In this document: in pieces, positions 1 to 64,000 of the stretch
Position numbering within the stretch: position 1 is the stretch's first letter
Layout: every line of letters starts with the position of its first letter
DNA from: Liolophura sinensis
Lineage: Eukaryota > Mollusca > Polyplacophora > Chitonida > Chitonidae
Direction: 5' to 3'
Length of the DNA: 64,000 nucleotides
Assembly: GCF_032854445.1 (NCBI RefSeq)
Contig: NC_088297.1
Coordinates: 6,325,991 to 6,389,990, forward strand
The notes under the pieces: model-generated
Told to the model about the DNA's origin: nothing
The model's database searches: none
Seen by the model: only the letters and a program-made list of their open reading frames with translations
Translations under genes and position numbers: made by a program

Positions 1-851
1 AATAGTGGTAGTATTTGAAAATTGTTCTTTTCAAGCTACATATAGATTGACACTTTTATGTCGACAAGTTGTGTACGAAAAACACGTACTCCGAAGATTT
101 AAGTTTAGATCGGACTTGGTGACAAATGGAAGTATGATTAAGGGTATCCAAAAGCGATATGTGTCCTGAAATACGCAAATCTGGACTTGATTCGTATGTT
201 TCTGCCTCGTTTGGATAGCGCAATGGCCAACCTTTTAAAACCCCCAGAGATTAAGGGATATACAGAGCACATCGAGTTTATAAAAACTAATGAATTCATT
301 TCTAATTCTGTCTTATTATCCTGCCAGAAAATCGCATGGACTAGAAAATACAGAACTTTCTGAATGGTCCATCTAATCACACAGGCTAAGACACAGTTTT
401 TGCATCCACAAACTTTTTGCATCCGTAGACCAACATTTTGGAATTTTCTGACAACAGCAGTGTCAAATCATCAATGATTCTGGTTTATGTCAATGACATG
501 TTCTTAGCTCAGTGCTATATAATATGATAATTTCAAAATGTTTTTATATTTATTTTTGTATCAACGAAGATATGGTAGAATGTAAATTCTCCACAGCAGG
601 ATATAAATTCGCGGAAATCTAACGTTAGGAGAACTCTCCACGGTAAAGTTGAAATATCGCCGATGTGGCGTTAAGCCGTAATCATCCATTCATTTACATT
701 AGGAGAAGATTAAATATGTTGATTTAACGCCTCGGGATATAAGGTGATATGAAACTTTGTAGTTGTATTTTCTTTGGCAGTACGTATCGCCATATTCCAG
801 GAATACTAATCTCAACGGTATGATCTTATCAACCAGCATAAGAGATAAGCC
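1..851. other. AT-rich intergenic DNA, nothing recognised
   Basis: No ORF here looks like a known protein, no splice-bounded exon was found, and there is no clear repeat. The short open frame at 138-422 on the minus strand has no recognisable motif and is probably chance. Confidence 0.5.
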
Positions 852-1434
852 GTGTACAACTGCCTTTTATACTGGTGAATAACAGCCTTAGACATGAGTG
901 TATACATGTAACTGCCTTACACAGGAGTGTATAACTGCCTTACACAGGAGTGTATAACTGCCTTACACAGGAGTGTATAACTGCCTTACACAGATGTGTA
1001 TAACTGCCTTACACAAGAGTGTATAACTCCATTACACAGGACTGCATGACTGCCTTACACAGGAGTGTATAACTGCCTTACACAGGAGTGTATAGCTGCT
1101 TTACACAAGATTGTATAACTGCCTTACATAGGAGTGTATAACTGCCTTTTACACCGGAGTGTATAACTACCTTACACAGGATTGCATAACTGCCTTACAC
1201 AGGAGTGTATAACTACCTTACTCAAGATTGTATAACTGCCTTACATAGGAGTGTATAACTACCTTACACGTGAGTGTATAACTGCCTTTTACACCGGAGT
1301 GTATAACTACCTTACACAGGATTGCATAACTGCCTTACACAGAGTGTATAACTACCTTACACAAGATTGTATAACTGCCTTACATAGGAGTGTATAACTA
1401 CCTTACACGTGAGTGTATAACTGCCTTTTACACC
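852..1434 (+). repeat. 23-bp tandem array with higher-order period of about 139 bp
   Basis: About 25 copies of a 23-bp unit of the form GTGTATAACTGCCTTACACA. Towards the right the copies fall into a higher-order unit of six monomers: the variant with CCTTTTACACC recurs at about 1145, 1285 and 1424. Variants (AAGATTG, GGATTGC, CTACC for CTGCC) keep their order inside each higher-order unit, so the recent expansion was of the six-mer and not of the monomer. Confidence 0.9.
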
Positions 1435-1662
1435 ACTTATCATCGTTCATGTTCAAAGGAACTCGACAATACGGAAAATAAAACTCGTGGGCAACAAAAT
1501 CATCCGTATGTGATATTTGTAATTAGGGCTGTTAGCTAAAGCTGGACACTTATCATTTAATATCAATATATTCGTATTCTTAATATTAATCTTGAATGAA
1601 ATTTGCGTTGAGATTAGTTTGTTGACTACGTCAGACAGAGTTAAACCCGGTTCAGCATTTTA

Positions 1663-1823
1663 AATATTTCACTTACACGACGGCGGCGAGCATTATGAAT
1701 GGAGGAAAGCTGGCGGAGCCCATGGAAACCCACGACCAACTTACAGCGATCACATTCGTTAGGGGTTCCGGCATCAGGGCAAAACGCTAGCACGCTAGAC
1801 ACCTCGGCCACGAGGGGCCCCGG
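1663..1823 (-). repeat. SINE family A, degraded copy
   Basis: Reads in reverse as a degraded member of the tRNA-derived SINE whose best copy is at 44372-44632. It keeps the block with CACTTACACGACGGCGGC and the ending near CCTCGGCCACGAGG. The middle is diverged or rearranged. Confidence 0.55.
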
Positions 1824-2537
1824 CGATGCTCTAAAGACGAAATATATTTAAACAGTACTTACATTTATCAAAACAGTCAAATGCCAATGACAACCACAGT
1901 TTGCAAGCTAATGATCCGCGAAATGTATCTGTATACCTATATCCACACGTATCCACATACACCGTCGCTCTGGGAAATGTTGACTAACTTCCCTCAATGT
2001 GCAGAGCTTTGTCAGACGAATATGGCCTTTAGTACAACAGTTAAATCGTATACAACAATTGATACGCCAACTCGGAGCTATGGAAGCCGGTTATAGTCGT
2101 CACCATACCAGTGCTTGCGGGATACTACTACTGATTGATAGGTTTTGAACGCCATGTTCAGTTGTTTTTCACTTAGACGATGGCGTTCAGTTATATGGAT
2201 AGGGGTCAGGGCTAGTATAAACCACTGACCTTCGGCAGAGGGGATTTTGCGATGAAACTTGACACAACCATGGCCTTAATAGGCTTCCATACTGACCCTG
2301 CTAAATATAGCCCCGCAAAACACTAACCACCTGTCCTATTGCGAAATAAATGCAGGTGAAATATGAGATATCTCGTGTGTAAACATGACTAGTCACTGTC
2401 GTCTGACCAACTCAAGTGAGGGTTTCTACCGGCGATACTTTTAGTAGGCTTTGACCGTATAATTCATAGTCCAAAGCATGAGCCGTATAAGTGTTGAAAG
2501 AAAAGATAACACTACACCAAATGCGTTAAACCCCAAG
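1824..2537. other. Intergenic DNA with possible SINE A remnant
   Basis: No gene is recognised. Around 2160-2250 a stretch with CACTTAGACGATGGCG faintly resembles reversed SINE A. The end of the stretch, GTTAAACCCCAAGC just before the CTCA microsatellite, recurs at 57818-57832 and belongs to repeat family B. Confidence 0.35.
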
Positions 2538-2576
2538 CACTCACTCACTCACTCACTCACTCACTCACTCACTCAC
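2538..2576. repeat. (CTCA)n microsatellite
   Basis: About nine copies of CACT/CTCA directly after GTTAAACCCCAAGC. The reverse complement (GTGA)n lies next to the same motif in the family B copy at 53927-53954, so the microsatellite probably grew from the tail of that repeat. Confidence 0.9.
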
Positions 2577-2619
2577 CAAATGTATATAAGCATCCATAAA
2601 ATATCCCGCATATGATTTG

Positions 2620-3010
2620 AACAGCATTTTTTTTATTTCTGGAATGTTTTATAACCGAGAAATGGCTGTTCAAAGTAATCAAAATCGCAAACACTGAGAA
2701 AATCGAAAACGCCACCATGTTATCAATTTTAACCAATCACCCGAGAAGGCAGCTGTTTCCGCTGATGTCACTCCAAATCTTGCGTTTTACCCATATAAGC
2801 CTGGGGTACCGGTGACGGGACATCGTGTCTCCAGTTCTTTAACAGGGTGTGTCCCGTGGCCTCATAATTCCAGATCAAGTGTTGACTTACGCAAGGCACG
2901 TGGGAACAAAATGGGTGTAGTTGTTTAGGTCTGTTTACGCCCCTCTTTTCGAATTTAATGAATAAGATTACATTCTTTGTCATTTCTATTAAACTTTCAA
3001 TAGGTGCTGG
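2620..3010 (+). repeat. Diverged dispersed repeat, copy 1
   Basis: About 390 bp collinear with 4612-5008. Shared landmarks in order are TTTTATTTCTGG, ATAACC..A.AATGGC.GTTCAAAGTAA, CTGTCTTC-like/GCTGATGTCAC, TCTCTAACA.., GTGGCCT.., AACAAAATGG, and TCATTTCT. Divergence is substantial with many indels. No coding frame is shared. Confidence 0.6.
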
Positions 3011-4611
3011 TGTATGTTTACTCACCGATAAGCCGAACACATTTTTTTACACATGACTTAATACTATCAAGGTATATACAGTGTGTAGCTATAGTGTGTA
3101 TGTATAAGTGTATATGGGGTGACCGAAAAACACGGAAACTATTGTTTTCCTGGTTACTCACTTTTCTCCAAAAGTGAGTCTCAATTAACTTAGTAATTTT
3201 AAACACAGTTTAACGAGAAAAATACCATTGTCTACTGTAATGTATGCTGCAGTGTATGGGAACTACTTCTATATGCGAGTTCAACAGTACAGAAACTATG
3301 ATGCATTGATGGAAAGAGCAAAGCGAGGTACATGTGTGCTCAGGTCTATGCTGTGCATACATTTACATGTTTATGTCACCTTGTGGACATATTTCCCGTG
3401 GACATGATATACCGTAACATTTTTCCTTGTGTAATCATATCAATTTACACAACTAGTATAGGATTAAGCTTCGAGACGATTATACTAAGAAACTCGACCA
3501 CGCCATATTGTTTGCTTTCTTGGGATTTAACCGTTTTTGAGCTTGAATTATGCAAAGCTTCATGTCAGTTCGAGGTATCGCTAACTTTGTTCTTTTGGAG
3601 GTCACCTTGGTTGGATTTTCAACACGTTGTTTGCAGTGGGGAGTTTCTTGTCCTTAAATCTACATATACAGACAAAGTTTTAAACATGCACCTTCATCAT
3701 CACTACCGTTTAAACAGAAACCAGGTAAAACCAGAAATGTTTAAAATGATAAAATATCAGGAGGAAAAACAGGATTTTTCTGTCTGCAGCTGACGCCCTC
3801 ATACAGCGCTCTTATCACGGAGAACATTTGCTGCCTAAACTATTCTGTTCTGTGTGAAAACACGTCGGTCTCAGATGTTATGTCGTAGTGCTTGTGAGCT
3901 ACCTCTTTATTTTACGAGCGCAACTAAACAAAAACACTGAGATATACTATATGTCTTGGACCGACTGGTGTTAGAAGGGTTATATAGTTTTATACACTCC
4001 GGGACACAAATCTCTCTTAATCTCTCTCAAGAAGCTTGAATTAAGACGATTAATGTGGTCATTGAACTAGGATCATTGCTATCCAGAGGCAGACGTCCTG
4101 CGGTCATAAGCTGTAATATATTTTTACGCCGGCTTTTATATCGATAGGAAATGTCAAAGTCAGTATTAATTTCGCGCCAAAAGACCAGCTTCGTGGACCA
4201 GGGCTAAGAACACCAGCCTAAAGAGATGAAAGAATAAATAAGTTTTAGCGCCAAATTGACTGATCGAACATGGCCAGAAGACGTTAGAAACAGGAAACTG
4301 TTGTTGCTTTTCTCATTTGAAACATAACATCCAAACCCTGAAAAAATTCAAGAATCTCGTTAAGTATTATAGTTTTCATACCGTATCCTAATATGTTTAA
4401 ATGTACATATATTGAAATTGTTCACAACAACATCATGAAGAAGGCTGTAAGGACCCGGGTAAACCTCTTAGATCTAGAACACGACCTTCGTCAACCGGCG
4501 AAAGATGCGAAGATCAGGAAAGGCGTTGTTGTAGCGTCGCAGTAAAAAAAAAGAGAAAACGATAGGCAAACTATATGTACGATAAAGTATATTCTAATTA
4601 CAGTCTAGAAA
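3011..4611. other. Intergenic DNA, no supported gene
   Basis: A 153-codon open frame at 3332-3793 (+) lacks a recognisable domain, consistent codon bias or splice context. It was not accepted as a gene. Nothing else stands out. Confidence 0.45.
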
Positions 4612-5008
4612 GCATGCCTTTTTATTTCTGGGGTGTTGCATAACCAAAATATGGCGGTTCAAAGTAAGCTCAATCGCGGACATAACGAAACTGGAAAGGC
4701 CCGCCGCGTTAAGAATTGTAGCCAGCCAAGTGCGATTTATTTCTAAAGCCCGAAAACACACCTGTCTTCACTGACGTCACGTGGACACTGTTTTGGCTGT
4801 TGAGCATATGAGCGTGAGGTACATGTACAACTGACGCGGAATCGTATTTCCAGTATCTCTAACAAAGCGTATCCTGTGGCCTATAGTAAGAACTCCAGAT
4901 TAAACCGTCCGAACAAAATGGTTGTGGCCATTTAGGTTTATTTCCTCCCATTTTCCAAACTAACTTTATAACATTGTTTCATTTCTTTTAATGAAAACCT
5001 TGTGCTCC
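4612..5008 (+). repeat. Diverged dispersed repeat, copy 2
   Basis: Partner of 2620-3010 in the same orientation about 2 kb away. It may be an old segmental duplication or two insertions of a low-copy family. The two copies alone cannot decide this. Confidence 0.6.
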
Positions 5009-5959
5009 GCAACTTTCGAGTCACCACCCAACCGGCAGAACACTCGAAGGGCGATCCACGATCTTCGCGAATTTCATAGTCAAATATGGACGCCATGCAT
5101 GTACGCTCTACTGGAAGCTATGCATCTGTAGCCGGTAAAAGCACTGCTGTGGGTGTTCAGATGGGTATGGGGGATTGTTCACGATGGCATGAAAGATCGA
5201 GCAATATCTGAGTGTCACTCAGATAACACACTTTCTGTTAAAATTAACAGATTATTTTTTTGAGCCTACGTAGACTTTGATCAAGAGGTGTAACTGTCTG
5301 TCTGTCAATGCATTATCTGCAGCTAAATATCACCCACAATATCTGTGTGCAACGTGTGTACAGCAGATATCTAGCTGCGTGTGTATAGGGACATTGTAAC
5401 AGACACTTGGACTGTGTTTAGGCTGACAGGACTAGTGATTAAACTCAGGCAGATGTCTGTAATGTCACAGTGCAGATATTAAACAGTATCAAAGGTTGAA
5501 AGTCTTTGGTAAACTTCAAAACGTCATAATTGTATTAAACTCAATTCACTAGATCAGTATAAATGTCACTTGAGATGATTATGAATGGTGTGTTATACGT
5601 ACTTGTGACTTATAACAGCGTACGCTTTCCGGTATTATTTACTTATTTGTTTGACTGTTTTTTTTAGCAAATTTTAGAGCTTAAAATTTTCCTTTTCCCT
5701 CTGTTTAATGCTAAGGCTCCAAGATTAGATTTCAGTCAGACTTGATCTCACCTTTTGATATTATATGTGATATTAGATTTGAACTTAAACGCTAATTGTC
5801 AATCTTGACATGAAAGTACAGAAGATAGCTTTCTTAATATTAAAATTCAAATTCCAGATGTAAGTTACTGTTCAGAGCAGTGTCCTGTTTTGAAGATGTG
5901 ATGATAAAGCTTGCAGTATTTATGATACAGGATGTGGGTGTCATATTTGGTGTCAGTTA
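5009..5959. other. Intergenic DNA, nothing recognised
   Basis: AT-rich with no coding or repeat signal that I can support. Confidence 0.4.
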
Positions 5960-6086
5960 TATGCCAACAACCCTTCGGACGGTCGTGGGGTTCCGCCGGG
6001 CTCTGCCCGGTTTTCTCCTACCTTTATACCGGCTGCCGTAGTATAAGTGAAATATTCTTGAGTACGACGCAAAACACCAACCAAAT
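5960..6086 (+). repeat. SINE family A, 3' fragment
   Basis: Contains the SINE A 3' half: GGTCGTGGGGTTCCGCCGGG, then TATAAGTGAAATATTCTTGA and an AAAACACCAACCAAAT tail. The tRNA-like head is missing, as expected for 5' truncation on insertion. Confidence 0.8.
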
Positions 6087-6899
6087 GACTAAATGTATAT
6101 AGGTCTTACCGTAAGTTTTAGTAGCAGCCATTTACAAGTCCCGTATAAGACCTACCATTAGCTGACAATCTATTGACACAGATTAGACTGACCTACCTTG
6201 ATACGAGGGCGTTGACTTGTGCAGTCCGTGTAGTATAGGTTTCAGAACTCTATCAAATAAAAAAATCCTCTTGGCTTGTTTAGATCACCAATAGTGAACC
6301 ACACACGCTTGTTTTAAATGTTTCTTTAAAGTCTGCTTGTTTCCTCTGGATAATCAACGTTGTGAAATCAGGAAGTCACCAATCAGGTCGTTGTCGTACC
6401 TTATCACCAAAGCCTGACGATGACTGTACTGTAATGTTAACGGAACAGTGACGTCAGGAATTCGAGGACAGGAAAGAAGGGTTCGTAATTCTTCGGCAAT
6501 TTTCGGAGATTTTTCGAAAGCACAGTTGTTCCGAATGGCGAAAAGAAGCTTAACTGACAAAATCCACGAATCCACAAGGTGTGTCTAAAGTTCAAATAGG
6601 GTTGAAAGCTTATTTCTTCTTTACAAACGACCTACCTACTTTTCGCTAGTTCACCAACTCCGCACGACTCTTTATGCTGGTAGGTGTAGATATATCTGGG
6701 TCAACTCGGGGTCAAGAAGGTGTAGTTCCTCTGGTCCATGTAGGAACAACACGAAAACGTTGTCGGGGCTTTCTCCGGACTTTGACGAGCGGGTTGAAAG
6801 TCTAAAAAGGGGCGTTTTCACTACCATGTCTGTGATGTTATATGAAATACACTTGTCCTCATTCTGTATACACAGGAAGTAAAACATCTACCACGATAA
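6087..6899. other. Intergenic DNA, nothing recognised
   Basis: No supported gene. The minus-strand open frames at 6354-6575 and 6672-6887 show no domain. Confidence 0.4.
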
Positions 6900-9800
6900 A
6901 ACGGTGTGACCAGTAACGCTGTACAAGCAATAATTACACCATACGACGAATTATAACACGATGCCAACAATAAGAACAAAGTACCACCAATTATAAAACG
7001 ATGCCAGCAATTATATCATTGTACCGCCAATAACACTGCATGACAAATATGACGGTATCACCAATGACACTATATCACCAACACTTTGTATCACAAACAA
7101 CACCATATCACATTTTACACAATATCTCCAAAATCGATGTATCACCAATAATTTTGTATTACCTGTTATAATACCGAATGACCAAAAACACCGAATGGCC
7201 AAAAAAACTGAATTACGAAAAACACCATGTAACTAATAACGCTGTACCACCAAAAACACCATATCACCGTACCACCAATAACACCGTACGACCGTTCCAT
7301 CAATAACATCATATCACCATACCACCAATAACATGATACCACCGTTCCACCATAGCACCATATCACCGTACCACCAGTAACACTATAATACCTTACCAAC
7401 AATAACATCATATCACCTTATCACACACCATGTCACTGTACCACTAATAACACCGTATCACCGTATCACCAAAAAAACTATATCACCGTATCACCAATAA
7501 CACCATATCACCGTACCACCAATAACACCACATCACCGAATCACCAGTAACACCATATGACTGTACCACCAATAACACCACATCACTGTACCACCAATAA
7601 AATCATATCACCGTACTACTAATAACACCGTATCACCATATCACCAATAAGACTATATCACCGTATCATCAATAACACTATATCACTGTATCACAAATAA
7701 CACCATATCACCGTACCACCAACAACACCATACCACCCTATCACCAATAACACAGTACCACTAATAACACCGTAACACCGTATCACCAATAACACTGTAT
7801 CACCGTATCACCAGTAACACTATATCACCGTATCACCAGTAACACCAAATCACCATATCACCGTATCACCAATAACACCATATCACCGTATCACCAGTAA
7901 CACCATATCACCGTATCACCAGGAACACCACATCATTTTATCACCAGTAGCACCATGTCACCGTATCAACAATAACACTCTATCCCCTAACATCTAACAT
8001 CACTAGTAACACCATATTACCTTATCACCAATAACACCATATCGCCGTATTACCAATAACAACATATCACCGTATCACCAGTAACACCATATCACCATAT
8101 CACCATTAACACTATATCACCGTGTCACCAATAACACAATATCACTGTATCACCACTTACACTATCTCACCGTGTAAACAGTAACATCATGTCACCGTAT
8201 CACCAATAACACCACATCACCGTATCACCAGTAACACCATATCACCGTATCACCAATAACACTATATCACCGTATCACCAATAACACTATATCAACGTAT
8301 CACCTGTAACACCATTTCACCGTATCACCAATAACATCATATCACCGTACCACCAGTAACACCATATCACTGTATCACCAATAACACCGTATCACATATA
8401 ACACCATATCACCGTATGACAAATAACACTATATCACCGTATCACCGTATGACCAATAACACTATATCACCGTATCACCGTATCACCAATAACACTATAT
8501 CACTGCATCACCAATAACACCATATCAACGTATCACCAGTAACACCATATCACCGTATCGCCAATAACACCATATCACCGTATCACCTGTAACACCATAT
8601 CACTGTATCACCAATAACACTATATCATTGTATCACCGTGTCACCAATAACACCATATCACTGTATCACCAATAACACCATATCACCGCATTACCAGTAA
8701 CACCATGTCACCGTATCACCAATAACACCATATCACCGTATCACCAGTAACACCATATCACCGTATCACCAATAACACTATATCACCGTATCACCAATAA
8801 CACTATATCACCGTATCACCAGTAACACCATATCGCCGTATCACCAATAAAACCATATCCCGGTATCACGAATAGCATATACCACCGTATCACCAATAAA
8901 ACCATATTACCGTATCACCAATAACACCATATCAACGTATCACCAATAACACCGTATCACCGTACCACCAATAAAACCATATCACCAGTAACACCATATC
9001 ACCGTATCACCTGTAACACCATATCACCATTAACACCATATCCACGTATCACCAATAACACCGTATCACGATACCACCAATAACACCATATCACCGTACC
9101 ACAAATAACAGCATATCACTGTATCACCAGTAACACCATGTCACTGTATCACGAGTAACACCATATCACCATGTCCCCAATAACACCGTATCACCGTACC
9201 ACCAATAACACCATACCAACGTATCACCAATAACACCATATCACCGTATCACCAGTAACACCGTATCACCATAGCACCAATAACACCATATCACCGTACC
9301 ACAAATAACAGCATATCACTGTATCACCAGTAACACCATGTCAACGTATCACCATTAACACCATATCACCGTATCACCAATAACATCATATCACCGTATC
9401 ACCAGTAATACCATATCACCGTATCACCAATAACATTATATCATTGTATCACCAAAAACACCGTGATACGGTGATATGATGTTATTGGTGATACGGTGAT
9501 ATGGTGTTAATGGTGATACGGTGACATGGTGTTACTGGTGTTACAGTGATATGCTGTTATTTGTGGTACGGTGATATGGTGTTATTGGCGGTATGGTGAT
9601 ACGGTGTAATTGGTGATACGGTGATATGGTGTTATTGGTGGTACGGTGATATGGTGTCATTGGTGGTAACTTTATCTCCAGTAGTGTTATTGGTGGTACG
9701 GTGATATGGTGTTATTGGTGATACTGTGATATAGTGTTATTGGTGGAACGGGGATATGGTTTTATTGGTGATACGGCGATATGGTGTTACTGGTGATATG

Positions 9801-10078
9801 GTGTTATTGGTGATACAATGATATGGTGTTATCATTTATCACCAGTAACACCCCATCACCTAGAGCACCGAATTAACAATAATACCGTACCGCCAAATAT
9901 ACCACTGTATCAACAAATATTGTACCAAGTACAATAACACCATATCACCATTTTAAAGACAGTAAGAATAAGAACACTGTATCACAAATGATACCGTACC
10001 ACCAAGTATAATAGCGTACATCAACTATAACACTGTACCACAAATAACACCGTAGGATATGTAACACCGTATCAACAG
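6900..10078 (+). repeat. 25-bp minisatellite array, 3.1 kb
   Basis: Roughly 120 copies of a 25-bp unit of the form ATCACCGTATCACCAATAACACC, alternating ACCAATAACACC, ACCAGTAACACC and ATCACCGTA. Copies are degenerate at both ends and most regular at about 7450-9460. One block (9463-9830) is in the opposite orientation. Open frames read through it on the minus strand (for example 7166-7411) are artefacts of the repeat. Confidence 0.95.
9463..9830 (-). repeat. Inverted block inside the 25-bp array
   Basis: From about 9463 the unit reads GTGATACGGTGATATGGTGT, the reverse complement of the flanking monomers. It returns to the original orientation at about 9835. The left junction joins ..CACCAAAAACACC to GTGATACGG, giving several kilobases of forward array beside about 370 bp that can pair with it. 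Confidence 0.9.
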
Positions 10079-12584
10079 CAGATTTGAAAGCTATTATACG
10101 TTAAAGCGGAATCAAACAAATATGTTAATAAACTGACAGGTGACGGTCCAGCGTGAGAGCAGGTTGTTATGTACGTGTAAACTAACTGCTTTTTGAGTGC
10201 GTACATACTGTTTTCATCACAAACACTGTACATGCACTATGCATATGTATATATATGGTAGAGCAAATTGACTGATCAATAAGTTTATCGATAAGAAAAA
10301 GGCTTTGGCGATTGTCCGATTAAAAATGGGTCTCACAACCACTCCTTCTGTTATCGATGCGATAAAGTATGTGGAGTGTATGTTGGAGCAGCAGCGATTT
10401 ACCTTGGCTAACTTTTCTGCTGCGCATTTTGTGTATGGATCGCACGTGTTAAATCTCAGGTAAATTTTTTTGATTGGTAAACTGTACAAGTTACGTCTCC
10501 GGATCAAATCCATGCATGTTTTTTATCTTGTCAGATGAGTTAAGGGGTCATTTTTACACGTGTTCCATATATGAGCTGGACTTGGGAGACACCAGTATTT
10601 GATATGGATGTTTCTAATATGACTTTGACGATTGTGATAAGTGCATATAAGACGTATTTGTTTGCTGGACACGACTTTGGAAGTCTACAGTTTTTACAGT
10701 TTTGTTGTGGCAAATTTGGTGTTTGAAAATATTTTAAAGCGATACGAGCATATTAGGTTATCACGGGCTTTCAGTCTATTAATACGAAACACAAAAATAA
10801 AGATTACTGGAGGGTTGTACTGTCCATTACAACAAGTGACCCCATAAAGTATTAACTATAAAAGAGGTTTGAAAGTTATTATGTAATTTATTTTCAAATT
10901 TAAATGTAACATACACTGCTTATTATCTTTATATGCAACTAACCTGTTCTGTCTGATTCTTGTGGCTTGTGGCACAATGACATTCCATTTTTTTCCCCCA
11001 CAATCATGAAAGGAAAACCATCAAAATCAACACGACTTCCGGTCACATCTCGTCGATCTTGCCAATACAGGTGATGATTTTTGAGGTCTGTTGAGAAATT
11101 AAATGATTTCTTTAATTATTTATCTTGTTTATTGTGATTTATGGCCATACCAAGAATTCTTCATTTGCATGATGTACAGTGTGCCAGTGGCGTGGGTGGA
11201 GTTAACAGGTATACCTGCGTTAAACCACAAACATATGACATTTTGTTTTCCGATTTGAAGAGTAGGCTTACTATCACAATGTGTGAGAGGTCAAGAATAT
11301 TACAAAATTCCTGACCAAGGCTCCCTTTCAAACCAAAGGATGCTTACACATTAAAAGAACTAAATGACATGATCAAATAGCGTTAATTACTAGTGTCTGT
11401 TGATCAGTGAGATGGATTACGTACATTAAGATAAGGAGATCAAAGTGCTATGGCCTATTAATTACACAGTTGTGTACTGATACCAAGTCTGTGTCAGGCC
11501 TTGACCAGCAGTCTTTTTAATGTTCTGTACACAGATGGTGAAGACCGATGTTAAGTATAAGAAACTTTAGATGGTTCACTAAATCTACTATATAGGCGGT
11601 CTAGCTGCAAACTTCGTCACACATACATGCATGTACATCCACCTTATAGATACACTTTACATTATATTGCAGAGAACAGAATAATGAACAAAAGAAATCC
11701 CCTTTTTATCCATTAAATATACAGAGACCTACAATGTACATCCTAATGCTGGATGTTATCGAAAGAAATTCAAGAGTGGGTGGGGCCATGGAGCAATAAA
11801 TGGTGTCACCAACTCTAGCTGTATTGAATACTCCATGATCCCACGGATAATGCACGTGTGCAAATACAGTCCTTAAAATTATTATGTAAAATAAAAGGCT
11901 CCATCATTAAATGTGGCCTGGTCATTGCTTCACATGCATTACTTTTTTCAAATAAGTCTTAAATTCATTTAATTAAAACACTATATTTAACCCAGTCCAC
12001 GTAAAGATTGCAATTGCAAGGTCATGTTATTTGTTATAAAAACTTAATAACCTATTAATAAATCATTACATCTGGTAAAAACATATAACAATTAGCAAAA
12101 AAAAAATTCTTGTACAGCGTACTCGTTAATATTCATGACTATAGCTTAAGCCACGCCTACCTGGAAAAAGGGTTGGAATCTTACCACCATTTTGCTACGA
12201 CAAGAGCAAGGTTAAGATAAAAACCGTGCCTACTTACGTGTCATCAAGAGAATCAAGTCACTTTCCTTTTCAGTACTATTTAATATGGTGAGTAAGTAAC
12301 ATCCCTGAAGCTTTTATTCCGTTACTCGGCTACACTTTATGCTTGTTATCCGGTTTGCTTACAAGTGTCTATCTCTGCACAGTCGACAACTCGAGACTTA
12401 TTCGAAACAGGGCGTGGATTTCACAAGGCCAGTTTTGACTCGTCAAAATTTGAAAGGTAAATTTGAATTTTTACTTCTTAATACGGAGTATATGATGCTG
12501 CCTAACATATACACGTACAAAAAAGCTTCTCTGTTTTCTTCTTGGGGGTGTAAAAATGGCTTTAAACTACAGGTTCTTGGGTTC
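10079..12584. other. AT-rich intergenic DNA, nothing recognised
   Basis: No protein-like ORF, exon or repeat can be supported. Open frames at 10217-10513 (-), 10641-10847 (+) and 12339-12611 (+) look random. Confidence 0.4.
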
Positions 12585-12655
12585 TGCCACAATAATGCTG
12601 GCCGCCAGTGAGTACGGCGTAATTCACCAATGAAATAAATAAATCAAATAAATAA
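12585..12655 (+). repeat. SINE family A, internally deleted tail
   Basis: Contains CCACAATAATGCTGGCCGCC joined directly to AGTACGGCGTAATTCACCAA and an AAATAAATAAATC tail. The usual 25 bases between these blocks (GTCGTATAAGTGAAATATTC..) are missing. It lies 150 bp left of the Polinton end. Confidence 0.75.
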
Positions 12656-12806
12656 CTCACTGTCATTTTATTTTAACCACTCTCCACTAGACTCTTAGTT
12701 CACTGTTTGCAGCGGCTCATAGGAAATGTCACAGTTTTCTAGACATATTAACCGCCTAAGCACAGTGGCAATTACGGCCATTTTGAACCACACCACAATA
12801 TGGGTG

Positions 12807-12883
12807 AGTAGTATAGGGAATAGGAGTTCTGGCACACCCTCCCCCAGGGGCCCTCCCAAGAACAAAATAGAGGCCCCAGCCCC
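12807..12883 (+). repeat. Polinton left terminal inverted repeat, outer part
   Basis: 77 bp, nearly identical to the reverse complement of 27314-27391, with single-base differences in the C-runs. It starts AGTAGTATAGGGAATAGGAG. A 15-bp stretch unrelated to the right arm follows (12884-12898), and then the inner part of the repeat resumes. Confidence 0.93.
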
Positions 12884-12898
12884 AGATGAGGGTCTGAT

Positions 12899-12940
12899 GG
12901 CTATCGAAATTTCTTATTAGGTATACAGCGAATACAATGA
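12899..12940 (+). repeat. Polinton left terminal inverted repeat, inner part
   Basis: GGCTATCGAAATTTCTTATT and the following ..GTATACAGCGAATACAATG match, in reverse complement, 26975-26995 and 26919-26940. The right arm has 34 extra bases between these two blocks. The block contains an ATG at the position equivalent to the polymerase start codon in the right arm. Confidence 0.85.
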
Positions 12941-12946
12941 ATAATC

Positions 12947-13195
12947 ATGGGATCTCACACGATGGAAACGACCAGCCAGCCTATTTGGGCGAACTTAGTC
13001 GGCACGGTGCAGAACTTGCGAGGCTACAAAAAAGTCACCCACAGCATGTTTGAAGACGGACTCGTCAACGCGGGCCGGCTGCTCGTGCTGAAGCTCTTCA
13101 CCAACGACGTGTGCGCTTCGGTGGAGCACCCCGAGCCAATCCGACAGTATTATGAAAACCGGCTGCTGCCCGAGCTAATGAGGCAACAACCCTAA
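12947..13195 (+). CDS. Small Polinton protein, unknown function
   Basis: An 82-residue open frame starting 7 bp inside the left terminal repeat and reading inward. A second in-frame ATG (codon 6) may be the real start. The protein is acidic to neutral, without membrane segment or Cys clusters; its centre (GLVNAGRLLVLKLFTNDVC) is amphipathic. I cannot assign a function. It lies convergent to the gene at 13283-13876 with 87 bp between. The position just inside the terminal repeat mirrors the polymerase gene on the other side, so the two may share a promoter sequence carried by the repeat. That is inference. Confidence 0.55.
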   Translation: MGSHTMETTSQPIWANLVGTVQNLRGYKKVTHSMFEDGLVNAGRLLVLKLFTNDVCASVEHPEPIRQYYENRLLPELMRQQP

Positions 13196-13282
13196 CCCCC
13201 AGAACATCATTCGGAAAGAGCGTTTTTCAGCTCTTGCCGAGCTAGTTTTCGACCGCGATCTATAAGCTGTTTTTTCATGCTT

Positions 13283-13876
13283 TCATCGATCTTCTACGGC
13301 GCTGAATACCTTACGAGACTTAGCGCGTATCTCCTGCTTCAGATCAGAGTAGTTGTTGAGCTCCTGAACGACTTGCCTGTACTCTGCGTCTGAAATAACA
13401 CCATCAGATAATGCTGTAGATACCTGCGCATGGATGCTGTTAAGTTTGGCCTCAGCCAACAGCCGTATATCGTTGTGTTTGTTGGCCTTTGCGTGAAGTT
13501 GGCGGCTAATGAATTTTCCTGCGGCATTTAAGACACCGCAAGCTATGGCCGCAGCTTCCTTAGCCAAGACAGCAGGGGCTGCAATTATTGTTGTGAGTAG
13601 TCCCACACCTGCAACCCCTAGTCCAAAACAGGTCGCGAGCATGGCCGAATCAAGGGCCTCGGCGACTAAGACACCGCGCCGGTACTTTTTGTACAAGGCC
13701 CGGCGGAGATCTCGCTCAGATTCAAGCTGCCTCTGTATTTCGCTGATATACTGCAGGCGATGGGCGTGTGCCGCGCCCTCAGTGTGGTTTTCAACCATCG
13801 GCGCGGTCGGGGTCAAGGGGTGGTCATCAGTAGTTGTCGGGTCTTCATCCGAGATCGCCGGGTACAGTCGTCCCAT
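13283..13876 (-). CDS. Predicted membrane protein with coiled helices, Polinton virion candidate
   Basis: 197 residues from the ATG at 13876. An eight-codon longer frame exists but begins with TTG. The N-terminus is polar and acidic. A basic helical stretch (LESERDLRRALYKKYRRG) comes next, then two hydrophobic segments over about residues 78-120 (LATCFGLGVAGVGLLTTIIA and the Ala-rich PAVLAKEAAAIACGVLNAAG), then a long charged helical tail. The layout resembles the SLATT-type two-helix membrane proteins; no enzyme motif is visible. The frame is intact. It starts 10 bp after the stop of the upstream gene at 13887 on the same strand, so it is the last gene of a four-gene minus-strand run from 16178. 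A role as a membrane-active minor virion protein is inference. Confidence 0.65.
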   Translation of the reverse strand: MGRLYPAISDEDPTTTDDHPLTPTAPMVENHTEGAAHAHRLQYISEIQRQLESERDLRRALYKKYRRGVLVAEALDSAMLATCFGLGVAGVGLLTTIIAAPAVLAKEAAAIACGVLNAAGKFISRQLHAKANKHNDIRLLAEAKLNSIHAQVSTALSDGVISDAEYRQVVQELNNYSDLKQEIRAKSRKVFSAVEDR

Positions 13877-13886
13877 ATTGTCCGTC

Positions 13887-14709
13887 CTATGAATCAACAA
13901 CGTCGGTAAGCTCTAAATCGTCATCGGGAATACTAACACGAAAGCGGCGAAGGCGTATACCGCACTCTAAATTGATTGCATCGAGATTTAAAACGCCCCC
14001 TATGACGACTCGTATATCCTCGAGAGAGCTCCAGATGATTGGTTCGCCCTGGGCCTGTAATTTGATCATCAGTCTGAGATCCTTTGTATCGTGCTCCGCA
14101 GGCCACCTTATTTTAACCCCGGTAATCAAAGTGCAACGACGTTGTTCGGCCGCGCCAAGTATGAGGTTGAAGATAAGTATAGATCCAGGGGATAGTAGTA
14201 CTGAGGGTTTAAAATCGGTTTGCGCGGCAAGACGCAAGGGATCTGCACCAGGCGCCGCAGATAGTGTGAAGTAACCTCTTACACCCGAAGATATATGACA
14301 GGCGCTGGCTGGTACCCACGATATCAAAGAGGCTCAGGAGTTGAAAACTTTTTTTCACCACGCCACTTGTGGCCTGGACTTCGGGGTCACCTTCACATCT
14401 ATCAACCAATCGGGATCGCGAGCTCTGGCAAGAACAAAGCGGTCTTCAAAGCGAATTAAAGAGAGTTTTTTGTTCTTCAATTACCTCAGACGGCGACCTG
14501 CGATCTTGCTTTACAGAGGATGATACATTTTGAAGGGAAGCAAACGTGGCAGGTTCTGCCTGTCCCGGAATCTTTTTGCGGATGTACTTGCCACTTTTAA
14601 ACTCGAAGGCGTAGATTTTACCTTCCCGGCCTTGAAGTTCGAACTTCAACACATCAGCGAAGTCGCTTAAAGACAGGCACGCAGACCTGGGACCGGCTGT
14701 GTCCACCAT
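13887..14709 (-). pseudogene. Broken virion-type gene, third of a tandem family
   Basis: The frame from 14709 gives a leader of about 50 residues almost identical to that of the next gene upstream (both contain SACLSLSD and EGKIYAFEFK). It then stops at 14446. Coding similarity continues in other frames over 14209-14409 and 13887-14327. The last piece is rich in beta-type strands (PSVLLSPGSILIFNLILG, LMIKLQAQG) and ends ELTDVVDS. At least two frameshifts and one stop separate the pieces. The intact product would be near 270 residues. The fold is probably a small jelly-roll or fibre-like virion protein, but I cannot name it. Its start is 2 bp after the stop of the 14712-15545 gene. Confidence 0.6.
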
Positions 14710-14711
14710 AC

Positions 14712-15545
14712 TTATTTTATTTCTAGGGTAGCACTAAGGTGTCCTATATTCATATTCTCGCCGTGTCTGTCTAAAAGCCTAAAGTTAAAGTGCGTTATAT
14801 TGTCGGCGCGCAAGGATTTGTACTGTGGGTTGGGAAATGAAAACGTCTTCCAGCACTTACTCTTTAGATAAGGCACGGAGATGGTCTGAAGTAGTGTGGA
14901 ACCGCCCTGCCAATCTAAGGTTATTCTCATGTTTTCTGAGGGGTTCAGTTCTTCTAAATGAAAGAAGATTTCTTTATGCGGGATCAAATTAGATGGCTTA
15001 TCACCTTCCACAGACCTCTTTATAGGCTTATCCTCGTTGGAGAACCCTAAGATGGGGGCAAGCTTTAGGAGAGTTATTTTGGTATTTTTAGGGAGGATAA
15101 GGACTAGGCGGCCCGTAGCTTCATTTACTTCAAGAGAAACCCCATGCGGGTTGAATATAGCCTTGTTCAGGTTACAGAGATTGTAATCGCCACGCGGCAC
15201 TTCAAAATGTTCGCCATCAAGCAAGAAGCCCACTCCGGTGGGGATAGGCACCCAGCTCTGGCAGAAAGTTATATCGCGAAGGGCGATTTTAAGGCGGCCG
15301 TCGAGGTTGTTAAGGACTTGAGGCAGCTTGTACTCTTTATTATTTAGAACTTCAGTAAATGTGATGAACTTCGAATCAGGTTCTGCTTTCCACCCCGCAA
15401 TATTTTTGCGGATGTACTTACCATTTTTAAACTCGAAGGCGTAGATTTTACCTTCCTGGCCTTTGAATTCGAAATCCGACACATCTGCCAAGTCGCTTAA
15501 AGACAGGCACGCAGACCTGGTACCGACTGCGTCCTCCATACTCAT
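14712..15545 (-). CDS. Putative minor virion protein (fibre/penton-like), chimeric paralogue
   Basis: An intact 277-residue frame. Residues 1-58 are the leader shared with the gene at 13887-14709. Residues from about 59 (FITFTEVLNN) to the end match the gene at 15542-16178 along its whole length, including NNLDGRLK, TGVGFLL, NEATGRLVL.LPKNT and LAPILGFS. The beta-rich body with a conserved ILGF motif resembles a family of small structural proteins common in animal Polintons; penton or fibre identity is inference. Its ATG overlaps the TGA of the gene upstream (ATGA, 15542-15545), the tightest possible packing. The gene is best explained as a fusion made by an internal tandem duplication of about 800-830 bp. 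Confidence 0.65.
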   Translation of the reverse strand: MSMEDAVGTRSACLSLSDLADVSDFEFKGQEGKIYAFEFKNGKYIRKNIAGWKAEPDSKFITFTEVLNNKEYKLPQVLNNLDGRLKIALRDITFCQSWVPIPTGVGFLLDGEHFEVPRGDYNLCNLNKAIFNPHGVSLEVNEATGRLVLILPKNTKITLLKLAPILGFSNEDKPIKRSVEGDKPSNLIPHKEIFFHLEELNPSENMRITLDWQGGSTLLQTISVPYLKSKCWKTFSFPNPQYKSLRADNITHFNFRLLDRHGENMNIGHLSATLEIK

Positions 15546-16178
15546 TGTTTTTCTAGGGTAGCACTAAGGTACCCAACATTAATATACTTGCCGTTTTTAT
15601 CTAAAAGTGCCACGGTCAAGTGCGTTATATAGTCGTCGCGCAAGGCTTTGTGGGTTGGGAAATAAAACCGTCTTGCCGCAGTTTATCCCTTCACCAGTCA
15701 CGGCGACGGCCTGAAGTAGTGTTGAACCGCCACCGAAATCTGAGGTTATTCTCACGTTTTCTGAGGTGCTCAGTTCATCATTTGTGTGTGACCAAGTTAG
15801 GTAGATTTTCACCCTCCACAGCCCCCCTATGGGCGCAATCCCGTCGGAGAACCCTAAGATGGGGGCAAGCTCTTGGAGTATTATGAAGGTATTTTTAGGG
15901 AGGGTAAGGACTAAGCGGCCCGTGGCTTCATTCAATCCCAGAGAAATCCCATGCGGGCGGAATATATCCATGTCCAGCGTACAGACATTGTAGTAGCCCG
16001 CCGGCACTTCAACACGTTTGCCCTCAAGCAAGAAGCCAACTCCGGTTTGGATATTCACCCAGGCTGGGTAGAATGTTGTCTCGCGAAGGCCGGTTTTAAG
16101 ACGGCCGTCGAGGTTGTTAAGGGCATGAGGCAGCGTGTGCTGTGCCCCATTTAGAATGTCAGTCAATGTGATGAACAT
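15542..16178 (-). pseudogene. Putative minor virion protein, first of the tandem family, frameshifted near its 3' end
   Basis: Starts at the ATG at 16178 (a GTG three codons earlier also extends the frame). The open frame runs to 15597. Its final 20 or so residues do not match the paralogue, while the next frame from about 15650 to the TGA at 15542 does match the paralogue's C-terminus. One indel in the C-rich stretch near 15650 therefore shifts the end. There is no leader: the start corresponds to residue 58-59 of the 14712-15545 protein. The start codon lies 10 bp from the divergent start of the plus-strand gene at 16189. Confidence 0.65.
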
Positions 16179-16188
16179 TTTAGCCACG

Positions 16189-17437
16189 ATGAACAGCGAG
16201 GCTTACAGGTTCAATAGAGAGGCCACTTACAAGGCCGGGGCATTTCATAGTATCCAAACCCACGCAGAGCAGCTCACGCGATTTAACATCTACATCGATG
16301 AAAAGAAGGCCTTTCCATTCCAGTTCACAGATGTGTTGGCCAAGTACCGGCTGCCAAAGATAACCAGCAATGACATTGTTCGGGCCTGGAACACCAATCC
16401 TATGCAATTCTGGCAGAACCAAGTGAACTTCGCGGTCTGGTGCGCAACCACGGGCTGCGGCGTCTATGTAAAAGACCATCTTCTCGCCCCCGACCAACAA
16501 ATAAGGGCCCTGTACACGTTCTATGTGTTTTACCAAGTTAGGCGGATCTTGGAAGAGATCCAGGCCCCTTGCCGCAAGACAGAGCGTGGGTGGCATTCAA
16601 AAACCCCCACGACGAGAGGGCCTATGAGAGGATTTGTAGGGAATTCCGCGTAGATGCGCACACAGACTGGAGGCGCAGGGGGGTGAATCACGGCCTCGGA
16701 GTGGCATATTACTATATCACGAGAACGGGTTACAGCCCCGTTGGCGATGGGACCTTCGATCCGAGCAGGATGTCGTTCTCTAGAAAGCCTACAGCGCTCC
16801 ACGTCGACTACATCGAGCAGGACGCCGAGGAGGCTTGAGCGTCGTTAATGCCGACAAATCCCAAGGATTCATTGCATCCGGACATACGTGTGAGCTATTC
16901 TAGGCGCCCAAGCGCAAACAAGGGCGCGTATTCTAGGCACGGGCACAGCCTTCGACGCTCAAAAACAGTTTGAAGCGAACGTTGAAGACGCTATTTCCTC
17001 TCCGATCGACCTTCCGTCTGCTATCAAACGTACCAGGACGTGCTACAGTATGCCGGGAGCGCTGTAGACTTTGTGTATGGCATAGGCCTATATATGGCCC
17101 CAGCGACATGCTTCTGCAGATCGGCCATGTGGCGAACTACAACAACAAAATCGTCGTGGCCACAGAGGACCAGAAGCTAGGCGCCAATGAGGGTGTGAAC
17201 GCTAAAGTGCCGCCCACTTTGCACAAGCGCGCACCTTTCCACGGGATCGTTAAGCCACAAGAAAGCGTCCCACTTTCCCACGTTGATCCACAAGAAAGTA
17301 TCCCACCACCTTCCCTCGTTGAGCCACAAGAAAGCGTCCCACCACCCACCGCAGGAAAGAATTACGATGCGGAGAAGACAGCCATTGCCGTCGCTGGGGT
17401 TGGTGTCGGCTTACTGCTTCTGTGGACTATGCGTTAA
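16189..17437 (+). pseudogene. Broken Polinton structural gene with Pro-rich stalk and C-terminal membrane anchor
   Basis: From the ATG at 16189 the frame is good to about 16580, where an indel moves it to the frame of 16569-16838. A TGA at 16891-16893 and at least two more frameshifts before 17100 follow. The C-terminal part (to 17437) holds three imperfect PQES(V/I)PP repeats and ends with a hydrophobic segment (AIAVAGVGVGLLLLWTM). The N-terminal half is helical and Trp/Tyr-rich (DIVRAWNTNPMQFWQNQ). The intact product would exceed 400 residues. The Pro-rich stalk plus C-terminal anchor fits a virion or surface protein, but no family name is justified. The 3' end overlaps the convergent gene at 17411-18763 by 27 bp. 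Confidence 0.6.
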
Positions 17438-18763
17438 ATAATTGCGAACAGCCACGAGCATTAGGCCACCTACTGCGATGACTAGAGCCCAGACATTATC
17501 GGCCAGCCACCCAGCTGCTTTCCCGAGAAGGCTCAGTAGCCAGGACACGATACTGCCAATAATACCCGGAATCGCAGCGGCAGCCTTCCCAGCCAGCTTG
17601 CCAAGCGCGCGCGCCAGGGACTGGAGATGCTTTTTCACCCATTCTTTAAGACCACGCCCGTCGGGTGGAGGTGGTGTTGGCTGGATGCCCCCGCCGGACC
17701 CGCCAGTCAGCGCTAACTTTTTCGCTAGCCCCAGTGTCGATATCGCCATACCAATTGCTGTGAGAATGGAGACCACGGTTATTCCCTGCTCCCGGAAGAG
17801 GGTGCGGACGCGCTCGGCCAGAGTGGTATCCTTGTGTAGGATGTGATCGATCGTCTGCTTGATGCTGTGTGTTTGCGTGCGCAGGGCTTCGGCCGTTAAA
17901 GAGGCTGCTTCGAGCCGGGACTCCCTCTTTGACTCGAGCTTATTTATCCTACCTTCGATCATACTCCGCAAGGCATTATCATCATTAGGGACCTCCCCCG
18001 GCTTCCGTTTTTCTTTTGCGATTTCCATATCTATTTTTGACAGCCTGGCGGTGTTATACGCGTGTTCGCCATCCAAGGTCTGCATTACCTCGTTAAGCCC
18101 CAGAAGTTCTCGCATGGGAAGAGGAGGGTCGGGAATCTCTTGTATGGGAAGAGGAGGGTCGTGCATCGTTTCAAGAACCCGCCCGACCTCACTATCTTTC
18201 AAGCTTGTTTCCAGTGTGTGGTCTGCATCAGCGGCCTTTTTCGCTGCTTGGTTTAAATCCTTCAGCTCCATGGTATCTGCCTCGGCGGCCGCGGCACCGA
18301 GCTCTGAACTCGCTGTCTCTAGGGCTGCGACTGCTGCCGGATGCAACGATGGCTGTTTTTTGCTTCTTTTCCAGTCTACAAAGCCCAGCTTATTCCAAAC
18401 AACATCAACCCCCTCATTACTGGCGACTGTATTGAGGGATAGCGGTCCACCTGTTCGTTTGTTGATGAGGTTCACCAGGGGGTTATTCTTGAGTCGTAGT
18501 TTCCCTTCGAACACCTCAAACTTCTCGTAATCGCGATAGATGGGGATAAGGCTGGGATTCTCCTCCTCCAAGGCATTGTAATAATCATCCACTGTGGACT
18601 GCACCAACTCTTGTTGAAGGTCTCTGGTTTGCGAATCCCCGCTTTGTTGCTCGGGAACCACCCCGATCTGGGCACCTGCACGGAGAGTGGTCTGCTCGCC
18701 GTCGATGATGTTGCCCTCTTTGGCGTCGCCGGGCACCGGATCATCTAAGTTAAAGTCTGCCAT
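17411..18763 (-). CDS. Large helical membrane protein, Polinton virion candidate
   Basis: 450 residues from the ATG at 18763; two upstream in-frame ATGs would run into or past the divergent capsid gene and are less likely. In order: an acidic N-terminus (1-60), Ala-rich helices (142-185), a duplicated DPPLP motif (202-216), charged coiled helices (240-305) and a hydrophobic helix (about 326-350). A Gly/Pro-rich linker with PTPPPP (352-370) follows, then a long amphipathic to hydrophobic C-terminus (375-438) with ALGKLAGKAAAAIPGIIG and a final membrane-type segment. This resembles membrane-lytic or membrane-spanning minor capsid proteins in layout only. The frame is intact. It is divergent from the capsid gene with 46 bp between start codons, so a shared promoter is likely. 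Confidence 0.7.
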   Translation of the reverse strand: MADFNLDDPVPGDAKEGNIIDGEQTTLRAGAQIGVVPEQQSGDSQTRDLQQELVQSTVDDYYNALEEENPSLIPIYRDYEKFEVFEGKLRLKNNPLVNLINKRTGGPLSLNTVASNEGVDVVWNKLGFVDWKRSKKQPSLHPAAVAALETASSELGAAAAEADTMELKDLNQAAKKAADADHTLETSLKDSEVGRVLETMHDPPLPIQEIPDPPLPMRELLGLNEVMQTLDGEHAYNTARLSKIDMEIAKEKRKPGEVPNDDNALRSMIEGRINKLESKRESRLEAASLTAEALRTQTHSIKQTIDHILHKDTTLAERVRTLFREQGITVVSILTAIGMAISTLGLAKKLALTGGSGGGIQPTPPPPDGRGLKEWVKKHLQSLARALGKLAGKAAAAIPGIIGSIVSWLLSLLGKAAGWLADNVWALVIAVGGLMLVAVRNYLTHSPQKQ

Positions 18764-18809
18764 AATCCTCGTATTGAACATTGCAAGGTATACCTTTAAT
18801 ACACACACA
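18764..18809. promoter_or_regulatory. Divergent promoter region between two virion genes
   Basis: 46 bp separate the ATG of the minus-strand 450-residue protein from the ATG of the plus-strand capsid gene. It holds the AT-rich motif GGTATACCTTTAATACACAC. Any promoter for either gene must lie here or inside the opposite gene. No transcription start can be fixed from sequence. Confidence 0.4.
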
Positions 18810-20093
18810 ATGGATGCATACGGGCCCAAGCTAAACCCTTTCAGAACACTCCGTAAGCGTCGGGGGGTACAAGGTGTACGACAGTCCTTGGTCGTCACCA
18901 ACAACCCGAGTACGATCGACCAGAATCAACAACTCTTGGTCCGCTTTCCCAACCTCCGCACAAATGACGTCATTGTGCCAGGTACCGTGCGCGTGGCCTT
19001 CTCGATCACGATCAATTCATCCGACCCGAACGCCACAGTGGTCGGGAATCTGGGACGCGCTGTAGTCAAGAAAACCACGATCAGAATCAGCGGGAATGAG
19101 ATTATGTCCATCGACGACACTGATGTGTTTCATTGGTACGGCGACTTATGGCTGACCAAAAACGAACGGAGGAATGCGGCCTACCAAAGCATCGGCAGCG
19201 AAAACATGCTTAAACTTCGAGTCGGAGCGGAGGACGCAAGTAAAGATAATGCTGGAGAAAAAGCCATCGCTCGCGCCTGTGGCTGCCGGTTCCACATCCG
19301 GCTAGACTTTGAGCTTCTAGATGGCCACATGCCATTCTACCAGAGTGCCTTGGCCGACCGACTGGAGTACGAACTGACGTTCAACGATTACGGCCGGGTC
19401 ATCAAGACAACAGACGATGACACGACTTACACCATCGACAACATCAGCCTGGAGTTCGATATGGTCACCGATGAGGAGCTGGCTAGACAGATCCGCACCC
19501 AGTTTGCCGGGGGCGTCTCCATTCTGTATGATCGCGTCCTCCGCCACCGAAAGTTTGTTAAGGACAAGTCTGATACTCTCTGGAACATAAACCTGAACAC
19601 TCCAGCGAGAGCAATGAAGGGCATCCTCATGCTGTTCGAGGCTAAAAGAACCCAGTGGGGGAGGAGGTCGGAATCCTTCTACAACCCGAAGATCACCAAA
19701 GTAGAAGTCACAATAGAAGGGGTCCCCAATCAGCTGTACAGCCAGGGCATGCGGGCGTACCAGCAATGGGGCGAGGTCCAGAGGTTCTTTGCCAGCTCAC
19801 CCCTTAAGAAGCGGGACCCTGAGGTGGCCAGGGTCGTTAAAGACTTAGGCCTGGCAGACATCTCCCTGGAAGAGTTCTTGCCGCACAAGCACGCCTTCTG
19901 GCTTGACCTTCGGCCAAGCGACGATGACGAGCTGCATGGCAGTGGGAGGCGCGTTCTGAACGCCAGCGAAAGGATTACGAAACAGGTGACAAAAAAGAGA
20001 GAAGAGCCCGGCATGTTGAACGTATATCTCTATGTGATCATGGACGCCAAGCTGCACATCCAGAATGGTAGATTCGTTAGCGCGCTTTATTGA
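18810..20093 (+). CDS. MCP: Major capsid protein (hexon-like)
   Basis: 427 residues from ATG 18810; the longer frame from 18687 would overlap the divergent gene's start. The protein is beta-rich throughout with a basic N-terminus (LRKRRG). Blocks seen include TVRVAFSITI (59-68), KKTTIRISGNEIMSID (87-102), GHMPFYQSALADRLEYELTF (172-191), DNISLEFDMVT (210-220), FYNPKITKVEVTIEGVPNQL (290-309) and a C-terminal DLRPSDDDELHGSGRR (366-381). I recognise this as the Polinton hexon, the double jelly-roll capsomer, from sequence patterns; no structure was computed. The frame is intact. Its 3' end is embedded in a tandem duplication that also contains the ATPase start. Confidence 0.8.
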   Translation: MDAYGPKLNPFRTLRKRRGVQGVRQSLVVTNNPSTIDQNQQLLVRFPNLRTNDVIVPGTVRVAFSITINSSDPNATVVGNLGRAVVKKTTIRISGNEIMSIDDTDVFHWYGDLWLTKNERRNAAYQSIGSENMLKLRVGAEDASKDNAGEKAIARACGCRFHIRLDFELLDGHMPFYQSALADRLEYELTFNDYGRVIKTTDDDTTYTIDNISLEFDMVTDEELARQIRTQFAGGVSILYDRVLRHRKFVKDKSDTLWNINLNTPARAMKGILMLFEAKRTQWGRRSESFYNPKITKVEVTIEGVPNQLYSQGMRAYQQWGEVQRFFASSPLKKRDPEVARVVKDLGLADISLEEFLPHKHAFWLDLRPSDDDELHGSGRRVLNASERITKQVTKKREEPGMLNVYLYVIMDAKLHIQNGRFVSALY

Positions 20094-20216
20094 TGGCGCG
20101 ATTATATGTTGGCAGACTATGTGATTATGGACGCACATCCAGAATGGTAGATTCGTTAACGCGCTTTATTGATGACGCCCACTGCGCGATTATCTGTGGG
20201 CAGACGAACTGCGGCA
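20032..20216 (+). repeat. 79-bp tandem duplication across the capsid/ATPase junction
   Basis: The stretch with CATCCAGAATGGTAGATTCG and GCGCTTTATTGATG occurs at about 20057-20094 and again at about 20136-20174, 79 bp apart. Upstream GTGAT(C/T)ATGGACGC and downstream GCGCGATTAT(A/C)TG are also duplicated. The second copy lacks six bases (CAAGCT) and the first lacks about ten (ACGCCCACT). Confidence 0.85.
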
Positions 20217-20758
20217 AAACAGTCTTCGTGCTGGACCTGCTTGAGGGCACTTTCCGCGGTTACTTTCATCACATTGTGATCCTGTGCCCCACTCTTAAGC
20301 ATAACGAGGCGTACCGGCGGCGATGGATACTGTCTAACCCTGAGGTCTATTGTTTTGACCCAGGCGAGCGGCTAAACGAATGCCTGAGAGCTTTCTACAG
20401 ATTGTTCGAGGGGGAGCCCACCCTATACATCATCGATGATTGTAGCGCGTTGGAGGCGATGAAGAAGAAACAAAAAATGCTGTCATTCATGGCTTTCTCG
20501 GGCCGTCATGCAAAGCAAAGCGTCTGGGTCCTCACTCAGAAATACAACGCCGTCCTCAAAGACTTTCGCGAGCAGACAAGGTGGGTGGCTTTATTGCACT
20601 GCAAAGATCGGCACTCGTTCAACGAATGCCTGGAGGAGAACCACATCATCGAGGCCGAGAGCGAAAAGGCAGAGGTTCGACAGAAGCTCAAGAATAATCC
20701 GCATTCTAAGCTCCTGCTAATGACTGATACGCCCGCCACATCTAACATTATATATTAG
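20144..20758 (+). CDS. ATP: Genome-packaging ATPase (FtsK/HerA superfamily)
   Basis: 204 residues from ATG 20144. An 18-codon upstream extension from 20090 is a by-product of the tandem duplication. Walker A is GQTNCGKT (residues 19-26), Walker B is LYIIDD (94-99), and a TQKYN motif at 131-135 sits where the sensor Gln/Asn is found in A32-like enzymes. Family length is usually 200-260, so this is complete. The enzyme would pump element DNA into capsids. In the pre-duplication arrangement the ATG lay inside the last codons of the capsid gene in another frame, so the two genes overlapped by about 28 bases. The duplication has now separated them. The frame is intact. Confidence 0.9.
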   Translation: MVDSLTRFIDDAHCAIICGQTNCGKTVFVLDLLEGTFRGYFHHIVILCPTLKHNEAYRRRWILSNPEVYCFDPGERLNECLRAFYRLFEGEPTLYIIDDCSALEAMKKKQKMLSFMAFSGRHAKQSVWVLTQKYNAVLKDFREQTRWVALLHCKDRHSFNECLEENHIIEAESEKAEVRQKLKNNPHSKLLLMTDTPATSNIIY

Positions 20759-20783
20759 ACATAGTCGCCCCTACATATTAATA

Positions 20784-21292
20784 ATGGATACCGACGAGCT
20801 TATAGACGAGATTCTGGGCGCAGAGGAGGAGGAGGAGGAGAAGCCTAGCCAACAGCCCAGCAAACATGCACAGCAGCTCAGGGATAGGCTGGCGGCACTT
20901 GCGGTGGGTGGGCAGGTCAAGCGATATCTGGGAAAAGACGTAACAGCCGCTGGGATCGACGCCATGAGCGACGAAGACGTTGGAAGGCTGCACTCCCGGT
21001 ACGAGGCTAAGCTCGGTGCGCGGATGGTTGACGGTCTTGAGATCATATGTAAGGGCGGCCAGCTGGCTCCTACCAATCCCACCCGAGAATCGACCAAAGC
21101 TCATGTGCACAGCTCGCAACCGACCCATTTGTTGAACAGACGCTTAGCAGTGCTAGCTGCTGGCTATACTACTGCTATGGCAAGTACTTTGCACCGCTAA
21201 CCATGGATCTGACCACTACTGAGCACTGCTCATTTAAACACCACTGCTCTCCTAGAAATGATGATCCAGAGGAACATGAGTACAACGAATAA
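20784..21292 (+). pseudogene. Polinton protein of unknown function, frameshifted
   Basis: Starts at ATG 20784, 25 bp after the ATPase stop. The first 90 residues are an acidic N-terminus (AEEEEEEK) followed by a helical domain with VGGQVKRYLGKDVTAAGIDA and MSDEDVGRLHSRYEAK. The listed frame ends at 21200, but from about 21140 another frame reads sensibly (CWLYYCYGKYFAPLT, HCSFKHHC) to a TAA at 21290. The end therefore appears shifted by an indel near 21060-21140. No domain is recognised. The His/Cys content of the shifted tail could indicate metal binding, which is inference. Confidence 0.55.
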
Positions 21293-21383
21293 TACGCAGA
21301 TATTACACCGCGTGCAGATATCACGCCGCAAGAAAAGAATCTCCATTTGAATATACGACGCGACCCTTTCTATATAGATCAGC

Positions 21384-21623
21384 ATGTCTACTCCACCCAG
21401 TGACGGAAAAGTGCTAATCAACGCGGTCTACCACGCCGCTGTGGTCTCTCTCCTGGCTACTGGGTACGCTTGTCTCGGCCAGATGTTCCTGAAAGGAGCC
21501 CTCCCGAGGCTGGACTTAACACCCCGTGACGTCGGCATGGTCATTGCAGATGTAGGCTTGGCCATGTTTTCGAAGGACCTGCTAATTAAACAAGGGCTCC
21601 TTCGTCCCAATATAATCAAGTAG
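21384..21623 (+). CDS. Small two-helix membrane protein
   Basis: 79 residues with two hydrophobic helices, about 12-35 (AVYHAAVVSLLATGYACLGQ) and 50-62 (VGMVIADVGLAMF), and a charged C-terminus. The frame is intact. Stop and next start are separated by 2 bp (TAGTAATGG), so it is translated in the same gene row as its neighbour. Together with that neighbour it could form a membrane-associated virion component; no homologous function is known to me. Confidence 0.6.
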   Translation: MSTPPSDGKVLINAVYHAAVVSLLATGYACLGQMFLKGALPRLDLTPRDVGMVIADVGLAMFSKDLLIKQGLLRPNIIK

Positions 21624-21625
21624 TA

Positions 21626-22076
21626 ATGGCCTCCATCGCAATGATGATGGGCGGCGCCCTCGTAAACGCTTCGGCCTTCAGCGGGAGCAACTATATGTTT
21701 TCGATGCTGAGGAGTTCCGGTGTCGACGAAGAGCGGAGGCGCCATGACCTGCGCTGTAGAGCAGCTCCAAGCCGCCCAGGAAAAATGGGCCCGCAAGCGC
21801 ACTGAGCGCTTGGACTGGATCAATGATGAACTCCGCCGCCAGGGACAAGCCATGCATACGTTCCGGAATGTCGACGCTGCAATCCGCGAGTATTCTAGGG
21901 TCACGGGCAAAACTCTTACACGCGACTCACGCGACGCGCTGCTGGGCACAGAGCCACAGCTCTCCGATTTCTATGTGCCTAGTGAAGATCAAAAACACTG
22001 CGAGATGACCTTCGTCATCCTGGGGATGTGTGTGGTTGGGGATGTGAGTTACGGAATCGCAAAACTCACCAAGTAA
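21626..22076 (+). pseudogene. Membrane/helical Polinton protein, one frameshift
   Basis: ATG 21626 opens a frame with a hydrophobic start (MASIAMMMGGALVNASAFSG) and then GVDEERRRHDL. Near 21750 the coding sense moves to another frame (EQLQAAQEKWARKRTERLDW) that runs to the stop at 22076. That second part is a basic coiled helix, a domain with PEPQ-like spacing (GTEPQLSDFYVPSEDQ) and a C-terminal hydrophobic segment (EMTFVILGMCVVGDV). One indel suffices to explain it. The product would be about 150 residues. Function unknown. Confidence 0.6.
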
Positions 22077-22252
22077 TCCGAACTGACTGTGCCGCCATCG
22101 AGCTCCTCGCCGGGCACGATCTTAGTAGTGAGGTGGTTCTGCGCACGCAAATACGCCGCGACGATCTTTTTCGTCGCAAATCTGTTAGAGGTCTGCTAGA
22201 ATACCTTGATGACATGGCTAGTAAAGTGTCTGTTCGCATGGCAAATATCTAG
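22077..22252 (+). other. Unassigned stretch upstream of integrase
   Basis: An open frame (22028-22252) crosses this stretch and ends in TAG directly before integrase-like sequence in the same frame. It may be the decayed N-terminus of the integrase or unrelated. No zinc-binding HHCC module is visible in it. Confidence 0.3.
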
Positions 22253-23217
22253 TACAGCCCTCTTGGGTACTGGAAGGGCCAAGCGCCCATTCAGAAACTT
22301 GCCACTGCGGCTAAAGTCTCCGAAGATGTGGTCCGGGCCTGGCTGAAAAAGCAGGCTATCTGGCAGATATACCTGCCTCGTCCCCGAAAAATACCGAGGC
22401 CTATGTTCGATGTTTCCACGCAGAATGACATCCACCAAGCCTATTTTCTATTTCTACCACATGATGCCGGAAGCTGTATAAGTACGCGCTGACAGTTGTT
22501 GATGTCGTTTCTCGCTACAAGGAGGCGGAACCTCTGGCTACTAAAGATTCCAAAGAAGTCGCTGATGCTCTCTCTCACATTTACAAGAGGGGGCCCCTTC
22601 GATGGCCGAAGCTTCTCCAAGTTGACCCTGGGCGCGAGTTTATGGGTGCGGTGAGCCAACTGCTGGCCAAACACGATGTCACAGTCCGCCGAGGCCGCGT
22701 GGATATCCACCGAGACCAAGGCATAGTGGAGCGTTTCAACCGTACTCTGGCTGAGCGGCTCTTTGGACATCAGTACGCCAAGGAGATACGCCTTCCTCCC
22801 AAACACCGGTCTACTGAAAGGGTGGCTCGGCTTCGGTTGTGGCCGCTCTGAATAACGAGACAACGAGACTGATCGGTAAAAAGCCAAAAGATGCCATCAA
22901 GGCAAAGGGGGTGCCCCATAACCCTTCCTCGGCGGTTCCAGGTCGCCCCGTTGGACTTAATGAGCGGAAGATTCCCGAGGGTGTTGGCGTTCGTTATCTA
23001 TCAGCCTGGAGAGCTGGAGGGCGGCCGCCGTCGCGCGACTGATCCTGTCTGGTCTCTAGAGATATATCGGCTTGGGCGCTCTGTCACAAAGCCTAATGAA
23101 CCCGTGCTGTACTATCTAGACGATACGTCGGATGGTCCGCGACGGGGATTCGTTCGTGAGGAGTTGCTTATAGTGCCTCCTGATACTCAACTTCCCCCGG
23201 ATGGGGTTCTACGGTAG
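22253..23217 (+). pseudogene. INT: Polinton integrase (rve/DDE superfamily), broken
   Basis: Helix-turn-helix-like start (KLATAAKVSEDVVRAWLKK, from about 22296), then the rve core. The presumed catalytic residues are all present: Asp at 22501-22503 (TVVDVVSRYKE), Asp at 22624-22626 (QVDPGREFMG) and Glu at 22729-22731 (GIVERFNRTLAERLF), with 34 residues between the last two. A C-terminal chromo-like/SH3-like part ends FVREELLIVPP. The coding frame changes near 22465, 22830 and 23005, and a TAG precedes the domain. The enzyme would insert element DNA into the genome with a short target duplication. As it stands it cannot be made. It ends 23 bp from the convergent polymerase gene. Confidence 0.85.
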
Positions 23218-23325
23218 TTCCTCGAAGTTCCATCCTGCCGTCAAGGAGGCGCATAGCCATAAGCTAAGGTGTGGACACCATCTTCGGCTATCCAGCGCTT
23301 ACTATCGAAGGGGGACAGTGAGACC

Positions 23326-26202
23326 TTATTCAGGTGCTGCCCATAGATATGGTGGCGCTCTGATCGCAGCACGTCCATACCGTGTCGGAAGATCTTTTTC
23401 TCGAAGGGCCTCTTTGTACTGCTTATGACGGATGCGCTTTTCCACAACTCCCTTTTTCACGCCCTTGGCCTTTTTAATGTTGCCTCCACATGCCTCCAGA
23501 ATGGAGTACATCTTGGGGCGCAGACCGATGTATTCGGTGATCTGCCGCCCCGCGCACTCGTCCTTCATTTTCCCCAAGACCTTCATAATTGCTACGCTGT
23601 GCAAGGGGTGGCCTTGTGGGTAATCTGAGGTGTCGTACATGGTTGCATTCTCAGCTATATCCCTATAAACATCCTCAGTCTGAATCTCGAGTAGCAGACT
23701 ATCCGTGTCAGTATAGAGGAGCTGGCATCGCTCTCCGTACTGGGCCTTCATGTGGTTGTAGTAGAAGTCGTACATCAGGTGCTTGGAGAGATCTAGAATG
23801 CTCATACCCACGTAGATAGGTCGGTTTAAGACTAGACGGGTCTTGTGCATCTGAATCGTTGCGAGGTCATCATCAAATATGTTTGCCCGTGCAAAGCTCG
23901 GGCTGGCTATCAAGCGTCGGAGCTTGTCGTCTTCTCTAGAGCGTACCAGCTTGACGTCCACACGCTTCCGAAGGTTCTCCATGGTTTTTCCGAAGACCGA
24001 GTTGTTAATTAGCTTGTACAGGTCCTTCTCGAATTTAGTCACGGCCGTCTTTCGGAGGTCGGTGTTCATCCTGATATAGGGTTCCATCCAAGGGCTCTGG
24101 GCGAATCTCAGGGCCCGGTGAACCTTTGTCAGGCGCATCCCCAGAGATAGATACATCTGTAGGTTCCTGTAGTGCAGGACGTACTGTTCCTTGTTGCGGA
24201 GGTTGGGGACTAACTTTTCGACCTCGGTAGATCTGCCGAGAAGGCCGTGCTGATAGTCTGACATCCACTCCTTGTGGACCACCAGACGCTCCGGGGCTAA
24301 TGGGTAGCCGTTATGTGTGTTATGTAGGCCGGCCCGATACTCTAGGTCGACCTCTAGGATGTAACCGGAAGGACTGTCGTGGGGGTGGGTAGCTATCGTT
24401 TCGCCGAGACGCCGCGCGTCATCTACCCACTGGAAGCCGCCCGTTGGAAGGAACTGACTCATAGCCCAGCCATATAGATTATTGGCGTCTAGGTATTGGA
24501 TGTAGCTGTTTGGACTTTCGGGGTTGTATCCCTCCACCTGCGGATTATTGGCTTTGGCGTATCGCTTACTTACCATGGAGATACCTCCTCCCAACCCCTT
24601 CTCAATGAAGAGATGTTGGTCGTAGTCTGTCAACAGCTCCAGCTCTACCCCGGTCTTCTTGAACAGCGCATTCCACGAGAGACCTGGGCTCGTAAAGTAT
24701 AAAGCTGGGTCCAATCCATACTGCCGTAAACAAGTCTTCCGGAAGGCCTCAAACACATCAGCCAATAGGAGCACGTCTGTGCGGTAGTAAAGGTCTGTGT
24801 AGTCTCCCAGATTGGTGCAGTCAAATACCTTCCATACCTGTTGAGCGTGGATGTAGTCCTCATCGCTAATGCCTCCGACTTTGAGCTTACTGTAGAAAGC
24901 CTCTTTGGGTGGGAGGCTTGACTCGTGGAAGCGCTCCCAGGAGTCCATATACTCATAGAAGTAGACACCCTTACGTATGAGGAGCTTTCGTTTTTCTTCG
25001 GCGGGCTCATACCGGGCTGTGAAGTGGAAAGCCTCAGGTTTATTGGCCTCTACCAGATTGTCAAGGGAAGTCGGTAAGAATTGAACGCTGTCGATGAAGC
25101 GGAGCTGCCCCAGCGAGAAGATGTACTTTTCCGTGTTGTTGGGGATGCAGGAGATGCGGCCCTCCGCCTTACTTATGGCTTGCATCAGGAGGTGTCCGTC
25201 GTAGCCCCGTAGGTTGTGGAAGACTACTGGTATGGCTGTCTTGGGTCCCAGCCGCAACTTTGGGTTGCATGCGTTATGGGCCGCGCCTCTGTACTTGCCG
25301 GTGATATGGCAGTGATCGCGCACAGAATCGGCGCCTAGAGGCTTCTCACACACGTGGCAGGTTGCGGCGTTGTTGTGGGCCTGCCAGTCTTGGGGAGTCA
25401 TCCTCATGGCTATAGGGTTGGCTAGAACATTTTTGATTTCCCGCTCCTCCTGTTGGAGAGCTCTGAGGAAGTGTTCCGTCGCGTTAGGGCCTCTGTATTC
25501 CACGGGGCGTTTTGTGCGGTCGTCGCAACGCACCACAACATAGCAGTAACTGCAGGGCTCGTGGTGCTGAGTCTTTTGAGTGCTGCTCTCTGTAGGTGAC
25601 GGCGGCGGGCCTTTAACCTTTCTGGTCAGAGCCTCGAAGTCGGCATATATGATGAACAGAGCCGGTAGCTGTTTGTTGTGGTTCTGAAAGTCGAACTTGT
25701 TTTCCCCCTCCTGGGGCATCTCCACCCTCACCGCCGTCTGGCCAATCCCTCGGCATTCCGGCTTATGCGCCTCGAGCAGATCCTCCCTTGTGTAGCCGTG
25801 TAGGCAGGGCTCGCAGAAGTGTTTGCAATGGTGTGCCTTACTTTCTTGGAACAGGAGACGGTTGAGGTCTTTTATCCACGTATAATGGAATTTGCCTGCC
25901 TTCCCAATCAGCAGCAGATTGATTCGGGGCGTGTCGCCGGGCTTCTTGCTGAGGCGGTGCACGATCAGGCCCTTGTTCCATCCGAACACGTTGATGGCAA
26001 GGTCGTTCTTTTCCTCCACTTTAGAGATCTGAGAGATGGGTGTGGGGGCGTCGATCCCACTAAAGTCAAGGCCATGATTGGTGGGATACTTTGTGGGTCT
26101 CTGAGGGTTTCTGGAGGCTGGAAATAAGGCAGACCGGAGTGCCCATCGGAGGCAGTCGTCTTCTTTGTTCTTCACATTGATGACTGCTTTCTTATCACTC
26201 AC
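23326..26202 (-). CDS. POLB: Protein-primed DNA polymerase family B, main open part
   Basis: A 958-codon open frame. Its first codon is GTG and not a natural start: the reading frame continues upstream into the 26302-26922 frame across two TGA codons. Positions are in this frame. A Cys/His cluster lies at 125-150 (HHCKHFCEPC). Exo I is YADFE (186-190), an HNH/zinc-like insert is CHVC...HCH...HNAC (282-312), Exo II is FHNLRGYD (328-335) and Exo III is YYRTD (472-476). Pol motif A is LDANNLYGWA (571-580), motif B is KLINNSVFGKT (730-740) and motif C is YTDTDS (830-835). All catalytic acidic residues are kept. The last 22 or so residues are out of frame: the natural C-terminus continues in another frame from a five-A run (plus-strand 23395-23399) to a stop at 23241. 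The enzyme would replicate the element using a protein primer at the terminal repeats. Confidence 0.93.
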   Translation of the reverse strand: MSDKKAVINVKNKEDDCLRWALRSALFPASRNPQRPTKYPTNHGLDFSGIDAPTPISQISKVEEKNDLAINVFGWNKGLIVHRLSKKPGDTPRINLLLIGKAGKFHYTWIKDLNRLLFQESKAHHCKHFCEPCLHGYTREDLLEAHKPECRGIGQTAVRVEMPQEGENKFDFQNHNKQLPALFIIYADFEALTRKVKGPPPSPTESSTQKTQHHEPCSYCYVVVRCDDRTKRPVEYRGPNATEHFLRALQQEEREIKNVLANPIAMRMTPQDWQAHNNAATCHVCEKPLGADSVRDHCHITGKYRGAAHNACNPKLRLGPKTAIPVVFHNLRGYDGHLLMQAISKAEGRISCIPNNTEKYIFSLGQLRFIDSVQFLPTSLDNLVEANKPEAFHFTARYEPAEEKRKLLIRKGVYFYEYMDSWERFHESSLPPKEAFYSKLKVGGISDEDYIHAQQVWKVFDCTNLGDYTDLYYRTDVLLLADVFEAFRKTCLRQYGLDPALYFTSPGLSWNALFKKTGVELELLTDYDQHLFIEKGLGGGISMVSKRYAKANNPQVEGYNPESPNSYIQYLDANNLYGWAMSQFLPTGGFQWVDDARRLGETIATHPHDSPSGYILEVDLEYRAGLHNTHNGYPLAPERLVVHKEWMSDYQHGLLGRSTEVEKLVPNLRNKEQYVLHYRNLQMYLSLGMRLTKVHRALRFAQSPWMEPYIRMNTDLRKTAVTKFEKDLYKLINNSVFGKTMENLRKRVDVKLVRSREDDKLRRLIASPSFARANIFDDDLATIQMHKTRLVLNRPIYVGMSILDLSKHLMYDFYYNHMKAQYGERCQLLYTDTDSLLLEIQTEDVYRDIAENATMYDTSDYPQGHPLHSVAIMKVLGKMKDECAGRQITEYIGLRPKMYSILEACGGNIKKAKGVKKGVVEKRIRHKQYKEALREKDLPTRYGRAAIRAPPYLWAAPE

Positions 26203-26301
26203 AGCTGCAGGTAGGGGGATGTAGGACCCGCCTCTCAGTGGCTGATACCTTGCAATGTAAAGTCAGAGTGTTTGCACGCTATTGACAACCCACCCTGACC
26301 C

Positions 26302-26922
26302 TCACTGTGTCCATTTTTCCAGCACCTCCTGGATGGTGGGAAAGGCCTTATCTAGAGCCCCGTCAATGTCACCAGCCTCGAAGAGGGTCTCCTGTTTGCT
26401 GTGGAGTACTGGGCTGGTATACTCTTCACTGCCATCGGCGTTGTCCTTTCGCATCTGAACCCTGAGGCCTAGTTGGAACTTAACCCCGTTGAGTGCCAGG
26501 ATCTCTTCTTCTAGCTTCTGGCGAATAATAGCTCGAACTTCTTCTAAGAAGGCTACTGGGTCCGTCCAAACGCCTTCGGGTACGCCCATCTGCCAGACCC
26601 GGAGGAGATTCCTTATAGCCCTGCCGGTGTTAATGAATTCTAGTTTCTTTTCGCCTAGCAATTCATCCAACTCCTTGTTACTGAGGAGGTTCTTGACGTC
26701 TTGCTTCAACTCCTCGTTACTGACGTCTTGCTTCAACTCCTCGTTACTTCGGGAGTTCTTGCTGGCTTGCAGCCGCTTCAACTCAGCCACAGCCGTTTTA
26801 TACCTGTCGAGGATGCCCTGCAGTTTTTCCAAGGCAATGCGGGACCGTGGGTACTTGGGCCGCACACCTATGAGCGTCTCAAACTCCTCCCGTAGTGCTC
26901 GTGCTTTTAGATTATGTTTCAT
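26302..26922 (-). pseudogene. POLB: N-terminal part of the polymerase gene, cut off by a TGA
   Basis: 206 codons from ATG 26922, which lies in the inner part of the right terminal repeat. It is in the same frame as the 958-codon polymerase frame. Only two TGA codons, at 26302-26304 and 26263-26265, interrupt the join, and the sense between and after them is polymerase-like (GSGWVV, then RYQPLRGGSYIP). The region is helical with a duplicated NEELKQDV unit (27-bp repeat, about 26696-26751), then a domain containing GVKFQLGLRVQM and ending VLEKWTQ. This pre-exonuclease domain is usual in Polinton polymerases. With both parts the gene spans 23241-26922, about 1,226 codons. Confidence 0.8.
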
Positions 26923-26995
26923 TGTACTCGCTGTTATACCAACATCTTTGTTATACCTATTGACAGTGATTCTCTAATAGGAAATTTCGATAGCC
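26919..26995 (-). repeat. Polinton right terminal inverted repeat, inner part
   Basis: 26919-26940 and 26975-26995 match the left arm at 12899-12940 in reverse complement, separated by 34 bp (AACATCTTTG..GATTCTC) that the left arm lacks. It includes the polymerase ATG. Confidence 0.8.
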
Positions 26996-27252
26996 GCCAG
27001 CCGTTTGAACTCGTCCAAGAAAGCCTTGCGCCTCCGCTGCCTTTCACACGTCTGGACATTATTATATCCGCAGGCCCCGCAAAGCCGAAATCGGTTTTTA
27101 ACACCCCGACTACAGCTAATACATGGCTGGGTGCCAGTACTATTCCGCAGACGGGCTAGGTGAACCCCGCAGTACTCCCACAGACAACTCTTACCACAGA
27201 GCTCCGTGGAACCGATGAGAAGCCACTGGCAATTATTGCTACCCTTTGGCAT
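26974..27252 (-). CDS. Cys-rich zinc-binding small protein inside the right terminal repeat
   Basis: 92 residues. Cys/His are spaced CGKSCLWEYCGVH, then CISCSRG, then LCGACG and a later single Cys, followed by a basic helix (CERQRRRKAFLDEFKRLAA). The pattern suggests two zinc-binding knuckles plus a nucleic-acid-binding tail. The reading frame runs through the inner terminal repeat, and its last codons (AIEISY) are the only part that survives in the left arm. It lies just upstream of the polymerase start on the same strand, so its mRNA could also cover the polymerase. A role in end recognition or as a regulator is inference. Confidence 0.6.
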   Translation of the reverse strand: MPKGSNNCQWLLIGSTELCGKSCLWEYCGVHLARLRNSTGTQPCISCSRGVKNRFRLCGACGYNNVQTCERQRRRKAFLDEFKRLAAIEISY

Positions 27253-27313
27253 GTTGTTGTTGTATTATCGAAGTATACCTAGTGCAATTGGTATGTCTAA
27301 TAGAACACGAGAA

Positions 27314-27391
27314 GGGGCTGGGGGCCTCTATTTTGTTCTTGGGAGGGCCCCTGGGGAAGGGTGTGCCAGAACTCCTATTCCCTATACTACT
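27314..27391 (-). repeat. Polinton right terminal inverted repeat, outer part
   Basis: 78 bp matching the left arm 12807-12883 in reverse complement with only single-base differences. It ends CCCTATACTACT. The right-arm DNA between this and the inner part (26996-27313) encodes the Cys-rich protein and is absent from the left arm. Confidence 0.93.
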
Positions 27392-27764
27392 GTGTGTATC
27401 GAAACCCCACATTACGTGTGGTCATACAAAAGTGGAAGTTCGTAGACTGCGCGTGCGCCATATTTAATCAGCCAGGTGAAAAAAGGGCCTCTTATATACT
27501 TAAAATAATTCACCGGAATTGCCTTGTCATATGATGAAATCAATCTTCAACTGCAACAGTTCACTCTCCAAACACGTCTACTCTCCATATGTGTTTTGTT
27601 GCAGTTAAAGAGTCCAAGTTTTTTTTTTTCAGCAACAAATTTTATCTCTAAATTAAATCTCTAAATTTATCGATAAATGCATTTTGACTCAGTGAGATCT
27701 AAATCAGAAATCAACAAAATGTAAAGGAAAAAATTAATACGTTTATGTATAAATACAGGTTAAA
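27392..27764. other. Flank of the Polinton, nothing recognised
   Basis: Starts GTGTGTATCGAAACCCCACA. A faint similarity to the reverse complement of the left flank (CCACTTTTG..GACCACAC against CCATTTTG..AACCACAC) may mean that the terminal repeat extends outward. The rest is AT-rich. Confidence 0.35.
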
Positions 27765-29215
27765 ATTATTTGATGCTTCGCCTGTTGACTGATTTTGTTT
27801 GATGACAGTTTGGGGCTAAACAAATACACACATTATTCCACATTATTGAAGCTTCCACTGTTGACTGGTTTGGGTTGTTGAGAGTTTGGGGCTAAACAAA
27901 TACACACATTATTTCACATTATTGAAGCTTCCACTGTTGACTGGTTTGGGTTGTTGAGAGTTTGGGGCTAAACAAATACACACATTATTCCACATTATTG
28001 AAGCTTCGACTGTTGACTGGTTTGGGTTGTTGAGAGTTTGGGGCTAAACAAATACACACATTATTCCACATTATAGATGCTTCGACTGTTGACTGGTTTT
28101 GTTTGTTGAGAGTTTGGGGCTAAACAAATACACACATTATTTCACATTATTGAAGCTTCCACTGTTGACTGGTTTGGGTTGTTGAGAGTTTGGGGCTTAA
28201 CAAATACACACATTATTCCACATTATAGATGCTTCGACTGCTGACTGGTTTGGGTTGTTGAGAGTTTGGGGCTAAACAAATACACACATTATTCCACATT
28301 ATTGAAGCTTCCACTGTTGACTGGTTTTGTTTGTTGAGAATTTGGGGCTTAACAAATACACACATTATTCCACATTATTGAAGCTTCCACTGTTGACTGG
28401 TTTTGTTTATTGAGAGTTTGGGGCTAAACAAATACACACATTATTCCACATTATTGAAGCTTCGACTGTTGACTGGTTTGGGTTGTTGAGAGTTTGGGGC
28501 TAAACAAATACACACATTATTCCACATTATTGAAGCTTCCACTGTTGACTGGTTTTGTTTGTTGAGAATTTGGGGCTAAACAAATACACACATTATTCCA
28601 CATTATTGAAGCCTCTACTATTGACTGGTTTTGTTTGTTGAGAATTTGGGGCTTAACAAATACACACATTATCCCACATTATTGAAGCTTCGACTGTTGA
28701 CTGGTTTTGTTTGTTGAGATTTTGTGGCTATACATTTATAAACATTTTTCCACATTATTGAAGCTTCGACTGTTGACTGGTTTTGTTTGTTGAGAGATTG
28801 GGGCTTAACAAATACACACATTATTCCACATTACTGAAGCTTAAACTGTTGACTGATTTTGTTTGTTGGGAATTTGGGGCTAATTATTTACAAACATTAT
28901 TCCACATTATTGATGCTGCGAATTTTGACTAATTTTGTTTGTTGAGAGTTTGGGGCTAAGCACGTTCAAACGTTATTTTACATTATTGAGGTTTCCACTG
29001 TTGGCTGGTTTTGGTTGTTGAGAGTTTTGGGCTAATTATTTACAAACATTATTCCACATTACTGATGCTTCGAGTGTTGACTGATTTTGTTTGTTGAGAG
29101 TTTGGGGCTAAACAAATACACACATTCCACATTATTGAAGCTTCGACTGTTGACTGGTTTGGGTTGTTGAGAGTTTGGAGTGAATTATTAACAAACATTA
29201 TTTCACATTATACAG
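27765..29215 (+). repeat. 76-bp satellite, about 19 copies
   Basis: The unit contains GAAGCTTC(C/G)ACTGTTGACTGG, GTTGAGAGTTTGGGGCTAA and ACAAATACACACATTATTCC. The spacing of the GAAGCTTC motif is 76 bp (27848, 27924 and onward). Copies are homogeneous in the middle and diverge from about 28720. No gene is inside. Confidence 0.95.
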
Positions 29216-29221
29216 TTAATA

Positions 29222-29352
29222 CGCCAGGCTACGTACGTGGGAAGGTTTTCCAGCAACCTGCGGATGGTCGTGGGTTTTCCCCGGGCTCTGTCCGGTTTTC
29301 ACCCACCATAATGCTGGCCGCCGTCGTATATGTGAAATATTCTTGAGTACGG
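29222..29352 (+). repeat. SINE family A, 3' fragment
   Basis: Contains ACGTGGGAAGG, GCGGATGGTCGTGGGTTTTC, ATAATGCTGGCCGCCGTCGT and ATATTCTTGAGTACGGCGTA. The tRNA-like head is missing. It abuts the end of the 76-bp satellite. Confidence 0.85.
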
Positions 29353-31263
29353 CGTACTATGAACAGATTTCCGTTGTTTTATGAAATGCGAATCTGGGTT
29401 TTCGATCTACCCATGATGTGGCGCGGCTCAAAATGGCTGTTGCGAGCACTTTGTAGGATACTTATTGAAGCTCTGGTGTCGAGAGAAATGTGATATTCCC
29501 AATGCGTCGGTGTGGGTAGTGAGTCTTCAGGATTCAACCCATAATTTGAGGGGAAATGGCCTTTGAAGTGAGCTGAAGTGCCACTAGTGTCCATCGAGGT
29601 AGATTTTTGGCGATTTTCTAGTCCATCTGGACCTCTATTAATTTCCATGAGCGACAATATTAACGTTTAGTATTTTTCGTGACCAGTAAGGTTTGGTGCA
29701 TACTTAGCCCAGCTTGTGAGAAAGCAGCGAACAAATCTTGACATAGATAGAGCGTTAAATCTGGACCTTTCTACACCAGTGGCTGGGAGGGGTGTCAAGC
29801 AACGCCGGGGGGCGTCACTCGCAGCTTGATCGCCCTCTATCTCCTTGTATCCTCTCACCCAGAATTTCAGTCTTTTATTAATAAAACTCATACCCGCCCA
29901 AAGTGTAGACAATTGCCATCATTTCGATAACATGCATGCACCTGTACGCCAAAAAGGGCAGGCTTGCAGCGAAAAAAAAAGAGTTTACACCTTAAAATAC
30001 ACCGAGTTAGATTCATGCTAGTAAGATAATGATCCCGTTAAGATGGACTACCCGCTGTACTGAGGTCAACGGTGACACAATGTAGCTGTCGAAACAACTT
30101 TGTTGGGGTCAGAGCCCGATCTGGCGGCGCTAAACTGGCCTCGCGTTCCCAGTATGTTCATCGATGACATTAGTTCCAAATATTTCCGAACACTGACGGG
30201 AAAAATGCACAAAATAGAGGGTTTGTAGAAAAATATAAAATATGTCTCAAAATGGTGTTTTTTTTCAAATTTGCAATACCTTTCTGAATCTTCCTAAACA
30301 TAGTTTTCGTTTTATGGTACATTTTCATGTATACTTTAATGTTTATTTATAGACCATATACGTTGTTCTTCAAAGCACGTATAATATCAAGGTTTTAAAG
30401 TTTAACTTAAGTCAAAAATATACCAGTACAGTTGACTCCAGTTCTAACAAGATGGGCGGACTGATTTTCTCGATCCTTTCTTGATATTGACCCTCATTGT
30501 ATAAAGGAAGCACCCCTGTGAACGATTTCATGCACGAGTAAAACTAGTAAGTAAGAGAAGCAAACTTTGTCTAACTTATCGCCGTATTGTTTTTCACCTT
30601 TCTCGATTTTCAGCTTTCAAGAATTACACTTCGGTAAGTTTTCTGTTATTTGAGCTTTTCACGTCTGACACTGAAAATTCAAGTAGCACCACTGTATATT
30701 TTTGTTACACATTTCTCCTTAATAATGCATTTACTTGACCAGTTAGAATAAAACCCTTACTGAGATAAGTGGACCAGAGGTCATAACTGTATTTCACTGG
30801 TTACGTGTAACTATCACATTGTCGTCACTGCCCTGGATTTACTCTCTATGCTGCGAGCCTTTTTTTATCTGTAACTTACATATTTTTTCCATCAGGTGAT
30901 TCTTTATCAGCGGCTGGTTTCAGTTACAATGAACAAGACGTTATTGTTACATTTTATATGACCTATAATAAGAGAAACTACGGTTTAAAAACTGCGGCAA
31001 AGTCAAATGAAGACAACTGTATTTTTTGACTGACCCGGCACGACGACATTGCAGCGGGAGTCAGATAAATAACTTAATTTGTGGTCAAGCGAACATGGGC
31101 TAAGCCATCTGGGCCTGGCTGTTTTAATAGCAGATTTAACTTTAAAGGTGGAAACAACATCAAAATGACATAAAGAGTTCGAAAAGTTGTTCCTAAATGT
31201 GGTCTTCAATACTTTTTCCGATTTTCCTTAAAAAGAAAAATACACCTTAAAAAGAAATTTTGC
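29353..31263. other. Intergenic DNA, nothing recognised
   Basis: Minus-strand open frames at 29379-29657 and 29667-29912 have no recognisable domain. The rest is AT-rich. Confidence 0.4.
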
Positions 31264-31569
31264 ATGGTGGGTATTTTTTTGGTATTTCTAGTCTTTGTTT
31301 TATAATGTCATAAGTCAGGATGTTACACAGGTTTAATAAATATTTTTGAACTAGAATTTGTTCTTTTCAGCTAACAAATGTACTAACCTCAATCTGGATT
31401 TTTAATATGTTCGTAAATATTATCCTAATTTAGGTTAAATGCATATGTTTCGATATAAACAACAAATTTACATTCAAATAAATTTATTACACAAGCATCA
31501 CATCCTTATTTAAAACATTATTATGCAACAACGATAAATACCAAAAGTTGGTTCCAAATACCCACCATA
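31264..31569. repeat. Possible MITE-like inverted-repeat element
   Basis: ATGGTGGGTATTT at 31264 and its exact complement AAATACCCACCAT at 31557-31569 bracket about 280 bp of AT-rich noncoding DNA. No target duplication is evident, so this may be a chance or remnant inverted repeat. Confidence 0.3.
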
Positions 31570-31945
31570 CAAAAATATTTTCAAATACCCTTTTCTCGTG
31601 AAAAAAATCCCCCTAAAAAACCCATTCAAGATTATATTTGCAAATAAGTTTTCACGTTCTTTCTTCTGATTTTGGCATCATTTTTATGTTTTCTTTCTCC
31701 TTCAAGAAAAGTCTTCAATTTTGTTCTTAGCCTAAACAAAATTGTGTACCAGTATTAGACCTTGACTAAGGAGAACTGCATTGGCTTCTGAGCTCGACTA
31801 AAAATGTAAGTATAAAATATGACTTAACACGAGTATTGGCTAATACACTTTCGAACAACTGGGCCTTGAAATTAGTATTTGTCATAATGTTAATATGTTT
31901 ATTTATGTCCAATCAGCATTTCCTTCGCCCCTTCCATCCTGACCA

Positions 31946-42837
<10,892 letters not shown>

Positions 42838-43769
42838 AGAGAAATATGTTGGCAAGTATTAGTTGGAACACGGTCAAGTGTTGCTGTGTACTCTCACATG
42901 ACGTACTGCCTCATTGCCGTGATCCCAATGACTCTGGTGTTATACGCGATATCTGTGCGATATCTGTGATGTAAAACCGAGGTGTAGAGCGGCGCATGCG
43001 CTGTACGGCATATGATTGTTTCTGGGGATTGTGGTTCATTTTTGTTAAAATGCGCATGCGTTATTTCTCCCAAAGCCAAACGAAACACCTATATTGTCTA
43101 TGTACGACACGGATTCTGCCTGTTCAACTGAAAACACATTTCATGTATAAATCGTGTTCTTTCACATCAAATGTCCTATAGACTGATGATTTTATGTTGT
43201 GTTATAAATAAGATACATTCGGCCACTGGATTATAACAAAATACAATTTATGAACACTTACAACTTTCGTCCCTCCTTCTTTTTATATCGAAACCCGTTT
43301 CGATAAGCACGTGTGTCATATTTGCTGACAGGAAAAGGTCATTTTTTCTTGGTGGTTAGTTCATTATTCAGATCGGCTACGGCGAGAATTACACCTCGGA
43401 ACTTGCGTCTGTAGTTCCTCCGTCACAGGTTGGAATTTGAAAAGAAAACGAAAAACAAAACTTAGTGGTTAGACGCATGTAAAAAAATCAGGAAACAGCT
43501 CTAGGCCAACAGACTTCCAGAAATGGGGGGCTTATGCCTGCTCTTTCTATACAGGTGTTTTGTCTACATTCTATGCCTGGGCTGTGCGAGACAACGCACA
43601 AAATCTTGATTTGTGTTGAACGGCACGCGCATCTAACCATAATCCGCTCCAATGTATCAGTACAGGCATTTCGTGACTTGAGGAAAGCTATTCACATTGA
43701 GCACCCTTACTAGTTTCTCTGGTAGCCGGGTGAGTACAGCTAGCAGAAGACTGTCTTCTTCCATGAGAC
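42838..43769. other. 3' flank of the esterase gene
   Basis: No further gene is supported. The 3' untranslated region probably starts here; no strong AATAAA was fixed. Confidence 0.45.
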
Positions 43770-44330
43770 AATACATGTACGTCAGACGTGGGAAAGTTCG
43801 TCAGTAGCTTGCCAAATGTCGGTGGTTTACTATGGTGAATACAGTTAGTAGAACAATGACTTCTTTTACCAGACAATATAGTGTGCATATCTGTACGTCA
43901 CACGTGGGAAAGTTCGTCAGTAGCTTGCCAAATGTCGCTGGTTTACTATGGTGAATACAGTTAGTAGAACAATGACTTCTTTTACCAGACAATATAGTGT
44001 GCATATCTGTACGTCACACGTGGGAAAGTGCGCCAGTAGCTTGCCAAATGTCGGTGGTTTACTATGGTGAGTACAGTTAGTAGAACAATGTCTTCCTTTA
44101 CCAGACAATATAGTGTGCACATCTGTACGTCACATGTGGGAAAGTGCGCCAGTAGCTTGCCAAATGTCGGTGGTTTACTATGGTGAATACAGTTAGTAGA
44201 ACAATGTCTTATTTCACGAGATAATACAGTGTGCATATCTGTACGTCACATGTGGGAAAGTGCCTCAGTAACTTGCGAAATGTCGCTGGCTCACTACGGT
44301 CATTCCGACTTCCTCCGCACCCAAAGCTGA
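43770..44330 (+). repeat. 116-bp tandem repeat, five copies
   Basis: GTACGTCA recurs at about 43777, 43891, 44007, 44123 and 44239. The unit includes ACGTGGGAAAGT.CG.CAGTAGCTTGCCAAATGTCGG, which resembles a SINE A middle, and ACAGTTAGTAGAACAATG. The four near-identical short minus-strand ORFs here are repeat artefacts. Confidence 0.92.
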
Positions 44331-44344
44331 CGGGCATAATATAT

Positions 44345-44846
44345 TTATTTATGTATTTGATTGGCCTTTTAGGGGCCTCCGTGGCTCAGTCGGTTAGCGC
44401 GCTAGCGCAGCGTAATGACCCAGGAGCCTCTCACCAATGCGGTCGCTGTGAGTTCAAGTCCAGCTTATGCTGGCTTCCTCTCCGGCCATAAGTGGGAAGG
44501 TCTTGCGGCAACCTGCGGATGGTCGTGAGTTCCCCCCGGGTTGTGCCCGGTTTCCACCTACCATAATGCTGGCCGCCGTCGTATAAGTGAAATATTCTTG
44601 AGTACGGCGTAAAACACCAATCAAATAAATAAATTGGCCTTTTACGCCGTACTCAAGAGTATTCACATATACAAAGGCCGCTATCATTATGGTGGAAGGA
44701 AACGGGGCAGAGCCGCAGGTTGCTGAAGACCTTCCCACGTTCGGCCGGAGAGGAAGCCAGCATGAGCTGGACTAGTTCACAGCAACTGCATTGGTGAGAG
44801 GCTCCTGTGTCATTGCGCTGTGATGGCGTCCAGACGGAGGCCCACA
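44345..44846 (-). repeat. SINE family A, older minus-strand copy, split by a nested SINE
   Basis: Its tail is at 44345-44371 and its body at 44645-44846, ending near CAGACGGAGGCCCAC. It is flanked by the 14-bp direct repeat CGGGCATAATATAT at 44331-44344 and 44847-44860, a target-site duplication. The insertion of another SINE at 44372 cut it in two. Confidence 0.85.
44372..44632 (+). repeat. SINE family A, full-length copy
   Basis: 261 bp: a tRNA-derived head with A box (TGGCTCAGTCGGTTAGCGCG) and B box (GTTCAAGTCC), a body with GATGGTCGTGAGTTCC and ATAATGCTGGCCGCCGTCGT, and a tail with TTGAGTACGGCGTAAAACAC and AAATAAATAAA. It is flanked by the 12-bp target duplication ATTGGCCTTTTA (44360-44371 and 44633-44644). 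The head is not a functional tRNA gene. Confidence 0.93.
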
Positions 44847-45099
44847 CGGGCATAATATATGTGCAAAATATGTGAATGTAGCTTGAAACAACGATCAAGT
44901 AATTATATAACTAAAAAAAAAACAAAGGGATAAGGTACTGTGGGTTGGGAAAAATGTTCTGCTATACAGCGGACTGCTCTTATTTGATGTTCAGCAAAGC
45001 ACTTGCTTACATAGGACTTTGTGAGGTCGGATTCAGATCCAGTACAGTTTCCGAATTTAACAATGTAGATTAGATTATTTAGAAGAGCAACAGTCCTCC

Positions 45100-45506
45100 T
45101 CAATGAACCTGTGAAATCGCTGCCAGGGCTTTTCTCTTTAACTTCATCGTTTCCTGACTGTTCCTGAACAGCGGTGATTTCGTTATGGAAGCGCCGTAAC
45201 CCTTGTTCCTAAGATGCCGTTGTAAACTCGCCTGGATCATGCGCAGAGACTCTGATTCGTACTCTCTACCGTCCTTCCTACGAACGGTTTGATAAAAATC
45301 TGTAAGAATACCGTCGAGTTCTTCCGGAAGAATGCTTTCTATGTTTCTAATATCCCGCCTGTTGAATAAAAGCCACCGCTGGAAAGTTTCAACATCACAC
45401 GAGGTCTTTTTGACGGTTGCCATCGCTTTTCCTTCTCCGGAATGAACACTAAAGAAACCGGTCCCAGAAATGCCACCATAACGGCTTAGTTCATGAGGTA
45501 GATCAT
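45100..45506 (-). CDS. Alternative terminal exon 5: recombinase-like core-binding domain
   Basis: The acceptor TTATTTTCCAG lies at the 45507 boundary and the frame begins in phase 1 (..AT GAT CTA), ending at the stop at 45100. It encodes about 135 residues. A helical domain with TFQRWLLFNRRDI, LDGILTDFYQTVRRKDGREY and SLRMIQASLQRHLRNKGYG is followed by SPLFRNSQETMKLKRKAL. The (R/K)KDG.EY..ESL pattern and helix layout match the N-terminal core-binding (SAM-like) domain of tyrosine recombinase-derived Crypton/DUF3504-type proteins. No catalytic domain follows. Likely a DNA-binding tail. Confidence 0.65.
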
Positions 45507-45511
45507 CTGGA

Positions 45512-45512
45512 A

Positions 45513-45549
<37 letters not shown>

Positions 45550-45550
45550 T
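45512..45550 (+). repeat. (AAT)n microsatellite at a splice acceptor
   Basis: About 13 AAT units. On the minus strand this is (TTA)n ending in TTTTCCAG, so it forms the pyrimidine-poor tract of the terminal exon at 45100-45506. Confidence 0.9.
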
Positions 45551-46347
45551 AATGTGAAACTGGCACGCAGTGCGGTGCACACTGACGTCATCTTTGTGGG
45601 CCTCTATGATACACGCCTGAACAATTTTAATGGATAACGCGAAAATATAAGGCACTTCAGATGATCCATACGTGTGACATCGTGTTCAACTCTGCTACAG
45701 TTATACGATAGACTTGTTTTTGAAAAAAAAAAACAAGACTGGGGACATGAACATGTGCCTCAGTATATATGAACCAGCGAGCTATGCGACCGAATCTGTA
45801 GTCCATTACGAATGGATTTTAATCTCATGGAAATGAAAAGACTGCATTCTTGGCACGAATGAGATGTGGCTGATGAGCTCTATCATTTAAAACTGTTCCT
45901 TGGTTTCTAATCTTTCATTAAAACGTTAAAACGATGTACGTTGCCATGGATGTTACGCCAGATGCAAGTTAAAAACCGTTCCGAGGAGTGCAGGAATGAT
46001 ACATCTATGTGACCAATGGAAAGGTGGGCGTGTAAAATGCTGCTACTGATGCATTTACATGGACAGTTTGAATCAAACCCTATCTGAGGATACAATGGAT
46101 TTCAAACCGATGACGTAGAGATCATCACATTTTACACCAGGCGAGATATGCATACGCCCTATAAAAGGCCCTCTGATATATTACTATTAAAATACAGACA
46201 TCTGATCATTTCAAAACTGCAATTATCCCTCTCGTCGTGAAACGGACCTTGGTCATCAAGGCTGTTATTGTAAGCTGGGCAGGAAAAACCGGGCAGGACA
46301 CTGAAAGCTGAACTGAAAACAAAGTGGCGGGCTAGTGCTGCTCAGCA
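45551..46347. other. Intergenic or intronic DNA, nothing recognised
   Basis: No exon, RNA gene or repeat is supported. Confidence 0.4.
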
Positions 46348-46612
46348 GGCATCTATTTATTTATTTATTTGGTTGGTGTTTTACGCCGTACTCAAAAATA
46401 TTTCACTTATACGACGGCGGTCAGCATTATGGTGGGAGAAAACCGGGCAGTGCCCAGGGGAAACCCACCACCGTCCGCAGGTTGCTCCAGACCTTCCCAC
46501 GTACGCCCGGCATAGGAAGCCAGCATGAGCTTGACTTGAACTCACAGCGACCGCATTGGTGAGAGGCTCCTGGGTCATTACGCTGCTAACAAACTGAGCC
46601 ACGGAGACCACT
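46348..46612 (-). repeat. SINE family A, near full length
   Basis: From a (TTTA)n tail through TTTACGCCGTACTC and CGGCGGTCAGCATTATGGTG to the reversed B box (GACTTGAACTC) and A box (ACTGAGCCACGGAGACCA). The open frame on the minus strand here comes from the repeat. Confidence 0.9.
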
Positions 46613-48636
46613 TGTGTATGAAGAAAGAAGACATTCGTGTAATTTCGCAGCAATCAGTTCTGTATGTCTGAGCATTGCCATCTAGGGCAAAGCGATCCAC
46701 ATTTTTGTGGCGTTTACTAGTTCCTCTACATTGTCTGATGCCTTAAGCCCACCGCACACGGACATCATTTGTTGGCAAAAACGACATTTCTTAATCGAGA
46801 AAATAGAAAAATCCTCGAAATTTACTCCTGTGCGGGTAACTAAAACAAGAATTCCTGAATCTGGAATTCTTGATCCAAAGTGTTCAGCTGGTTTAATTTT
46901 GGGCAACAAAAAAATCCAGAAAGAAATGAGTCGGGCACAAGATTTTGCTCGTCTGCAGGCAATCTGGATCTCGTGAGATCGTTGTCTTCTTCATGGACCA
47001 ATCCACGTCTACGGAAATGTCAAGTGAGTAAATACCAAATGGAAACATGGCCGTGAACATCATGTGATCGTCTTTCGCCGCAGGAATAACAAATGTTGCT
47101 CGTGTGCGGGTAACGGGTATTCCGGGCACTTGACACCAGGATCTGAGAAATCCGATTTCGCTAGTCTTTAGCGCCTACGACGTGGCTCTAAAATTTAACT
47201 GTTTCGGCACGTATGTGTGAAATGCTCCTCAAATTACCAAACCTTTAAGATTACCTTGTTAGCAATTCTACACTGTCTTACCTACATGTACCTATGTGGG
47301 ATTTCTATGAGACGTACACTGCAAGGACAGGTTTGCTTACTGATACTCTCCCCATCGAGACCACATATACCCGCAGTTTCTGGACACGCCTTGTATTTTG
47401 ACACTGTGCACTTGTACTTTAAAAGATAATAATCCTTGCCAGATATCGATCTAAAGCACGAAATACATAAACATCATTTAGGACCTAGCAAAACGAATAA
47501 CAAACAGTTTGAAAACATGATTTAGGCCACGTGGGCAATATTTCATCCATAAAACTTGTTACACAGAACCAATGTGCTGCAAGTCCGTGACACTTTTATG
47601 CGCCACGAGTCATGTAGACGCAGCAGCAATAAGTCATATGGGTAGAACATACAGCTCAAAGGTAACAGTACAACATTTAAGTTACTTTCCCATATGTGAC
47701 GTACAGATATGCGCACCATACTGCTAGCGTTTGACTGCGCAATCAGCTCGTCGATCGCTTGCTGTCACCAAGGCACCAAAAACCTCTTGAGAAGAGGTGA
47801 ATCTACAAACCCCGTGACTGGGTTTGAACCCGCACCCATGTACTTACGATTGAAAGGAAATGCGCCTCTAGCCACGGTCCTGTCCAGGCCAGAAATATTT
47901 ACACAGTGGAACACCTTTTCTGGGTATGAAAAGCTTGGATAGTGTCAACTCAAAATTAGAATGGACCTAAACCTCACTTCCCTTTTGGCTGTTGACCTTA
48001 TTCCATGCTTTGTTGAACTGCTCAGTTTTTGTAAAGGAAGCGTTATTTATACACATTACTCGACTTAACTGCTGACAATTGCTTAATGAATGTGTGATAC
48101 AATGAAATATTGAAGTGTTGCGCTTGGCAATGCATGGGGTCAAGCATCTGCACCGAACGTATCATGTCATTACGTGTGAAACTGCCTCCAGCCAATGTTT
48201 TTCAAGCGGCGGTATACAAAAACATGGAAAGATAAAAAATAAAAAAAGGCGACAGGGCGAGGGTTTGTTCTACGCATTCAAGCAACATGACGGGATACTG
48301 GGATGGCGGATACTAAAACACGGTTTACAAGTCTACAAAAAAGTCCCCCGCCCAGCAGTCCCTTTACCCAATCGCCCATTCCCTCAATCTTTTCGCATTC
48401 CTCACGTACACAGGCCAGATTACTGTTGTAGTTATCAGCCCTGTTGTGGGTACTAACTCACATATATGTTACTTTGTTCAGAGGTACTAGGAGAGAAATA
48501 AAACGGCGTCAAATCCAGCCTGAGACTCTTTTCTTAGGAAGTTGGTCATAGTGGAGACGAATGCTGATGCTCTCTGTGCTTCATGTTTTGGAAGCGGGTA
48601 AGGAGGTGCTTCATGCAGAAAGGTACACTACTTCGA
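46613..48636. other. Intergenic or intronic DNA with a tRNA-like repeat head
   Basis: No gene is supported. At about 47790-47885 a reversed tRNA-like stretch (GGGTTTGAACCCGCACCC, CGATTGAAAGG, CCTCTAGCCACGG) recurs in similar form at 59822-59900, indicating a third tRNA-derived repeat. The 113-codon frame at 48115-48456 (+) has no domain. Confidence 0.45.
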
Positions 48637-49034
48637 TTACAGTCGCTTTACGGTAACTGTCGCTATTTGCTGAAGTCCTTTTCTCCTCGTGTCCAACACT
48701 TGCTGGCTTTTCCGGAACAAAGGTGACGTAGTGATGTTCTCAGGATATAAGTTTTCCTTAAGATACCGCGCCAAATTTGACTGAACGTATCGCAAACTGT
48801 TGGCGTTGTATGGCGATCCGTCACGTTTCGTAACGGATCCAAAGAATTCCTGAAGATAGGCGTCTAGTTCCACTGGCGGAATCTCTTCCAAGCGTCGAGT
48901 TTCTCCTAATGGTCGAAGCCAGCCAACAAACCTTCTCGCCTCTGCCATAGTCTTTCTCATTGTCCCGTAATTTACTGTCCTTTCCGTTTGGAGAACACAA
49001 GTAAACTCTCCGTTGTCAGTCAAGGAGTCTCGAC
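48637..49034 (-). CDS. Alternative terminal exon 4: recombinase-like core-binding domain
   Basis: Acceptor TTTTACTTGTTACAG|GTCGAG, phase 1; stop at 48637; about 132 residues. Contains YGTMRKTMAEARRFVGWLRP, LDAYLQEFFGSVTKRDGSPY, SLRYVQSNLARYLKENLYPE and SPLFRKSQQVLDTRRKGL. It is closely related to the exon at 52517-52998, including the splice-site region. It ends just after the core-binding domain, with no recombinase catalytic part. Confidence 0.7.
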
Positions 49035-49229
49035 CTGTAACAAGTAAAACGGACCCATCGATCATTCCTTAATGAAAGGTAAATACTGAATTCACATCAA
49101 CAAATAATACCCTTACGAGTGACACTAGACCATCGTTTCCTAAGACTCTGTTGAAAACCAACAAAGTGAAACCAACAAAGTAACGTGTCATTATGTTTGC
49201 TTCCAACTGAGCCTTATATGCAGGCCACT

Positions 49230-49370
49230 ATGTCACTTGGCTCCTACTGCACTGTCACCTGGCTCCTACTGCACTCTGTCACTTGGCTCTTAATGATCTA
49301 TGCCACTTGGCTCCTAATGTACTGTTTCATTTGGCTCCTAATGCACTCTGTCACTTGTCTCCTAATTTAA
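49230..49370 (+). repeat. Degenerate 27-28-bp tandem repeat
   Basis: About five copies of a unit containing GTCACTTGGCTCCTA(A/C)TGCAC. A short ORF across it is an artefact. Confidence 0.8.
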
Positions 49371-49497
49371 TATGCCAAAAGTAAATACAATATAGACGAA
49401 GAATTTAATCTATACGTCAAAACAGACATTCGTATACCAGCCGTCAACCAAACTGGACATTCCGGGCCATCGATCGCATGGCCAATTCCCAGAACAA

Positions 49498-49640
49498 CGT
49501 TAAACACAAACCACCACAGAACTGAGAAAGTATATAAATTCCCAAATTAAGGTGGTTTCATGCAAGGAAAAGCGGTCAACAGTTTTCAGTGATGTTGGAA
49601 AGACGCTGGGAATGTTGTAGGCGTATGTGTGAAGTCAGTG
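49498..49640 (+). repeat. Dispersed repeat, copy 2 (partner at 32940-33060)
   Basis: Shares ACACAAACCACCA, GAGAAAGTATATAAA-like TATA motif, AATCATGCAA or TTTCATGCAA, and CAACAGTTTTCAGTGATGTTGGAAAGACGC-type sequence with the copy in esterase intron 1. Confidence 0.8.
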
Positions 49641-51129
49641 ACACGTTTCATTTCTTGTCTGGTCATTGGTTGGTAAAGGAGAACAAATGTATATACCAAT
49701 CATATACCGTATAGTTATGGTATTTCATTTGACTGAAGGAGTGATATTAGCTATAATGCCCAAGAGTGGGTTTAATATTACTCCGGATCAAATCAAAGGG
49801 CCTTATGGGAAGCTTAAGTGGCTACTTTATATAAGCACTTAAATGAACAGTCAAAATAAAACTAGTGCCGTTTAATAAGGGCACTGACCTCTTGTTACAA
49901 CAACAACATATGGAATACAGGGCGGTTCACCTCCTGTCCATTGTTCTACTACCACAGTGACTGAGACAGTCTCCATTCAGTTTCCTTAAAAACAATTTTG
50001 TGAACTGCTATAGGACGGCGAAATCTCCTTCCAGATGCATTACAATCCATCTCATAGGAGATTGCATCTAGCCTCCAAAGCTAGGGAACCCCTTTAGGCC
50101 GGTTATTAATAGTGTTGCCGCCATTGGAGTATCATGCCGAAGACACCTGAAATGACACCCCGTCCTGTCGCATTATACTGACACCGGGTTGGAGTATCAT
50201 GCCGAAGACATCAGAAATGACACCCCAATCCTGTCGCATTATACTGACACCGGGTCAGCCAATCATGTTTCCTTGCTCTAGAGCCGGGGACCGATCAGAC
50301 AGATTTCTTCGCTCGTACAGGTGTATTTTGTGAATTTCCGAAAATCCACCTGGTGTGTCCGCGCTGGAGACGGCGCAATTTGCAGGTGATCTTGTACGTC
50401 TCGAAATTCGCTTGTATCAAACATGTCAGATATTAGCGAAGAAATACACCGGCGATTTCCCTCTGTCCGTGTAGCCAGCAAATTTCGGCGATCGGGATGG
50501 TCGAGCTGACCAATCAAACAGCACGGAACTGGGTTGAACAGTGAAATTTTGCTTGTGTGACATGGTTTACTAGGTCACATGACATAACTTACAGACCATG
50601 ATCAACGGAAACTCCGCCCAGTGTATCTGAAACATTGCTACGAATATCGTCAGCGTATAAGTTCGTTAAGTCACCGGCTTAACCTCTCAGAGCTAAGAGC
50701 ATTTTGTGAGGTCGCAACATGTACCATTTTAAAAATCTTTGGTATGACCAACCTAAGTCAGTCGACTTTGAGACGTAGGCTCTCCCCATTAGGTCAACAA
50801 TGCGTTGTAATACACGTAATATCGGCAGTACTACAAACATCATGTAGGGCGAACACGTCAACACAAGTTACTTGAAGAGATAGAATAAAACCATCACAGG
50901 TAAACTGACAAGAGGACGTACTCTAGCGGTCATGTGTGACCATTTGCCACCTATCACACTGTCGTAGCTATCCTGGTTTTATGCTCTATGGTGCAGTTTT
51001 TTTTCATATGTAACATCATTATTCTGCTCTGAAGCGTGATTCCGTCTTACATGAAATCCATGCTTTCAGATCACATACTAAGCTGGAAAGTCAATAATTC
51101 TTAAATCACAACTGAGTAAAGACCCTGCG
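49641..51129. other. Intronic or intergenic DNA with a 67-bp duplication and a family B fragment
   Basis: A 67-bp direct duplication with GGAGTATCATGCCGAAGACA and GCATTATACTGACACCGGGT lies at about 50124-50255. A degraded family B copy spans about 50640-50790. No gene is supported. Confidence 0.6.
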
Positions 51130-51398
51130 TATTTATTTATTTATTTGACTGGTGATTTACGCCGTACTCAAGAATATTTCACTTATGCTACAGTGGTCAA
51201 TATGGTGGGAGGAAACAGGGCAGAGCCGTGGGCAAACCCACGACCAACCGCAGGTTGCTGAAGATTTTCTCACGTGCGGCCGGAGAGGAAGGAAGGGAGC
51301 ATGAGCAGAACTTGAACTCACAGCGACCGCAGTGTTGACAGGCTCCTGGGTCATTGTGCCCCGTTGGCACGCTAATCACCTCGGCCACAGAGACCCCT
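51130..51398 (-). repeat. SINE family A, near full length
   Basis: A (TTTA)n tail, GATTTACGCCGTACTCAAGA, GGTTGCTGAAGATTTTCTCA, reversed B box (CTTGAACTC) and a reversed head ending CGGCCACAGAGACCC. Confidence 0.9.
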
Positions 51399-51639
51399 AC
51401 TCCCCCACTGCACATTTACCATAAAATGATATCTGTGTGTATCTGAATAGTTGGCTCTACTTATCAAAACATCATCGGAAACAAAATGTTTTGATATATA
51501 TTCGAACTTGTACATTGTTTAGTTATCAGTAACACAAAGCATCAGTACAGATGATAATCCCAACGACTTATTTGTACATACAGCATGAAAAGCTTGTCAA
51601 GTCAATGAGCAAACAATCTAAAATGATGTAGTTGGCAAT

Positions 51640-51965
51640 CAGTCGTTGCGCTATCCCCTTCATGCTGAACACCAAGCGAGGAAGCTACAACTTCCTCTTT
51701 TATGGTCTTAGGTTTGAACCGACCCAAACCATCGGCGCGGGTCTCTGAGACGCCTTACCGAAAGCAAGTAAGCTGCCCCGCCCTAGCCATTATACTGATA
51801 CGGGTCAGCCAGTCATTGCACTATCTTTACTTTACTTTGAACGCCAAGCGAGGAAGCTACACCTTCCTCTTTTAATGTTTTACATGTGACTCGACCCAGG
51901 ATTGACCCTGGATCTACCGCTCTCAAAGCGGATGCTTTACCAACTGTGCTATCGGGGCCGGTCTA
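51640..51965 (-). repeat. Repeat family B, two copies in tandem with a tRNA-derived end
   Basis: Contains AACACCAAGCGAGGAAGCTA twice (about 51667 and 51840). The right end, read on the minus strand, is tRNA-like: CCGATAGCACAGTTGGTAAA, then CCGCTTTGAGAGCGG (anticodon-arm-like) and a B-box-like region. It is the best-preserved tRNA end of this family. Mispairing in the arms and its repeated occurrence argue against a functional tRNA gene. Confidence 0.8.
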
Positions 51966-52516
51966 TCTTCTTTGACCCTGTATGGAATAACGAATGCTTA
52001 AATATTATAAATAACAGCAATTTACATCATTTACGGAATGAACAAAAAAGTTTTACTATAAAGAACATACAGAAGCAGTTTCTGCATTTGGAACTTTCGT
52101 GAAGATAAATACACTTGACGCACATAAAGACCTTTTGAATCAAACTGAACCACTGGAAAGGAAATATATTTCTCCATGATCATGAAAGCATACATATGGT
52201 AACAAAATATATTTTAAAATGGTAAAAACAGTTTTACAGCGATTGTCTGCATTTTCGCTCTAAGATAAAATGACGTCCTTTATTTTCCTCCTCAATTTAA
52301 ATAACTTGCTCGCGGCCTTCGCTGGTGGGGAGAAAGGACAATATCGAGGTAATGCTGGGAAGCTCGTGTCTAAATTTCGGCGGGGAGATGTGGACAACGC
52401 AGAATCTATGTGATCAATACTGACCTCTGGTTTTAAAAGAAAAAAAATACGCATAAAAAGTTGTAAGGTGTATATAACGTGTGAGTATGTGTCTGATCTC
52501 TGAGCTGAAACGAAAG

Positions 52517-52998
52517 TTAGATGTCCCCATCAGCAGTTATAACGAAAGACATGTCCGATTCATGGGTTAGAACACTGCCACTACTGGACACTGGGAGAAC
52601 CAACACGGGCTTCGGTAGATTCGCTGCCAGTTCTTTTAGTTCTCTCTTTCTCCTCTCCAAGGCTTGCTGGCTTTTCCGGAACAGCGGTGACGTGGTGATA
52701 TTCTCCGGATAGAACCTTTCCTTAAGGTACCGACCTATACTCGCCTGAACGTATCGCAGACTGTTAGCGTTGTAGGGCGATCCGTCACGTTTTGTCACGG
52801 ATCCAAAGAAGTCTTGAAGATAGGCATCCAGTTCTGTCGGCGGGATCTCCTCTAGTCGCCGCGATTCTCCGAACGGCTGAAGCCAACGAAAGAACTTTCT
52901 CACATCTGCCACTGTCTTTCTCATCGTTCCAATATTCACCGTGGGTTCCGACTGAACAACGGAAAGAAATTCTCCTTCATGGGCAGAGGGAGGTTGAC
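52517..52998 (-). CDS. Alternative terminal exon 3: recombinase-like core-binding domain
   Basis: Acceptor TTTTACTCGTTACAG|GTCAAC, phase 1; stop at 52517; about 160 residues. It has the same domain as the exon at 48637-49034 (IGTMRKTVADVRKFFRWLQP, LDAYLQDFFGSVTKRDGSPY, SPLFRKSQQALERRKREL), then a unique tail ending SDMSFVITADGDI. The ORF extends further upstream into the intron, which should not be counted as protein. Confidence 0.7.
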
Positions 52999-53914
52999 CT
53001 GTAACGAGTAAAATGGGGCTTTTGATCACCTCTGCAGGGAGAGTAAAGTCTACAGAAGTCCTTGGACAGAACAACATGGGTCCTTGGTTCACTCAGTAGA
53101 ATAATAAAAAAAACGCCTGATAAAATATAAATAGTAAATGGAAAAGAATGTGTTGTGATCATACTGTAACTTGCTGGAGTAACAGAGCGTAGTGTGTCAG
53201 CCATACAGAAACAGCCGTCACTGCATCATTCCCTAAATACAAAACGCATTCTGTAACCACTGGAATGGGTTCTAAGAACACCTCAAATGGAGTACTGATA
53301 AGAGTAAGTCTACAAAAAGTCTACAAAAAGTCACTGAAAGAGTAAAAGCAGTATTTGGTTTATTTCCTAAATAAATGTAAAAATGCCCTACCAATACGCA
53401 AATGTTTAAATATCAGCATTTTCTCAGAGATAAACTGATATGCGTTAAAGGCTGTAAACGTTGATTGCGCACACCTCAACATGTTACGTATCGTTATGAC
53501 TGTTCACAAATTGCATAATGGGAATGTGATATATCAAGACTTTTAACATACATAATGTAAAATGCATCATGAAAGCATGGAACACATCACCTAGAAGGTT
53601 TATAACGATATTCAGCTGTTAAATTACAACATTTCCTTAGCATTTTGTGAAGTGTGAAATTTTTAATACATTAGAAGGGCTTATCTAATATTCTGAATGG
53701 TTTACCTTCTCCATCATTGGTAAAACGTTAGGTATAACATTGCTAGACATATATAAAAATGCAATTTTAAGAGTGTAAAATCCCCTCTAGAGTGAGACTG
53801 GAAAACAGCAAATGAGATCACGAAGAGCAACAGAGCTTCTTTGAACACTGTCCACTAAAACACATACTCCAAACAGACTCTAGTGAAGTAGAGTTGTACG
53901 GTTGGCAAAGCACA
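52999..53914. other. Intronic DNA between terminal exons, nothing recognised
   Basis: AT-rich, with no further exon or repeat supported. Confidence 0.4.
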
Positions 53915-54285
53915 CAAACACCGCCAGTGAGTGAGTGAGTGAGTGAGTGCTTGCTTGGGGTTAAACGTCACACTTAACAATTTTTCAGACATATGACGAC
54001 GAAGGTGTCCTTAGAGCGCATGTAATGTGCCTCCTTGTTTCAGGACGGGATTTCCACCGATCTTTTTTTCTAGTGCTGCTTCACTGAGACGACTTACCGA
54101 AGGCAAGTAGACCTCATCCGAGCTATTATACTGATACGGGTCAACTCCTTAATGCTGAACGCCAAGCGAGGAAGCTACAACTTCCTCTTTTAAGGCCTTA
54201 GGCGTAACCCGACCAAGGATTGATCCTGGATCTACGACCTCACGAAGCAGATGCTATATCAACTGTGCAATGCGGTGTAACACCG
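53915..54285 (+). repeat. Repeat family B, near full length, with (GTGA)n
   Basis: Order: (GTGA)n, GCTTGGGGTTAAACGTCACA, GACGACGAAGGTGTCC, TGTTTCAGGACGGGATTTCC, GAGACGACTTACCGAAGGCA, ATTATACTGATACGGGTCAA, AACGCCAAGCGAGGAAGCTA, CCAAGGATTGATCCTGGATC and a degraded tRNA-like end. About 370 bp. A reversed copy lies at about 57595-57840. Confidence 0.85.
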
Positions 54286-54629
54286 TCAACGAGCAAGTAT
54301 TTTTCAAGGTAGATTTCTGAGACCATATTTTGCAAAGTTAGTAATTTTCACATTGCTTTGAAAATCTGTTAAAGACTTTAAAATGATCCGAGGTAATTCA
54401 TCAGTGAATTTCAGAGCAATTAATAATTTTCAAAATGTTCCGTTGACAAATACGATTATTCCTTACAAGAGTGATGCCATGTGTAAAAAAAGCATTGGAA
54501 GTAGGATGATGAGTTGCTACTGGGAAAATAAGGAGCACTGCATGAGACCTGTATAGTCCTTGGGCCACAAGCATTTACAGCCCAACGATCATTAATCCTG
54601 AACAAACTGTGAACATTATATGTATCTTA

Positions 54630-55076
54630 CAAAGTGATTCGGAACTGATCGTCATTACTTTGTCCATGTACTATACAACATCTACAGAGTGATTCGGAAC
54701 TGATCGTCATTACTTTGTCCATGTACTATACAAAATCTACAGAGTGATTCGGAACTGATCGTCCATACTTTGTCAATGTACTATACAAAATCTACAGAGT
54801 GATTCGGAACTGATCGTCATTACTTTGTCCATGTACTATACAACATCTACAGAGTGATTCGGAACTGATCGTCATTACTTTGTCAATGTACTATACAAAA
54901 TCTACAGAGTGATTCGGAACTGATCGTCATTACTTTGTCCATGTACTATACAACATCTACAGAGTGATTCGGAACTGATCGTCATTACTTTGTCCATGTA
55001 CTATAAGGAACCTACAGAGTGATTTGGAACTGACCATAATTACTTTGTCCATGTATTATTCGGAACCTACAGAGTG
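54630..55076 (+). repeat. 55-bp tandem repeat, about eight copies
   Basis: The unit contains AGAGTGATTCGGAACTGATC and GTCATTACTTTGTCCATGTA. Spacing of the GTGATTCGG motif is 55 bp (54634, 54689 and onward). The last two copies are diverged. Confidence 0.95.
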
Positions 55077-55356
55077 AGTTATGCTTATGATAAAAAATTA
55101 TTACAGGACAAACGGTAAAGACAATACAAGTATGTATCTTACACGTTTCATTTTGAAACTACTTTTATTTATATTTGGAAAACAACACAGAGTCGACCTG
55201 GCAACTTAAACAATATAAACAATATGGAGTAAAGGACTTCGCCCAGGCAACTTTAAACAATATAAACTGGGTAGGTTGAATGGCAAAGTTTTGACCTTTT
55301 GGTAGTCATTACCAGAAGACACAAAATTACAAAAAAGACGTATTTAAAGCGTCATC

Positions 55357-56085
55357 TGTGCTCTTTTGGCACTTACACATTCGCATCAGCGCACTCTACA
55401 GCACTGCACTCGGGTTACACATCTGGATTCGAATGCAGCCCTTGGCATGACCCGACCCGGGATTGCGTAACACGGGCTCTCCAGTGAACTGTTATTGTCA
55501 CCCAGACAGGTCAACAATGTAAGTAACAAAATGCCGGCAGAGAATGGACAGAACCCACGTCATGTGCGCCCAAAGTGAATGAAAGGCGTAGACCTGAACC
55601 CGGCGTATTGAAATCGCTGTACGCGTGTTGATCCCACACGAGAACGAGGATTCCAATGTCAAAGGGCGTATTCGACTTGCTGCACTGGTGTTGATCTTAC
55701 AGGAAAACAAGGTTTCCAACGCCAAAGTGTAACACAAGGTCGCTGTTCGCAAACAAGATTTTGACTCCACGTTTCTCAAGGCTTGGAACGGGGTGAAACA
55801 AGAACGATATTGAAATAAAGCGCTCTTTGTGCACTTGCACATTCGTATCAGAAGACACGAGAACACTGCACCCAGGTTACACACTTACGTGAATTCGAAT
55901 GCAGCCATAGTATAATACAAGTTGACTGCTCGCGAGATTTTCACTCCTCATTTCTGTGAAGTTGGAACTAGAACGATATGGAAATAAATTACCTTCTGGG
56001 CTATTTTTGCATTTAGACATCCACATCACCTGACAAAAGGGCACAGCATTCAGGATGCACACTTACACGGATTCGAACACAGCCA
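55357..56085 (-). repeat. Three diverged copies of an approximately 90-bp element
   Basis: Copies at about 55357-55445, 55828-55905 and 55995-56085 share TGC/GGCACTT..CACATTCG.ATCA, GCACTGCA, GGTTACACA.. and GATTCGAATGCAGCC. The first joins a family B end (CATGACCCGACCCGGGATTG). No coding content is accepted for the minus-strand ORFs here. Confidence 0.6.
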
Positions 56086-56855
56086 CTGGATTAAAGCCTT
56101 AACATTAGTTCAATTACAAGTCTTTGGTTTAACTTTAAGTCATTGGTTTTACATAAAAATGGTTGTACATACGGTCCTGGAGCCGGTTTCACAAAGCGCG
56201 CGTAACACTTTACTTCCATGGTGATCAGCACTGTAGGTAATACGTCGCCACGGTACCGGTACGTTCGCTTCGTGCGCTTTGTGAAACGGGTCCCTGACGA
56301 CCGGAGTTGCAGTATGACCGTCGGAGGGTTCATTCACCTTGTTTTCCTAATTGTTTCCTGATTGTTTCGCTAATCGTTTTGCAAAAGCAGTCGCAATTTG
56401 GGTCAAGCATAACTTCCATAAGTACGTACAGTAAAGATATACACATAGTTGTGGCTGGTTTTTGGAACAGGTTTCAACACTGATACTGACGTGGCAGTTT
56501 TTTAATACAGGCTTCAACACTGATACTGTAGTTACTACGAAGCTCCTAGTTATTTCATAACAGAGGTACAAGTTAGACACCATAAACATCCGTGAGAAAA
56601 CCTCAGTATGGAATTTCCAAGGACGCGACCCCAAGGACGCTAAAATGGAATCTCCAGTTTTTAGTTACTTGGGGAACGGAACGCGTTCCTGTGTCCGTTC
56701 AACGAAAGTTTTCTTAAAAATTAAACCTGGAATGGTTTGCTACACAAGAATGTTTAACCTAAATGATGACGGCCAGTGTGTATCGGGGAAGGAACCTGGA
56801 TTGCCCAGAGTAAGCCGCTGACCTTTCGTGAACTCTTTCACATGTGACCTACGTC
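56086..56855. other. Intronic or intergenic DNA, nothing recognised
   Basis: No supported exon or repeat beyond a short duplication of ACAGG(T/C)TTCAACACTGATAC at about 56470 and 56510. Confidence 0.4.
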
Positions 56856-57270
56856 ATAAGTGTGGAAGGTCAATGGTCCCCATGCATGTCCGCTGGAAGG
56901 CCAATGGTCTACATGCACCTCCGCTGGAAGGCCAATAATCTCCATGCACGTCCTCTGGAAGGTCAATGGTCTCCATGCACATCTGCCTAAAGGTCAATGG
57001 TCTCCATGCACGTCCGTTGAAAGGCCAATGGTCTCCATGCACGTCCGCTGGAAGGCCAATGGTCTACACGCACGTCCGCTGGAAGGTCAATTTTCTACAT
57101 GCACGTCCGCTGGTAGGCCAATGGTCTACACGCACGTCCACTGGAAGGTCAATTTTCTACATGCACGTCCGCTGGAAGGCCAATGGTCTCCATGCACGTC
57201 TGCTTGAAGGCCAATGGTCTCCATGCACGTCCACTGAAAGGCCAATGGTCTCCATGCACGTCCGATGAAA
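56856..57270 (+). repeat. 31-bp minisatellite, about 13 copies
   Basis: The unit contains GGAAGGCCAATGGTCT and CATGCACGTCCGCT, with spacing 31 bp (56899, 56930, 56961 and onward). Because 31 is not a multiple of 3, all frames read through it. The long ORFs here are artefacts. Confidence 0.95.
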
Positions 57271-57389
57271 GGCCCCAACGGTGTTGTACATTCTTTATTT
57301 ACACAGACAAATCCCAGTGTAGCACAGACAACAAGAACATTGCAAATGTTTTAAACTACTGAAGTTAAATGACAAATACATTCCGAAAT

Positions 57390-57495
57390 TTTTATTTATT
57401 TAATAAATTTATTTTTTACGGCGTACTCAGCGACAATATTTCACTTATTCGACGACGGCCAGCATTATGGTTGGAGGAAACCCTACATGCAGAGC
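57390..57495 (-). repeat. SINE family A, 3' fragment
   Basis: TTTTTTACGGCGTACTCAGC, TATTTCACTTATTCGACGAC and GGCCAGCATTATGG, then unrelated sequence. The head is missing. Confidence 0.8.
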
Positions 57496-57594
57496 CCACG
57501 GGATACTAACAATCATTCGCAGCCAATGAATCAGCTTCCAGACATGCCAGACAGATTTCACGTGACGTCGTCCCCTTCGAAAGCGGTAGATCCA

Positions 57595-57840
57595 TGGTCA
57601 ATCCTGGCTCGGGTTTTAAGCATTAAGGGGATAGTGCTACGACTGGTTGACCCGTATCAGTACAATGGCTGGGGCAGGGCAACTAACTTAGGTAAGTCGT
57701 CTTAGTGAAGCAGCACCAGATAAAAGAGCGGTGGAAATCCGTCCTGCAAACAAGGAGGCACATGCACTCTGAGGACTCCTTCGTCGTCATGCGACTGGAA
57801 AACTGTTAAGTGTGACGTTAAACCCCAAGCGGTCACTTAT
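57595..57840 (-). repeat. Repeat family B, reversed copy
   Basis: Reads as the complement of 53927-54150: GGTTGACCCGTATCAGTACA, CTTAGTGAAGCAGCACCAGA, GTGGAAATCCGTCCTG and GTTAAACCCCAAGCGGTCAC. Confidence 0.8.
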
Positions 57841-58342
57841 TCGACTGACATCAAAATACAACTACAAAGTTGAAAACAATGGCTATAGGAATAGGTCAAA
57901 TGAACGGTGCTCATAGTATATGAGAGAAATATCATTAAGCATTAATTACAGGATCGGAACATACTTAAGAATCGCAACATACTTTAGAATCGGAACATAC
58001 TTAAGGATTTATCATTGGTATTCTTGGCACATGTATTCATAATAACAGTCGGCCTAGTATAAGCATAATATCACTGCGCCGAGTGTCCTGTCTGGTGTCT
58101 TTAAAATATGGCACTCAAGTAAGGCAGCATTATTATTATATCAGTGTCGGAATGGGCTTGCCACTCGGAGACGCCGCTATTATGCTGTGGAAATAATACA
58201 AAAAGCCCTGAGCAAACAAACCGTAGGCCCGTCAGTTTGCACTTGCAATTTTTTTAGACGTTCTCAAAGCCACTTACATTTCTTACGCGATTTTTGTCCA
58301 ACACAGAATTTTCGCAACATACGTCCAATTCATGATGCTGAA
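57841..58342. other. Downstream of terminal exon 2, nothing recognised
   Basis: No exon or repeat is supported, apart from a short triplet of AGAATCGCAACATACTT-like phrases near 57960-58000. Confidence 0.4.
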
Positions 58343-58815
58343 TTATTCATTGAAGTTTTTGCTTTCATGATACTTAGGCCGACTTAGTCGTAGCTGTATT
58401 AGTCTCTCTTTGTAGGTGTGTAGACTGAGCATGAAATCCGGGCTGGAAGTGATGGATTTTGGGTAACCGTGCCCTCTGAGATACATATCTAATCTGGCCC
58501 GCAGTGCGCGCAATGAGCTCGTGTCATAGTCTTGGCCGGATTTCTTTTTTGCATTGAGATAGAATCCACATAGATACTTGTCCAGCTCGGATGTGGGAAG
58601 GTCTTGAATATCCCGCTCCTCCTCCGGATGTGCCAGTGCTAGCCAGGATTTAAAAATCCTCGCTGCGCTGATTGTGTTTTTGTTCCACATTGGCGTCCCT
58701 ACAGCGCCGTCCGTGTGACTCTTACAGGCTTTTGGTGTGCCGCCTCGGTGCCAGAAATTCGTCTGATTTCCCACCCACTTCCCTGGGGAGCTGTCCTCGT
58801 GTCGGCTGCCCAAGT
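58343..58815 (-). CDS. Alternative terminal exon 2: recombinase-like core-binding domain
   Basis: A strong acceptor (a long pyrimidine tract, then TATCATCCTCAG|ACTTGGG), phase 1; stop at 58343; about 157 residues. It has a unique N-terminal linker with Trp/His, then NTISAARIFKSWLALAHPEE, LDKYLCGFYLNAKKKSGQDY, SLRALRARLDMYLRGHGYPK and SPDFMLSLHTYKERLIQL. It is the most diverged of the four core-binding exons. No catalytic domain follows. Confidence 0.68.
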
Positions 58816-59821
58816 CTGAGGATGATACCAAGAGGAAGGAGTAAATAGAAATTGTTCCCTGAAAATCTGTAATTAATCCATTGTTCGTAACATAAATCAC
58901 ACTCAATAACAGAATCCTAATAATTACTGAGACCAGAACTCCGCAGTCTTATGTGTAAATGCGTACTTTTGTCATCTTGTAGTTTTTAAATATCTCATTG
59001 AACACATTTTCCGGTGATTTTACGACCGTAGCAAGCCGGTGTCAGTACCGATATATTGAAATGATTGACAGCGCTACCCCAGGAAGACGTCATGTCGAAG
59101 TCACCAGCTATTACGCCTAGCCACCGCAGAGACCAATGCTAGTACACCTCAACCAGGAGGTGCAGTACAGGTACCACGACTCCCCATTAAAAGTCTTCAG
59201 AAACACACAAAACCCTAAGGCGATATTGATCGTCGAGTAAAAATATAAATTTGTCAGGTTTCTGTTCATTGTATTCGTGATATATTTACAACCTTTCTTT
59301 GTAAGCGGGTATAACTGTTCACTTAACATAGTATAAGAATATAAAAAGACACGCGCATCGCTATATGAGGCTGATAAAAACTAGTTATTTACATCTTCTT
59401 CAGTATCCGGGTGATTAAATCATGGAGCTTGCAAATGAACAACAAGAAGTGGTAAGAAATGAAGCCCCGCTTCTACGACACGAAGTGTTAAGAAATGACT
59501 CTGCGTTCCTCCCATGTAGGTTTACATCAACCTGTAGTACATAACCATATTGCACGTTTATTTATTTGATTAACTACTTTACCTAACTATTTTATATTTC
59601 CAATGGTAGTTAGCTTTCTGGGTGGATGAAATCGGAAAGCCGAAGAAAACCACCCACTTTTGGTAGGCTATTGGAGAACTTTTCATCGTGTGACATACGT
59701 TATCCTGGTGGAACTCTTACGGCTTTTAGCAAACTTCGAGAAAAGCAACCTAAACGGACACACTTTAGTTCATTTTCACTAAGGCCATGGAGAACAATGA
59801 AAGCAAAAGATTCCTGAAATT
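58816..59821. other. Intronic DNA, nothing recognised
   Basis: No further exon or repeat is supported. Confidence 0.4.
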
Positions 59822-60090
59822 GCCCGAGATCGGTATTGAACCAAGGTTTCCGGTGACCTAACGATTGAAAGGCAAGTACTTTAACCGCGCAAGCATATCT
59901 AGTTCGACTCTAGCTCATGCTGGCTTCCTCTCCGGCCGTACGTGGGAAAAGCTGACAGTAACCTGCGGATAGTCGTGGGTTTCATCCCGATTTTGCCTGA
60001 CTTCCTCCCAACATAATGCTGGTTGCAGTTGTATAAATGAAATATTTATGAGTACGGCGTAAAACACCCACCAAGTAAATAAATAAACAA
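59822..60090 (+). repeat. SINE family A 3' part joined to a reversed tRNA-like head
   Basis: 59822-59900 is a reversed tRNA-like stretch (TATTGAACCAAGGTTTCCGG, CGATTGAAAGG) similar to 47790-47885. From 59905 it is SINE A in plus orientation: CATGCTGGCTTCCTCTCCGG, CATAATGCTGGTTGCAG, TATGAGTACGGCGTAAAACA and an AAATAAATAAAC tail. Confidence 0.8.
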
Positions 60091-60239
60091 CGTACCTGGA
60101 TTCGCACTTGTTTTCTAAGAGGCACACTAAGCAGACGGTGTGGTATGGAGCAGGTAGTGTCATTATGCTATCAATTCAGTAAAACAAATCCCTACTGCAA
60201 ATCGCATTTTATACACGAGGCTTCAAAATTACAACTTAA

Positions 60240-60500
60240 GCAGTACACAGCATGACACAGCTTATCACTTGAAGTGTGCATGGCGTGACAAATCTGTCGT
60301 TTGAAACATAACATGACACAGCATATCACTTGAAGTGTGCATGGCGTGACAAATCTGTCGTTTTAAACATAACATGACACAGCATATCACTTGAAGTGTG
60401 CATGGCGTGACAAATCTGTCGTTTGAAACATAGCATGACACAGCATATCACTTGAAGTGTGCATGGCGTGACATCTCTGTCGTTTGACATATAACATGGC
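60240..60500 (+). repeat. 61-bp tandem repeat, four copies
   Basis: The unit contains CATGACACAGCATATCACTT, GAAGTGTGCATGGCGTGACA and AATCTGTCGTTTGAAACATA. Spacing is 61 bp (60312, 60373 and onward). Confidence 0.95.
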
Positions 60501-61506
60501 ACAACTTATCACACGTTTTGCCAGATCATCATAGCCACATATGGTAAACGTACTTATCGCTCACACAACTTAGAAAACTCAACATTAATACTGTTTATGA
60601 TTACATGGGAACACCAGTCACCAATCATGAGTGACTTCCTCCATCATTTATGGGCATCGGTTGACAACGCGGGACCTGTTAGGCCTACCCAGGGCAGTGG
60701 CAACTTTAAAAGAACGACATTAACATAGGAAAAATAAAGAAATTAGGAGAAAGCTTGGAAATTAGACACCTGATAAAAAAATATAAAAGTTCACATTTCC
60801 GTGGTCCTCTCCTGTTCCTTTTTTAAGACCCCCATTCTCTTCAAACAAAGAACAACCAAGAAGCAAAACCAGGTAATTTTCCAGTGACACCCGGCATACT
60901 AGTTACCCTAAAGAATTCCATTCTGATGTGGACATGTCGACGGATTTAGTAGAGAACAGTTAATATATTTAATACATTTGCATCACACTATAGTACAAAA
61001 CTGTAAAATAACATTACATCATATTAAAAACGATGGCTTACCTACTGTCACAGTTTTTTTTTCAGATTATGCGCTTAAAACAGCTGTTCAAATTCAAACC
61101 CAGTTCACACGCGATGCACCAGGCCTGAAATGCCAAAATGACAGTTCTGGAACTTTCTCAAACTTTAAACCTGTCCTTCATAGTGGGTTCTCCAAAATGT
61201 TTGGGTATGGCTGTCACATGTCAGCACATGAACGACTTTACTAAAACAAGCTATCCATATTCTCCACAACTTGCACATTTGCCATGCTTAATACTCATTT
61301 ACAATGACGTTCTAAGTATCGAATGTTCAAAGCCTTGTTCTTACCTAGGAACCAGTTTGAAGAGGGCCGAAAACAATATTGTCCATAAGCTTGCATGTAT
61401 CTCTGGCCTAAATATCTTGACAGCCAAAAAGATGAAAATATACGTATGTACATTTAATTATTTTTGCAGGATTTTATGATGCTCAATCGCAAAATACTGA
61501 ACATCC
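60501..61506. other. Intergenic or 3' untranslated DNA
   Basis: No gene is supported. Open frames at 60978-61244 and 61138-61479 (+) have no domain. The part just left of 61507 is presumably the 3' untranslated region of the zinc-finger exon. Confidence 0.4.
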
Positions 61507-61853
61507 CTACTCAGTTCCTAAGGTGAAATTTGAGGATTCCGACGGTTCAGTGAGCAACAAAAGTTCGGGGTGTTTTTTCCGTGCATGTTGACTCAGTTGG
61601 TATCGGTCAATAAAGCCTTTGTGACACAGAGGGCATTTGAAGCGGAGCTCCGGCATGTGCTTCAGAACGTGTCGCTTCATATTGTACATCTTGGTGGTAA
61701 AGTACTGACACACACGACACACGAGGCCTGCGTCTGACTGAGCGTTATGTTTGTCCCCCGGGGGTAACTCTCTGTAATCGTGATAGTACTGGCTGAGCAT
61801 GTCATGGGAGACCCTGGGGGACTCGGAGGAGCCAGCAGCCTCTGCCCACTTAT
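61507..61853 (-). CDS. Alternative terminal exon 1: two C2H2 zinc fingers
   Basis: Acceptor TTTCTCTGTGTTGCAG|ATAAGTGG, phase 1; stop at 61507; about 115 residues. Fingers: C-x2-C-x12-H-x3-H (CRVCQYFTTKMYNMKRHVLKH) and C-x2-C-x12-H-x4-H (CPLCHKGFIDRYQLSQHARKKH), linked by MPELRFK. A pair of fingers of this kind is usual at the C-terminus of BTB zinc-finger transcription factors of the lola/tramtrack type. The first exons, presumably with a BTB or similar domain, would lie to the right, beyond the window. Confidence 0.8.
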
Positions 61854-64000
61854 CTGCAACACAGAGAAATGGGCAGGGCGTTAGACTGGATTGATTACAT
61901 CTTTGTTGAATCTATACACACTCGTACATTCACTGCGGATATGACAACTCATGTATGCATTCTAACCTATACATTGCTACCTAATTGTTAACAAGGGAAA
62001 TAATGCTGTCTTTTGCTAGGTACATGGACAATGTGTGTCCCAAATAGTATGTAGCTAGGTAACCCCTAGAACAATGGCTTAAGCAGAATTAGGTACAAAA
62101 ATACACTGATGTTAGTTGCAAGTTATTAGACGTCACTAGTCTGGAATTAATTAGAATGCGGTGTTGTCATTATATTTAATACACAATCACTTTAAAAAAA
62201 AACGCAGAGAGACCAGGCATCAGGGATGCTTAGTCCACCAGCAGAATACTGGTTTATGAAGGCATACAAAAGATCACCAGAACATCGACGACAGTGAGAT
62301 AGTTGGCAAATGACCAAACTTAACCGTGGAAATACCCCCTCGTCAATTTACCTCAGTTAAGGCTTTATTTTAAGTGTTCACGTAAATGCTTAAAAGGTTA
62401 TCCGCACTTCATTGTGATAAATTCGTTATACCAGTGTATTGCGTTCGTATATGGCCTGGCATTTCGTCTCGAATATGAATATTTTCACTCGCCCTTCACA
62501 CTATACACTTTTTCCACAAAAGCTTTTGCCATACTTCTTGAGAGTCTGTCAAGTTTGAGAAAAGAAAGGATAAGTCTTGAAGTTTTGCGGTACAGTAGCC
62601 TTGCAGTGTCATACAACAGTCTTGTTGAAAATACTGACATGAAAATACATTAATTTTCGAAAGTATATTGGATATACTTTAAGATATATATTCTTATATA
62701 TTTATATAAGAATAAATATTCGAAAGCTCATATTATATATGAGCATAACAAGGCTTAACAACAAGAGCCAAATCACAATAAAAACACTTGCAAGAACGGG
62801 CAAAACATGTCGGCTTGTACTCTGGCCCTTTCTTCAGCCAATGACCCCTTGACACTACACCCAGCATAGTGATCGCTATCGAACAAATGATGTGTTCTAG
62901 ACAAACTAGAATAAAATAAAATAAAATAAAATAAAACAAAATAAAAATAAATCACTCAATAGGGTGGTTTGCTCGAATTTAGTTCTCGGTGATTTGGATG
63001 TGATCCTGTAAGAATTCTCTGGGTGGGTTAGCAATCCACTGATCTCTCAGATCTTGTCGCAAATGGGACTCGCCAGCCCTGTACAAAGGGAAGCAAATCA
63101 TGCACCTCATGGAATACGGTTGATACTTGCTACAGGCTTCGCTATTACCCTTGCTGTACAATACACAAAGTCTTCGGAAACCTACTTTTTCGACAGCCAA
63201 TGGAATTACGGCCCGCGTACTTCCGCAAAACATTTTCAGCCAATCAATGACCATCCCTTATAAGTACGTATTTCCTTGTTTCGAAGCAAGTGCATGTACG
63301 TTTGGATCCGATTTATTCCTTGACACAACATTATACAATAGCTATGAACGGTGACCGATCCCCATTTACTGAAACGAAGTTACGCTGTTACCTTTATTTA
63401 GTCTCAAAATGACCTCAAAATCTCCCCGCCCCTCCCAATTTTTTTTTTTTTTTTGCGGTAGCGGTAGTATCTATATATATATCTGGATGCTGTATGAAAT
63501 TCATTTCGTACACTGCATAGTGTATGGCCACACTATACCATGTTGTATTGAACTCCTGTCAACGTGGAATCCATCTGGACAATGACTCATGCATATTTAT
63601 GAAGGCAAATTCAGAGCTCAGAAAATCGAGGTAGATGAGGTCGGACATCGCTTGATTAAATGAAGATGGGAACAGAGGAGCCCTCTACTTCATTAAAAAT
63701 ACCAGTGTACCAAAGTGTCAATACAGTATAAGGGGTCATGAACGACCTTAGAGTTAATTTTCATTCGAGCAGGAAGACGACACTACTGTTCCAGGAGTTA
63801 CAAGATTTGGTCTCTGTTCGTAGTGCGCTGGTGATCTCCATTCCAACTCTAACAGCACAGCATGTCATCGCAACCAAACAGAAACCCGTGTATTGACTGA
63901 AATGAGTTGCCTCTTCTTGAACTGGAGAGTTGTCCGCAGCGAACAGAAATGAATATCATGGACCAGGGAGTATCCACATTGCTGTTTCTTCAGATACCGT
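61854..64000. other. Presumed intron and intergenic DNA
   Basis: Contains an (AAATA)n run at about 62908-62951, a T-run at about 63440 and a short (TA)n at 63472-63481. The minus-strand open frame at 62979-63254 has no recognised domain and its possible acceptor is not in phase 1, so it is not accepted as another terminal exon. Confidence 0.4.

Follow-up and report, generated by a model that had tools for sequence, protein, structure and literature searches.

The window analysed here, a stretch of 64,000 nucleotides from Liolophura sinensis, would hold the 3' part of one locus in a large chiton gene family. At such a locus the terminal exons are arrayed behind a constant head and on its strand; each has a stop and an acceptor to itself, the acceptors being mostly phase 1. 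We put the probability that a constant head with interchangeable terminal tails explains the locus at roughly 85%. In the proposed architecture, the phase-1 donor of a linker exon, with its carried base G, would be spliced to one acceptor to give a protein of about 300–460 residues whose tail would set its target. In most of the tails seen, what remains of a domesticated Crypton-type tyrosine recombinase is its core-binding half, the catalytic half being missing; among the remainder, some are C2H2 fingers, and one gene has in addition a CENP-B/Tc5 tail. One locus could yield many different regulator proteins.

Terminal exons and the phase of their acceptors

The coordinates of the five exons proposed in the earlier note were exact, as were their lengths and the remainder of 2 that each leaves on division by three, with an AG before each exon and a stop ending it. 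They are given here with two neighboring features, in window coordinates continued past the right edge at 64000:

E1, 61507-61853, minus strand: 347 bp; acceptor in phase 1; a pair of C2H2 zinc fingers ahead of the stop; ATTAAA 49 nt past it
E2, 58343-58815, minus strand: 473 bp; QRICH1-type domain; weak acceptor; boundary the least certain of the five
E3, 52517-52998, minus strand: 482 bp; QRICH1-type domain; follows the head in LOC135463832, an NCBI protein
E4, 48637-49034, minus strand: 398 bp; QRICH1-type domain; about 70% identity to E3
E5, 45100-45506, minus strand: 407 bp; QRICH1-type domain; an (ATT)n run in the place of the pyrimidine tract
Short QRICH1-like frame, 63868-64116, minus strand, crossing the right window edge: E 7.6e-9; no usable acceptor
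Second zinc-finger tail, 65735-66165, right of the window

That all five exons have good 3' splice sites held for E1, E3, E4 and E5, whose AGs rank among the best 1% of the 3674 scored with a crude acceptor matrix, but not for E2, which is weak (top 12%) and has a higher-scoring AG 43 nt upstream, in phase 0. Scanning 28–64 kb on both strands for strong acceptors that open into 330 nt or more without a stop returned only phase-1 cases, namely E1, E3 (which has a second acceptor), E4 and E5; a Markov control gave 0.015 phase-1 cases per 20.5 kb. No convincing further terminal exon was found within the window, no phase-1 donor exon was found in its last 2.1 kb by the criteria applied, and no donor inside the five exons that could skip their stops exceeded the 99th percentile of GT scores. 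Apart from T-runs, no k-mers were common to the 400 nt preceding each acceptor. The short frame at 63868-64116, whose single AG in range scores 1.9, is probably decayed; this piece, the second zinc-finger tail and the shared head all lie beyond what the earlier note had listed.

Because E2 to E5 are paralogs, their common phase is inherited, and E1 is the sole independent draw (1 in 3). In the fetched DNA, 49 QRICH1-type frames were available (55 domain matches minus six duplicates; five of the 49 come from the window's locus), of which 48 have an AG; the best-scoring acceptor is in phase 1 in 39 of these and in another phase in nine. Among acceptors scoring at least 7 the proportion is 31/35 (p ~1e-11 against 1/3). 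The phase-1 claim is strong only once other loci are added.

A shared head and its annotated proteins

Two exons lie just right of the window, the first coding exon and a linker; each ends in a phase-1 donor, the linker's being 11 kb upstream of E1, with its last exon base at C3:6398907. The head so formed opens with 48 codons (MGVSLERVQ...), its first coding segment, and continues into the low-complexity linker with an IKEEP-like motif. The same layout recurs at a second locus and others, a third locus and a divergent head pair were found at positions the model predicted, and each of the six first exons that a pattern search picked up in the fetched loci has its GT donor at exactly +145. The Pfam scan of the first exon returned no match, and the full LOC135463832 protein matched QRICH1 only. 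A BTB head was expected, but no BTB match turned up in the first exon or in the 10 family proteins scanned.

The existence of one shared donor right of the window, as had been proposed, is borne out by the linker's phase-1 donor and by LOC135463832, in which the head is joined to E3 at the predicted base; E3 alone, however, is annotated. This is one protein without an isoform number, and E1, E2, E4 and E5 appear in none of the 44 proteins found by the head search. Eight other annotated family genes have two to seven isoforms each (NCBI isoforms being database models), with a common prefix of 248–278 residues and differing tails, one of them combining QRICH1-type tails with a CENP-B/Tc5 tail. 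In our reading E1, E2, E4 and E5 would likewise be used, and the choice of tail would be regulated.

The annotation of E3 alone, and an ATG just before the domain in each of E2 to E5, might instead suggest a tandem of small independent genes or ORFs derived from transposable elements, with their own starts and no shared head. We regard this as very improbable, as tail-swapping isoforms are annotated at the eight other genes and the gaps upstream of the five exons hold repeats in common but no recognisable exon. The comparison of E3 with E4 also speaks against it: the two agree at 14 of the 15 positions that precede the AG, against 6–9 of 15 in blocks further upstream, and ahead of the first Met, where the frame is already coding, they are conserved at the protein level (pS 0.76, pN 0.34; Fisher p 0.002–0.012, depending on rounding).

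Selection on tails and the genome-wide repertoire

Across the genome, 45 head-exon matches (out of 50 candidates) and 150 scored QRICH1-type matches (out of 284 candidates) were obtained. For every one of the 150 scored tails, a head on the same strand lies no more than 100 kb upstream, with no opposite head in between, compared with 61/150 when strands were flipped and a mean of 22.6 (maximum 38) when positions were shifted by up to 1 Mb, which is further evidence against independent genes. Ten of the 45 heads lack a scored tail over the same 100 kb distance. On C7, 55655001-55675000 holds two tails and no head, the C7 heads sitting elsewhere, and the array at C3:19.60-19.67 Mb holds 25 core-binding-only tails at one locus.

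A second alternative is that the array is mostly a relic, in which E3 is the working tail and the other four are intact but unused leftovers of duplication. The NCBI model of the window's locus, with E3 only, would fit this, as would the decayed-looking copy at 63868-64116 and the in-alignment stops in 21 of the 150 genome matches (our own count), which may leave some tails broken or truncated. We nonetheless consider a relic array unlikely, given that the frames of E1, E2, E4 and E5 are open, that E2 and E5 retain conserved core residues despite high or saturated synonymous divergence, and that E4 differs from E3 with a dN of 0.16 and a dS of 1.08 (dN/dS about 0.15–0.19). Judging from these substitutions, E4 is under purifying selection. 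An arms race by positive selection was rejected, none of the 12 lowest-dS tail pairs having a dN/dS above 0.63; E3/E4 is the only close pair among them.

Returning to the constant head with interchangeable tails, the repertoire, made in chitons from the core-binding domain of a Crypton recombinase, might comprise some 35–45 head loci serving at least 130, perhaps nearly 300, such tails, with C2H2 and CENP-B/Tc5 alternatives. These would be a set of switchable regulators targeting DNA or zinc-finger proteins, which may serve to control transposons or to diversify cell types. We offer this tentatively, at a little short of even odds; if true, no larger set of domesticated recombinase domains is known to us.

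Tail domains and comparison with known systems

The two C2H2 fingers attributed to one exon were recovered by domain search in E1, with CTCF fingers as the closest PDB relatives. Four core-binding-type domains without a catalytic part had also been proposed, and E2 to E5 agree with this in both domain matches and structure models. Their matches to the Crypton-related QRICH1 domain (PF25561) range from E 3.8e-3 (E2, below the cut-off) to 4.3e-7 (E5), with scores of 17.7, 29.5, 28.1 and 30.4, so that each exon alone falls below the gathering score of 30.8; higher whole-frame scores may add up several exons. Low-confidence models (four sequences; pLDDT 65.9 and 70.0) place the domain in the fold of the Cre/Xer/lambda tyrosine recombinase core-binding domain, with Cre, Xer and integron integrase as relatives. 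The E3 model best matches Cre core-binding domains, whereas for the E2 model Cre comes second, after chain H of 9hjt, the Zincore entry. The catalytic half that an active Crypton transposon would have is absent from the five exons, and 47 of the 49 frames end within 50 residues of the domain (the exceptions run on for 157 and 288), too soon for DUF3504, the C-terminal catalytic-type remnant.

Sequence searches of the PDB with tails and with the head gave no significant match, an IMG/VR scan gave 19 pattern matches and no relative, and protein-database searches with tails alone, within length limits, returned nothing (66 and 1249 candidates), probably because full-length proteins (423 aa for E3), which the head search did find, fall outside those limits.

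The proteins would be chromatin or transcription regulators, their tails binding DNA or, as Zincore/QRICH1 would suggest, zinc-finger proteins on DNA. It is quite conceivable, if not our first expectation, that within this same architecture the tails are adaptors holding zinc-finger proteins on DNA and do not choose DNA themselves; the Cre matches of E3 and the net positive charge of the domain in 43 of the 49 frames lean the other way, but neither decides function. The QRICH1/ZMYM/WOC proteins and Zincore (SEPHS1:QRICH1) have PF25561 in common with the chiton tails, and 9hjt chain H is the nearest match of the E2 model. QRICH1/ZMYM/WOC proteins, however, carry a DUF3504 region (PMC3212892), whereas the chiton tails stop at the QRICH1 domain; in the same way, Crypton tyrosine recombinases share the fold of the core-binding half, beyond which most chiton frames soon end.

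The mix of zinc-finger and recombinase tails, put forward as new, is present, but vertebrate KIAA1958, with two isoforms that take different Crypton-derived domains from different exons (PMC3212892), is a two-tail precedent. KIAA1958 has two DUF3504 domains, compared with 25 core-binding-only tails at one chiton locus and zinc-finger alternatives besides. The best-known alternative-tail loci are lola and mod(mdg4) of Drosophila. According to PMC11426971, mod(mdg4) has at least 30 isoforms and lola 20, and their BTB heads are of a type described as arthropod-specific; as at the chiton loci, a constant front is combined with one of many tails, and the tail determines the DNA-binding end. The likeness to these two genes suggested in the earlier note holds in that one donor fits many acceptors and isoforms swap tails at eight genes, but not for the head, in which no BTB was detected. 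Unlike in lola and mod(mdg4), recombinase core-binding domains make up most of the tails, and loci of this type occur dozens of times in one genome. In this mollusc system the logic of lola and mod(mdg4) would be combined with a head unrelated to theirs and with a main tail that is a transposon-recombinase domain, at loci numbering in the dozens. The chiton family makes testable how an alternative-tail architecture originates, how one donor is matched to about 25 acceptors, and what function a core-binding domain has once the catalytic half is gone.

The terminal exons of the window

The five minus-strand exons proposed in the earlier note, E1 to E5, proved to be built as it had described, each being preceded by AG, having a length of 3n+2, and staying open in the phase-1 frame up to a stop at its end.

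61507-61853, minus strand: E1, zinc-finger exon
58343-58815, minus strand: E2, QRICH1-type exon
52517-52998, minus strand: E3, QRICH1-type exon
48637-49034, minus strand: E4, QRICH1-type exon
45100-45506, minus strand: E5, QRICH1-type exon

The two C2H2 fingers that the note had assigned to one exon were recovered in E1 (PF00096, 7.6e-7), and the four domains that it had called recombinase-type were found by Pfam search to match PF25561, the Crypton-related QRICH1 domain, with E-values of 3.8e-3 (E2), 8.4e-7 (E3), 2.4e-6 (E4) and 4.3e-7 (E5), and with scores that fall short of the gathering score, in part narrowly. No other Pfam family was seen at E 0.01 on the minus strand between 34 and 64 kb in three frames. 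With pairwise identities of 33-72%, E2 to E5 are paralogs, so that the phase they have in common is inherited.

E3 and E4 were compared with each other (dN 0.16, dS 1.08). The intron bases adjoining the two exons are identical at 14 of 15 positions, and only 9, 6 and 7 of 15 are identical in the next three 15-base blocks upstream, while the 24 codons from acceptor to first Met (pS 0.76, pN 0.34) already evolve as protein. Taken together, the intron edge and these codons show that the acceptor is real, and that the tail is no stand-alone ORF with its start at this Met.

Repeats are all that the stretches preceding the five exons have in common. The introns between the tails contain tandem arrays at 54628-55077 (55-bp x8), 56863-57274 (31-bp x13) and 60251-60512 (61-bp x4), and dispersed repeat copies in both orientations (44370-44634, 46354-46579, 51130-51355, 59901-60087). 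Elsewhere in the window, frames of a Maverick/Polinton-like element (13286-26973) match an A32-type packaging ATPase, an rve integrase and DNA_pol_B_2, four other frames tested there giving no match. A carboxylesterase/cholinesterase-like gene on the plus strand (about 31770-42834; PF00135 in frames 36674-36961 and 37585-37977, the rest by eye) is convergent with the exon array.

A common head and the proteins that carry it

The earlier note had also placed a shared donor to the right of the window, and exons with phase-1 donors were indeed found there (window numbering is continued past the edge).

74406-74262, minus strand: exon A, coding part, 145 nt from ATG; ends in TGG followed by GTAAGACA; phase-1 donor
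73561-72917, minus strand: exon B, 645 nt; ends in GTG followed by GTAAGTAT; phase-1 donor
acceptor 66165, phase 1, minus strand: second zinc-finger tail, between head and E1

Because exon B carries over a G, the first residues encoded by E1 to E5 would be D, D, G, G and D. A potassium-channel-like gene, recognized by eye, lies further upstream of the head (95-97.8 kb, minus strand).

A search with the head returned 44 proteins from 44 candidates, all from the chiton Liolophura sinensis. One of them, P0001 (LOC135463832), joins exons A and B of the window locus to E3, as the note would have it, but E1, E2, E4 and E5 occur in none of the 44, an absence which counts against full generality. When the entries are sorted by gene number, 2-7 isoforms are listed for each of eight genes, these being database models, with 248-278 residues in common and differing tails; one further entry is named isoform X19 of the gene at 19.6 Mb on C3, the contig carrying the window. 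The start MGV is present in 27 of the 44 and a QRICH1-type tail in 37, while P0014, and weakly P0022, have C2H2 fingers and some proteins have no recognised domain. In P0028 (LOC135463852 isoform X3) the tail matches CENP-B_N and HTH_Tnp_Tc5, and two of its sister isoforms are QRICH1-tailed; the gene is thus annotated with a second transposon-type DNA-binding domain among its alternative tails.

Head and tail arrays across the genome

Genome matches to E3 were obtained at all 150 scored places, a lower bound (284 first-look candidates) from which E2 itself is absent; by our own count of rows the aligned stretch is stop-free in 129 and holds at least one stop in 21. The head matched at 45 of 50 candidates, and 35 of these 45 are accompanied by one or more scored tails, the two largest by 21 and 20. 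A same-strand head lies within 100 kb upstream, with no opposite head between, for 150/150 tails, as compared to 61 when strands were flipped and to a mean of 22.6 (maximum 38) when positions were moved by up to 1 Mb. By a cruder test, in which the nearest head, whatever its kind, had to lie upstream and on the same strand, the count was 121/150 (random strands: mean 69, maximum 90).

Individual loci repeat this anatomy. The head at C3:19.60-19.67 Mb shows 82% identity in exon A, and downstream of it, on the same strand, 25 QRICH1-type tails occupy 61 kb. Between that head and its array, a 369-aa frame (C3:19665387-19666493, minus strand) has QRICH1 near its start (1.4e-5) and then 288 residues; tails may have been derived from a source of this kind. 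Its long C-terminal part looks DUF3504-like by eye. Another frame, of 343 aa, is found past the head on the opposite strand. The head on contig C6 is followed by seven tails of QRICH1 type and by a single zinc-finger tail, the latter with phase 1 at its best acceptor. On C7, where a minus-strand array adjoins a plus-strand one, the genome-wide tail layout predicted two heads pointing away from each other in the space separating the arrays, and both were found. A GT donor stands at exactly +145 in each of the six first exons that a pattern search recovered from the fetched loci.

At C1:70529801-70535800, a 667-aa frame containing the AT-hook-like motif KRGRPKGG comes after a divergent head copy (58% identical), and the 6 kb hold no Pfam domain; this could be an ancestral single gene.

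Of the 48 tail frames from fetched loci that have an AG, 39 show phase 1 at their best acceptor (31/35 for strong acceptors), and 47 of all 49 frames end within 50 residues of the domain. The 49 domains have a median pairwise identity of 38% and a net positive charge in 43 cases. Very variable positions separate a set of strongly conserved residues (W, R, L, D, L, F, G, Y, S, R, L, Y, F, S, L).

Function and known systems

We infer that alternative targeting domains, retained over a long time as a repertoire, are attached to a shared head that is probably regulatory. A fast arms race among the tails was also considered; the low dN/dS argues against it, as does the absence of recently duplicated copies from the 49 fetched frames.

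Searching the literature by topic rather than species name, we found no report of such arrays, and the available portions of PMC10027918, on transposon-derived transcription factors with molluscs included, and of PMC12062965 mention neither "crypton" nor "tyrosine recombinase". For KIAA1958, the available part of PMC3212892 describes two isoforms that differ in their Crypton-derived domain, and calls their alternative splicing unconfirmed. The Drosophila loci lola and mod(mdg4), as described in the portion of PMC11426971 at hand, follow the same alternative-tail logic as the chiton loci, but with BTB heads.
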